From assembly GCA_903946925.1 (NCBI GenBank), contig CAJAXK010000324.1, positions 1 to 48,597 of the forward strand: a DNA stretch of 48,597 nt, given 5' to 3'. Numbering within the stretch: the stretch's first letter is position 1; each line of letters opens with the position of its first letter. Below the pieces are notes generated by a model. It was not told the DNA's origin. It was given only the letters and a program-made list of their open reading frames with translations, and made no database searches. Shown piece by piece: positions 1 through 48,597 of this stretch. The stretch comes from an uncultured Bacteroidales bacterium (GTDB taxonomy: Bacteria > Bacteroidota > Bacteroidia > Bacteroidales > UBA4417). Both the position numbers and the translations under genes were made by a program.

Positions 1-2999
1 AAAGCTGTGGCATCAATGTAAATATTGGGCAGATGGTCTTTTGTAATTGGGATTTCCATGCTTGCCGACTTGTTTTCGAGCGTAAGGAATTTGTAGCTGA
101 GCACATTATCCTGTTCGATGGCCACCAGCAATTTCCCATCGAAAGGTGCTTTAAACAGCAGTTTGGCCTTATTTCCCGGCGAATACAAAACTTTGTCGGG
201 CGTAATGGTAACTTCGCCCTCGCGGCTTACCTCGAAAGACGAAAAATTGGTGTCGCCCCAACCGTAGGCATAAAAATATTTTGAAACATAATTATCGCTT
301 CCAGGAGCCATGATGCGAACTTCGTATTCGCCCGACTCGGCAGGTACAAATGGTAAGGAAGTGCCGGAACCGTTGACTTTTATTTCGCGATCGAGCACAA
401 CTTTTTCTTTTCTCTGCGAAACGTAGTTATACCTGCCATACGATTTTTCTATCACCGTTTCGTACCTATAATAAAGGATAACAACTTTAGCCTGGGCACC
501 TGGCAGTCCCTTTCCTGTACGGTCAACTGCGGCAAATTGCAGGTTTAAGGCTTTGCGCGTGGATAGCCAACTATCAAAACCTTTAATGCCAAAGTAAACC
601 TGCTGGGTAGGTATTTCGATAATGTTCAAACGGTTTACGGGCCTGCCGGTTTCGTCGAATACAGTGGTGAAAATTTTCCCTTCCAACAATCCAATATCCT
701 TATAAGCAACCGATTGGAAAACGTTCGATGCCTTTCCTACAGCATCCGTATTTCCTTGCATAACTATCGAAGCCAGCACAGGCATGTTTTTCGATTCCAA
801 TGCAAACGAATAATCGGGTAAAGATTTTGAAGTGAGTTGTTTGCGTTTTAGCCGAAGTTCGGTTTCAAATCGCCTACCTGCAGCCGGGGTACCATACAGG
901 TTTTCGGCAAGCAAGTCAAGGTTAACGGGTTCGGTAGGGAGATAAACCTCTTTACTGGTTTTGGTGGTTACCTTAATACGGTCGGGCACAAATTCTTCTA
1001 CCGAAATCTTCCGCGAAGCCAGCAATACATCATTTGAAGCATAAACTTCAATCAGATATGCCCCTGTCATGGCCTGTTTTGGGATAAAAAATTTAGTTTC
1101 GGCGGCTCCAGAAGCATTAAGTTGATGGCGTTGGTTCAAATATTCGCGGCCATTTGGGGCAAGGAGTTTAATTTTTATCGGAATATCTTTTACCACATCC
1201 CACCGTGTGGTGCGTACAATTGTGTTGATATATGCAGAGTCGCCAGGACGGTATAAATCGCGGTCGCCATAAATAAAAACATCGTAATTTATATTGTCGG
1301 TGCGCTTGCCTCCCACATCGAATCGGGATGTTTCCACACGGGTTTTGTCGAAAAGCACAAAGTTAAAATCGTTATCGTAACGCACCGAAACCATGCTCAG
1401 CTTAAAACCTGCTGCAACTTGTTTTGCATTTTTAAAAATAGCAACACCGTTGTTATCTGTTACGGTTGAATACACCTTTTGGTTGTTGGAACTTATAAAA
1501 TCGAGTTTTGCGCCTTTTACAGGCGAGGCATCTTTAAGCGAATTTACGAACACCATAACATCCGAAGCGCCCTCTTTTACAATCAAACCAAGGTCGGAAA
1601 GTGAAAGCAGTTGGGCATCCTGAATATACTTGCGGTCCGATGCTTCAACCTTTACCAGATAAAGCCCTTTGTAGGAATCGTTAAAATTCAGTTCGTTTAA
1701 ATCGAGGTTCAACAACGAAATATTGCCAGATTTTTGCAATGAGCGTGTAAGTATTTCTTTTGTCAGGACAGGTTTCCCATAATCTTCATCAAACGACCAG
1801 GTATTGTAATCGTTGTATTCTTCGGTAGCTTCATCGTAATTATATTGCCAGCTTTTGCCCTGTCGCAAATAATGATGTATGTTGTTTTCGAATATTTTAA
1901 ATACCGAAACTTTAACTTTGGATACATTGGTAATATTCACGCCTAAGTTGCGCTCGCCTTTGGTTGAAAGGTAAACAGCGTTTTGTTCGGTGAATGCAAT
2001 TGCGGGAAGTGGGTCGGCAAAGGAAACGGTTTTTGTGAAATCTTCTTCCAAATAGCGACCGAACAGGCTTTTCATCCCTTTCTTTATGTTCAGTATATAG
2101 GTTTGTGAACCTAAAAACCCACCTTTAACCTTAAACCCATTCGATAGCAGTTCGGTTTCGATGTCCATTGCAGGATCGATGGTGATAAAACTTGCCAAGC
2201 CTTCTGCCACAATGGGTTGCGAAGTGTAAACCGCAATATAGCCTTTGCCATTATCGAAACCAGTTTCCGTTCCGGTTATTGTAAGCTTATCTTTGGAAGG
2301 GATCAGAAATTCACTTTTCAAAGGGTTTTCGGTTGCTATGTTGCCTCCTGTGCAGAACAAGCCTTTGTTTACAATAAATTCGCCTTTTATTTCATTATCA
2401 GATGTTTGCGGATCAAATGCAAATGCTATTTCTATGGTTTCGGAATCGTTTTGGGTTATGGTGCGAAATGGCATTTCTTTGCCTGAAACCAATAATTTTA
2501 ATAGTGGTTTGAGTTTCTTAGGCGAAATGGGATTGTTGAATACAACCTGGCAATGGACTTCCACTTGATTGGTCAAATCCTCGCTAAGCGCCCAAAAACT
2601 ATTGATAGTGTTGATTGCCAACAAGGTGGTGTGAAACAGTATAAGATCATCATCAATGCTTTGTTTCACCGGATTGTACTTGCAGAGTTCCCCAGTTAGC
2701 GCAGCTTTATAATTGGACGCCGGGAGCAATTCACCTAAAGGCGAAAAGGTAAGCTCAGATTTTCCGGTCCACATAAACCTTCCCTGTATTTTGGGTTCAA
2801 AGCTGATATACTGGGTCGAATCCCATTTGTTCATCAGTCCCGAATCGGTAACCAATTCTTTGTTAAATGTAAACACCAGGTTTTGAACCTTTAAAACTTC
2901 GCCATCGAAATTGGTCTTGGTAACTTTAATGGAGTTGAAATTGCTGCATGAAGAAATGGCAATCCCTAAAATCGTTAAAAACAAAAAGTGTTTGAACAT
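1..2999 (-). CDS. Alpha-2-macroglobulin family lipoprotein, 3' part missing
   Basis: This reading frame is open from an ATG at 2999 to the window edge, about 999 residues, so the C-terminal part lies outside. The N-terminus is a lipoprotein signal with lipobox ISSC and Cys18. Around 1230-1275 it encodes the alpha-macroglobulin MG2 signature DRDLYRPGDSAY, preceded and followed by repeated beta-sandwich macroglobulin-like segments. Bacterial members of this family are envelope-anchored protease traps or inhibitors, often paired with a penicillin-binding protein 1C gene. Any such partner would lie beyond position 1. The thioester CXEQ motif, if present, would also be in the missing part, so whether this is a trapping or a thioester-free member cannot be decided. 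The gene has its own 5' gap of 288 bp with no promoter that I recognise. Confidence 0.9.
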   Translation of the reverse strand, partial: MFKHFLFLTILGIAISSCSNFNSIKVTKTNFDGEVLKVQNLVFTFNKELVTDSGLMNKWDSTQYISFEPKIQGRFMWTGKSELTFSPLGELLPASNYKAALTGELCKYNPVKQSIDDDLILFHTTLLAINTINSFWALSEDLTNQVEVHCQVVFNNPISPKKLKPLLKLLVSGKEMPFRTITQNDSETIEIAFAFDPQTSDNEIKGEFIVNKGLFCTGGNIATENPLKSEFLIPSKDKLTITGTETGFDNGKGYIAVYTSQPIVAEGLASFITIDPAMDIETELLSNGFKVKGGFLGSQTYILNIKKGMKSLFGRYLEEDFTKTVSFADPLPAIAFTEQNAVYLSTKGERNLGVNITNVSKVKVSVFKIFENNIHHYLRQGKSWQYNYDEATEEYNDYNTWSFDEDYGKPVLTKEILTRSLQKSGNISLLNLDLNELNFNDSYKGLYLVKVEASDRKYIQDAQLLSLSDLGLIVKEGASDVMVFVNSLKDASPVKGAKLDFISSNNQKVYSTVTDNNGVAIFKNAKQVAAGFKLSMVSVRYDNDFNFVLFDKTRVETSRFDVGGKRTDNINYDVFIYGDRDLYRPGDSAYINTIVRTTRWDVVKDIPIKIKLLAPNGREYLNQRHQLNASGAAETKFFIPKQAMTGAYLIEVYASNDVLLASRKISVEEFVPDRIKVTTKTSKEVYLPTEPVNLDLLAENLYGTPAAGRRFETELRLKRKQLTSKSLPDYSFALESKNMPVLASIVMQGNTDAVGKASNVFQSVAYKDIGLLEGKIFTTVFDETGRPVNRLNIIEIPTQQVYFGIKGFDSWLSTRKALNLQFAAVDRTGKGLPGAQAKVVILYYRYETVIEKSYGRYNYVSQRKEKVVLDREIKVNGSGTSLPFVPAESGEYEVRIMAPGSDNYVSKYFYAYGWGDTNFSSFEVSREGEVTITPDKVLYSPGNKAKLLFKAPFDGKLLVAIEQDNVLSYKFLTLENKSASMEIPITKDHLPNIYIDATA

Positions 3000-3287
3000 G
3001 ATTGCTGGAGATTTTAAGTGAAAAATTTGATTTTCAGGAATTTAAAATTGTATTACACTACAATATCCCTTGAAAATAGTAACAATAAAATTAAGAAATA
3101 TTTAGGCTGGTTAGCGGTTGTTGAAAATAATATTTCAATCACAAGTCTTTACGAAGTATTGACACAAAAAATGGGGTATCCTTGTACAAGTAACCCCAAA
3201 ATCTATGTTGTTGATCTAAAAAAAAGATAACAACATTAGCAATACTTCTATAAAGCTGACTTAGCCTACAACTATGTTAGCTATTGA

Positions 3288-6200
3288 TCAATAAACAACA
3301 ATTTTAATCGCTTTTAATTGTTTATTGTCAGAGATTCGGACAATATAACATCCTGTCGGATAATCGAATGACAGTGAATGGGTAGCTTTGCCGTACAGTT
3401 TTTTGGAAAATAAAACCCGACCCTGAAGGTCAATTAACTCCAATTGCGACAATTCCGATTGACTGGTTACAAATAAATGCTGTTCATAAAACCATGCTTT
3501 TACTTGATCTTTCTCGAATTGCTCGTTTTGCCCAACCCCCGAAAAATGTAAAAGGAACCTATTGGGATCATCATTTGTCTTTGCCGAAAAAGTGTATGCA
3601 TTATTTTCAGAAAGTTTATAATCGGTATTTGTTTTTTTATCAAACAACCATGCAGGAGTATCAAGTGTTTCTAGTCCTTTAACTTCAATTCTGAAATTAT
3701 TTGCTTCGCCTGACATAAAAACAAAAGGGATACCTGTAGAATAGGGCAAAGCAGGAAGACTGTTTGTACTCAGTTTACTATCCCCAGCCAACGAATAAAA
3801 TTGTGGCCCATACCCAGCAAGGAATTCGCCATCATACATCAAATCAAATCCTTCTGTGGCGTTAGGGGTTATAATAACATTGCTTTCCTGTGCATTTCCC
3901 AATTCAATATTATGGGCAATGAGTTTTATGTATTGTTCTGCCGACTTATAAAATGCCTGCGTTGAATGAACACGTTTGGATGCTGGAATAGCCAGCCCGC
4001 CCGTACCTGATAAAACCTGAACTGTAAACCCATTTGTAGATGGGATAATACTTGATGGGGAGGATGTTAAATCGATATAACTTTGGATTGCTTCGTTCCA
4101 TACTTTTGCAACACCGGCAATATTTGTCATGTTCCAAGCTGATGATGCGTCCCAGGTAAGTGCTGCGGAAAAAGGGTTTCCCAATAAATGCCAACTGCTA
4201 TTTGTGCCACCACTAATTGCAAGGTCCGATATTGTAACATCAGAAGTATTCAATATTCCCGAGAATTGTTTTGTTGCTTCTGTATTGTAAGCAGCCATAT
4301 ATCCTTTGCCTACCTGAAAATTGAGCGAGTTATTGTTGGCTGTTAACCAATTTGGGGCATTGGATGTATTTTTATAGTTTACCCACTGGTTTCCAGCCTC
4401 ATACCAAGTATAGAAATCGTAATCTGTAGCAGTGGGGGAAGTAAAATTGGGGGCGATTGCTTGCGCAGAAACCGGCGAGCTTATGAGATGCCAGCCATCC
4501 TTCCAATTCGTAAAATCGGCATCGTTCATAAAACGCTCAAAAGTGCCACTAATATTGGCAGTGGAATGGATTAGGGAACCTGTGCCGGAGGCATCGCTTT
4601 TAATAAGCAGGCCAGAAGTGCCGGAGTTGTTGGTAAAAGTGCCGTTTACGGTTAACGCAGCTACCGGATTTATAGTAACGACAACCTCTGGATGTATAGT
4701 GATGTCGTTGCATAGTCCTGAATTGCCTGTATTGATGACCGGTTGATTTGTTACATCAGGAATTACCAGGTTTGAAGCCCCTGTAGGCACTATACTACTC
4801 GACCAATTGGTTGTTGTATTCCAATTTGAATTTGTAGCCCCGGTCCAGAAAACTGAAGTACTGCTAACGCTGACATTGTCCACATACCAGCTATCGCCGT
4901 CATCATTTGTCATAACAAAAGCAATGTAAACCACTTGCCCGTTTTTGCCGGATAAATCAATTGAACGCTGGGTGTAAGTTGTTCCAAAGGTTGTTTCATT
5001 GTAACTCATTACATCTGTAAAATCAGCGCGTACATCCTGCGAAGTGGTCGACACTTTTAGGTAATACATTGATCCATAATTTGAGACATAAGTTTGCCTC
5101 TCATAAAAACTTAGGGTTGTTGTTCCAGATGGTGGAAGCAAAATCCCGGGGGAAACCATCCAGTCTTCAGCCAGGCCACCGGTAACATTTTCATAATCAA
5201 CAAAAGCAGCACCCGGAGATGAATAGGTATTTGTAGTTGCCCGAATCCAATCTTTCGAAGTACCCAGATTGTTAGTCCCTCTGATTGTTGTCCAGCATTG
5301 GGGAGGGAATGTGGCATTTTCAAAACTTTCTGTAAATGGTAAAACCTTTACAGATTCACAAAGTGTTGTGGCATTGGCAGTTGTGCCGGATGAATATTCA
5401 GTACTGCCATCAAAAGACCAAATTTTGTAATAATAAGTAGTATTTGGATTAAGGGAGGTATGATTAAAGGCTGTGTTACTACCACTGTATAATACCGTTC
5501 CTCCACCGGGGATGGTTGTTGTATATGTTGTACCATTAACAGGAGTACCAAAGGTAGGTGAAGTACTGTATGCCAGCATTACATTATTTCCCAAAGAATT
5601 CAAGCTCCAGTTAAGATTAATCAGGTTTGTGGATACAGCTCCAGCCTCAAAAGCAGTAGGATTAAGCACTCCAATCTCTATATCATCAAGGCAAACCCCA
5701 TAACCTGCATTTACAGTGGATTCAAATGCAATAAAATAAGCAGATGATGGATTTGGCAGGGCAATGGATTCCTGTGTCCAGCTTGCAATCGAATTGGTAT
5801 AGGTAGCTAATAAATTCCAGGCTCCGTTTATTGAAGTCTTATAATACACCCTTAACGCATCTTGACGTCCTTCCCAATTATTCTGCGTATGCCAAAAAGA
5901 CAGGAAAGGAACAGATATCTGAGTAAGGTCTATTGGAGGACTTATTAATTTAGTTTTATAATTTTCATTTGCATAAGTAACGTATTTACTTAGAGCAAGA
6001 TAGGTTCCAGCATGTGCAGTTGCAGGTTGATTATTAACTCCACTTGTGGTAAATTGCCAATTGTTTGATCCGGAAACATACTGCTGTGTCCAGCAATTGG
6101 GAATCACCCCACCTTCAAATCCTTCGGCCCATGGAAAGGTACTTACCAAAGTACAAAATGTTGTAGTGTTTGTTGTAACGCCGGTAGAATAGGTAGTGCT

Positions 6201-8840
6201 TCCGTCTTTTGACCAAATTTTGTAATAATAGGTAGTATTTTGATTCAGGGAAGTATGATTAAAAGATGTGTTGCTGCCATTATAAAGTACTGTTCCTCCT
6301 CCGGGGATAGTTGATGAAGCAGCATACGAGGTACCATCTACCGGGGTGCCAAAGGTTGGAGTAGTGTTGTAGGCTAGCATTACATTATTTCCCGAAGCCA
6401 ACGCCCAGCTTAAATCAATTTGAGTTGTGCTGCTGGCAGTTGCGGTAACAATGGTAGGATTTAATACGCCAGATTCATAAAGATCGCTTACCCACAAGCC
6501 TCGGCCGTAGGTTCCGGCATATAGCTTATTGTTACCTATATTAGCATCGTAATATATTTCCAATTCAGTGGTGAGCACATTAGGCAATCCCGTCGAAAAC
6601 ACCTGCCAATTAGCATTTCCTGCTTTTAAAAACACGCCTGCGTCGGTAGCCGCATACAAATCAACCCTGGAGGTAACTTGTTTGTTTTGGATAACGCACA
6701 TCACAGGTATAGAGGGCAAACCTGCAGAGATATCAGTCCAAGAATCTCCTCCATTTACTGTCTGATAAACTTTGCTTGCATTATAGCCTCCAAATGTAAC
6801 CCATACTGTAAGCGGGTCATCAGCTTTCACAGAAATGTACGTAATATCGTTTGTGCTTACAGGTAACCCGGCAGTAATATTAGCCCAGTTTGTCCCTCCA
6901 TCAGTTGTTTTCCAAATAACCTTTGGATCGGCAACGTACAATATCTGGGTATTGGAAGGTGCGATTGCCATGGAGCGGATTTTGGTTGATGTGTTCATTG
7001 TGGATATTTTTATCCAGGTAGGGGGGCTATTGCCACTATTGGTAGTTTTCCACACATCAGAATATCCGGCATATAAGGTTTGGCTGTTGGTTGGATCAAT
7101 AATATAAGGGGTAACCCAGGCACCGGAACCTGCTGAAGCTGGCTGAATTGCTGTTCTATTGGCCCAATGATCTGTGGTCCTGTCTATTTGACCTTCTACA
7201 TACGTGCCATACTGGATGTTTGCATTTGTGTAATCAATTATACATTCCATGCCATCGCCACCTTTTACATCGTCCCAGATTCCTCCAGAGAACAACTTTG
7301 TTCCATTGTCCTGTAATCCGGCAATAACTTCCGATGCTACTGTTTGCGAAACACCTATTCTGTATAACTGTGAATTAACAATTCCATTGCCGATAAACGA
7401 CCAGGATGCACCGGTATTGGTTGTTTTGTATAAACCGCCATCATTTCCCAGAAATAGATGATTAGTAACTGGCTGATAAGCTAGATAATGCTGATCGGCA
7501 TGAACTGTTGTTGCAGTTCCACTGCACGTACTTGACCAATGTGTGTTAATGATCCAATTACTCCCGCCATCAGTTGATTTCCATACATTTATACCGCCCA
7601 CAAAAACAATGTCAGCATTGGTTGGATCGGCAGAAATAGTAAGGTCATAACTAGCTTGGGATTTAGTAACATCTGAGCCGTTACATTCATAACCTAATAG
7701 GCTTAAAGACGTAGAAGTAAAAACTCGGGTAAAAGTTGCACCACCGTCTATAGATTTATATACAGGGCTTTCATTTGGGCCTAAGTTGTCTTCCATCACT
7801 GCATAAACATAATCCGCATTGTGTGGGGAAACTGCCATTTCGACCCTACGGAATTCTATGCCTGTGGTGAGCCTAGAGGTCCAAGTTGCACCACCATCAA
7901 TAGAACGGTAAATCTCGCCGCTTTTATTTGACCCATAAATAGTTGCCGATGTTCCCGGTTTAAATTCCAGGTCACAAAATATTGTAGAAGAATACAAATT
8001 GGTCCAATTTGCCCCAGCATTTATGGTTTTTAAAAAACCGTCAGAAGTGGCAGCATATAATATGGTATTATCAATTGGATCCATAAGCAAGCGGAATATA
8101 GCTTTCTGATTACTTGGTGTGTATGACAATCCAGTTGTGTTCCAAGTTGCACCTCCATCAGTTGATTTCATTACGCCAATACTGTTGTTGTCACGATATT
8201 GACCTCCACCTAAACTCCAAACCGAGCCGCCATTTTTGTCGCCGGTTGCAATATAAATGGTGTTTGGATTAGCGGTACTGATACAAATATCGCTTACACC
8301 TAAAACGGCGAGATTGTCGTTAAGCACACTCCAAGTAGTTCCACCATTGGTGGTTTTCCACAATCCACCAGAAGCACTTCCAGCATAAATTGTATTATTA
8401 TCGGTGGGATGAAAACCAACACAATTGATTCTTCCTAATCCAGCATAACCTCCTGGGGATGCTGTTGGGCCAACTGATGTCCAGTTTCCGGAAGTGCTTT
8501 TTGTTGATCCGGGATTATCAGCTTGGAACTTTTGCATCTCTTCCCATGCCGAGGTAGTAGGGAATTCACCAGTTTGCGGGTCAACCCGGGGCTCCCAATA
8601 CCATTCCCACCGCTTGAATTGTTTCCAGCCCGGAGCCTTCACCAATTCACCCTGAGAATTTTTATATTTTCCTCCTATAACATTAAAAGGTTCCCAATAT
8701 TCGTAAAATGCTTTTTGCATATCATGGAAATTCACTTCTCCTTTTTGAACCTTATCTTGAGGAAGTTTTTGTGCCCATTGTTGAGCCATCATTGGCGTTG
8801 AAAACAAAAGACAAAAAAGAAAGATTGCAATTTTTTTCAT
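3288..8840 (-). CDS. Giant T9SS-exported BNR-propeller / cleaved-adhesin protein
   Basis: The protein has 1850 residues and a signal peptide ending near MMAQ (residue 20). Residues about 150-785 contain some ten BNR/sortilin-type Asp boxes of the form S/T-x-D/N-G-G-x-x-W, as in GVMKSTDGGATW, indicating beta-propellers. Two fibronectin-III-like modules follow (about 795-895 and 1055-1150). Each is followed by a MAM-like cleaved-adhesin module (about 900-1053 and 1168-1323), as found in gingipain adhesin regions. Residues 1330-1775 are a beta-rich stretch that I do not recognise. Residues about 1780-1850 form a T9SS type A sorting domain (LELIDLQGRVLFSKKL, then GCYIVRIS). The inferred role is a cell-surface or released adhesin or binding protein; no catalytic residues were identified. 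It appears monocistronic on the minus strand. Confidence 0.9.
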   Translation of the reverse strand: MKKIAIFLFCLLFSTPMMAQQWAQKLPQDKVQKGEVNFHDMQKAFYEYWEPFNVIGGKYKNSQGELVKAPGWKQFKRWEWYWEPRVDPQTGEFPTTSAWEEMQKFQADNPGSTKSTSGNWTSVGPTASPGGYAGLGRINCVGFHPTDNNTIYAGSASGGLWKTTNGGTTWSVLNDNLAVLGVSDICISTANPNTIYIATGDKNGGSVWSLGGGQYRDNNSIGVMKSTDGGATWNTTGLSYTPSNQKAIFRLLMDPIDNTILYAATSDGFLKTINAGANWTNLYSSTIFCDLEFKPGTSATIYGSNKSGEIYRSIDGGATWTSRLTTGIEFRRVEMAVSPHNADYVYAVMEDNLGPNESPVYKSIDGGATFTRVFTSTSLSLLGYECNGSDVTKSQASYDLTISADPTNADIVFVGGINVWKSTDGGSNWIINTHWSSTCSGTATTVHADQHYLAYQPVTNHLFLGNDGGLYKTTNTGASWSFIGNGIVNSQLYRIGVSQTVASEVIAGLQDNGTKLFSGGIWDDVKGGDGMECIIDYTNANIQYGTYVEGQIDRTTDHWANRTAIQPASAGSGAWVTPYIIDPTNSQTLYAGYSDVWKTTNSGNSPPTWIKISTMNTSTKIRSMAIAPSNTQILYVADPKVIWKTTDGGTNWANITAGLPVSTNDITYISVKADDPLTVWVTFGGYNASKVYQTVNGGDSWTDISAGLPSIPVMCVIQNKQVTSRVDLYAATDAGVFLKAGNANWQVFSTGLPNVLTTELEIYYDANIGNNKLYAGTYGRGLWVSDLYESGVLNPTIVTATASSTTQIDLSWALASGNNVMLAYNTTPTFGTPVDGTSYAASSTIPGGGTVLYNGSNTSFNHTSLNQNTTYYYKIWSKDGSTTYSTGVTTNTTTFCTLVSTFPWAEGFEGGVIPNCWTQQYVSGSNNWQFTTSGVNNQPATAHAGTYLALSKYVTYANENYKTKLISPPIDLTQISVPFLSFWHTQNNWEGRQDALRVYYKTSINGAWNLLATYTNSIASWTQESIALPNPSSAYFIAFESTVNAGYGVCLDDIEIGVLNPTAFEAGAVSTNLINLNWSLNSLGNNVMLAYSTSPTFGTPVNGTTYTTTIPGGGTVLYSGSNTAFNHTSLNPNTTYYYKIWSFDGSTEYSSGTTANATTLCESVKVLPFTESFENATFPPQCWTTIRGTNNLGTSKDWIRATTNTYSSPGAAFVDYENVTGGLAEDWMVSPGILLPPSGTTTLSFYERQTYVSNYGSMYYLKVSTTSQDVRADFTDVMSYNETTFGTTYTQRSIDLSGKNGQVVYIAFVMTNDDGDSWYVDNVSVSSTSVFWTGATNSNWNTTTNWSSSIVPTGASNLVIPDVTNQPVINTGNSGLCNDITIHPEVVVTINPVAALTVNGTFTNNSGTSGLLIKSDASGTGSLIHSTANISGTFERFMNDADFTNWKDGWHLISSPVSAQAIAPNFTSPTATDYDFYTWYEAGNQWVNYKNTSNAPNWLTANNNSLNFQVGKGYMAAYNTEATKQFSGILNTSDVTISDLAISGGTNSSWHLLGNPFSAALTWDASSAWNMTNIAGVAKVWNEAIQSYIDLTSSPSSIIPSTNGFTVQVLSGTGGLAIPASKRVHSTQAFYKSAEQYIKLIAHNIELGNAQESNVIITPNATEGFDLMYDGEFLAGYGPQFYSLAGDSKLSTNSLPALPYSTGIPFVFMSGEANNFRIEVKGLETLDTPAWLFDKKTNTDYKLSENNAYTFSAKTNDDPNRFLLHFSGVGQNEQFEKDQVKAWFYEQHLFVTSQSELSQLELIDLQGRVLFSKKLYGKATHSLSFDYPTGCYIVRISDNKQLKAIKIVVY

Positions 8841-9277
8841 GCTATTGTAACGTTTAAAATTTTAAATGGTTTCAGATTGGATATGATGACTATTTCACAA
8901 AGACTTTTGGGTAAATCTCTAGGAGTAAATTACACTCCGCTTTTGGAGAATGAGGGGGAAATCCGCTTAACTACTTCGTTCGCTTGCAGCGAGTCTAGTT
9001 CGTTTTATAAGCCTAATTTGTAGTTTACAAGGGATGTGCGGCAGTAAATTTTAACCATCACCAGAATAAATGATGATTGTATGGCTTATTATTTTGGCAA
9101 AAATAGGAATTTTATTCAATTGCTGATTTTTAGCCCCGCATTTAAACAGAGTACGAATTTATAGTAAGATTTGATATTGATTTAAAGTTGCGATGGACCA
9201 AATTGGGGTTTGCATCTAGCTTTTAAAATCAGGGTTCGCAAGATGCTAGTTATATGCATTTTTACTGGATTCCAACT
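8841..9277. other. Intergenic stretch with no recognised gene
   Basis: About 440 bp lie between the start of the giant T9SS protein and the citF terminator. Neither strand shows an open frame longer than a few dozen codons, and I saw no TAnnTTTG -7 element. The short palindrome-like piece around 8930-8945 (GGAGT...ACTCC) is too small to interpret. The promoter for the 3288-8840 gene should lie here but is not recognisable. Confidence 0.5.
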
Positions 9278-9324
9278 TTTTTAAAACAAAAATCCTCAAA
9301 CTGAAAATAATCAATCTGAGGATT
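9278..9324 (-). terminator. Rho-independent terminator downstream of citF
   Basis: An imperfect stem pairs 9291-9304 with 9311-9324 (AATCCTCA against TGAGGATT, plus inner TGA/TCA) around a 6-nt loop. On the minus strand it is followed by a T-rich run (TTTTTGTTTTAAAA, near 9278-9292). It lies about 20 bp past the citF stop codon, as expected for the end of a citDE-citF transcript. Confidence 0.75.
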
Positions 9325-9343
9325 CTCTTTAAAAGGGTGATGG

Positions 9344-10906
9344 TTATTTCTCCACCCTAAACACCGAGTCGATCACTGTTCCATCAACCCATTTAATAAC
9401 CGCAACTACTTCGTCGGTCAAACGGGCTTTTTGGGGTTTGCCGCAAATTTTTTCGGCTTCGGCCTTTAGTTGGTGTATGGTTTTTATTGGCAAGGAACTG
9501 CCCTTCATTTTTTCGATTAAATCGGTACGCAAGGGGTTTATGGCTATACCACGCTCAGTAACTATAACATCAATCAATTCGCCCGGCCCACAAATGGTTG
9601 TAACCTCGTCGCGGATTACTGGCATACGGTCGCGGAACAAAGGGATGGGCAGGATTACGCATTTCGATAAAAGGCAATTCATCCAGCCGCCAATGCCATG
9701 CAACAAATACCCATCGGAATGGGTTACCACGTTGGCATTGAAATTTATATCCACTTCGGTGGCCCCAAGGATCACCACATCAACAAACTGAGCAAAATTC
9801 CCTTTTCCGTGATAGTTGTAGCTTGTAAACGGGCTTGTATTCAAGTGGTTGGGGTTTTCGCGCATGGAGCGCACGCCATCCAAATCGAAGGTTTGCCCAT
9901 CGAGGATGTAATCAACCAAGCCTTCTTCCAACATTTTTACGAGGTATTTATTGCTTCCACCACGGGCAAAACGGGCTTTCATGCCTTGCTGACGGAGCAT
10001 TTCGGCAAAATATATTCCTATTGATAAGGCAGTTCCGCCGGCACCGGCTTGAAAGGAAAAACCATCGTGAACTATCCCAGTTTCCTTGCAGAATTGGGCA
10101 GTCATTTCGGCAAGCAAAAGCCTGTCGGGACTTTTTGTAATTTCGGTTGTGCCCGAAATTATTTTTTCAGGAATGCCAACTTTGTCCATCACAACCACAA
10201 AATCCACATAATTCCCTTGTATCTGCCAGGGCACACAAGGGAATGGCACAAGATTGTCGGTAACAACAATAACCCTGTCGGCATATTGCGAATCGGCCAA
10301 GGCAAACCCAAGCAATCCGCAGGCTGCCGAACCCCGGTCGCCTGTGGCATTCCCGAAACAATCGGCTGTTGGTGCAGCAATTACGGCAATATCAATATGC
10401 ACATCTCCATCCTGAATTGCCTGGTAACGGCCACCGTGCGAACGCAATACGCCAAGTCCGGCCATATTGCCCTCTGAAGTAAACCTGCCTAAAGCGCCGT
10501 TCATGCTGCCTTCTATATGGTGGATTACCCCGTTTTCAAGGTATTTTATCATTGGCGAATGGCATTCAAAAGAGGCTGATGGCAGCCAGGTAAGGTTTTT
10601 AATTCCCAATTCGGCGGCAGCATCAAATATTTGGTTGCCAACCAAATCGCCATTCCTGAAATGGTGATGCGTCGAAATGGTCATGCCATCTTTTATTCCG
10701 GCCTTTTCTAAGGCATCCTTCAGCGAAGGCACAACTTTGTTCCCATCTTCTGGATAGTCGGCCAAGGATGCAATCGGTGGGCCATATTTGTGGCCTGTGG
10801 GTTTATATTTGCCAACGCCCAGGAAAGGGATTGCATCTTTTCCGTTAACTATTTGTGGAACAATGCGTCCCACTGCATTTTTGGTAAGTTTATCGTATTT
10901 TGACAT
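9344..10906 (-). CDS. citF: Citrate lyase alpha subunit (citrate CoA-transferase)
   Basis: The protein has 520 residues, the usual CitF length, and is collinear with the family throughout, for example THHHFRNGD near residue 80, AAPTADCFGNATGD near 180 and FQAGAGGTALSIGIY near 280. CitF transfers the acyl carrier from acetyl-ACP to citrate, forming citryl-ACP, which CitE then cleaves to oxaloacetate and acetyl-ACP. It acts in the cytoplasm in anaerobic citrate fermentation. The ATG at 10906 is the first in the conserved frame (MSKYDKLTKNAVGR). The citDE fusion lies upstream on the same strand, separated by 281 bp of heptanucleotide repeats with no visible terminator, so co-transcription is plausible. 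A strong terminator follows. CitC, CitX and CitG maturation genes are not in the window. Confidence 0.95.
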   Translation of the reverse strand: MSKYDKLTKNAVGRIVPQIVNGKDAIPFLGVGKYKPTGHKYGPPIASLADYPEDGNKVVPSLKDALEKAGIKDGMTISTHHHFRNGDLVGNQIFDAAAELGIKNLTWLPSASFECHSPMIKYLENGVIHHIEGSMNGALGRFTSEGNMAGLGVLRSHGGRYQAIQDGDVHIDIAVIAAPTADCFGNATGDRGSAACGLLGFALADSQYADRVIVVTDNLVPFPCVPWQIQGNYVDFVVVMDKVGIPEKIISGTTEITKSPDRLLLAEMTAQFCKETGIVHDGFSFQAGAGGTALSIGIYFAEMLRQQGMKARFARGGSNKYLVKMLEEGLVDYILDGQTFDLDGVRSMRENPNHLNTSPFTSYNYHGKGNFAQFVDVVILGATEVDINFNANVVTHSDGYLLHGIGGWMNCLLSKCVILPIPLFRDRMPVIRDEVTTICGPGELIDVIVTERGIAINPLRTDLIEKMKGSSLPIKTIHQLKAEAEKICGKPQKARLTDEVVAVIKWVDGTVIDSVFRVEK

Positions 10907-10927
10907 GGTTTTTTTTAGGGGTTGGGG

Positions 10928-10990
10928 GGATTTCGGATTTGGGATTTCGGATTTGGGATTGCGGATTTCGGATTTGGGATTGCGGATTAA
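10928..10990. repeat. GGATTNN heptanucleotide array (9 units)
   Basis: Nine consecutive 7-bp units (GGATTTC, GGATTTG, GGATTGC, ending GGATTAA) run without interruption directly upstream of the citF start. The same unit, reverse-complemented, makes up the array at 21879-21962. Confidence 0.9.
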
Positions 10991-11004
10991 GGTTTGAGAA
11001 TTTC

Positions 11005-11158
11005 CTATTAACTATTTCCTATTAACCATTTTCCATTGACCATTTTCCATTGACCATTTTCCATTAACTATTTTCTATTAACCATTTTCTATTAACCATT
11101 TTCCATTAACTATTTTCCATTAACTATTTTCCATTAACCATTTTCTATTAACTATTTA
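11005..11158. repeat. CCATTTT/CTATTAA heptanucleotide array (22 units)
   Basis: Twenty-two 7-bp units follow one another, mostly alternating between a C(C/T)ATTTT form and a C(C/T)ATT(A/G)A form, which gives an apparent 14-bp period (for example CCATTTTCCATTGA). A degenerate tail of the same words continues to 11187, where the citDE stop codon begins. The array fills the gap between the two citrate lyase genes. Confidence 0.9.
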
Positions 11159-11187
11159 TCAATTAACCATTAACCAATAACCATTAC

Positions 11188-12432
11188 CTATTTCCTAGCT
11201 GCTTCCATGCTCAAAAACTCCTCGTGCCAATTAGCCGGGAGCTTGCCCATACTTATAGCAAGATCTATTAGTTTTTGGGCGCGTTTTACTACAGGTGGAT
11301 CAATCATTTTGGTGCCTAACGAAACAACGCCTAACCCTTTGGCTGTTGCATCCATAAATGCTATAACAATTTTCTTGGCCTTTTCAATCTCAGCGGAATC
11401 AGGGGCGAAATTTTCGTGAATCACTTTAATTTGCCTTGGATGGATGCAACCCATGCCATCGAAACCAATTGACTTTGAACGGATTACAGTTTTCTTTAAG
11501 GCTTCCATGTCGGCAACATCGCTGAAAACGGAATCAATGGCTTGTATGCCAGCGGCTTTACATGCATTAACCACCATGCTCCGGGCAAAAAATGATTCGT
11601 TTCCTTCCTGTGTGCGGCGTGTGCCGAGGTCGGCAGTATAATCTTCGAGGCCAATAGCAAGGGCTACAACATTTTCGCTTTGCGCTATTTCGAGGGATTT
11701 GAGCACCCCAAGCGCGCTTTCGATAATTGGCATAAGCCAAATGTTGCCGCTAATACTGTATTTTAATTTCAGTTGGCCGATTTTTTCATTAACCAATTTT
11801 ATCTGTCCCGCGCTTTCGCACTTTGGCACAAGTATAAGGTTAACATTTTGTGGTACAAGGAATTCCAGATCGTGAAGCCCTGCCGGAACCTGATTGATGC
11901 GTACCATACGTTCGGCACCATAGAAGTCAATATTCCGCAAAGCGTTGCGCACCAAAAAACGTGCTTCATATTTTTTTGAGTGTGCAACTGCATCTTCCAA
12001 GTCGAGAATAATGCCATCGGGTTTATGTATCCCTGCATTTATCATCAGGCTTGGGGTATTGCCTGGCAGGTACAAACGCGAGAAACGGTTTTTATCCTGG
12101 GCAGTTCCATACTGGTTTTCTAATAGCATTGGCGACAAATACTCCTTTTCAGTTGGAATCAGTAATTTTATAGCTGCTTCTAACCTGGCAGCCAATACAA
12201 GTTCCAGTGCCCCCGAATCTTCAACCAACAGGTTTGCATGTTGAATTTCGTAAAATTCAAGTATTTCCATCAGGAATTTGCGGTTGCTGGCACCATACAT
12301 GCTTTCAACCTTGCTGTTCAATTCTAGGTGGATGCCTCCGCTTTCAGTAATTTCGAGCGTGATTTGGCAATCGGAACGTATCCCTTTTCCTTTGTTGCCA
12401 ACTACTGCCAGTTTGTCTGTTTTGAACTCCAT
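11188..12432 (-). CDS. citDE: Fused citrate lyase gamma (acyl carrier) and beta subunits
   Basis: The protein has 414 residues where CitE alone has about 290-300. Residues 1-95 match CitD, the acyl carrier: the RSDCQITLEI segment aligns with the prosthetic-group region, making Ser20 the candidate attachment site for phosphoribosyl-dephospho-CoA, and the NLLVEDSGALELVLAARLEAA segment is the conserved CitD end. Residues about 115-410 are CitE of the HpcH/HpaI aldolase superfamily: RLYLPGNTPSL, DGIILDLEDAV, LVPKCESA, GLEDYTADLG and DGMGCIHPRQI. There is no stop or frameshift between the halves. CitE cleaves citryl-ACP to oxaloacetate and acetyl-ACP, so carrier and lyase would be on one polypeptide. 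A TACCTTTG -7 element lies 66 bp upstream. citF follows on the same strand. Confidence 0.9.
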   Translation of the reverse strand: MEFKTDKLAVVGNKGKGIRSDCQITLEITESGGIHLELNSKVESMYGASNRKFLMEILEFYEIQHANLLVEDSGALELVLAARLEAAIKLLIPTEKEYLSPMLLENQYGTAQDKNRFSRLYLPGNTPSLMINAGIHKPDGIILDLEDAVAHSKKYEARFLVRNALRNIDFYGAERMVRINQVPAGLHDLEFLVPQNVNLILVPKCESAGQIKLVNEKIGQLKLKYSISGNIWLMPIIESALGVLKSLEIAQSENVVALAIGLEDYTADLGTRRTQEGNESFFARSMVVNACKAAGIQAIDSVFSDVADMEALKKTVIRSKSIGFDGMGCIHPRQIKVIHENFAPDSAEIEKAKKIVIAFMDATAKGLGVVSLGTKMIDPPVVKRAQKLIDLAISMGKLPANWHEEFLSMEAARK

Positions 12433-12497
12433 AATTGTGCAGATATTTATGTTGTGGATGGGTTTATTGATGCTTAATAATGTTTGAAAACAAGTGG

Positions 12498-12528
12498 CAA
12501 AGGTACATTGGCAGACGAATATAGCAAG
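12498..12528 (-). promoter_or_regulatory. Bacteroidota-type promoter for citDE
   Basis: Read on the minus strand, TACCTTTG (12498-12505) matches the TAnnTTTG -7 consensus. A TTGC lies about 19 bp upstream (12524-12527) in the -33 position. The element is 66 bp before the citDE ATG. Confidence 0.55.
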
Positions 12529-12639
12529 TGGAAATATGAGTTAATTTTAAAATTATTTGTTGACAGGGAATATGCCAGACTTCTTATGTTTTAATAAGGT
12601 TAAATAACATCAAACCAGATAAATGCAATTGTGTGAAAC

Positions 12640-12667
12640 GAAAAAAGGAAACCCGAAGGCTTCCTTT
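12640..12667 (-). terminator. Hairpin terminator with TTCG tetraloop
   Basis: A 10-bp stem (12644-12653 with 12658-12667, one G-T pair) closes a TTCG loop on the minus strand and runs into a short T tract. It lies about 35 bp after the stop of the 53-residue lipoprotein. Confidence 0.8.
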
Positions 12668-12702
12668 TCCAAAACAAATTAACCAGCTCAGGCTGGAAAA
12701 AA

Positions 12703-12864
12703 TTATTTAACAACTGTGGTATCAACAACAGCAGGGGCGGCTGTATCAACAGCAGCTTCAACTTGTGTGGTATCGGCAGTGGCTTCAACTTTTGTTTCGC
12801 CTGATTTGCAAGCTGCAAATGAAGTAAGACCTGCAACTGCAAGTAAGAATAACAGTTTTTTCAT
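12703..12864 (-). CDS. Small 53-residue lipoprotein
   Basis: The frame runs from ATG at 12864 to TAA at 12703. The product starts MKKLLFLLAVAGLTSFAAC, a lipoprotein signal with lipobox SFAAC and Cys19. The remaining 34 residues are acidic and low-complexity, with Val, Ala, Asp and Thr in repeated words (VEATADTTQVEAAVDTAAP). Its own -7 element upstream and a clean terminator downstream support a real, separately transcribed gene. Function is unknown; short Ala/Thr-rich lipoproteins of this kind occur in Bacteroidota without an assigned role. The overlapping 80-codon frame at 12600-12842 is a shadow. Confidence 0.85.
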   Translation of the reverse strand: MKKLLFLLAVAGLTSFAACKSGETKVEATADTTQVEAAVDTAAPAVVDTTVVK

Positions 12865-12895
12865 GTTTTGTTTGTTTTAGGAGGTTAATTTGATG

Positions 12896-12903
12896 CAAAA
12901 TTA
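12896..12903 (-). promoter_or_regulatory. -7 element (TAATTTTG) for the small lipoprotein
   Basis: On the minus strand TAATTTTG matches TAnnTTTG. It lies 32 bp before the lipoprotein ATG, with a possible TTG -33 element at 12926-12928. Confidence 0.5.
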
Positions 12904-13138
12904 TACAAATAATAATCACTTTTAACAATTTTTATATTTTTCTTTATACTTCTTCCTTTTTAACCTTAATATCTGATTTCTTAATATGTTAGCACCCATT
13001 AAATCAATCACTTTGGGATTTGTCGTAAAAAAAGCAAATTCTTATGGCACGAAATTTGATTTGCTGGTTTTCAAGTTATAATTGTGGGTAAATACAATTG
13101 TTGCTTAATTTTTACCTTTTAAACTTCACAAACCAAAA

Positions 13139-14047
13139 ATGAAAAAAATGAAAAATCTAAGTTTTCTATTTGCAATGCTTTTAGTGGCTTCAATGCCGTT
13201 TTTTACTTCTTGTGGCACCGACGATGGAACCACAGATGTAAATCCTACCATTAATTTTACTGGCGGGGCCGGATTCACATCAAGCGATGTTACACTTCAA
13301 GCCGGAGATCCTATTAAGGTAGGCATCAGTGCATTTTCGAACACAAGCAGTAATGCGAAGCTAAAAACCCTTAAAGTTGTAAGGACTTTCAACAACAATG
13401 CTTTCACTGCATTGGATTCAACCCTTAATAGCACTAATGCATTCAATATCACACTTGAGTCGTTTGCCTATCCAGCAGCAGGTGTCGAAAAATGGACATT
13501 CACTATTACCGATAAAGATGGTGCATATTCCGAAATTTCTTTCAACATAACAACCACGGCAGGAGGCCCAATAAACGAATATAGCCAGAAAATACTGGGT
13601 TCGTATGATAACTCAGCGTATGGCAGTTCGTTTGCATCGGCTGATGGCACCGTTTACAGTTTAGCGGATGCGAAAGCAAACGCAGCAAAAATTGATTGGA
13701 TGTATTATTATGGTTCAACTGCATTTGCCACTTTGTCATCGCCTAACGATGCTTCGGCATCCACTGTATTTTCGGGTACAAACGGCCCAGCAAGTTGGAG
13801 TGTGCGCAACGATACCAAGCTCGGCAAGGTAACTTTGCCAACAGGATTAACATGGGATGCTATTACAACTGATGCCGAAATTGTAATCTTGGCTTCAGAT
13901 GTCTCCGATTCGAAAGTAACCGCTTTAACTGTTGGGCAAATTGTTGCCTTTAAAACAGTTACGGGCAAATTAGGCCTTATAAAGGTTGAAGTGATTACAG
14001 GCACCGGGGCTGGCACAATTACCTATTCGGTAAAGGTTCAGAAATAG
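13139..14047 (+). CDS. Unrecognised lipoprotein, 302 residues
   Basis: The N-terminus is a lipoprotein signal (FLFAMLLVASMPFFTSC, Cys25), and Cys is followed by GTDDGTTD, an acidic stretch like those linked to surface export of Bacteroidota lipoproteins. Residues about 35-145 look like an Ig-like beta-sandwich (SSDVTLQAGDPIKVGISAF, then KWTFTITDKDGAYSEISFNI). Residues 155-302 form a second, Gly/Ser/Thr-rich domain (SADGTVYSLADAKANAAKIDW, then VGQIVAFKTVTGKLGLIKV). I do not recognise a family. It is followed by a strong terminator and is probably monocistronic. A start at Met4 would give the same mature protein. Confidence 0.85.
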   Translation: MKKMKNLSFLFAMLLVASMPFFTSCGTDDGTTDVNPTINFTGGAGFTSSDVTLQAGDPIKVGISAFSNTSSNAKLKTLKVVRTFNNNAFTALDSTLNSTNAFNITLESFAYPAAGVEKWTFTITDKDGAYSEISFNITTTAGGPINEYSQKILGSYDNSAYGSSFASADGTVYSLADAKANAAKIDWMYYYGSTAFATLSSPNDASASTVFSGTNGPASWSVRNDTKLGKVTLPTGLTWDAITTDAEIVILASDVSDSKVTALTVGQIVAFKTVTGKLGLIKVEVITGTGAGTITYSVKVQK

Positions 14048-14071
14048 ATTTAGAATCAAATGCTTACTTAA

Positions 14072-14107
14072 AATAAGAGATGCCTAACAGCATCTCTTAT
14101 TTTTTTA
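14072..14107 (+). terminator. Strong rho-independent terminator
   Basis: A perfect 12-bp stem, AATAAGAGATGC with GCATCTCTTATT (14072-14083 and 14090-14101), closes a 6-nt loop and is followed by T residues. It ends the 302-residue lipoprotein transcript. Confidence 0.92.
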
Positions 14108-14113
14108 CCTTTG
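14106..14113 (+). promoter_or_regulatory. -7 element (TACCTTTG) for the LtaS-like gene
   Basis: TACCTTTG matches TAnnTTTG exactly and begins in the U tract of the preceding terminator. The next ATG is at 14197, giving a leader of roughly 75 bases. No -33 TTTG is visible. Confidence 0.5.
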
Positions 14114-14196
14114 CACCCGCAAATCAGGCCTCATTTTTAGGTTAAAACGAACTCTGGTAGATAGAAGTTGCTTCATATCAGATTACCCCATAAAAT

Positions 14197-16149
14197 ATGT
14201 TTACTGCCATTCGGAAACTCCATTTTTCAGGAAACCCTCAAATAGTTTTACTTCTCCGCTTACTCCTTGTTTTAGTTTTGATGGTGGCAACCCGGTTGTT
14301 GCTTTACTTTTTGCATCCGTCACTTTTCCCTGGCATCACAATCCCAAAATTGCTTTATTACACATTTGTTGGCTTGCGCTACGACACTGTAGCCATACTT
14401 TATGCCAACTCCATTTATATCATGCTTTTGGTATTGCCATTCCGTTTCAGGCGAAAAAAAACATTTAGTATTGTTGCCAATACGGTTTTCTATATCACCA
14501 ACATCATACTACTGGTCCCCAACCTTGCCGATTCGGCTTATTATCCATTCTCACTCAAGCGATTGACCGTGGATATTTTTACATACATAAGCACCGGCGA
14601 CGACACCGCCAATATGATGCCTCAGTTTATCCGCGATTACTGGTATGTTTTTCTTTTCTGGATGCTTGCTATTTTCCTGTTGGTGTTTATTGCAAAAAGG
14701 ATTCGTATTTCGACAAGGTATGTGATGCAAAAACAACTTCATTATTACCTTTCGCAAACATTTTCGATGATTGTTTTTCTTGCGTTTTTTGTGCTTGGCG
14801 TTCGCGGAGGCATACAACTTAAACCAGTTGGGATACTTAGTGCTTCGCAATACGCACCATCGCAGGAAACGGCAGTTGTACTAAATTCGGCTTTTACGCT
14901 TATGCGATCTTCAGGCCAGCAGGGAATTGTGGAATTAGGCTTTTACAAGGATGAGGCCGAAATGACCCGTATTTTTGATGTCCGCAAAAACTATGTGGCA
15001 TCCGATAGCCTTGGAAATAAGCTTCCGATGCAAAAAAAGAATGTTTTTATAATTATCCTCGAAAGTTTTTCGGCTGAACATATTGGAGTGTTAACACATC
15101 AAAAAGGAAACCCCAATAGCGATTTTACCCCTTTTCTGGACAGCTTGGCCGAAAAATGCCTTGTTTATAATGGCTTTGCAAATGGAAAACGCAGCATCGA
15201 AGGCATTCCAGCCATACTTGCATCATTGCCAACCTGGATGCCTGAAGAGTTTATTACTTCGCAATATGCTTCGAATAAGTTTAACAGCCTTGCCAGTTTA
15301 CTGAAAACGGAAGGTTACAACACTTCGTTTTTCCATGGCGGGAAAAACGGGACTATGGGTTTCGACGCATTTTGTAATTCGGCAGGTTTTGATTCTTATT
15401 ACGGAAAAAACGAATATCCTGACAAAGCCGATTTTGATGGAAGCTGGGGGATTTGGGATGAACCTTATCTTCAATATATTGCCAACACATTGAACCAAAC
15501 CAAACAACCTTTTATGGGAGCAGTGTTCACGCTTTCATCGCACCACCCTTACAAGGTTCCCGAAAAGTACAAAAACAAATTCAGGAAAGGCAAACTGGAA
15601 ATACAGGAAACTATTATGTACACGGATTATGCGTTGCAAAAGTTTTTCGAAAAGGCTTCGACTATGCCATGGTTTCAGAACACCATTTTCGTAATAACTT
15701 CCGACCATACTTCTGAAGCCGTTCAGCCTTATTACCAAAGCCGTGTTGGTCAATATGCCATACCCATATTTTTTTACGAGCCACAAAACGGGGTTTCGGG
15801 GCATAAGGATATATTGGCCCAACAAACCGATATACTGCCAACTTTGCTCGATATGCTGCATTTCCCTAATCCTTTCGTAGCTTTTGGTGGCTCACTGCTT
15901 AGGGATAATGAGCCGCGTTTCAGCCTCAGTTACCTAAACCGGAATTACCAGTTAATCCAGGATGGGTATGCGTGGCAAACCGACCACACCGTTTCTAATG
16001 CATTTTACAGTTTTAAAAACGATAGCTTGTTGATAAACAACCTTTTTCCTGAACAACAAAACGCAGCGAATCAAATGGATAAACTTTTAAAATCAGTCCT
16101 TCAACAATACAACAACAGGATGATTGAAAACAAACTTTCGGAATATTGA
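14197..16149 (+). CDS. LtaS-like membrane phosphoglycerol/phosphoethanolamine transferase
   Basis: The protein has 650 residues. The first ~220 carry about five membrane segments, and the rest is an extracytoplasmic sulfatase-superfamily domain (alkaline phosphatase fold). Metal and catalytic motifs are visible: IIILESFSAEHIG (metal-ligand Glu), NGKRSIEG with Ser333 at the position of the LtaS nucleophile Thr, and VITSDHTSEA (Asp-His ligands). Relatives transfer phosphoglycerol or phosphoethanolamine from a phospholipid to a polymer or glycan, leaving diacylglycerol. Bacteroidota make no classical lipoteichoic acid, so the acceptor is unknown. The lipid kinase gene starts 3 bp after the stop, which suggests recycling of the diacylglycerol product. 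Confidence 0.88.
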   Translation: MFTAIRKLHFSGNPQIVLLLRLLLVLVLMVATRLLLYFLHPSLFPGITIPKLLYYTFVGLRYDTVAILYANSIYIMLLVLPFRFRRKKTFSIVANTVFYITNIILLVPNLADSAYYPFSLKRLTVDIFTYISTGDDTANMMPQFIRDYWYVFLFWMLAIFLLVFIAKRIRISTRYVMQKQLHYYLSQTFSMIVFLAFFVLGVRGGIQLKPVGILSASQYAPSQETAVVLNSAFTLMRSSGQQGIVELGFYKDEAEMTRIFDVRKNYVASDSLGNKLPMQKKNVFIIILESFSAEHIGVLTHQKGNPNSDFTPFLDSLAEKCLVYNGFANGKRSIEGIPAILASLPTWMPEEFITSQYASNKFNSLASLLKTEGYNTSFFHGGKNGTMGFDAFCNSAGFDSYYGKNEYPDKADFDGSWGIWDEPYLQYIANTLNQTKQPFMGAVFTLSSHHPYKVPEKYKNKFRKGKLEIQETIMYTDYALQKFFEKASTMPWFQNTIFVITSDHTSEAVQPYYQSRVGQYAIPIFFYEPQNGVSGHKDILAQQTDILPTLLDMLHFPNPFVAFGGSLLRDNEPRFSLSYLNRNYQLIQDGYAWQTDHTVSNAFYSFKNDSLLINNLFPEQQNAANQMDKLLKSVLQQYNNRMIENKLSEY

Positions 16150-16152
16150 TTT

Positions 16153-17043
16153 ATGGTTGACGGAAAAAAGAAAATAGTTTTTATTGTAAACCCTAAAGCG
16201 GGCATAACGCCAAAAAGCAAGGTTGTTATTGAGTTGCTGGCTGGGAACCTGATACCATCGGCCAGGTTTATCCCCGAGGTAATTTTCACCGAAAGGGCAG
16301 GCCATGCAACAGAAATTGCTAAGGCTGCAGTTGGCAATGGAGCAGATATAGTTGTTGCTTCGGGTGGCGATGGCACGGTAAACGAAGTTGCTTGTGCTTT
16401 GGTAAATACAGGAATCCCAATGGGGATTTTGCCAGCCGGATCCGGAAATGGACTTGCGCGATGCCTTGGAATATCAATGAGTTACGCTTTGGCTTTACGT
16501 ACTATCATCCGTGGTAACACCAAGCTTATGGATGTTGCAACAGTAAACGATATACTTTATACAAGTATTGCCGGTATTGGTTTCGATGCCCATGTAGCAC
16601 AAAAATTTGCCGACTCGTCGATACGAGGGATGATTTCGTACATGCAAATTGTATTGAACGAATTCAGGGCGTACAAACCTCTAAACTATTCGCTTAACAT
16701 TGATGGTTTGCAGGTTGAAAAACAAGCTTTGATGGTAATTTTCGCCAACAGCAACCAGTTTGGGTTCAATACGCGTGTTGCACCCGATGCAAAAGTTGAC
16801 GATGGGCTTTTAGATGTTTGCGTAATAAAAAAAATGCCAGTATCGCAATTGTTGAGTGCCAGCTACCACCTTTTAATGGGTACGCCTGGAAAAACCGCTT
16901 ACGCCGAATACTACAAAGGAAAAAATATTACTATTGAAAACATATCGGCGCCGCTTATGAACATTGATGGCGAGCCTAAAATAGTAGAATCCCCTGTGAA
17001 CATAAGTGTTAAACCTTTATCCTTGTGCGTAATAGTTCCGTGA
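16153..17043 (+). CDS. Diacylglycerol/YegS-type lipid kinase
   Basis: The protein has 296 residues, the usual size for the soluble DgkB/YegS family. It opens with KIVFIVNPKAG, the family's first strand and loop. The nucleotide-binding signature SGGDGTVNEV lies at residues 70-79 (GGDGT 71-75), followed by GILPAGSGNGLARCLG. The C-terminal half is the beta-sandwich domain ending NIDGEPKIVESPVNISV. These enzymes phosphorylate diacylglycerol or related lipids at the inner membrane face. It is separated from the LtaS-like gene by only 3 bp, so the two are almost certainly one transcript and probably one pathway: headgroup transfer produces diacylglycerol, which this enzyme returns to phosphatidate. 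The exact lipid substrate is inferred. Confidence 0.88.
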   Translation: MVDGKKKIVFIVNPKAGITPKSKVVIELLAGNLIPSARFIPEVIFTERAGHATEIAKAAVGNGADIVVASGGDGTVNEVACALVNTGIPMGILPAGSGNGLARCLGISMSYALALRTIIRGNTKLMDVATVNDILYTSIAGIGFDAHVAQKFADSSIRGMISYMQIVLNEFRAYKPLNYSLNIDGLQVEKQALMVIFANSNQFGFNTRVAPDAKVDDGLLDVCVIKKMPVSQLLSASYHLLMGTPGKTAYAEYYKGKNITIENISAPLMNIDGEPKIVESPVNISVKPLSLCVIVP

Positions 17044-17045
17044 TG

Positions 17046-17178
17046 TTTGGTTGTTCAATTGTTCGATTGTTCAAATGTTCAAGATTCAAATGTTCGATTG
17101 TTCAAATGTTCAATTGGCTTCGCCGTTTAAATGTTCAATTGGCTTCGCCGTTCAAATGTTCAATTGGCTTCGCCGTTT
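17046..17178. repeat. TTCAAATG-type array and three 25-bp tandem copies
   Basis: Positions 17046-17103 are degenerate 8-bp words (GATTGTTC, AAATGTTC). From 17104 to 17178 there are three near-identical tandem 25-bp copies of AAATGTTCAATTGGCTTCGCCGTTY, differing at one position. No coding capacity is evident. Together with the palindrome-like element at 17186 it fills the 324-bp gap between the lipid kinase and the SUI1 gene; the rest of that gap (17205-17367) holds nothing I can name. Confidence 0.85.
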
Positions 17179-17185
17179 AACCGGC

Positions 17186-17204
17186 CACTGAGCCTGTCGA
17201 AGTG
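17186..17204. repeat. REP-like element CACTGAGCCTGTCGAAGTG
   Basis: This 19-bp sequence with CACT/AGTG ends resembles a dispersed intergenic motif (CTTCGACAGGCTCAGTG) that recurs in many bacterial genomes. Only one copy is in this window, so its repeat status rests on prior knowledge. Confidence 0.5.
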
Positions 17205-17367
17205 CAATTGTTCATGCTTCGGCAAGCACAGCAAGCACATTGGCGAGTTATTTGATTAGATAGACTGGGCACCGAGCATTCAAGGTTTAACTGTCAACTC
17301 TTACAAATGATTGGTTAGATATGATTTGGCACTACTCTGTCCTTAAAACCAAAAACCTCAAGAAAAA

Positions 17368-17709
17368 ATGTCAAAAAAAGCTAAACCCACCGGAATAGTA
17401 TATTCAACAAACCCTCACTTTAATTACCTTGTAGAAGAAGATAAGGAACCAACAACCTTGCCTCCACAGCAACAAAACTTACGGGTTATGCTCGACAAAA
17501 AGCAACGCGGGGGAAAACAGGTAACTCTTATTACCGGATTTATCGGATCGCAAAACGACCTTGAAGAATTGGGCAGGATGTTAAAAAGCAAATGTGGCGT
17601 TGGTGGTTCAGCTAAAGATAACGAAATCATAATACAAGGCGATTTCAGGGCAAAAGTCATGGAATTAATTACCAAAGCCGGATACAAGGCAAAATTAGCA
17701 GGAGGCTGA
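17368..17709 (+). CDS. yciH: SUI1/eIF1-like translation initiation factor (YciH family)
   Basis: The protein has 113 residues. Residues about 40-110 are the SUI1 fold: LDKKQRGGKQVTLITGF, DLEELGRMLKSKCGVGGSAKDNEIIIQGDF and a C-terminal ITKAGYKAKLAGG, all diagnostic of the YciH/eIF1 family. The N-terminal ~35 residues are an extension typical of bacterial members. eIF1 controls start-codon fidelity in eukaryotes; bacterial YciH is nonessential and is thought to influence initiation. The ATG at 17368 is the first in frame. The MscS-type channel follows after 49 bp, so the two could share a transcript. Confidence 0.9.
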   Translation: MSKKAKPTGIVYSTNPHFNYLVEEDKEPTTLPPQQQNLRVMLDKKQRGGKQVTLITGFIGSQNDLEELGRMLKSKCGVGGSAKDNEIIIQGDFRAKVMELITKAGYKAKLAGG

Positions 17710-17758
17710 GATCCGATTTTTTAATCAAAACCATTTTTAATTTTAAATCGAATAAAAA

Positions 17759-19045
17759 ATGTTTGAAGCATTTATAAAAACAATAACACATTGGCTTACC
17801 CAAATTGGCTTTTCGCCAGAAGCAGCTTCCAAAATAGCGGGTATTTCCGACTTTGTTATGGTGTTGTTGTTAGGAGGGGTTATTTATTACATTTCAAAAT
17901 TTATTATCCTGAAAATCATTAAAAGGATTGCTTTGCGCACAGCCAGTAGTTGGGACGACGAACTTCTTGAGCATAAGGTTTTCCAACGCATGGCTTTCCT
18001 TGTACCCGGAATACTTGTTTACCAGTCAATTCCAGTTACTTTGGATGAATTTCCGGCATTCATTCCGGTCATTTTAAAACTTACCAATTTATATATAATT
18101 ATCATTTTTCAAATGATAATCAATTCATTCCTCAACGCGGTTTATGCCATTTACCAAAAAAGCGAATTTGCACTATATCATCCAATAAAGGGGTATATAC
18201 AAATTGGGAAAATTGTTATTTATATAGTTGTTTTCCTGTTGATTATCTCACTTTTGTTCAACCAGTCGCCTTTGTATATGTTGACTGGTCTGGGTGCTTT
18301 TTCGGCAGTTCTTTTGTTGATTTTTAAGGATCCAATACTGGGATTTGTGGGTGGCATCCAACTTTCGGCCAACGATATGGTGAGGCAAGGCGATTGGATC
18401 AGTATGCCCAAATATGGTGCCGATGGAACGGTACTCGAAATCTCCCTCACAACAGTGAAAGTTCAAAATTTCGATAATACAATTTCCACATTACCAACCT
18501 ATTCACTTGTTTCTGAATCGTTCCAGAATTATCGGGGAATGAAAGATTCGGGCGTGCGGCGTATGAAGCGTTCCTTGAGCATCGACATGTCGAGCGTGAA
18601 ATTCTGCTCACAGGAAATGCTGGATAAGTTTAGGAAAATCACTATCTTACAAGAATATATTGACCGTACCGAAGCCGAACTCGAAAATTATAACAAGGAG
18701 AACAAAATTGACAATTCAATTTTTATAAATGGGAAACGCCAGACAAACATAGGGGTTTTCAGGGCTTACCTTGAGGAATATTTGGCTCATCACCCATTGG
18801 TTGACAATACAAGTGATCTGCTTGTCCGTCAACTTCAGCCAAACTCATCTGGGATTCCAATCGAAATTTACGCCTTTACCCTTGAAACTGGTTTTATCCG
18901 CTACGAAAAAGTACAATCCGATATTTTTGATCATATACTTGCCATTGTGCCTCAATTCGATCTGCGTGTTTTTCAAAGCCCAACAGGTGAAGATTTACGG
19001 CAAAGCAACGCGGTATATTTTGAAAGAAGCGATAACACGGTATAA
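17759..19045 (+). CDS. Mechanosensitive channel of the MscS family (YbdG-like)
   Basis: The protein has 428 residues with about five membrane segments in the first 205. The last of them, LTGLGAFSAVLLLIFKDPILGFVGGIQL (given here in two parts: LTGLGAFSAVLLLIF at about 174 and KDPILGFVGGIQL after it), is the MscS pore helix. The beta domain follows (VRQGDWISMPKYGADGTVLEISLTTVKV, about 208-240; start VRQGDWISM). A C-terminal region of about 160 residues has an insertion relative to small MscS, resembling E. coli YbdG (about 415 residues). The expected role is a pressure-release channel in the inner membrane under hypo-osmotic shock. It converges with the LytTR gene at 19184. Confidence 0.9.
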   Translation: MFEAFIKTITHWLTQIGFSPEAASKIAGISDFVMVLLLGGVIYYISKFIILKIIKRIALRTASSWDDELLEHKVFQRMAFLVPGILVYQSIPVTLDEFPAFIPVILKLTNLYIIIIFQMIINSFLNAVYAIYQKSEFALYHPIKGYIQIGKIVIYIVVFLLIISLLFNQSPLYMLTGLGAFSAVLLLIFKDPILGFVGGIQLSANDMVRQGDWISMPKYGADGTVLEISLTTVKVQNFDNTISTLPTYSLVSESFQNYRGMKDSGVRRMKRSLSIDMSSVKFCSQEMLDKFRKITILQEYIDRTEAELENYNKENKIDNSIFINGKRQTNIGVFRAYLEEYLAHHPLVDNTSDLLVRQLQPNSSGIPIEIYAFTLETGFIRYEKVQSDIFDHILAIVPQFDLRVFQSPTGEDLRQSNAVYFERSDNTV

Positions 19046-19145
19046 TGAATTGTATTAGTATGATGTACATTTAATTTTTGTGTTAGGCAATCTAAAAATC
19101 TTGCACTGCTGTTTTCAAATTGATAAAGTCAAAAATTGTTTGCCA

Positions 19146-19180
19146 ATCGCACATCGCACATCCCACATCGCACATCCCTG
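19146..19180. repeat. ATCGCAC heptanucleotide array (4-5 units)
   Basis: The units ATCGCAC, ATCGCAC, ATCCCAC, ATCGCAC and a partial ATCCCTG run in tandem between the convergent MscS and LytTR genes. The unit is again 7 bp, like the arrays at 10928, 11005, 21773 and 21879, but with different bases. Confidence 0.8.
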
Positions 19181-19183
19181 CCC

Positions 19184-19933
19184 TTACCTATCGAGCCAGT
19201 TTTTAAAATCCTGGACCCGTTCGCGGGAAACTATGATTTCATCGTCGTTGATACCTTCAATTTTAAGCCGCAGCCGGCTGTTGGTCCACACAAGAATATT
19301 GCTGCAAGCTTGTATAGAAACAATGTATTTACGGTTAATCCTGAAACAGAGGTTTACATCCAACAAAGCCTCTAATTGGTCAATGGAATATTCGATACAA
19401 TAATCCCTGTTTGAGGCGGTATGGATATAAGTGGCTTTGCCAAGGCTGTAAAAGGCTAGGATTTCCTCAATCGGAATGCTTTTTATTTTATCCCCCACCT
19501 TAACCATAAACCTCGATTTATAGGTTTTTGTTACCGTGGAATTGCTTATAGCCAATAACTTATCGCTTGTGTTGCTGTTTGAAAACTGTTTCGATTTTTC
19601 GATGGCTTTCTTCAACCTTTCTTCTTCCACCGGTTTGAGCAAGTAATCAATGCCATTGGTTTTAAATGCATCTATGGCATAATGATCGTAAGCCGTGGTA
19701 AAAATGATGGGGCATTTTACCGTTACTTTCTCAAATATCCCGAAACTTAAGCCATCGGCGAGCTGCACATCCGAAAAAATAAGCTCAATGCCCGGATGGG
19801 TGTACAGGAATGGGATTGCATCGCGAACAGACTCGATTTTGGCAACAATTCGCATTTCGGGGGCAACTTTCAGCAGTAGCCTTTCCAGGTGGTTTGCAGC
19901 CCGCGATTCGTCTTCAAGTATAATCACATTCAT
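19184..19933 (-). CDS. LytTR-type response regulator
   Basis: The protein has 249 residues. Residues 1-115 are a CheY-like receiver: VIILEDE (acidic pocket Glu7, Asp8), the phosphoacceptor Asp55 in IFSDVQLADG, and Lys in YLLKPVEEE. Residues about 145-249 are a LytTR DNA-binding domain (RFMVKVGDKIKSIPIEEILAFYS, first part; CFRINRKYIVSI; DEIIVSRERVQDFKNWL at the end). It overlaps the kinase gene by 4 bp (ATGA), indicating translational coupling. The targets are unknown; the adjacent TPR-like and TonB receptor genes on the same strand are reasonable candidates. The 7-bp repeat tract lies just past its stop codon. Confidence 0.93.
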   Translation of the reverse strand: MNVIILEDESRAANHLERLLLKVAPEMRIVAKIESVRDAIPFLYTHPGIELIFSDVQLADGLSFGIFEKVTVKCPIIFTTAYDHYAIDAFKTNGIDYLLKPVEEERLKKAIEKSKQFSNSNTSDKLLAISNSTVTKTYKSRFMVKVGDKIKSIPIEEILAFYSLGKATYIHTASNRDYCIEYSIDQLEALLDVNLCFRINRKYIVSIQACSNILVWTNSRLRLKIEGINDDEIIVSRERVQDFKNWLDR

Positions 19934-20973
19934 TTTTCTGCCGATTTTAAAATGGGTACACGGACGATGAATTTGCCATCGGATTCAAGCACATCTATCT
20001 GCTTATCGGTAAAAAAGCCAAACTGTTGCACTATGTTTTTCAAACCGGTATTTTTAGAATCCCCGCCAACTTTTTTAACTTTAAGCGAGTTCAGCACTTC
20101 AATATAATTGCCATCCCTGCATATTCGAACATGCAGCGGAAAAGCTTCCGAAACTTCGTTGTGTTTCACCGCATTTTCAACCAGCAACTGAAGTGTCATG
20201 GGCACAATCAAATCGTCAGCTTCGGCTAAAAGGTCAATTTTTATATCAAGTTTATCCTCGAACCTGGTTTTCAACAGGTAGATATACGAGCGCATAAATT
20301 CCAGTTCCTCGCTTAAAGGCACAAGTTCTTTGTCTCGGCAGTCGAGCACATAGCGGAACAAATCGCTAAGTTGGTTGATGAATTTTACTGCCATAGCCTG
20401 ATCTGCATACACCAAGTCGCTCAGCACATTAAAACTGTTGAACAGGAAATGGGGGTTCAACTGGTTGCGCAACGACTCGTATTTGTAAGCCATCATTTCA
20501 ACTTTCAGGTTTTCGGCTTTAACAACTGCTTTTTTCCACGCCTTGAAAAACCCGATAGCTGTAAAAATGAGCGAAATATTAAAAGAGATCATGAAAGTGA
20601 AAAAACTCGACCTTGCGGCAAAATCCCAGCCCTCGTCGGGTAAAGAATGGTATTTCAAAAAATACATCAGGTATTTTACCAGCATAAAAGCTATTACCGA
20701 ATAAAACACAAGGCTTATTATTCCAAGTACTGAACGCTGGACTGGCTTTTCAATCCATTTGATTTTTTTGTCGAGTAAATGGTTTATCAACACAGAACCA
20801 GTCCATTGTGTAAAAACTATCATAAAAGACCATAGAACATTAAAAAGGAAATCGGGTAAACTTTGGATAGGGCGATTTATAAAAAATACCACAACCACCA
20901 GGCTAAAACCGATGTTTGTTAGTATAAATTGTATGATGCTGAAAGGTTTTAACAAGTCCTTTATAAAGTTCAT
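19930..20973 (-). CDS. LytS-type sensor histidine kinase
   Basis: The protein has 347 residues with four hydrophobic segments in the first ~150 and no large extracytoplasmic domain. It belongs to the His_kinase (PF06580) type: SLRNQLNPHFLFNSFNVLSDL, of which NPHFLFN carries His175, the predicted phosphorylation site. The HATPase region follows with the N-box LLVENAVKHNE and a short G-box NTGLKNIVQQFGF. The signal is probably membrane-borne. It sits directly before the LytTR gene with a 4-bp overlap. A long inverted repeat lies 61-105 bp upstream of its ATG and may be an operator. Confidence 0.92.
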   Translation of the reverse strand: MNFIKDLLKPFSIIQFILTNIGFSLVVVVFFINRPIQSLPDFLFNVLWSFMIVFTQWTGSVLINHLLDKKIKWIEKPVQRSVLGIISLVFYSVIAFMLVKYLMYFLKYHSLPDEGWDFAARSSFFTFMISFNISLIFTAIGFFKAWKKAVVKAENLKVEMMAYKYESLRNQLNPHFLFNSFNVLSDLVYADQAMAVKFINQLSDLFRYVLDCRDKELVPLSEELEFMRSYIYLLKTRFEDKLDIKIDLLAEADDLIVPMTLQLLVENAVKHNEVSEAFPLHVRICRDGNYIEVLNSLKVKKVGGDSKNTGLKNIVQQFGFFTDKQIDVLESDGKFIVRVPILKSAEK

Positions 20974-21033
20974 GGTTTAGGCTTTTATCGGGTAAAAGTA
21001 AGGGTTCTGTGTGATTTTAATTGGGATTTTACA

Positions 21034-21078
21034 ATTTGAAGTGTAAAACACACTATTTGTGCGCATTACACTTCAAAT
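21034..21078. promoter_or_regulatory. Perfect 13-bp inverted repeat upstream of lytS-lytTR
   Basis: ATTTGAAGTGTAA (21034-21046) and its exact complement TTACACTTCAAAT (21066-21078) are separated by 19 nt, so the arm centres are 32 bp apart, about three helical turns. There is no T tract on either side, which argues for an operator rather than a terminator. A second palindrome, TATCAAAT/ATTTGATA (21086-21107), lies next to it near the stop codon of the 216-residue gene. Confidence 0.55.
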
Positions 21079-21118
21079 CTTGCTTTATCAAATGATCAAA
21101 TTTGATATTATTGAGTCT

Positions 21119-21769
21119 TTATTTAGTTTCTGGACAGCCTTTAACAAGCCCTTCGGCCTGATCTTTTCCCCAGTTAGGGTAAAGCGGCGATTTGGGTTTG
21201 AAATCGTCCCATTTTGCTAACAATTCCTTTGCCTGTCCGCAATATTCGGACGGATCATTGCCGAAAAACCGAGCTGTTCCCATATCGTTTTGCAATTTTA
21301 AAACCTTGGCCCTTGGGTTTCCGGGTTCCATAGCAAGTGCTTTGCCCAACGACTGCGAAGAAAGCATACTGTACTTTTGACCTCGTTCCATTGGGTTAAC
21401 CACAAGCCTTGCCGTATAACAAAACCCCTGCAAAACATAAACTTCGGCCTCATTCGGGGCTAAGGCAAGGATTTTTTCAATTGATTTTTCAGCCTCATCA
21501 AGGTATTCGTCTTTCTTTTTGGCATCGGTTGGCTCCATAAAACTCATTAAAATGTAGCAATGCGAATGGTAGTACAAAGGCAGCCACTCTGATTTTTCGG
21601 CATTTGCAATTAGTCCGAACCTGTTGCCTAATGCCTGCATATCTGCAACAGTTTTACAACTGGCATATTGGCCTAATGCCTCGCCCATGGCTCCGGCAAA
21701 TTCTTTGCTTTGGCTTTTGCCGCTTAGGGCAAGAAAAATAATCGCGATTGAAAGGAATGTGTTTTTCAT
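21119..21769 (-). CDS. Secreted TPR-like protein, 216 residues
   Basis: The N-terminus is a signal peptide (MKNTFLSIAIIFLALSGKSQ). The mature part is helical and resembles tetratricopeptide repeats: LDEAEKSIEKILALAPNEAE near 95-115 and SSQSLGKALAMEPGNPRAK near 145-165 have the spacing and the small/hydrophobic pattern of TPR units. The C-terminus is rich in Pro and Cys (DPSEYCGQAKELL, GLVKGCPETK). Its 5' region is entirely a 7-bp repeat array beginning 4 bp before the ATG, so no standard promoter or ribosome binding site is visible. It may be co-transcribed from the TonB receptor gene upstream on the same strand. The specific function is unknown. Confidence 0.85.
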   Translation of the reverse strand: MKNTFLSIAIIFLALSGKSQSKEFAGAMGEALGQYASCKTVADMQALGNRFGLIANAEKSEWLPLYYHSHCYILMSFMEPTDAKKKDEYLDEAEKSIEKILALAPNEAEVYVLQGFCYTARLVVNPMERGQKYSMLSSQSLGKALAMEPGNPRAKVLKLQNDMGTARFFGNDPSEYCGQAKELLAKWDDFKPKSPLYPNWGKDQAEGLVKGCPETK

Positions 21770-21772
21770 GTA

Positions 21773-21842
21773 GTTATTGGTTATTAGTTATTGGTTATTT
21801 GTTATTTGCTATTTGTTATTGGTTATTAGTTATTGGTTATTG
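21773..21842. repeat. GTTATTN heptanucleotide array (10 units)
   Basis: Ten consecutive 7-bp units (GTTATTG, GTTATTA, GTTATTT, one GCTATTT) occupy the immediate 5' flank of the 21119-21769 gene. Confidence 0.92.
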
Positions 21843-21878
21843 GCAATTGCATGTATGCGATTCTTCATTCTTTATCCG

Positions 21879-21962
21879 CAATCCGTAATCCGTAATCCGC
21901 AATCCGCAATCCGTAATCTGCAATCCGTAATCCGCAATCCGCAATCCGCAATCCGCAATCCG
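21879..21962. repeat. CAATCCG/TAATCCG heptanucleotide array (12 units)
   Basis: Twelve consecutive 7-bp units run with only CAATCCG/TAATCCG variants and one TAATCTG. The reverse complement gives GGATTGC/GGATTAC, the same unit family as 10928-10990. It lies just after the TonB receptor stop codon, separated from the GTTATTN array by about 36 bp. Confidence 0.92.
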
Positions 21963-21989
21963 CAATTCTAATTACGCCAGTCTTATCGT

Positions 21990-24152
21990 TTAGTCTATTT
22001 TATCTATTTGATTGGCCTCGCCTTTCTTTGAAAGCGTGATAAAACATGCAACGATAAAAAACCTATCAGCACCCACCGTAATCGGCGAACTTCGGTACAC
22101 CCCTTGCTCATCGGGAACACTTGCATACGAGTTTCCATATCCTTGCTTAAACCCGAAAACATTGGTAACAGCGCCATACAGTATAATATTCTGTTTAAAA
22201 AGAAAACTCCAGCTTACATCAACGCTTCTGTAAGGTTTTGTATGTTCACCATTAAAAACTTCGGAATTTGGGTTGTTGTAAACCCGAGGCGAAGAATATT
22301 TGAAGTTAGCGCTCAAATACGATCTCAACCCGCCAAACCAATGTTTGTAAACTGCCGCAAAATTGTGTTTGCTTGCAAATCCGGGCACAACAAGGGCAGG
22401 ATAATTTTTATAGTCGCGTTTGGTATCAATAAAGGAATAGGAAATCCAGTAATCTCCGTTTTTAATGGTCTTTTTATCTCTCCAAAACACATCAATCCCT
22501 TTGGCATATCCATAACCCGAATTGGAATAACTTTCTGGTAAATAGAAGGCGTTGCTATTAAGTTTCGCAAGTTTCCTATAATCCTTGTAGTAAACTTCAG
22601 CGCGGAAAGTGCGCTCATTTTTCGAAGTCTGGTAACTCAAAGTGTAATGATCGGCCCTATCGTAATCAAGCGTATTGGTGTACAGAAGATAATCATCCGT
22701 TGGATCTTGGTAAAACCATCCATAAGCCAGCGAAAGTTGTCCGTTCTTTGAAACTTTATACGCTGCCGAAATACGTGGAACCAAGTTTGCCTTACGCAGA
22801 TAACCCGAATATTCGGCTCGTGCCCCAACGCGGGCTACCAGCTTCGACGAAACATAAATTTCGGCCTCGGCAAATGCTGATGAAGTATTGTTTGTAAAGG
22901 TATTGGCAATTAGTTTGGTTGAAGCCGAATATTTTTGCGAGTAGGTTTTTGTGAAAAACTCAGCTCCTATGTGCAAGGTAACCATTTCGTTGTAGAAGTT
23001 GGTAAACACATTTTTTACATGAGCGCCACAAAGAAGTTTATCAACCGAAATCGTATCGTAGGCTATATCGTCTTTATTGTTGGTAAACGATGCCGAAGTT
23101 GCAATGTTCCATTTCTTTCCGAGACCACTTTTCCATGAGGCATTTAAAAAATAATTGTCGTTGCTTAGTGCATAATCGTAAAATTGGCCTTCCCTGTTAA
23201 GGTCTTCCTGGTTTATGGTATATCTCGAATTGGTAAAGCTGCTGTATAATTTCAGCATCCCGGTTTTGCCGGTTTTTTGCCTTAGGCTGAAAGCACCTTC
23301 CGAATTGGACGGATAGCTCACCCATCCATAGTTTTGGGGCACAACCCACATGTACGGGCCAAGGTTATTGTAGGATAAAGTGGCTGTTACTGCCCCTGTT
23401 TTCCAAAGTTTTGTTCCGGCAACACCTAACCCTACTGACATAATCGAAAGATCAAGTTGTTCTTCGGCAGGCATATCATTTGTATTTAGTATAAGCACCG
23501 ACGAGAGTGCCTGTCCGTATTCAGCCGAATAGCCGCCAGTGCTAAAAATGGTCCCTTTAAACATAAACGGGTTAAAACGCCCCCTCACCGACATATTGGG
23601 CGCCGCCGAACTATACGGTGCATACACAAGCGAACCGTCAATATAAGTCTGCGACTCTTCACTATCGCCACCTTTTACAAAAAGCTTTCCTGATTCGCCG
23701 TTGGTTGTTGTGCCGGGCAACGATTGCAATGCACCATATACATCGCCAACGGCACCAGCGGTTGTAATCATATCCAGCGGGGTGAGTATATTGGCACGTT
23801 TCTTGTCGCCTGCTTCAAAAGTACCAGCGGTAATAGTAACAGCATTCAACTTAACAAACTCATCTTCTAAACTAATTTCAAGCTTAATAGGTTTTCCATT
23901 CAACTCAAATTCCTGAATATAAGGTTTGTGCGAAATGTATTCCGCTTTTAGGGTAACCTTGCCGGTTTTTGATGTTTTGAAACTGAACTTACCGGAGGAA
24001 TCAGCAGAAACACCATCGTAAGTGCCTTCTAAATAAACATTTGCACCGGGCAATGTGCCATTTTTATCGTAAACGGTGCCCGAAATAGCAGTTTGGCTAA
24101 AAACCTGTAAGGTTGATAAAGCAATTAGAATGAGGGCTAAGTATGTTTTCAT
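21990..24152 (-). CDS. TonB-dependent outer membrane receptor with carboxypeptidase-like domain
   Basis: I start it at the ATG at 24152, which gives 720 residues and a clean signal peptide (MKTYLALILIALSTLQVFSQ); the longer frame to 24218 would add 22 charged residues before the signal. Residues about 22-105 are a carboxypeptidase-regulatory-like Ig domain (ISGTVYDKNGTLPGANVYL). Residues about 110-215 are the plug (LTPLDMITTAGAVGDVYGALQSLPG, first part; LFVKGGDSEES; MSVRGRFNPFMFKG). The rest is a beta-barrel ending near FFIVACFITLSKK. It imports an unknown ligand across the outer membrane using TonB energy. There is no SusD partner, so a siderophore, cofactor or peptide ligand is as likely as a glycan. 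Confidence 0.88.
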   Translation of the reverse strand: MKTYLALILIALSTLQVFSQTAISGTVYDKNGTLPGANVYLEGTYDGVSADSSGKFSFKTSKTGKVTLKAEYISHKPYIQEFELNGKPIKLEISLEDEFVKLNAVTITAGTFEAGDKKRANILTPLDMITTAGAVGDVYGALQSLPGTTTNGESGKLFVKGGDSEESQTYIDGSLVYAPYSSAAPNMSVRGRFNPFMFKGTIFSTGGYSAEYGQALSSVLILNTNDMPAEEQLDLSIMSVGLGVAGTKLWKTGAVTATLSYNNLGPYMWVVPQNYGWVSYPSNSEGAFSLRQKTGKTGMLKLYSSFTNSRYTINQEDLNREGQFYDYALSNDNYFLNASWKSGLGKKWNIATSASFTNNKDDIAYDTISVDKLLCGAHVKNVFTNFYNEMVTLHIGAEFFTKTYSQKYSASTKLIANTFTNNTSSAFAEAEIYVSSKLVARVGARAEYSGYLRKANLVPRISAAYKVSKNGQLSLAYGWFYQDPTDDYLLYTNTLDYDRADHYTLSYQTSKNERTFRAEVYYKDYRKLAKLNSNAFYLPESYSNSGYGYAKGIDVFWRDKKTIKNGDYWISYSFIDTKRDYKNYPALVVPGFASKHNFAAVYKHWFGGLRSYLSANFKYSSPRVYNNPNSEVFNGEHTKPYRSVDVSWSFLFKQNIILYGAVTNVFGFKQGYGNSYASVPDEQGVYRSSPITVGADRFFIVACFITLSKKGEANQIDKID

Positions 24153-24380
24153 CTCTGTGGTTCTGACTTTCGTTTTGTTTGATGCTGCAAATTTGTTGCG
24201 CTTTACGCGAGGATGCAACTAATACTTGCCGAACTGTAGAAATTGAAGGATGAACTGTTTAATTTGGTTCAGGGTATGTTTTTATGGGCTTTGTGCTTTA
24301 GAGGCTGAAAATTACGCATAAATACAAAGTAAGTATATTAGGATTGTAATAAACAAACACTTGAAAACAATCTGCAATAA

Positions 24381-24524
24381 AATGAATTTGAAAAATACAC
24401 AGCAACTATTGACACTGTTTTATACTTGAAAATTTATACGATTGAAAAAGATCAACGAATCGATTATTTAAGGAATTTAGCCAACGGAAACCAACTTTGT
24501 TTAATTACTGAAAACAATATTTAA
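24381..24524 (+). other. Coding-like open frame without a start codon
   Basis: After an in-frame TAA at 24378, 47 codons stay open up to TAA at 24522, reading ...TVLYLKIYTIEKDQRIDYL and RNLANGNQLCLITENNI. The composition looks protein-like and it ends 6 bp before the HAD gene, but no ATG is present. It could be a gene fragment or chance. The remainder of the 378-bp divergent gap (24153-24530) holds no element I can support. Confidence 0.25.
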
Positions 24525-24530
24525 TACTTT

Positions 24531-25169
24531 ATGCCTCAACAGGATACAATAATTTGGGATTGGAACGGGACTTTGCTCGATGATGCCGAAATATGCCTTT
24601 CGTCAATCAACAGTATGCTCGATATACGGTTGTTGCCAACAATCAGCATGGAAACTTACCGCGATGTTTTTACTTTTCCAGTGATTGATTATTATACCAA
24701 AATTGGTTTTGATTTTACCATCGAAAAATGGGAAACCGTTGCCATGGAGTTTATTGATTTGTATATGAGCAAATTGCCTAAATGCAGATTAACAAAATTC
24801 GCACATAGTTCGCTCGAGTACTTCAATCAAAAAGGCTACCGTCAAGCTATAATTTCGGCCATGCAGCACGATTCTTTACTCAAATCCGTTTCCGATTTGG
24901 GCATCCACAACTATTTTGATCATATTGGTGGCATCGGCGACCATTATGCTACAAGCAAAATAGACAACGCCATTAACTATTTAAACACTTCGGGCGCAAA
25001 TCCAGATAAAATAACCTTGATCGGCGATACAATCCATGATACCGAAGTTGCTACCAAATTGAATTGTAAATGCATTTTGGTAGCAAGCGGGCACCAATCC
25101 TATGAAAGGTTATTAGAAACAGATTTTCCAGTTATTGGCGATTTATCCCGGATCGACTTTTTTTTCTAA
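24531..25169 (+). CDS. HAD-superfamily phosphatase (Gph/PpaX-like)
   Basis: The protein has 212 residues and the haloacid dehalogenase motifs in order: motif I IIWDWNGTLLDD with nucleophile Asp10 (the usual second Asp is Asn12), motif II AIISAM near 110, motif III Lys in ATSKIDNA near 143, and motif IV LIGDTIHDTEVA near 165. A helical cap is inserted after motif I, as in phosphoglycolate phosphatase-like enzymes. It should hydrolyse a small cytoplasmic phosphate ester; the substrate cannot be read from the sequence. The Asp-to-Asn change at the +2 position is common in a subset of the family. A DUF4440-like lipoprotein follows 18 bp after the stop. Confidence 0.88.
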   Translation: MPQQDTIIWDWNGTLLDDAEICLSSINSMLDIRLLPTISMETYRDVFTFPVIDYYTKIGFDFTIEKWETVAMEFIDLYMSKLPKCRLTKFAHSSLEYFNQKGYRQAIISAMQHDSLLKSVSDLGIHNYFDHIGGIGDHYATSKIDNAINYLNTSGANPDKITLIGDTIHDTEVATKLNCKCILVASGHQSYERLLETDFPVIGDLSRIDFFF

Positions 25170-25187
25170 CAAACAATATATTTCAAC

Positions 25188-25667
25188 ATGAAGGCAAGCC
25201 GTTTAATCCATATTTGGGCTATTTCATTGATCCTGTTAGTAAATGTAACTGCCTGTACAAAAAAAACTTCTATGGAAAGCCATGAAACCCTACTTGAAAC
25301 CGACCGCTTGTACTCCGCACTTTCAGTGAAACAGGGAATGAACGCGGCGTTTTTGGCTATGTTTGATTCGGCTGGAGTAAAATTGCAAACTAACCACCTT
25401 CCGATTGTGGGATTTGAAAACATCAAGGCTTTTCTGAGGAGCGGGAACGACTCTTCATTTACCCTTACATGGGAACCGATGTTTGCAAAACTTGCCTCTT
25501 CGGGCGATATGGGCTATACCTATGGCACTTATAAAATAGCAGACAAGGCAACCGATTCGATTACCAGTCAGGGAACGTATGTTACGATCTGGGGTAAAGA
25601 CAGCAGTGGCCAATGGAAGGTTTTACTCGATACTGGAAACGAAGGCTTAGGAACTGCAAATAATTGA
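25188..25667 (+). CDS. DUF4440/SnoaL-like (NTF2-fold) lipoprotein
   Basis: The protein has 159 residues with a lipoprotein signal ending at lipobox VTAC, Cys23. Residues about 33-150 follow the DUF4440/NTF2-like pattern: LLETDRLYSALSVKQGMNAAF, then FDSAGVKL, GFENIKAFL, LTWEPMFAKLASSGDMGYTYGTY (first part LTWEPMFAKL), a conserved GTYVTIWGKDSSGQWKVLLD (20 residues) near the end. The family includes ketosteroid-isomerase-fold proteins that are often of unknown function. It lies 18 bp after the HAD gene and may be co-transcribed with it. Confidence 0.85.
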   Translation: MKASRLIHIWAISLILLVNVTACTKKTSMESHETLLETDRLYSALSVKQGMNAAFLAMFDSAGVKLQTNHLPIVGFENIKAFLRSGNDSSFTLTWEPMFAKLASSGDMGYTYGTYKIADKATDSITSQGTYVTIWGKDSSGQWKVLLDTGNEGLGTANN

Positions 25668-26005
25668 ACCTGATTTTATTAGGCATTTTTACATTGATGT
25701 TGTAATTTTTTTGTGAACAGAAACAAGCTTTAAAGCAGACAACATTCAGGCTTATCAAAATCCTATTTCAAAATTTCATCGTAAGTAACAAGGCAATCCG
25801 TTAGAGTAAAAAGGGGAAGCATAATCGGAAAGGCAGCAACAAATATCGCATCTTACAGTTAGGGATCCGATGATGTGAATTTGCCATTTACCAGCTAATT
25901 ACCGGTTAATCAGCCTAAAAATGTTCCTGAGTTTGGTTTCGGCGGGGCAATATTCATTGAAGCATCAACAACATTTTTCGCCCAGCATTAAAAAATATCA
26001 TTCTG
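25668..26005. other. Intergenic stretch with no recognised gene
   Basis: About 340 bp separate the DUF4440-like gene from the promoter of the next gene. I found no convincing hairpin terminator, repeat or open frame on either strand. Confidence 0.5.
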
Positions 26006-26035
26006 TTGCAAGGGACATGGTTATTTTTACCTTTG
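26006..26035 (+). promoter_or_regulatory. Bacteroidota-type promoter (TTGC / TACCTTTG)
   Basis: TACCTTTG (26028-26035) matches the -7 consensus, with TTGC at 26006-26009, 18 bp upstream, as a -33 element. The gene starts at 26058, so the leader is short. Confidence 0.55.
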
Positions 26036-26057
26036 GTTTTTATTACAAACCATATCA

Positions 26058-26657
26058 GTGAATAAACAAAGGCTAATTTCTGCTTATAATACGATTTATA
26101 AGATTGGTCTTTTACTTATATTGTTATCAGCCCAATCAACTGTTTTCTCACAGGATATTTCAAAATATCTGGATGATGGCGGTTTTTCGTCTAGTACAAA
26201 AATTATAAAAATCGGGTTTGACCCAATAAATGGTGAGCTTCCGCTATACTTCGAGCACGCTTTGGGCAAACATATTTCATTGGAATGGAGTGCAGGACTT
26301 GTTTCCTTGCAACGTCAAAATTGGCTGTATTCCAACAACCCTTTGCCCATTGCTTCAACTGGATTGGAATATACATTTTCATGCAGTATGAAAATCTACC
26401 TGGAATCTTTTCCAGAACGCATGTACATTGCTTTCCGGCCGGGCTTAAGCATAATGAGCGGCAAACTTTTTACCGACATAGCCGCCTTCAACTATGGATA
26501 CCAACGGCCTATACATGGGAAATGGTTGATTGATGCGGAAATAGGGATTGGTGTCCGCCGATTTAAAAATACAACCATGTTTGGCGGCATTGACTATACA
26601 GATACCGAAAGCCGTTTTTTAATACCTGTTTCAATAAAAACCGGCTACATGTTTTAG
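26058..26657 (+). CDS. Secreted, probably outer membrane beta-barrel protein, 199 residues
   Basis: The start is GTG at 26058; no in-frame ATG lies upstream or near enough to keep the signal sequence. The N-terminal segment KIGLLLILLSAQSTVFSQ is a signal peptide. The mature part alternates polar and hydrophobic residues with Gly and aromatics (LPLYFEHALGKHISLEWSAGL, first 20; MYIAFRPGLSIMSG; KWLIDAEIGIGVRRF; FLIPVSIKTGYMF at the end), like small outer membrane beta-barrels, and ends in an aromatic residue. I do not recognise a specific family. A promoter lies just upstream and the next gene follows after 57 bp in the same direction. Confidence 0.75.
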   Translation: MNKQRLISAYNTIYKIGLLLILLSAQSTVFSQDISKYLDDGGFSSSTKIIKIGFDPINGELPLYFEHALGKHISLEWSAGLVSLQRQNWLYSNNPLPIASTGLEYTFSCSMKIYLESFPERMYIAFRPGLSIMSGKLFTDIAAFNYGYQRPIHGKWLIDAEIGIGVRRFKNTTMFGGIDYTDTESRFLIPVSIKTGYMF

Positions 26658-26714
26658 GTATTAAAACAATACGAATCCTTTGAATGATTAAATAAATTCA
26701 TAATAAAAAACAAA

Positions 26715-28349
26715 ATGAAACACTTACTTGCTTTGATTGTGGCCTTATGTATTATGGCTTATGCGAATGCCCAGGAGATTGGGTTTAACCTGAAAACCGG
26801 TAAAATCCTTCGCGACAAAATTACCGAACGCACAGTTGATATTTCTGACCTTGGCACGATCAATGGAAAGGCTTTTTTTCTTTTCCTCCCTTACAGCGCT
26901 GTGTACAGCACGGCTAGTATTGGTGGTACCGACAACTATTTTGTCGGTAAATTCGATAGCGACCTCAACCTCATAAAAAGGACAGAAATCGTACTGCAAC
27001 AAGACAAAAAAGACTTGCGGTGCGAAGGTGTTCTGCTGTTGAAAGATAAATTGCTGGTTTTTTCATCCTTCCAAAACGCCAAGGATAAAAAGCACTATCT
27101 GTTTGTACAAAACCTGAACCCGGAATCCCTTGCACTGATGCCAAACAGCAAGCTTGTCGGAGAGTTGGACTACAGCGGATTGAGCAAATACAACAATACA
27201 ATATTTCAGTTCGAGATTTCCTCCGACAGTTCAAAGGTCCTGGTATTTTATACCTTGCTTAACAAACATAACGAAACTCTGCGCACCGGCATGTATGTTT
27301 TTGATCAGGATATGAAGATGAAATGGAAGAACTCGAATATTGTGGCAAAATTTTCGGGCGGGGTATTCGAATATAACAGGTTTAGGGTTGATAATGATGG
27401 CAATGTATATTTGTTGGGACTGCTTTACAAGGATAGGGAAAACTATTTTGACGCAGCACATTTCAACGATAGGGGTTTCTTTTCCAAGGATACGTATTTT
27501 ACCGACAAACCAAATTATACCTACCAACTTTACAGGTATTCGGATGAGGGCAAAACCGAGGATATTTATACATTATCATTACCCGGAAAATTTATCCGAA
27601 GCCTCAATTATTTGCCAATAAATGGAAACACCATACTATGTACTGGAATGTATGCTTCAACCGGAAAAATAAGCGTTGAGGGAAGTTTTGCTTTTAATTT
27701 CGATTTGGTTTCGAAACAACCCAATGGTTTGAGTACCAAAGAATTTGGCACGGAATTGATCAGCATTGGTTTTAACCCAAACGAATTGAATCGGTTCAAG
27801 CGAAGCATATCCAACAAACAGGAATGGGATCCTTTTGCGTATTTATTGGGTGAAATAAGAACCAAAAAAAATGGGGAGAAGTTTTTTATTGCCGAGCAAT
27901 ACATTAACGGAACAAAAACCGAACAAAGCGGTAACGTGATAACCTACAGTGCAATACACATGCACAACGACTTGTTTGTGGTAACTCTAAGCAGCGATTA
28001 TCAGATCAAGCGAATAGACAAAATACAGAAACGGCAGTATTGGCTTAATACTGATTGCTACAACTCCTATTCGTGCATTGAGAAAAACGGGAACCTCTAT
28101 TTTGTCTATAATACCTTTGAATCGAGCGATGCGATGTTCAAAAATATAGAACTGGGCGACTCTTATATTACCCGATTGGACGAGAATGGGAAACAGCAAA
28201 AAACAACATTCCGCAAAAAAGAAGAAAAAGGTCAGCCCATGCCATTGCTTAAAACAGGGATGCAACTTTCGGAAAATTCGATCATTTACAGTCTTTTGTC
28301 CTACAACTGGAAAGATTATCAAGTGCAGAAAATCAGCATTACGGAATAA
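26715..28349 (+). CDS. Unrecognised secreted protein, 544 residues
   Basis: The N-terminus is a signal peptide (MKHLLALIVALCIMAYANAQ). The rest has regularly spaced segments that look like propeller blades, for example NYFVGKFDSDLNLIKRTEIV, GVLLLKDKLLVFSSF, MYVFDQDMKMKWKN, NVYLLGLLYKD and SYITRLDENGKQQ. Each combines a hydrophobic strand with a polar turn, so a secreted beta-propeller is a reasonable structural guess. There is no lipobox and no T9SS tail; it could be periplasmic. A 7-bp inverted repeat (28344-28350 and 28363-28369) straddles the stop codon, without a clear T tract. Confidence 0.75.
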   Translation: MKHLLALIVALCIMAYANAQEIGFNLKTGKILRDKITERTVDISDLGTINGKAFFLFLPYSAVYSTASIGGTDNYFVGKFDSDLNLIKRTEIVLQQDKKDLRCEGVLLLKDKLLVFSSFQNAKDKKHYLFVQNLNPESLALMPNSKLVGELDYSGLSKYNNTIFQFEISSDSSKVLVFYTLLNKHNETLRTGMYVFDQDMKMKWKNSNIVAKFSGGVFEYNRFRVDNDGNVYLLGLLYKDRENYFDAAHFNDRGFFSKDTYFTDKPNYTYQLYRYSDEGKTEDIYTLSLPGKFIRSLNYLPINGNTILCTGMYASTGKISVEGSFAFNFDLVSKQPNGLSTKEFGTELISIGFNPNELNRFKRSISNKQEWDPFAYLLGEIRTKKNGEKFFIAEQYINGTKTEQSGNVITYSAIHMHNDLFVVTLSSDYQIKRIDKIQKRQYWLNTDCYNSYSCIEKNGNLYFVYNTFESSDAMFKNIELGDSYITRLDENGKQQKTTFRKKEEKGQPMPLLKTGMQLSENSIIYSLLSYNWKDYQVQKISITE

Positions 28350-28439
28350 GCTGTAACTCAAACTTATTCTGTCGTTTGGCGAAAGTAACAGCATTATAAC
28401 AGTTAGGATTGTGGGCTTAAAGCAAATGAAAAGCACTAT

Positions 28440-28550
28440 TTATTGCTTGTAGGCATTTGTTTGCCAACAACAGTCAATATTGAGTTTGTTTTTGAACCTG
28501 GCTAATCCCACATAGTAGGAATTACGGTTTCTCTTCATCGGGTTAAACAT
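28440..28550 (-). other. Possible 36-residue small ORF
   Basis: ATG at 28550 to TAA at 28440 encodes MFNPMKRNRNSYYVGLARF and then KNKLNIDCCWQTNAYKQ, a basic peptide with a Cys pair. It is antisense-oriented in the 307-bp gap between two rightward genes. No promoter or terminator supports it. The rest of that gap contains only the -7 element at 28591. Confidence 0.2.
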
Positions 28551-28590
28551 GATTATTGTTATCTGTAAATCGTAATTTAAAGTAAAATAC

Positions 28591-28598
28591 TAATTTTG
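28591..28598 (+). promoter_or_regulatory. -7 element (TAATTTTG) for the endonuclease gene
   Basis: TAATTTTG matches TAnnTTTG and lies 58 bp before the ATG at 28657. No -33 TTTG is visible. Confidence 0.45.
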
Positions 28599-28656
28599 AG
28601 GCTCACTATTTTATTCCAAACTTCGGTTTGTTTGGATGATAAATGCATAAAAACTA

Positions 28657-29793
28657 ATGAAACTTAAGCTTTTAATACTGCCTTTTTTACTGCTGTCATT
28701 TGTAGCAAAAGCGCAAATCCCGGCAGGCTACTATAATTCTGCAAACGGGCTATCAGGGGCACCTTTGAAAACGGCATTGTATAACATTATTAAAGGCCAT
28801 ACCACGTTTGGCTACAATGCCCTTTGGACGGCTTTTCAAACTACCGATGATAAACCCGATGGGAATGTTTGGGATATGTACTCCAATTGTACCTTTACTT
28901 TTGGATCCGATCAATGCGGCAGTTACAGTATTGAATGCGACTGTTATAACCGCGAGCACAGTTTCCCCCAAAGTTGGTTTAACAGCAGTTCGCCTATGGT
29001 TTCCGATTTGTTCCATATTTATCCTACCGATGGCAAGGTAAATGGCATGAGGGGCAATTACCCTTTTGGCGAAGTGGGTACAGCAACTTATACATCGCAA
29101 AACGGTTCCAAGCTTGGCAACTCTGCTTCAACAGGGTATAGCAATATTGTTTTTGAACCCATTGACGAGTATAAGGGTGATTTTGCCCGAAGTTACTTTT
29201 ATATGGCCACCCGCTACGAAAACGTGATTGTAAGCTGGCAAAACAATACAGGTGCCGACGAAGTGCTTAATGGCACCACCTATCCCTGTTATGACCAATG
29301 GTTTATTGACTTATTGTTGGCCTGGAACGCCGCCGATCCAGTAAGCCAAAAAGAAATTGACCGCAACAACACTATTTATACAAGTTTTCAACATAACAGG
29401 AACCCATATATTGATCATCCGGAGTATGTGAATTGGGTATGGGGAGGCATAGCATTAGCTCCAGAGCCTGAGAGCTATCCGGAAATGTTTTCGGCCCATA
29501 ATATTCATTTGCAATGGGTTGACGCTACCGGTACAATATTACCTGAAGGATATTTGGTCAGGATGGGAACTAATGGATTTCAATCAATCAACAATCCGCA
29601 GGATGGGATTGTGTACCCTGATAGCCAAAGTGATTTAAATGTGCCTTATGGTGTTCAGAATGTTTGGTTTACGAACCTAATCCCAAATACTATCTATTAT
29701 TTCAAGCTGTTTGGCTTTACTGGATCAGGTCTAAATATTGACTACAAAACAGATGGAAATGTACCTCAAATGCAACAGACAACAGGGTATTAA
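28657..29793 (+). CDS. Secreted endonuclease I (EndA/NucM family)
   Basis: The protein has 378 residues with a signal peptide ending VAKAQ near residue 20. The nuclease domain (about 22-265) carries CDCYNREHSFPQSWF, with NREHSFP at 98-104 and His101 the expected general base of the beta-beta-alpha-metal fold, followed by SDLFHIYPTDGKVNGMRGN (metal-binding and substrate region). Relatives degrade DNA or RNA non-specifically, usually secreted for nutrient scavenging. Residues about 270-378 form an added fibronectin-III-like domain (NIHLQWVDATGTILPEGYLV, then IPNTIYYFKLFGF). The protein stops shortly after it, with no T9SS tail, so it is predicted periplasmic or released by another route. Confidence 0.92.
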   Translation: MKLKLLILPFLLLSFVAKAQIPAGYYNSANGLSGAPLKTALYNIIKGHTTFGYNALWTAFQTTDDKPDGNVWDMYSNCTFTFGSDQCGSYSIECDCYNREHSFPQSWFNSSSPMVSDLFHIYPTDGKVNGMRGNYPFGEVGTATYTSQNGSKLGNSASTGYSNIVFEPIDEYKGDFARSYFYMATRYENVIVSWQNNTGADEVLNGTTYPCYDQWFIDLLLAWNAADPVSQKEIDRNNTIYTSFQHNRNPYIDHPEYVNWVWGGIALAPEPESYPEMFSAHNIHLQWVDATGTILPEGYLVRMGTNGFQSINNPQDGIVYPDSQSDLNVPYGVQNVWFTNLIPNTIYYFKLFGFTGSGLNIDYKTDGNVPQMQQTTGY

Positions 29794-29894
29794 AAATTGG
29801 AACCAGGTTAAAAACACATAAATCCTATGCATTTAAGATGTTTTTATAGCAATATTAATAAATCATTAAAATCATTTTTAAAATCATTTTTTTA

Positions 29895-29902
29895 TATCTT
29901 TG
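29895..29902 (+). promoter_or_regulatory. -7 element (TATCTTTG)
   Basis: TATCTTTG matches TAnnTTTG. It lies 105 bp before the ATG at 30008, downstream of three AAATCATT-like words (29866-29892). Confidence 0.5.
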
Positions 29903-30007
29903 GTGCGCTTGTCTGTGAAACAAAAATTTCGTTTTCGTCTCAAAAAGAATTAAGAACTAATAGATTAGAAACATTTTCCAAAGTTGATATACTTTAAACA
30001 TTTAACC

Positions 30008-33000
30008 ATGAAACAGAATTTACAATCACTTATGCAAAGCAAGCCAGCTTTGCTTATTTTCAACTTTTTTCTACTTATTTCAGTAGCAGGTTGGAGTCAA
30101 ACTTATCACACCCTTTCAGGCGGATCATTTACACAAGATTGGACCAATACGGGTTTGATCACTACCGCAAATGTTTGGACTGGTGTTCCGAGTATTATTG
30201 GATACGGCGGTAATGATATTACCGCGTCTACGGGCGTAAACCCTCAGACCCTACTGGGTGAAGGGACAATTACTATTAATGTTCAGGCAAATCAATCAAA
30301 TCCTAACACTAATTCAAGTGGTGGATTTGCTGAGTTCCAAATTACAAATCCTGTTGTCGCCTTTCAAGGTTCTGGTACTTCTGATGCCCCAAATCTTGTT
30401 ATTTTCCTTAATACCATTGGAGTTACTAATATTCAAATACAATATAATTTAAGAGACATAGATGGTTCAGCAGATAATGCCATTCAACAGGTGGCACTGC
30501 AATATCGGATTGGTACGACCGGGAACTTTACTGATATTCCTACAGGTTACATTGCAGATGCAAGTTCAGGGCCGTCACTTGCTACTTTAGTTACTCCTGT
30601 AAGTGTTACTTTACCGGTTGCTACTGAAAATCAAAGCCAGCTTCAATTAAGGATAATAACTTCCAATGCCGGTGGAAGTGATGAATGGATAGGGATAGAT
30701 GATATTTTGGTAACAGGAAGTACTGGTCTTACCGCGCCAATTGTCACCACCCCAACCGCAACAAATATTACTGATATGACTGCCGATTTGGGCGGCAATA
30801 TTGTTTCTGATGGGGGTGCAACACTCACAGAAAGAGGCACGGTTTGGAGTACCTCGACCGGTGTTCTGATTACCGATAATAAACTTATTGATGGAGGAAT
30901 TGCTACTGGAATCTTTTCTCATACCCGTTCGTCCCTTCCATCAGGAACCCAAATTTTTTACAAAGCTTATGCAATAAATAGTTATGGAACCACTTTATCA
31001 ACAGAAGGTAATTTCTATACACTTTCTCTTGAACCCACTTCTCATGCTACTTCTTTTACTGCTGCACCTATTTCACAAACTCAAATTGATTTGGCATTTA
31101 GCCCCGCCAGTTCAATTGTAAATGGAGCTGGCTATTTGATCCTTCAGCGTACAGGAGCGGCTCCGACAGGGGTGCCTGTTGATGCTACTGGCTATGTTGT
31201 TGGAGGTACTATCGGAGATGCCTCGGTTGCTGCCATTGTGAGCAACACATCCACAACAACAATAAATATAACAGGATTGGCTGCAGGAACACAATACTAT
31301 TTCAGTCTATTCCCTTACAATTGGGATGGGTCTGTGGTTGCCACTGATAATTACAGGACAAGTTCGCTCGTTCCTACAATAAATGCAACAACAAATGCGG
31401 CCCTGGATGCTACTTCAGAGATCTCTGGACCTGCGTTGGGCAGCCAACCTGATCCTGTTTTACTTTCATCTTTGGCAACTTCCGATGCCACAGCGGTTCG
31501 CGTTTTTGATATGGATGTTTATGATTATGGCACCGATGGACAGCCAACAAAAATAACCCAGGTAACAATCAAACCAGGTGCAACGAATGAAGCCAATTGG
31601 CCGAATACAATCCAAGGGGTAAAACTATCTTTAGATGGGGGAACAACATTTGCTACTATCGGAATCCCAGTTATTACAGCAGCTTCAATTGTAATTCCTA
31701 TTGTAAGCGGGAATTTGGTTATTCCAAACAACGATGCAAAAACCCTGTCATTGTATGTTTATCTTAAATCATCAGGATTGATTGATAATCAAATTCTCGA
31801 TTTTAAAGTTGATGATGCTGCTGCTTCCCATGGATTTATCGCTGATGCCACAGGTTCTACATTTCTTACCAATTTTACTGCCGCACCTGTTTCGAAACAA
31901 ATGTTGATTGATGTTGCTTCCTCTAAACTTAAGTTCATTGTACAACCAACAAATGCGTTTATCAATGCTACAATGTCACCTGCTGTAACAATTGAAGCAA
32001 CAGATGCAAACAACAACAGAGACTTGGATAATACTGGTGTTGTCGCACTTTCTTCATCAGGAACAATGACAGGACCAGTTTCAGCAACCCTTACTAATGG
32101 TTTGGGTACATTTGGAAGTATCGTTCATACAGCAACTGGTTCAGGTTTAACCCTGACAGCATCATTAAGTGGCATAACAGATGCTGTAAGCAATACATTT
32201 ATTATCACATTGGTTCCAGTTCTTACTGAACTTGTTGTGCCAAAATATATAGCCGCAAAAACCGCTTCCAGTGCTAATTACGCTCGAACTCCATTTGCTG
32301 TTTGTTTAAAAATTGAAAATCTTTTACCTAATACTGCCTATGATATCAAACCGCAAGTTGAGTTATCAACCGGTTTGGCCACATCCTATGGCGCTGGCAA
32401 TATCTGGGGTGCGACCGGCTTTGGTACTGCTAGTGTTTTAAATGCTTTTACAACTGATAATACAGGAAATAGCGGTCCATTCTGGGTGTATATACAACCC
32501 ACAGGTAATGCTTCCCGATTTGGTGCAGGTCAGGTACATACACTCAGAATAGGATATACGGTAAATGGAAGCACAATGCCAGGTACTCCCAATTTTGTTG
32601 GAACAAAAACAATTACAGCTCTAGATATTAATACAGCAGGATTTACTCCTTCCACAACTGATGACGGCGCATATATAAAAGGAAGTGCAGATCCTTCAGT
32701 TACAGGAAAGTATGTTCTTTTGTATGATAATGTCGCTGGAACTGGGGATCCACTGTTCTCATATCAGATACGTCAAGCAATACCAACAAGCACTTTTACT
32801 GACAGTTTACCAAATGCAATAAAAGATGTTTATATTCAATCTGGTACAAGTTCTATCGGAGATTATCCGGCAGTCGTTCCTATTGGTGCAAATAACCCAA
32901 ATGGTGTGCAACGCATTGAAGCCCGAAATGCGGATAATACCATTAATTTTTTCAATACAGATGATGACGGTATTTGGCCATCTGGAGTGAATACAACATC

Positions 33001-33643
33001 CCTCACACGCAAGGCCTTAGGGATTATTACCGTTACTGATGCACCTCTTAAACCAACTAATAAAACTCTCAACTTGACAGCATATCTCGAAAGCCTTTAC
33101 AATGCCGGTATCGGTAAAATGAACCAGGCACAAAAAAGTGGCGCTGCACAATTCGCTGATGGTATTGCCGATGTACTTACTGTTGAACTCCATGATGCAA
33201 CAACCCCATTTGCAACCGCTTATACTTTTGCTGACATTGACCTGAATATAAATGGTACGTTAGCTGTGAATACTGTTCCTTCTGCTGTTTCTGGTAATTA
33301 TTATATTGTTTTAAAACACCGCAACAGTGTTGAACTTTGGAGTGCTACAGCTGTTTCATTTAGTGGAAGCACTATTGATTATAACTTCAGCACTTCAGCT
33401 TCCCAAGCTTATGGGAATGCAATGAAAGACTTGGGAAGCGGGGTTTTCGGGATGTTTGCCGGCGATGTAAACCAGGATGGCATTGTTGACTCAGGCGATA
33501 TGGTTGTTGTTGACAACGATGCGGCAAACTTTATTACTGGGTATGTTGCCAACGATGTAAATGGGGATGGAACTATAAATGCTGCCGACTTGCTGCTTTT
33601 AAACGCCAATGCAACGGGTTTTGTAGGCAAAAAGATGCCATAG
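30008..33643 (+). CDS. Large secreted Ig/Fn3-type protein with dockerin-like C-terminus
   Basis: I start it at ATG 30008 (1211 residues), because the signal sequence MKQNLQSLMQSKPALLIFNF with LISVAGWSQ begins there; an in-frame ATG 8 codons earlier is less likely. The mature protein is a chain of beta-sandwich modules: an N-terminal domain to about 245, an Fn3-like domain (TATNITDMTADLGGNIVSDG, about 255-340), a second one (about 350-470), and Ig-like segments to about 1140. The last 60 residues hold two EF-hand-like loops, GDVNQDGIVDSGD and NDVNGDGTINAAD, as in type I dockerins, ending FVGKKMP. No enzyme domain is recognised. A strong terminator follows. Confidence 0.85.
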   Translation: MKQNLQSLMQSKPALLIFNFFLLISVAGWSQTYHTLSGGSFTQDWTNTGLITTANVWTGVPSIIGYGGNDITASTGVNPQTLLGEGTITINVQANQSNPNTNSSGGFAEFQITNPVVAFQGSGTSDAPNLVIFLNTIGVTNIQIQYNLRDIDGSADNAIQQVALQYRIGTTGNFTDIPTGYIADASSGPSLATLVTPVSVTLPVATENQSQLQLRIITSNAGGSDEWIGIDDILVTGSTGLTAPIVTTPTATNITDMTADLGGNIVSDGGATLTERGTVWSTSTGVLITDNKLIDGGIATGIFSHTRSSLPSGTQIFYKAYAINSYGTTLSTEGNFYTLSLEPTSHATSFTAAPISQTQIDLAFSPASSIVNGAGYLILQRTGAAPTGVPVDATGYVVGGTIGDASVAAIVSNTSTTTINITGLAAGTQYYFSLFPYNWDGSVVATDNYRTSSLVPTINATTNAALDATSEISGPALGSQPDPVLLSSLATSDATAVRVFDMDVYDYGTDGQPTKITQVTIKPGATNEANWPNTIQGVKLSLDGGTTFATIGIPVITAASIVIPIVSGNLVIPNNDAKTLSLYVYLKSSGLIDNQILDFKVDDAAASHGFIADATGSTFLTNFTAAPVSKQMLIDVASSKLKFIVQPTNAFINATMSPAVTIEATDANNNRDLDNTGVVALSSSGTMTGPVSATLTNGLGTFGSIVHTATGSGLTLTASLSGITDAVSNTFIITLVPVLTELVVPKYIAAKTASSANYARTPFAVCLKIENLLPNTAYDIKPQVELSTGLATSYGAGNIWGATGFGTASVLNAFTTDNTGNSGPFWVYIQPTGNASRFGAGQVHTLRIGYTVNGSTMPGTPNFVGTKTITALDINTAGFTPSTTDDGAYIKGSADPSVTGKYVLLYDNVAGTGDPLFSYQIRQAIPTSTFTDSLPNAIKDVYIQSGTSSIGDYPAVVPIGANNPNGVQRIEARNADNTINFFNTDDDGIWPSGVNTTSLTRKALGIITVTDAPLKPTNKTLNLTAYLESLYNAGIGKMNQAQKSGAAQFADGIADVLTVELHDATTPFATAYTFADIDLNINGTLAVNTVPSAVSGNYYIVLKHRNSVELWSATAVSFSGSTIDYNFSTSASQAYGNAMKDLGSGVFGMFAGDVNQDGIVDSGDMVVVDNDAANFITGYVANDVNGDGTINAADLLLLNANATGFVGKKMP

Positions 33644-33667
33644 TTATTAATTCTGTTTTAATACATA

Positions 33668-33703
33668 AAAGGGCGGTGGATCTCTGATTCATCGCCCTTT
33701 TTG
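33668..33703 (+). terminator. Rho-independent terminator
   Basis: An 11-bp stem, AAAGGGCGGTG with CATCGCCCTTT (33668-33678 and 33690-33700, one G-T pair), is followed by TT. It ends the dockerin-like gene 25 bp after its stop. Confidence 0.88.
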
Positions 33704-33940
33704 AATTTATTTGTACACGCCGCTTAATCTCGAATTTTAATCGCCTTTTACCAAACTTTTAAGCCTGTTAACTTGAATCCACTCCGAAAAGTCTTTTTTC
33801 GCCACAAAGGCGCATCGGTTCTAAGTTTACTCATAATTGCTTGTTTTTAAAGGAATTCGTGAAATAACTTTGCTAAGTTCACTAATTTTATAACGCTGTA
33901 TAACAATGCTCTGTGTATTAGTGTCTTAGTGGCGTTTCTT

Positions 33941-34338
33941 CATTCTTTCAATAAGGAAGTGACAATTCCAAGATTGTATGGATTTATTCAACACCTGAAA
34001 CAAAACATGCCCAATGAAAAACTACTTCTTGTTATTTAGCATTACCCGAATCAATACATAAAAAAACTATTTCAACATATTGAATTTGAAGGGACGGATA
34101 TTATTCCGCTAATAAATAAAAAGAAAATGATGGTTGAAAAATCCGTGAACATTAAAAGCTTTTCAGGCAGAATACTAATGTTAGAAATGAGATCAGCGAT
34201 CTTAAAACCATAATAATCAGGCATATTCCTCATGATGCAACTATGGGTCTGATTCACGATTTGTTGCAGGCTTTCTCCTACTTTGAGAAAGAACAGCTTG
34301 ATCATGCCCGTTTTAAGTATGATGCCCTGCAATCCTAA
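33941..34338 (+). pseudogene. Decayed hemerythrin-like (RIC/YtfE-type) gene
   Basis: One frame reads SFNKEVTIPRLYGFIQHLKQ, is broken by TAG at 34037, and continues HYPNQYIKKLFQHIEFEGTD and IIPLINKK to about 34165. The meaning then moves to another frame, RNEISDLKTIIIRHIPHDAT and later AFSYFEKEQLDHARFKYDAL, ending at TAA 34336. The order QHIEFE...IIPLI, then a DLK.III..IP helix, then FE.....HAR, resembles the C-terminal half of the Bacteroidota hemerythrin / iron-sulfur cluster repair proteins. One stop plus one frameshift and no start indicate a remnant. The family assignment is from memory and is moderate at best. The flanks (33704-33940 and 34339-34393) hold nothing else. Confidence 0.45.
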
Positions 34339-34393
34339 TTTTTAACCTTTAGTGGGAAAAAATCAAATCAGCTTGTCGAAATTTCTATTTATT

Positions 34394-34441
34394 GCAATTA
34401 CTTTCGGGCAATTTAGCAACTTTGTTGGGCAATTCAGAAAC
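34394..34441 (+). promoter_or_regulatory. GCAATT direct repeats, putative operator of the PUL regulator
   Basis: GGGCAATTTAGCAAC (34406-34420) is repeated as GGGCAATTCAGAAAC (34427-34441), exactly 21 bp apart, which is two helical turns. A further GCAATT lies at 34394-34399. The block ends 22 bp upstream of the susC -7 element, where an AraC-type activator would bind. Confidence 0.5.
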
Positions 34442-34462
34442 CCGCTTGCAAATTTCCCGATA

Positions 34463-34470
34463 TACATTTG
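34463..34470 (+). promoter_or_regulatory. -7 element (TACATTTG) of the susC operon
   Basis: TACATTTG matches TAnnTTTG exactly and lies 41 bp before the susC ATG. No -33 TTTG is present at the right distance, which fits an activator-dependent promoter served by the direct repeats upstream. Confidence 0.55.
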
Positions 34471-34511
34471 ACCTTTGATAATCCTCTTTAATCCTTTTAA
34501 TAGCAGAGCTT

Positions 34512-37500
34512 ATGAAACCGAAAATTTACGCTGTGTTTTATCTTCTACTGGCACTGGCATTCTGCAAGGGGCTTTTGGCTCAAAACGTGCGGGTAAGCGG
34601 TAAGATTATTTCGGGTAATGATGGCAACCCGCTTCCGGGAGTTAGTGTAGTGATTAAGGGTACCACAGATGGCGTTTTAACTGATATAAATGGACTTTAC
34701 TCCATTTCTTCCAAACCTGAAGACATACTTGTTTATTCCTATATCGGTTATAGGGCCGTGGACGCAATGGTTGGCAAACAATCCGTAATAGACATTGTGT
34801 TGCAGCTTCAGGCTAAAGAACTGGACGAAATAGTGGTGATTGGATATGGCACAAAAAAAAGAACTGATTTGGTCGGCTCGGTTTCCACGGTTAAGCCAAC
34901 AAATATGGTTGCCAGGCCATCTTCCGACATACAAGGCATGCTTAGGGGTCAGGTTGCCGGACTTGCCGTAACTGTCGGTAGTGCCCGTCCGGGTGGGAGT
35001 TCCAATGTGCTGTTACGTGGGAATAATTCACTCCTAGCCAATACCAGCCCGTTGTATATTGTTGATGGTATCCCGGTAACATCAATAAACGAAATAAATG
35101 TTGAGGATATTGAATCGCTTAGTGTACTGAAAGACGCTTCTTCACAGGCAATCTACGGGGCACGTGCATCAAATGGCGTAATCCTTATTACCACTAAAAG
35201 AGGTTCAGATACAAAAGGTAAGATTAACGTGAAATACGATGGTTATGTAAGCGTGCAGAATGTGAGACCCCATTTTACCGTTTTTTCACCCGAAGAGTAT
35301 ATTCAGGTCAGACGCGAAGCATTCAGGGGCGACAAGGCTAACGCCGGTAATAACTGGACCGGAAATATTAATGATTCAACAAAGTACATGCCTGATGAAC
35401 TTATATTTACACCAGTTGAACTTCAAAATATTGCTGATTCCAATTATGTAGATTGGCTGGATCAGGCATTTAAAAAGAATGTATTACTAACCAAACAGGA
35501 TTTTTCGTTCAGCGGTGGGAACGAAGTGACCAAATATGCTGCTTCTTTGGGGTATTATTATCAGGATGGAGTACGAATGAGTTCCGATTATAAACGCTAT
35601 ACAGGAAGGCTTGCACTCGACCAAAAGGTTGGAAAGAATTTAACTATCGGTATGAATGCATTTTATTCACAATATACACAGCATCAGGAGAACAGTTCCT
35701 GGACCGATTTTATAACTTTTTCGCCGATTGCCGATTTATATGACGATAATGGTGAGCTAAATCTTTATCCCTTAGGGGATTTTAAATCCGTTAACCCTTT
35801 ATACTGGGAAAAAACCAGGAGTCTCACCGTTTTGGGAAACAGGGGAATATACAGTGGTTATCTTGAATACAATCCGGTAAAAGGATTCAAATACAGGCTT
35901 AATGCCAGTATGAGTTCACGTGTGGAAGAAACCGATGATTTCCGTTCCAAAGATGATCCAAGCAGTGTGTTGGGCAAAGGTTTTGCGCAAGCCTATTTTT
36001 ATACTGATAAAGATCTTTTGGTGGAAAATATCCTGACCTACGATGCTAAATTTTACGACAAGCACCGCGTTGATTTTACCTTTATGCAAAGTGCCGATGC
36101 GCGAAAAACAACTACTACAACCAGTACCGCCAATTCCTTGGGGAATGATTTTTTCGGGATTAACAGCCTTGGGTCTGCACTCGAAACATCGGCTGCACGA
36201 ACCCAATCCAATCATAATGTATTGTCATTCATGGGCCGGGTAAATTACATTTTCAACGATCGCTATCTTTTCAATTTTACGATGCGTGCCGATGGTTCTT
36301 CCGTTTTTGGCGCCAATAATAAATGGGGATATTTTCCTTCGGCAGCTTTAGCATGGAATATGCAAAAAGAATCGTTTATGAAAGATATTGCCTGGATTGA
36401 CGAATCAAAGCTCAGGCTTAGTTATGGTCAGATAGGGAACGAGGCCATTTCGCCTTATGGCAGCCTGGCCACGGCAAGCAATGCCTTTTATGTAAGTAAT
36501 GGTACACCGATTACGGGTTATTTGCCCGGTTCCAACCTGCCAAATCCCAATCTTAAATGGGAAACCGCAACAACGTTTAACATTGGATACGACTTTTCGG
36601 TTTTGGAGCAAAGGTTGAAGGGCACCATAGATGTTTACCAACGTATAACTACCGACCTGCTGGTTAGGAGGAATATCCCTGCTGTTCTCGGATATTCCAC
36701 TATGATGGACAATCTTGGTGAACTTCGCAACAAAGGTATTGAGGCAAGCCTTACCGGTTATCTGATATCGAATAAGGATTATACCTGGTCAGTTGGGGGC
36801 ACATTTACCTTAAACCGCAACGAACTTACAAAAGGTGTTTTGCAGGATATGGAAACCGGCGAATATGTGGACGATATCAACAACAAATGGTTTATTGGCG
36901 AACCAGTAAGACAATATTACGATTACAAGTTTGATGGTATATGGCAGATAAGTGACGATATCGCCAATTCGTATATGCCTAAAGCCAGGCCAGGGGATGT
37001 AAAAGTGTTTAATTCGAATGGCGACAGCATTATTAGTGCTGATGATCGTGTAATTATATACTGCGATCCAAAGTTTATTGCTTCATTCAATACAGCTTTT
37101 CATTACCAGGGTTTTGAGCTTTCGGCCGATGTTTACTGGGTCAATGGAGTGGTAAAAAGCAGCCCGTTTATGTCGGATGTAAACTACGGCGGATCCCTCC
37201 AGGGATATAAAAATGGCATTGAACGCGATTACTGGACACCGGAAAATTATTCAAACTCCACTTTCAGACCGCACGAAACGGTTACATCCGAATACCGTGG
37301 GACACTTGATTATCAGGATGCATCCTATGTACGTTTAACCAATGTTACCATTGCATATACCTTGCCATCAAAGCTGCTGAATGCAATTAAGCTTGGGAAA
37401 GTCAGGGTTTACCTGCGTGGCGATAACCTGATAACCATTACTAAATTTTTATCGGTAAGCCCCGAAACCAATCCGGATTCATATCCCGAAACCGTGAATT

Positions 37501-37529
37501 ACACATTAGGCTTAAATATTAATTTTTAA
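34512..37529 (+). CDS. susC: SusC/RagA-type TonB-linked outer membrane transporter
   Basis: The protein has 1005 residues, the standard SusC length. It has a signal peptide (to about 24, LLAQ), then a carboxypeptidase-regulatory-like domain (VRVSGKIISGNDGNPLPGVS, about 27-100), the SusC motif ELDEIVVIGYGTKKRTDLVG (about 104-123), the plug with QVAGLAVTVGSARPGGSSNV and IYGARASNGVILITTKRG, and a beta-barrel to the end (LGLNINF). It forms the lidded outer membrane channel for glycan import together with the SusD protein encoded 22 bp downstream. The substrate is inferred from the enzymes in the locus. It is the first gene of the polysaccharide utilization locus, behind a -7 element and direct repeats. 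Confidence 0.95.
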   Translation: MKPKIYAVFYLLLALAFCKGLLAQNVRVSGKIISGNDGNPLPGVSVVIKGTTDGVLTDINGLYSISSKPEDILVYSYIGYRAVDAMVGKQSVIDIVLQLQAKELDEIVVIGYGTKKRTDLVGSVSTVKPTNMVARPSSDIQGMLRGQVAGLAVTVGSARPGGSSNVLLRGNNSLLANTSPLYIVDGIPVTSINEINVEDIESLSVLKDASSQAIYGARASNGVILITTKRGSDTKGKINVKYDGYVSVQNVRPHFTVFSPEEYIQVRREAFRGDKANAGNNWTGNINDSTKYMPDELIFTPVELQNIADSNYVDWLDQAFKKNVLLTKQDFSFSGGNEVTKYAASLGYYYQDGVRMSSDYKRYTGRLALDQKVGKNLTIGMNAFYSQYTQHQENSSWTDFITFSPIADLYDDNGELNLYPLGDFKSVNPLYWEKTRSLTVLGNRGIYSGYLEYNPVKGFKYRLNASMSSRVEETDDFRSKDDPSSVLGKGFAQAYFYTDKDLLVENILTYDAKFYDKHRVDFTFMQSADARKTTTTTSTANSLGNDFFGINSLGSALETSAARTQSNHNVLSFMGRVNYIFNDRYLFNFTMRADGSSVFGANNKWGYFPSAALAWNMQKESFMKDIAWIDESKLRLSYGQIGNEAISPYGSLATASNAFYVSNGTPITGYLPGSNLPNPNLKWETATTFNIGYDFSVLEQRLKGTIDVYQRITTDLLVRRNIPAVLGYSTMMDNLGELRNKGIEASLTGYLISNKDYTWSVGGTFTLNRNELTKGVLQDMETGEYVDDINNKWFIGEPVRQYYDYKFDGIWQISDDIANSYMPKARPGDVKVFNSNGDSIISADDRVIIYCDPKFIASFNTAFHYQGFELSADVYWVNGVVKSSPFMSDVNYGGSLQGYKNGIERDYWTPENYSNSTFRPHETVTSEYRGTLDYQDASYVRLTNVTIAYTLPSKLLNAIKLGKVRVYLRGDNLITITKFLSVSPETNPDSYPETVNYTLGLNINF

Positions 37530-37551
37530 CCTGCAATTAAAACACTGAACG

Positions 37552-39183
37552 ATGAAAAGTAGAAAAATAATAATCCTGATGTTTCTTCTTCTGTCAACTG
37601 TTTTATGGAGTTGCAAAGAATTTCTAGTTGAAGAAAATCCGTATGAAGTAACTACTGATTTCCTGTACAAAACGCAGGATGGACTGCAATCGGCTGTAAA
37701 CGGGTTGTATTCGCTGGAACGCGCCCAGGTTGACGATAACGAAAGCAGTGATTTTGCGGTAGTTATGGGCGATTGTGGAACTGATATCGATTTTATGAGA
37801 GCTGCACTTAACCAGTGTGTTGCCCGTTACCGTCCCGACCTGAGTTTCCCTATCCAGGGAGCAGTAAGCAGTTGGTGGAAAAAGGAATACCGCATTATTG
37901 AACGGACAAACAACATTATCACTTCAGGTCAAACTGCCGATATCCCTGTTTCGGAAAAAGAAAAAATACTCCGGGAAGCCTATATTCACCGTGCGAATTC
38001 CTATTTCTGGCTGGTGCGAAAATTCGACAATATCTGGCTTAACCTTGAACCAACCACTATCGACAACTTCGAAAACAGAACCTTTTCGGTTGGTACCCAG
38101 GATGAAGTTTACAAAGTAATCATTTCTGATCTTGATTCCGCAATTCGTTATTTCAACGATGATTGGACCGCCCGGCCTGGTCAGTTTGGCTTAGGTGCGG
38201 CATTGTTTCTGCGCATAGATGTTGCATTGTGGAGGCAGGACTATCAAACAGCAGCAAGTCTGTCCGAAAAACTTATTTCCGAAGGCCCTTATTCATTAAT
38301 TGATCCAGCACTGGTTTTCACCAGGGATGCCCGTAATGACACAAAAGAGGGGATTTATGTAATGCAATTTGATGAATTTGCAGTTGGCGGAGCTGATGTT
38401 AGTACCGTCAATGGTGGACCATCCGGTCACAGGATGGCTTTGGTGTTCACAGCAGATTACAAAGCAGTACCTGGAACAGCACAGGTTTCGGAATATGGTG
38501 GTTATGGCTGGGCGAGGGTTTTCCCGAATGAATATCTTTTGAGCCTGTACAACCAGAAATACGATAAACGCTGGAACGAATGGTGGCAGCATTACTATAC
38601 TTACAATAACGAGAATTACAATTTTGCCGGGCAGACTTTTAAATTAGGCGATACACTGGAGTATGGGCAAGGCTCAACACTTACCGGGACCAATTATTTT
38701 AAAAACGCTAGTGTGGGATGCAAAAAATATTTCGATTGGGTGAAAATTGCCAATACGTTGCGTTCCTTTAACAATCTGTATATGTATAGATTTTCAGAGG
38801 TTTACCTGATGGCAGCCGAAGCCAATATGCGTCTGGGAAATACGGATAAAGCGCTCTTTTATATAAACCAACTCAGGAGAAACAGGATTTCTTCATCCGA
38901 CCCAAACCAAACCTTAACTATGTTCGACGAGGAAACACTCATTGAAGAACACGCCCGCGAACTGGCTTTTGAAGGAAGACGTTGGTTTTTCCTCAAAAGG
39001 TTGGGACTGCTTGTCGACAGGGTTCGGGCAACCGGTGGAACAACCATGTTCAGGGGAGTTGTGGCTACTGACCCGGCCTGGTATTCGGCCCGAAGCAACA
39101 TCAAAGACTTTCATGTTCGCTGGCCAATTCCTCAAAGTGAAATTGATGCTATGGGCGGTTTCCCTCAAAATGAAGGGTATTAG
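37552..39183 (+). CDS. susD: SusD/RagB-type glycan-binding lipoprotein
   Basis: The protein has 543 residues with lipobox VLWSC and Cys21, followed by KEF, a short charged motif of the kind linked to surface export in Bacteroidota. The SusD pattern is clear: helical TPR-like repeats (EKILREAYIHRANSYFWLVR, about 140-160), the region FNNLYMYRFSEVYLMAAEAN near 405-425, and the closing ELAFEGRRWFFLKRLGLLVD and WPIPQSEIDA motif. SusD caps the SusC channel at the cell surface and binds oligosaccharides. The gene starts 22 bp after susC and is followed after 74 bp by the beta-helix protein gene, so an operon is likely. Confidence 0.95.
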   Translation: MKSRKIIILMFLLLSTVLWSCKEFLVEENPYEVTTDFLYKTQDGLQSAVNGLYSLERAQVDDNESSDFAVVMGDCGTDIDFMRAALNQCVARYRPDLSFPIQGAVSSWWKKEYRIIERTNNIITSGQTADIPVSEKEKILREAYIHRANSYFWLVRKFDNIWLNLEPTTIDNFENRTFSVGTQDEVYKVIISDLDSAIRYFNDDWTARPGQFGLGAALFLRIDVALWRQDYQTAASLSEKLISEGPYSLIDPALVFTRDARNDTKEGIYVMQFDEFAVGGADVSTVNGGPSGHRMALVFTADYKAVPGTAQVSEYGGYGWARVFPNEYLLSLYNQKYDKRWNEWWQHYYTYNNENYNFAGQTFKLGDTLEYGQGSTLTGTNYFKNASVGCKKYFDWVKIANTLRSFNNLYMYRFSEVYLMAAEANMRLGNTDKALFYINQLRRNRISSSDPNQTLTMFDEETLIEEHARELAFEGRRWFFLKRLGLLVDRVRATGGTTMFRGVVATDPAWYSARSNIKDFHVRWPIPQSEIDAMGGFPQNEGY

Positions 39184-39257
39184 CATTTAGTTCTCGCTGA
39201 ACTGAGGTTAGCAAGCTGAAGCCTGAAAATAAATTACAGTTGGTTTAAAAAATTACC

Positions 39258-41621
39258 ATGTTCCAGAATTTTATTGAATTTAAAGCCTTGTTACGTAGCA
39301 TTTCAATCGCTTGTTTGCTGATTATTTTAGCATCGGTTATTTCACAAAATGCAGAAGCTCAAACAGTGCTAACGGCATCTGACGACTGCTATATTTTTGC
39401 TGGTGGCCCAAAAGCTTTGGAACCTTATGGCCTTATCGACCCCGATAGCCTTAAAACCAGGAAAAGTGTTTCATCCGATCAGTTTACCCGCGAAACATAT
39501 ATCAAGTTTCAGATAGGCACACCCGATACAACATACATTTCTGCTTTTGTGAAGCTCTACGGGCAGGTTTTGGAAGCAAAAAAAGTACAAATATATTATA
39601 CCGATACGGCATGGCTTGAGGAATCACTTACCGGGGCAACACGGCCAGCCGGAACGTACATAGGCGATTTGTTGGTTGGAGTTGGTGAAGGGTATTATTC
39701 GTGGGATGTTACCAACTATTTGAACAAGGCATTGTCGGAAGGCAGAGTTAGTGTGGCATTTATCCTTAAAGATGTGGCCGGAGCCGTTTCAACCAAGGAT
39801 ACCAAATGGCACTCCAAAGAAAATGCCTCAGGGAATCAACCTTTGCTCGAATTGACAGAAGGGCAGCCCCCTATACACAGAACAGGGGCATATTATATTG
39901 ATTTTAATGGTGGTAACGACAATAATACGGCAGCAAGCCCCGCTCATGCATGGAAAAACTTGTCGGCTTTAAGTTCCGTTACTTTTGAACCCGGCGATTC
40001 TATTTTGCTTAAAACAGATCAGATCTGGCAAGGGCAGTTAAAGTTCAGCGGTAGCGGCAGAGCCGGAAAACCGATAATTATTGGCAAATACGGCAACGGC
40101 GACAATCCAAAAATTGAAGGACAGGGTTTGGTTGAAAATACCGTACAGCTTACAAATCAGCAATTTATCGAAATCCAGGATTTGCATATCACCAATTTTG
40201 GCGACACAGTTGCTTTCCGCCGGGGGATTTATGTGCAGGCCGAAGATATGGGTGCTGTAAAACACATTGTTTTCCGCAGGCTCGAGGTTAGTGATGTAAA
40301 TGGAACCTACGATACTGAAATTTCAAAGAATAACGGTGGTATCTTTTTCGACATTACAGGATCAGGTACTCCTACATTTTTTGATACTCTGGTAGTGGAA
40401 GATTGCTATATCCACGATGTTGACCGCACAGGAATTTCGAACCGTTCGTCATGGGACAACCGTACGCTGACCACCGACGGTGACTGGACACCAAGCAAGA
40501 ATTTGGTTTACCGGAACAATACTTTTGAGCGCACTGCCGCCAATGCTATGATTGTGCGCGTTGCCTACAAACCACTTATGGAATATAACCTTTTCAATAA
40601 TTGCTCTATAAAGGGATCGGGCAATGCAAGTTTTAGCTTTAACACCAATTATGCACTCTGGCAATATAACGAGGCCTGTTTTACCAAATTTAATAGTGGC
40701 GATGAGGATGCCGGCGGATTCGACAGCGACTATTACTCAAAGTTTACCACGATCCAATACAATTACAGTCACGATAATGGATACGGTGCCATACTTTTAA
40801 CCGGTGGGCCGGGAAGCAATTTCAACGACGGTACCGTTATCCGTTATAATGTGATGGAAAACAATTCCGACCATGTTATCCGAACTTCTGGAACGGCAAC
40901 TAACAGCACAATCTATAACAACTCAATCTACAGCAAATCCAGTTTGGTAAATATTGACCTGATCAGGCATAAAAGTTGGGAAGGATATTCCGTTAATACT
41001 AAATACTACAACAATATTTTTCAGGTGATGGGTTTGGGTGCTAGTGTAGATTTGGGTTCAAGTACAGGCAATGTATTCGATTATAATATTTTCTTTGGCC
41101 CTTCTATCGGTAATGTGCCGGCTGATGCTCACAAAATTATCATTGATCCTCAGTATGTTTCACCAGAAGAGCCATTAAACAGTTTCGACTCTTTGACAGG
41201 ATTCAGGCTTAAAGAAGGATCTCCGGCCCGAAATTCAGGAATGGTTGTTCCCGGCAGCCCGCAATTTGATTTAGAAGGGAATACGGTTCCAACTTATGGA
41301 ATCCCCGATAGAGGTGCTTTTGAATATACAGGGCCAAATGGAATTGGTGATCTGGCTTTTATCCCAAATTTGAAAGTATTTCCTAACCCAGCCTCCTACT
41401 ACATAAAAATTGAAGCCGACCCTTTTAAATATTCAATGGTTAACGTTTCACTTTCAACAATAGATAACAAACTTTTAATGTCACGCGATTATAAGGTTAC
41501 AAATAACGGCCTTGATATTAGCCTGCAAATTGATAACCTAAATATTGTACCCGGGGTTTATGTGCTTTCACTGGTTTCAGAAATGCATACATTCCAAAAA
41601 ACATTAATATTTATTCGATAA
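39258..41621 (+). CDS. CBM96/DNRLRE plus parallel beta-helix protein with T9SS tail
   Basis: The protein has 787 residues with a signal peptide ending NAEAQ near residue 35. Residues about 37-200 resemble the DNRLRE/CBM96 module (TVLTASDDCYIFAGG, RETYIKFQIG, AFVKLYGQVLE, YYSWDVTNYLNKAL), which accompanies alginate and other polysaccharide-active enzymes. Residues about 210-690 are a right-handed parallel beta-helix: YYIDFNGGNDNNTAASPAHA, then GKPIIIGKYGNGDNPKIEGQ and repeated YNYSHDNGYGAILLTGG / RYNVMENNSDHVIR strands. This fold is shared by polysaccharide lyases (such as PL6) and some glycosidases. Residues about 700-787 are a T9SS type A tail (LKVFPNPASYYIKIEA, then VPGVYVLSLVSE). The catalytic residues and substrate are not assigned. 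It is expected on the cell surface. Confidence 0.85.
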   Translation: MFQNFIEFKALLRSISIACLLIILASVISQNAEAQTVLTASDDCYIFAGGPKALEPYGLIDPDSLKTRKSVSSDQFTRETYIKFQIGTPDTTYISAFVKLYGQVLEAKKVQIYYTDTAWLEESLTGATRPAGTYIGDLLVGVGEGYYSWDVTNYLNKALSEGRVSVAFILKDVAGAVSTKDTKWHSKENASGNQPLLELTEGQPPIHRTGAYYIDFNGGNDNNTAASPAHAWKNLSALSSVTFEPGDSILLKTDQIWQGQLKFSGSGRAGKPIIIGKYGNGDNPKIEGQGLVENTVQLTNQQFIEIQDLHITNFGDTVAFRRGIYVQAEDMGAVKHIVFRRLEVSDVNGTYDTEISKNNGGIFFDITGSGTPTFFDTLVVEDCYIHDVDRTGISNRSSWDNRTLTTDGDWTPSKNLVYRNNTFERTAANAMIVRVAYKPLMEYNLFNNCSIKGSGNASFSFNTNYALWQYNEACFTKFNSGDEDAGGFDSDYYSKFTTIQYNYSHDNGYGAILLTGGPGSNFNDGTVIRYNVMENNSDHVIRTSGTATNSTIYNNSIYSKSSLVNIDLIRHKSWEGYSVNTKYYNNIFQVMGLGASVDLGSSTGNVFDYNIFFGPSIGNVPADAHKIIIDPQYVSPEEPLNSFDSLTGFRLKEGSPARNSGMVVPGSPQFDLEGNTVPTYGIPDRGAFEYTGPNGIGDLAFIPNLKVFPNPASYYIKIEADPFKYSMVNVSLSTIDNKLLMSRDYKVTNNGLDISLQIDNLNIVPGVYVLSLVSEMHTFQKTLIFIR

Positions 41622-41633
41622 TAAACACATGTT

Positions 41634-43055
41634 ATGAGGCCAATTGGTATAACACCGTTTCTTTTGGTATTCCTATTTTCGGGATTGGTTTCGTGTTCCA
41701 CAAGCAAGCAAACCAACAACAAAAGCTCAGTTGTGGTCGAAGCCAAAAAGTGGAGTAGGGTGGATGGGAAAATAAAACATTCAAAATGGATGAAATTTGA
41801 GGCAACAACATTAAATGTCCTTCCAGGTTTTATTCCCGAATCCACTGAGGATTTTAGCATATACGGAGGCGATACCGAAAATAAGACTATTTCTACAGGT
41901 TATTTTTATACAAAAAAAGTTGATGGGAGATGGTGGGTCATCGATCCTGAAGGATTTGCCTGCTGGCATGTTGGTGTTAGTGGTATAAGACCTGGTGGTT
42001 CGGAAAGGAATAAATCGGCCTTGACAAAGGAGTTCGAAACCCCGGAGAAATGGGTTGTAAAAACCAGCACTAAAATCACTGAATTGGGTTTCAACGGGGC
42101 TGGTTGCTGGTCAGATGTCCCGCTGATCCGCTTGAGTAATCAGGATGCCAATACTCCTTTGAGTTACACGATGATATGGAATTTTTTTACCGGATACAGC
42201 AAACAAAAAAAACAAAATAATACAAAAGGACCTTCTTTCCCTGTGTTTGATGCCGAGTTTGAAACCTATTGCGAAGAGCAGGCAAAAAAACTGGAAGAAA
42301 CACGAAATGACCCAAACCTGTTTGGCCATTTCTCTGACAATGAACTTAGCTTTAGCGACAAAACCCTGGATGAATATCTAGCGGTAACAGACGCCAATGA
42401 TTTGAATTATAAAGCAGCAATTGAGTGGCTAAAGCGAAAAGGTGTTTCTGTTAATTCAATCACCGATTCAATTCGGAACGCATTTCTTGAAACTGTCTCC
42501 AACCGCTATTATTCTGTAGTTTCCGGTTCAATCAAAAAGCATGATCCAAACCATTTATATCTTGGCAGCAGGCTTCATGGCAAGCCAAAACACAATAAGG
42601 GGATTATTGAAGCTGCCGGAAAATATGCCGATATAATTTCAATCAATTATTACGGGCAATGGGAACCAGCAAGGAAACACTTCAGCGAATGGCAGGCATG
42701 GACTAACAAACCTATACTGATTACCGAGTTTTATACCAAAGGTGAAGATTCGGGTTTGGCCAATATTTCCGGGGCTGGATGGACAGTGCATACTCAAAAC
42801 GACAGGGGGATTTTTTATGAGAATTTCTGCCTATCGCTCTTGCAAATGAACAACTGTGTTGGGTGGCATTGGTTCCGCTACATGGACAATGACCCGACCG
42901 ACAAAACTGCCGACCCTTCCAACAACGATTCCAACAAAGGCATTGTGGATAATAACTACCAGTATTACAGCCCTCTTACCGACCACATGCGAATTTTAAA
43001 TATAAACCGGTATAAGCTGATAAAATATTTCCGTAAAAAAGAAATTATTGGTTAG
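41634..43055 (+). CDS. Agarase-like glycoside hydrolase lipoprotein (GH50/GH86-like)
   Basis: The protein has 473 residues with lipobox LVSC and Cys21. The core is a clan-A (beta/alpha)8 barrel: GRWWVIDPEGFACWHVGVSG near 100 resembles the GRWW-DP-G start of GH50 agarases. Two glutamates sit where clan-A retaining enzymes have them: Glu237 in HFSDNELSF (acid/base candidate) and Glu365 in ILITEFYTKGEDSG (nucleophile candidate), followed by VGWHWFRYMDNDPTD, which lines the active site in agarases. The expected role is cleavage of a red-algal galactan or related beta-glycan at the cell envelope. The family assignment (GH50, GH86 or a relative) is from motif memory. It starts 12 bp after the beta-helix gene, so it is in the same operon. 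Confidence 0.75.
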   Translation: MRPIGITPFLLVFLFSGLVSCSTSKQTNNKSSVVVEAKKWSRVDGKIKHSKWMKFEATTLNVLPGFIPESTEDFSIYGGDTENKTISTGYFYTKKVDGRWWVIDPEGFACWHVGVSGIRPGGSERNKSALTKEFETPEKWVVKTSTKITELGFNGAGCWSDVPLIRLSNQDANTPLSYTMIWNFFTGYSKQKKQNNTKGPSFPVFDAEFETYCEEQAKKLEETRNDPNLFGHFSDNELSFSDKTLDEYLAVTDANDLNYKAAIEWLKRKGVSVNSITDSIRNAFLETVSNRYYSVVSGSIKKHDPNHLYLGSRLHGKPKHNKGIIEAAGKYADIISINYYGQWEPARKHFSEWQAWTNKPILITEFYTKGEDSGLANISGAGWTVHTQNDRGIFYENFCLSLLQMNNCVGWHWFRYMDNDPTDKTADPSNNDSNKGIVDNNYQYYSPLTDHMRILNINRYKLIKYFRKKEIIG

Positions 43056-43082
43056 AAACCGATACTTTTAGAAAAAAAATAT

Positions 43083-46000
43083 ATGAAAATCCCGGACAGC
43101 ATTACAAGCACTTGGTCCAAAATACTGCTTTGTATTTTGCTCTTGCCTGTTTTTGCTTGGGCTCAGGATAAAAACTTGTTTTTCAGGCACCTGACGACCA
43201 ATGAAGGCCTGTCGCACAACTCGGTATATTCCATTTGCGAGGATGATAATGGTTTCATTTGGATCGGAACACGTAGCGGATTGAACCGTTTCGATGGGTA
43301 TTCTTTTAAAATATATGATAACCAAAGTGGGTTACGGAATGCGTATATCAATACCGTTTTCAAAGATTCAAAGGGCCGTATCTGGATAGGTACACAGGAA
43401 GGAGGTTTGAGCCTTTATAATTCCGCTACCGATAGTTTTAAAACTTTTATTTTCGATTCGCCCAATCCGGGTATTTCCGAAGAGGATAATATTCAGGCAA
43501 TTGCCGAAGATTCAAAAGGCAATATCTGGGCAGGTACACATAAGGATGATTTATTCAGGGTTGATGAAAAGGAAGGCAAACTTATCAGGTTTCATCTTCC
43601 GGATAGGTTGAAAGCCGGGGCACAGATTGAGCGAATCAATTGCATGTTATTTGAAAGCGATTCGCTATTATGGTTAGGTACGATGGGTGGGCTTTTTAAG
43701 TATAATCAGATAACCAATAAGGTTAGTCCCGCATTTTCGGTGGACGGGATAATAAATGCCCATGTACTCAGCCTTTTCAATGAAAATGATCAGAAAATCT
43801 GGCTGGGCACTACTGCGGGCATGATGAGGTATGACAAAAAAAACCAAATTGCCGAAATTTTCACCACCACAAATTCGGAACTTACCAACGATCAGGTTTT
43901 GGATATTAAACGGATTCCTGACGGGCGTATCATGATAGCTACTGATGGTGGTGGATTAAATTTATATAATCCAATAAACGGCAATATAACATCCAGTAAA
44001 AACGATCCCAATAATCCTTATACCATAAGCAACAACTCAGTTTACTGCATTTTTGTTGATATAAACAAAGGGCTTTGGGTGGGAAATTATAGTGGTGGGA
44101 TTAATTATTACAGCGAATTTGATTGGAAGTTTCTTCCTATAAAGCATCAAGTCAACGACAACGAGAGCCTTTCCGATAACCATATCCGCACTTTTTTTCA
44201 GGATCGCGATGGGAATATCTGGATTGGCACGCTTGGTGGTCTGAACCTTTACAATGCAACAACCGGCAAATTCAAATCTTTTACTTTTAATAAAGCGGAA
44301 AGCAATTCGCTGAGTTCCAATTCGGTGCTAACCATTTACGAAGATCGTGATGGGTTTATCTGGATAGGTACTTTTGGTGGAGGAATCAGCATTTTCAATA
44401 AAAAGAACAACAGTTTCCGAAAGTTCAGCCATGTTGACGACGCAAGCGGTTCCCTCAACAAATCAAGCATTTATGCCATTAGCGAAACCAGTAACAATAA
44501 ATTATGCATTGCCAGTCTTGGAGGGATTTATTTGCTCGATATGAATACCGGCAGGATGAAAAGGTTTACATCATCCAACTCAAAATTGTCGAGCAATACA
44601 GTTAAAGTATTGTGCAATAACAGGCAAGGGAATGTTTGGTTAGGAACAAACCGCGGTTTGAACCTCTTTAATCCCGAAACCGGGGAATTTAAAGTATATC
44701 TGCATTCAAATTCGGACACCGCGACCTTGATAAACAACCGGATTTTATCCTTGCTCGAAGACAGCGATGGCAAGCTTTGGGTTGGTACTGAGGGAGGTGG
44801 GATAAGTATTTTTAACCCAGCGCAGGAAAATTTCACAAGTATCACAACCTCAGATGGGTTACCCGATAATGTAATAAACGGCATTGTGCAGGACGACCAG
44901 GGGTTGTTCTGGTTTTCGACAAATAAGGGATTGGTACAATACGATGCTTTGCACAAAAAAGTAAAAATATTTACGGCTGCAGATGGTTTGCAAGGTAACG
45001 AGTTCAACCAGAAAGCTGCATTTATGTCGCGTGAAGGAAGGCTGTATTTCGGTGGGAGCAATGGCTTTAATGCTTTCCTGCCCGGAAGCCTTCCATCCAA
45101 CCAAAACCCGCCTAAAGTAATTTTTACCGATTTATATATTTCCAATAAAATTGTAAACGTGGGCGAGGCTAACAGCCCTTTGGACGAGCAGTTATTTTTA
45201 CTTAAAAGGCTCACGCTTACAAATGAACAGTCAAATTTCGAGATCCGTTTTTCGGCATTGGGGTTTATAAACAAAGGCAAGTATAAATATGCCTTTATGA
45301 TGAAAGGGATTGATAAATCATTTACCGATTTCCGTGAGGTTCAATCAGCCAATTATTCCAATCTGCGGCCCGGGCTATATACTTTTATGGTAAAGGCGGT
45401 GAATAATGATGGTATTTACAGCCTCGAACCGACAACTATCGAAATACGGGTTTTACCTCCATGGTATAAAACATGGTGGGCATACTGCTTCTATGCCTTA
45501 GTAATTATAGCAGCACTGGTACTTTTTATAAGACTAAATACCTCGTGGGTAAAAGTAAAACAACAATTAGCGCTTGAAAGAATCGAAAAAGGACATATTG
45601 ACGAACTTAACCAATTAAAACTTGGTTTTTTTACAAATATCTCGCATGAATTCAAAACCCCGTTGACCTTGATATTGGGTCATCTTGACAATTATAAAAA
45701 TGCAGGTTCCGAACGAAAATCAGAAACGCTGGCCAACATTGAGAAGAATGCAAAAAGGCTCTTGTTCCTAATAAACCAATTGCTCGAATTCAGAAAAGCC
45801 GAAAGTGGCCTGATGAAACTTAAAGCAGCAAAAAGCAATGTCGTGCAGTTGTTTACGGGAATCAAAGAAAGTTTTGACGACCTCGCAATAAAGAAAAACA
45901 TAAAATTCGATTTGATTGTAAACGGCGATATCCCTGAAATCTGGATCGATATAGAGAAAGTCGAAAAGATTTTCTTTAACCTTTTGTCGAATGCCTTTAA

Positions 46001-47204
46001 ATATACCCACGAATACGGTTCCATTGTGGTGCAAATCACTGAGGTGAAATTGTCGGAGTTGCAAGGAAGCCGAAATCAGCCTAATTGTGTTGAAATTATT
46101 GTTAAAGATACTGGTATTGGAATTGCACCTGCCGAACTTCCAATGATTTTCGAAAGGTTTTATCAAATACCCAAAAGCGAAAGTGCCAATCGTAAAATTG
46201 ATAGCTCGGGCATTGGTCTGGCTTATACCAAAAGACTGGTAGAATTACATCACGGAAGCATTTCTGCTGATAGTGAACCAGATAAAGGTTCAGCTTTTTC
46301 AGTGCGTTTTCCTGTAGGGAAAAACCACCTGAGCGATTCGGAAATTAAAGAGGATGCAAATTTTCAGCTAAAAATGGATTATGAAGACCTGACCGCTTCT
46401 CAGGTTGAAAGTATACACTATGGTGAAACCAGTAATCACAAAGGGAATGATAAACCCATTTTACTTGTGGTTGATGATAATCCACAGATATGCAGTGTGA
46501 TAGCAAATAAATTCGGCAAAGCTTATCATGTTTTAACAGCTTCGAACGGGAAAATGGGGCTCGAAGAGGCGAAAATGCACATGCCTGATATTATAATTTC
46601 GGATATAATGATGCCGGAAATGGATGGCATACAATTTTGTCAAAAAATAAAAAGTGATTTCAGCACTTCCCATATCCCGGTAATATTATTAACAGCCAAA
46701 AGTGGCGACGAAAACCAGATTCAAGGCTTGAAAACAGGAGCAGATGCCTATATTTCAAAGCCGTACAATCCTGAATTGTTGCAGGTTACAATTGATAACC
46801 TTACCACAAACAGGAAATTGCTCCGTACAAAATTTGCCGAACAGCCCAATTTCGTCCCTGCAGAGGTTGTTAGCAACAAAATGGATGAACAATTCCTGGT
46901 AAAAATAATACAGTTGATTGAAAATGATCTGGATTCCGATACGCTCGATGTAACTAAACTTAGCCGGGAAGTAGCGATGAGCCGTTCGGTTTTATACAGG
47001 AAACTTAAAGCTTTGACAGGTAATTCGATACAGGATTTTGTCCGGGTGGTGAAATTGCGCAAAGCGGCTCGCTTGCTGCTCGAAAGCGACAGTCCTATTT
47101 CGGACGTCGCATTTCAATCAGGTTTTTCAAATTCAAAGCATTTCAGCACGGCATTCAAGCGGCAGTTTGGCAAAACGCCAAGCGAATACAGGGTCAAAGC
47201 CTGA
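43083..47204 (+). CDS. Hybrid two-component system sensor-regulator (HTCS) of the PUL
   Basis: The protein has 1373 residues in the classic HTCS order. A signal peptide (to about 28, FAWAQ) is followed by 14 Reg_prop blades (for example GFIWIGTRSGLNRFD, GRIWIGTQEGGLSLY and GKLWVGTEGGGISIF), which form two seven-bladed periplasmic propellers. A Y_Y_Y domain (about 690-790) and one membrane segment near 800-818 follow. The kinase has HisKA with His855 in NISHEFKTPLTL and an HATPase (NAFKYTHEYG, VKDTGIGI, SSGIGLAYTKRLVELHHG). The receiver has Asp1174 in IISDIMMPEMDG. An AraC-type helix-turn-helix closes the protein (about 1265-1373, SDVAFQSGFSNSKHFSTAFK). It should sense an oligosaccharide and activate the susC operon. 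It lies 27 bp after the glycoside hydrolase gene. Confidence 0.96.
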   Translation: MKIPDSITSTWSKILLCILLLPVFAWAQDKNLFFRHLTTNEGLSHNSVYSICEDDNGFIWIGTRSGLNRFDGYSFKIYDNQSGLRNAYINTVFKDSKGRIWIGTQEGGLSLYNSATDSFKTFIFDSPNPGISEEDNIQAIAEDSKGNIWAGTHKDDLFRVDEKEGKLIRFHLPDRLKAGAQIERINCMLFESDSLLWLGTMGGLFKYNQITNKVSPAFSVDGIINAHVLSLFNENDQKIWLGTTAGMMRYDKKNQIAEIFTTTNSELTNDQVLDIKRIPDGRIMIATDGGGLNLYNPINGNITSSKNDPNNPYTISNNSVYCIFVDINKGLWVGNYSGGINYYSEFDWKFLPIKHQVNDNESLSDNHIRTFFQDRDGNIWIGTLGGLNLYNATTGKFKSFTFNKAESNSLSSNSVLTIYEDRDGFIWIGTFGGGISIFNKKNNSFRKFSHVDDASGSLNKSSIYAISETSNNKLCIASLGGIYLLDMNTGRMKRFTSSNSKLSSNTVKVLCNNRQGNVWLGTNRGLNLFNPETGEFKVYLHSNSDTATLINNRILSLLEDSDGKLWVGTEGGGISIFNPAQENFTSITTSDGLPDNVINGIVQDDQGLFWFSTNKGLVQYDALHKKVKIFTAADGLQGNEFNQKAAFMSREGRLYFGGSNGFNAFLPGSLPSNQNPPKVIFTDLYISNKIVNVGEANSPLDEQLFLLKRLTLTNEQSNFEIRFSALGFINKGKYKYAFMMKGIDKSFTDFREVQSANYSNLRPGLYTFMVKAVNNDGIYSLEPTTIEIRVLPPWYKTWWAYCFYALVIIAALVLFIRLNTSWVKVKQQLALERIEKGHIDELNQLKLGFFTNISHEFKTPLTLILGHLDNYKNAGSERKSETLANIEKNAKRLLFLINQLLEFRKAESGLMKLKAAKSNVVQLFTGIKESFDDLAIKKNIKFDLIVNGDIPEIWIDIEKVEKIFFNLLSNAFKYTHEYGSIVVQITEVKLSELQGSRNQPNCVEIIVKDTGIGIAPAELPMIFERFYQIPKSESANRKIDSSGIGLAYTKRLVELHHGSISADSEPDKGSAFSVRFPVGKNHLSDSEIKEDANFQLKMDYEDLTASQVESIHYGETSNHKGNDKPILLVVDDNPQICSVIANKFGKAYHVLTASNGKMGLEEAKMHMPDIIISDIMMPEMDGIQFCQKIKSDFSTSHIPVILLTAKSGDENQIQGLKTGADAYISKPYNPELLQVTIDNLTTNRKLLRTKFAEQPNFVPAEVVSNKMDEQFLVKIIQLIENDLDSDTLDVTKLSREVAMSRSVLYRKLKALTGNSIQDFVRVVKLRKAARLLLESDSPISDVAFQSGFSNSKHFSTAFKRQFGKTPSEYRVKA

Positions 47205-47453
47205 TTTCTGAACCAGCAAAGCAGTATTCTTACATTGCACTTCCCTTATTGTTGATTATTTCCCTTTGTTCCGGTTTTCTTCAGCATGCTTTCTTTGTTG
47301 CTAACAGTAAAATGCAGAACCTTGAACCACCCCGAGTATTTTGAATTTCTAACTGCCATTCAATCCTTTGGTTTGAAAAGAAACCTATTTGAACTGTAAG
47401 GAAACCCAATTTGCCTTGTTGCTGTATAATTTAGCAGCATAAAATCACCAGTT

Positions 47454-47543
47454 ATGCATACTAAAGCCCGTAAACTCCTGATCTGGCAAACCGTACTTGT
47501 AGTTGCCATTGTCGCAATGCTTTTGTTGGTTATTTATCTGTAA
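47454..47543 (+). CDS. Predicted 29-residue single-pass membrane peptide
   Basis: ATG at 47454 to TAA at 47541 encodes MHTKARKLLIWQTVLVVAIV and then AMLLLVIYL. Three basic residues (Lys4, Arg6, Lys7) precede an unbroken hydrophobic stretch of about 20 residues, the arrangement of a small inner-membrane peptide with its N-terminus inside. It lies in the 406-bp gap between the HTCS gene and a secreted protein gene. TATAATTTAG, close to a -7 element, occurs about 22 bp upstream. There is no similarity I can name; it could still be a chance frame. The rest of the gap (47205-47453 and 47544-47610) shows nothing clear. Confidence 0.45.
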   Translation: MHTKARKLLIWQTVLVVAIVAMLLLVIYL

Positions 47544-47610
47544 ATTACAGTTTCCCCGAACATTAGATTTCCCAACACAAATCCTTCCTTTGAAACAAAC
47601 CTTCAACAAT

Positions 47611-48597
47611 ATGAAAACAAATACTTTACGCAGTTTATTGATTTTCCTGCTGATAATAGCCGGTTCTACGCAGACCATCAAAGCGCAGGTACTTCTGTAC
47701 GATAATTTTAATTATCCGGCTGGTGATTCACTTATCTGGCATAATTGGCTTACCCAGCAAACCAATGTAACCAATGCCATTCTGGTTGCCAACGAAGGCT
47801 TGTCGTACGCTGGTTATCCATGTTCGGGAATAGGAAATGCTGCCGCTGTTGGAACTACAGGACAGGATGTTTTCAGGGGTTTTGTGAAACAAACGCTTTC
47901 AGGAACTAATTTATACATGGCACTCCTTGCCAAAGTAACCATGGGTGCAACCGGAGATGCATTTATCACTTTTAAGGAATCGCCGACATCCCCCACAAAC
48001 CTGAATTACCGCGGCAGGGTTTATGCAAAAGTGGATGGTTCAAACAATCTGGCTTTTGGTATTTCCAAAGGTGCGATAACAGCTCCTGCATCTGCCAATT
48101 ATTCTGCGTTCAACTACAGCTTAAATACAACCTATTTGCTTGTGGTAAAGTATAAAATAATTGAAGGAACAACAAACGACAGTGCTTTCCTTTTTATCAA
48201 CCCGGTTATTGGTAGCCCTGAACCTGCACCTTCGGTTACAGCAACTGATATAACAGCTTCCGATTTGGGTCTGGGTTCGGTTATGCTAAGGCAAGGAAAT
48301 ACTGGTTCTTCACCAACGGTAATTGTTGATGGTGTTAGGGTTGCAAAAACCTGGCAAAATGTACTGAGTATAAGTAATATTGCCACCTTGAGCAACATAA
48401 AGGTTGATGCTTTAACAGTATCAGGTTTTGACCCGGAAACAACCACATACAATGATACCGTTCCAACTGCTCAACCAACGGTGACGGTAACTGCAACCAC
48501 AACCGATTGGGCGGCAACTGCAGTTATTAATACAGCAGCTTCAGTTCCCGGTGTTTCAACCATAATTGTAACTGCCGAAGATGGCACAACTACTAAA
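47611..48597 (+). CDS. Secreted LamG-like protein, 3' part missing
   Basis: The frame is open from ATG at 47611 to the window edge, 329 residues. It has a signal peptide (LRSLLIFLLIIAGSTQTIKAQ, cleaved near 27). Residues about 28-250 follow a concanavalin/LamG-like pattern common in Bacteroidota exported proteins: LLYDNFNYPAGDSLIWHNW near the start, FVKQTLSGTNLYMALLAKVT, YLLVVKYKIIEGTTNDSAFL and finally GSVMLRQGNTGSSPTVIVDG and VRVAKTW. Residues from about 260 begin another beta-rich repeat (LDALTVSGFDPETTTYNDTV style). Relatives usually carry nuclease or lamin-tail domains and a T9SS tail further on, but these would be outside the window. Confidence 0.85.
   Translation, partial: MKTNTLRSLLIFLLIIAGSTQTIKAQVLLYDNFNYPAGDSLIWHNWLTQQTNVTNAILVANEGLSYAGYPCSGIGNAAAVGTTGQDVFRGFVKQTLSGTNLYMALLAKVTMGATGDAFITFKESPTSPTNLNYRGRVYAKVDGSNNLAFGISKGAITAPASANYSAFNYSLNTTYLLVVKYKIIEGTTNDSAFLFINPVIGSPEPAPSVTATDITASDLGLGSVMLRQGNTGSSPTVIVDGVRVAKTWQNVLSISNIATLSNIKVDALTVSGFDPETTTYNDTVPTAQPTVTVTATTTDWAATAVINTAASVPGVSTIIVTAEDGTTTK

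Follow-up and report, generated by a model that had tools for sequence, protein, structure and literature searches.

What glycan does a polysaccharide utilisation locus (PUL) serve when its enzymes pair a beta-helix protein with a hydrolase related to agarases? We examined this question in a window of 48,597 nucleotides (positions 1 to 48,597 of contig CAJAXK010000324.1, from an uncultured Bacteroidales bacterium). A preliminary description of this DNA had placed SusC, SusD, the beta-helix protein, the hydrolase and a sensor one after another, and open reading frames, profile matches and phmmer searches agree on all five genes and on their order (Table 1). SusC, SusD, enzymes and sensor form an operon-like run, that is, a SusCD-type PUL, and an operon is likely because the intergenic gaps measure only 22, 74, 12 and 27 bases. 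The number of terminator-like hairpins is no evidence, since the window holds 10 of them against 14.6 expected in shuffles; the one that precedes the PUL has the longest stem. A promoter scan was equally uninformative (37 seen against 36.5 expected), and an Rfam scan of the window returned nothing at gathering scores.

Table 1. Features of the PUL and its surroundings in the window
Feature	Position	Strand	Basis or remarks
Terminator-like hairpin, 16 pairs	33667..33701	+	Between upstream gene and PUL
SusC-type TonB-dependent transporter, 1005 aa	34512..37529	+	TIGR04056, E 8.1e-239, 795.7 bits (cut-off 368.25)
SusD-type surface lipoprotein, 543 aa	37552..39183	+	PF07980, E 6.7e-31; lipobox by eye
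GH136-like beta-helix enzyme, 787 aa	39258..41621	+	CBM96 36-200; beta-helix ~208-690; weak T9SS tail 707-784
BpGH50-like lipoprotein hydrolase, 473 aa	41634..43055	+	phmmer 5t3b, E 5.2e-73; lipobox by eye
Hybrid two-component sensor/regulator, 1373 aa	43083..47204	+	Pfam: Reg_prop, Y_Y_Y, HisKA, HATPase, receiver, AraC HTH
Secreted protein start, truncated by contig end	47503..48597	+	ORF; connects PUL with contig C71

The locus probably continues beyond the window and is linked to a hexuronidase-type GH2

The end of the window matches one end of C71, a contig of the same genome (362 bases, 95.9%), and the other end of C71 matches contig C247 (288 bases, 94.8%), both overlaps being inexact. 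C71 carries a GH2 protein with N586-R-K588, the NxK motif of beta-hexuronidases. Since the last bases of the window match this GH2-bearing contig, we conclude that the window ends inside the locus, which probably extends past 47204. The secreted protein whose reading frame runs off the contig has a relative (71.7%) of 718 aa that bears a T9SS tail in G001, a genome from the same genus; by position its counterpart in G011 is one of 719 aa. Further along, C247 encodes a second GH136-like protein together with an LnbY-like gene.

To follow this arrangement in relatives we fetched 80 loci of the GH50-like family to which the window's hydrolase belongs. A GH2 gene neighbours the GH50-like gene in 44 of these loci, and 44 of 48 neighbouring GH2 proteins contain by pattern match, after residue 500, the N-x-K-G sequence that is described as the pattern of beta-hexuronidases (PMC12243196); it stands in register in all eight aligned GH2 proteins. 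Among solved structures, a representative GH2 matches best the beta-galactosidase/beta-glucuronidase 6d1n (E 4.8e-231) and third-best the beta-galacturonidase 7vqm; galacturonate is an equally plausible target of the GH2. Clusters for uronate catabolism occur in 9/80 loci. In G001 the locus itself runs on into glucuronate catabolism genes, namely a mannonate oxidoreductase (368.3 bits, cut-off 281), a hexonate epimerase (581.1, cut-off 500), a glucuronate isomerase (644.7, cut-off 387) and a KDG-kinase-like gene, the isomerase being the sole copy found at E 1e-30 and lying 14 kb from the sensor.

The beta-helix gene is rarer, being present in 11/80 loci and adjoining the GH50-like gene in seven, and it lies directly upstream of that gene in each of the 7 rows that make up the window's clade in the tree (support 99). 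Among 395 sampled genomes, 7 hold the GH50-like protein (E <1e-100), 4 the beta-helix protein and 3 both, so that four of the seven with a strong GH50-like match have no strong beta-helix match. The three with both are the window's own, G302 and G152; the two genes share a contig each time, separated in G302 by about 0.3 kb and in G152 by 12 kb. The titles under which the 80 relatives are recorded mostly give Pedobacter, Flavobacterium, Chitinophagaceae and further Bacteroidota, which we judge from these titles to be mostly non-marine. A plasmid tblastn search gave seven records, the best at 31.9% identity, and the annotated neighbourhood in B. finegoldii names no agar gene.

These neighbours bear on another reading, in which the substrate is a neutral glycan from plants or algae and the genes for the hexuronidase and for uronate use lie nearby by chance or belong to another locus. 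The PUL proper (34512-47204) contains no uronate enzyme and, in the genome of the window, the glucuronate isomerase lies on C103, and nothing seen connects that contig with the PUL; in G302, too, it is on a different contig from the locus. Against this, GH2 proteins that bear the hexuronidase pattern recur in many loci of the wider family, and the single isomerase copy lies near the locus in G001 and shares a contig with it in G152. We consider a neutral substrate unlikely.

The beta-helix protein resembles GH136 enzymes

With phmmer, the beta-helix protein finds the solved structures 7v6m (E 9.8e-30) and 6kqs (E 7.2e-17). Foldseek places GH136 lacto-N-biosidase chains at ranks 1 to 6 for its model (E 5.7e-21 to 7.7e-16), followed by a GH87 match at E 5.8e-8. 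In VIA, the top match is again 7v6m (Z 37.7, rmsd 2.2, 459 aligned residues, 28% identity); three of the five GH136 entries score Z 36.2-37.7 and the two ErLnb136 entries 30.7, while AlgE epimerases reach 31.1-31.3 and PL6 lyases about 26-29. Sequence identity separates these groups, at 27-28% for all five GH136 entries versus 12-16% for lyases and epimerases. The catalytic aspartates of ErLnb136 are given as D568/D575 (PMC7335108), and they align with D484/D491 of the window protein if a two-residue offset in chain numbering, which we infer, is applied. Both are invariant in 15/15 aligned sequences, window protein counted, and D484 is the putative acid/base and D491 the putative nucleophile. 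Thus, the protein looks like a GH136 enzyme, by its modelled right-handed beta-helix and its sequence kinship to GH136 structures. The label lacto-N-biosidase-like refers to this kinship. The NCBIfam LnbX model matches seven relatives but misses the window protein, even with E relaxed to 10. Modelling bears out the beta-helix named in the preliminary description, with GH136 and not an alginate enzyme as the best fold. Its gene count, one glycoside hydrolase and one beta-helix protein between SusCD and the sensor, holds for the genes named, but "only one" hydrolase is incomplete because the beta-helix protein looks like a glycosidase itself, and the locus is probably longer.

Could the protein then be a true lacto-N-biosidase, acting on HexNAc-containing host glycans? 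The solved GH136 relatives that it matches are titled lacto-N-biosidases, and there is an LnbY-like gene near the second beta-helix gene. GH136 enzymes have an essential partner subunit or domain (GH136I/LnbY). The LnbY-like gene on C247 is single-copy and matches at E 2.8e-15, but its 56.8 bits fall short of the cut-off, which is 400; its profile finds no PDB sequence at E 1, and its fold model (pLDDT 71) resembles SurA/PrsA foldases (Z up to 9.8, rmsd mostly high), the N-domain of ErLnb136 (6kqs) being absent among the structural matches listed. No LnbY-like gene stands beside the window's beta-helix gene, and none was found at E 1e-10 in G152 or G302, both of which have the beta-helix protein. 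Trp548 of ErLnb136, which stacks on Gal, corresponds to Phe461 in our own reading of a MAFFT alignment, which would speak against lacto-N-biose, but to Trp468 in the phmmer alignment, so that the two disagree. No HexNAc catabolism gene was seen among the scanned neighbours, which were inspected without a dedicated search. We consider a genuine lacto-N-biosidase system quite improbable.

Kinship of the hydrolase with BpGH50

The hydrolase aligns over residues 77-468 with 5t3b (BpGH50) and also finds the beta-agarase 4bq2 (E 1.2e-31), and has no Pfam or NCBIfam match at E 0.01. Glu237 and Glu365, named at the outset as residues to model, are invariant in 5/5 and 40/40 aligned sequences, window included, and are the putative catalytic pair. 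In a tree made by a quick method with midpoint root and with long branches flagged, a BpGH50-like branch of 86 rows, the window hydrolase inside, is split with support 99 from 10 long agarase-type rows, one of which is annotated as agarase; BpGH50 itself takes a deep position on a long branch. By sequence, the hydrolase thus belongs to the BpGH50-like branch, and the agarase-like premise from which the preliminary description started gives way to a GH50 relationship apart from the long agarase-type proteins.

An agar or porphyran PUL, with the hydrolase as exo-beta-agarase and the beta-helix protein as helper, would suit the kinship to GH50 agarases and to BpGH50, which B. plebeius encodes in a PUL for algal galactan (PMC8260779). 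The same source, however, reports BpGH50 as inactive on agarose and neoagarotetraose (NeoDP4). Agarase_CBM (PF17992), present in both Catenovulum comparison proteins (one annotated agarase, one beta-galactosidase), is missing from the hydrolase; the five-gene PUL has no agar partner gene; and the relatives, by our judgement mostly non-marine, also speak against agar. A Catenovulum protein which we take to be GH117 (annotated only as glycoside hydrolase family protein, with a weak GH43 match) found no match in G000, but this says little and shows no absence, since there was no good positive control: the control also failed, bar a weak match (E 2.9e-7) in one of nine genomes. The tree split, the missing Agarase_CBM and the inactivity of BpGH50 make agar a very improbable substrate.

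CBM96 module and T9SS tail

The CBM96 module (PF24517) scores 82.5 bits against a cut-off of 26. CBM96 had been noted as a module that usually accompanies alginate enzymes, and the founding member is described as binding alginate, with Lys/Arg/Tyr as ligand residues in TM6-N4 (PMC9971899). That tie loosens here: the catalytic domain beside it resembles GH136, and in the model the CBM comes nearer to the chondroitin-sulfate-binding CBM 8wab (target TM 0.77) than to the alginate CBM 7vbo (0.59). A PL6-like lyase or epimerase steered to alginate or another uronan by CBM96 is the least probable reading, for although AlgE matches stand level with two ErLnb136 entries, both Foldseek and identity put GH136 first, three GH136 entries score higher and the GH136 aspartate pair is invariant.

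The T9SS tail of the preliminary description is weak in the window protein, where it stays below both curated cut-offs (21.9 against 27; 16.7 against 23); in three relatives it exceeds the NCBIfam cut-off of 23 (L045 25.9, L047 28.9, L066 29.7). The profile search detected no tail in L085, nor in the second-type proteins L037 and L039.

A hexuronate glycan as the probable target

Taken together, we favour with reasonable confidence the reading that the five genes are the PUL core of a larger locus for a non-agar glycan with beta-linked hexuronate, most likely glucuronate. The substrate had been left open as perhaps an uncharacterised glycan; that conclusion stands, with the relatives' neighbour genes pointing to hexuronate. 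We know of no activity for any close relative. The data show the genes and their joint conservation in close relatives, the GH136 fold with its aligned catalytic aspartates, and the link to a GH2 bearing the hexuronidase motif; for enzyme activities, order of steps and identity of the glycan we infer the following course. The sensor would detect an oligosaccharide and switch the operon on; the GH136-like protein, exported by T9SS and held on the polymer by CBM96, would use D484/D491 in a retaining mechanism to free short units; a second beta-linkage would be cleaved by the BpGH50-like lipoprotein through E237/E365; SusC and SusD would take up the pieces; and the GH2 beta-hexuronidase encoded just downstream would strip the uronate, glucuronate then passing through isomerase, mannonate oxidoreductase and KDG kinase.

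More tentatively, environmental Bacteroidota may have put the GH136 fold to use as a biosidase that releases hexuronate, which would free a glucuronate-containing disaccharide from a polymer as lacto-N-biosidase frees lacto-N-biose, with the non-agarase GH50 branch and the SurA-like LnbY relative as partners. If so, GH136 and GH50 would both be broader than their known activities, and the locus would represent a new class of PUL substrate in soil, lake and gut bacteria.

Comparison with known systems

The GH136 lacto-N-biosidases (LnbX/LnbY of Bifidobacterium longum, ErLnb136, TnX, BsaX) share with the window protein the beta-helix (208-690, 27-28% identity), the aspartate pair seven residues apart and, in the same genome, an LnbY-like protein near the second copy. 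The window protein differs in the CBM96 in front and the probable T9SS tail behind, and in its place within a SusCD locus beside a GH50-like enzyme. With BpGH50 (5t3b) and the GH50 beta-agarases, the hydrolase shares the catalytic glutamates, but it shows no Agarase_CBM, sits on a separate branch and belongs to a family whose neighbours are often hexuronidase-type GH2. Also close are the GH10-GH50-GH2 loci of Flavobacterium and the GH10-GH50-GH3-GH2 loci of Dysgonomonas, Parabacteroides and Prevotella, which none of the paper titles listed describes. They have the GH50-like family, SusCD, a hybrid sensor and the hexuronidase-type GH2 in common with our locus, but hold GH10 and in some cases GH3, and no GH136-like gene was seen in them. 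Soil consortia on wheat straw were reported as enriched in GH50 genes, with a role in lignocellulose deconstruction that the authors call unknown; in the same account levels were low, GH50 was neutral or deselected over successive transfers, and the neoagaro-family GH117 likewise showed enrichment (PMC4561380). A GH50 branch tied to hexuronidases offers a testable answer to that role. All GH136 structures matched are lacto-N-biosidases. A relative that carries a CBM and stands in a PUL would extend the use of this fold beyond milk and mucin sugars.

Organization of the locus

The window is contig C324 of a 6.17-Mb assembly (G000) with 498 contigs, and it carries a five-gene PUL whose intergenic gaps measure 12 to 74 bases. 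The nearest relatives in a named collection were uncultured Bacteroidales MAGs and one Bacteroidetes MAG. Big secreted-looking proteins, one of them with a dockerin-like end, recur near the locus in the genus (in the window and also in the relative loci L037 and L039). Judged by its arrangement, the window's pair of sulfatase-family and diacylglycerol-kinase-type proteins is perhaps envelope- rather than glycan-related.

Coordinates of the PUL and of accompanying observations
Feature	Sequence	Positions	Strand
Five-gene run: SusC, SusD, CBM96/beta-helix protein (787 aa), lipoprotein hydrolase (473 aa), hybrid sensor	window	34512-47204	+
Terminator-like hairpin ahead of SusC	window	33667-33701	
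Big secreted-looking protein	window	29984-33643	
Citrate lyase alpha subunit and HpcH/HpaI (CitE-like) protein carrying a fused ACP-type domain	window	9344-12432	
Diacylglycerol-kinase-type protein adjoining sulfatase-family protein	window	14197-17043	
GH50-like domain fused to CBM96 domain, single chain of 762 aa	L042 (G045)	10014-12302	
Annotated beta-agarase, 23.7% identity to query, on plasmid labelled Pseudomonas aeruginosa (blood)	NZ_CP131792.1	453022-454053	

Identity of the two enzymes

That the beta-helix protein is GH136-like is well supported. Its sequence matched GH136 lacto-N-biosidase structures (7v6m, E = 9.8e-30; 6kqs, E = 7.2e-17), and a Foldseek search with a structure model built on an alignment of 15 sequences (mean pLDDT 79) returned GH136 chains at the first six ranks (E = 5.7e-21 to 7.7e-16), with GH87 coming after them (E = 5.8e-8). 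VIA-align of the same model gave Z scores of 37.7 (7v6m), 37.0 (5gqc) and 36.2 (7v6i) at 27-28% identity, and of 31.1 to 31.3 for AlgE epimerases at 14-15% identity; two ErLnb136 entries scored 30.7, below the epimerases, at 27% identity. A passage of PMC7335108 gives D568 of ErLnb136 as the acid/base and D575 as the nucleophile. These residues align to D484 and D491 of the window protein, both invariant in all 15 aligned sequences, if chain and paper numbering are shifted by two residues, an offset that we inferred because the aspartates are spaced seven residues apart. The NCBIfam LnbX model did not match the window protein even at E 10; it matched seven relatives, each far below the model cut-off (L066, 8.2e-26; L039, 2.4e-24; L037, 1.1e-19; L045, 3.8e-13; L075, 1.7e-11; L085, 1.1e-10; L047, 6.7e-5).

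The hydrolase gave nothing at E 0.01 against Pfam and NCBIfam. Its closest structure was BpGH50 (5t3b, E = 5.2e-73), agarases being more distant (1.2e-31), and its E237 aligns with the 4bq2 glutamate that 4bq4 has as Gln. A tree of 96 rows, made by a quick method with a midpoint root and several long branches flagged, placed the window protein in a 7-member clade (support 99), in all members of which the beta-helix gene lies directly upstream of the hydrolase gene; this clade falls within a group of 86 rows, BpGH50 among them, that was separate from 10 long proteins, two of them from Catenovulum (support 99). The two families are connected directly by the GH50-like/CBM96 fusion of L042, whose SusCD locus also contains a GH5-type gene.

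Association across genomes

A hydrolase match was present in 8 of 60 genomes of the genus and order, our own counted. The five-gene order recurs in G001 and G011, the G011 sensor being cut by a contig end; in G002, where no hydrolase match was found, the SusD and beta-helix genes reach the contig end, and G021 and G045 have a hydrolase gene without a neighbouring beta-helix gene. Across 395 sampled genomes (own included; at most two candidates scored per genome), GH50-like proteins at E <1e-100 occurred in 7 and the beta-helix protein in 4. Three genomes held both, each time on one contig, two of the three coming from one family and hence not being independent.

The wider scan found 250 hydrolase relatives, of which 80 were kept and their neighbours within 10 kb clustered. 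They came from Pedobacter, Flavobacterium, Chitinophagaceae, gut Bacteroidales and many MAGs, with some from Verrucomicrobiota, Planctomycetota, Ignavibacteria, Abditibacteria and Sumerlaeia. Neighbours included SusD (54/80 loci), SusC (49), GH2 (44), HTCS (28), GH10 (27), GH3 (24), UxuA (9) and GH88-like (8); the beta-helix gene was within 10 kb in 11 and adjacent in 7. Two strongly conserved arrangements, some copies cut by contig ends, were HTCS-SusC-SusD-GH10-PKD protein-GH50-GH2 in Flavobacterium and kin (L099-L102, L104-L108, L111, L114, L115, L118) and HTCS-SusC-SusD-GH10-GH50-GH3-GH2 in gut-type Bacteroidales (L094, L097, L103, L110).

Candidate substrate

A beta-hexuronate glycan is the likely target of the PUL. 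By pattern match, N-x-K-G occurred past residue 500 in 44 of 48 neighbouring GH2 proteins and NRKG in 26 of the 27 belonging to the 550-700-aa type, and N-x-K-G was in register across 8 aligned GH2 proteins. A section of PMC12243196 describes NxK as a mark of most GH2 beta-hexuronidases and names exceptions without it. For a representative GH2, the match to 6d1n had E = 4.8e-231 and that to the beta-galacturonidase 7vqm had E = 1.8e-198. Agar and alginate were each a poor fit as substrates.

The locus appears to continue beyond the window, whose last 400 bases match one end of contig C71 (362 bases, 95.9%); C71 in turn overlaps the start of C247 at its opposite end (288 bases, 94.8%). Both overlaps are inexact, which may reflect mixed strains in the assembly. 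C71 encodes a T9SS-tailed protein and, with N586-R-K588, a GH2 of 616 aa. C247 carries an IolG-like gene together with genes for a GDSL esterase, for a second CBM96/GH136-like protein (1061 aa) and for an LnbY-like protein (402 aa). G002 contig C169 has the identical order from GH2 through the LnbY-like gene. The set on G011 contig C174 is similar but not identical: it comprises the two T9SS-type proteins together with GH2, a SASA esterase and the LnbY-like gene, and it breaks off at the contig end within a CBM96 protein of which only the start is present. G001 has its second beta-helix gene and its LnbY-like gene upstream of SusC on the opposite strand. Downstream of the G001 sensor, two T9SS-tailed proteins and GH2 are followed by mannonate oxidoreductase, a KDG-kinase-like gene and hexonate epimerase, then by a PdxB-like gene, phosphogluconate dehydrogenase and a gene judged GDSL-like by eye, and finally by glucuronate isomerase and an MFS transporter. 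This isomerase was found as a single copy at E 1e-30 in G001 and likewise in G152, where it shares a contig with the beta-helix and GH50-like genes. Counter to this linkage, the isomerase lies on C103 in our own genome and on another contig in G302.

The LnbY-like gene

One LnbY-like copy each was found in G000, G001, G002 and G011 (E 1e-10), near the second beta-helix gene, with a query alignment that contains proteins of these four genomes; G152 and G302 had none at E 1e-10. In L066, a weakly matching gene (E = 4.5e-4) lies between the beta-helix and GH50-like genes. The structure model of the LnbY-like protein (pLDDT 71) resembles SurA/PrsA foldases, and a foldase origin would be a fair guess, because a passage of PMC7335108 reports that the GH136I domain weakly resembles a Helicobacter PPIase.
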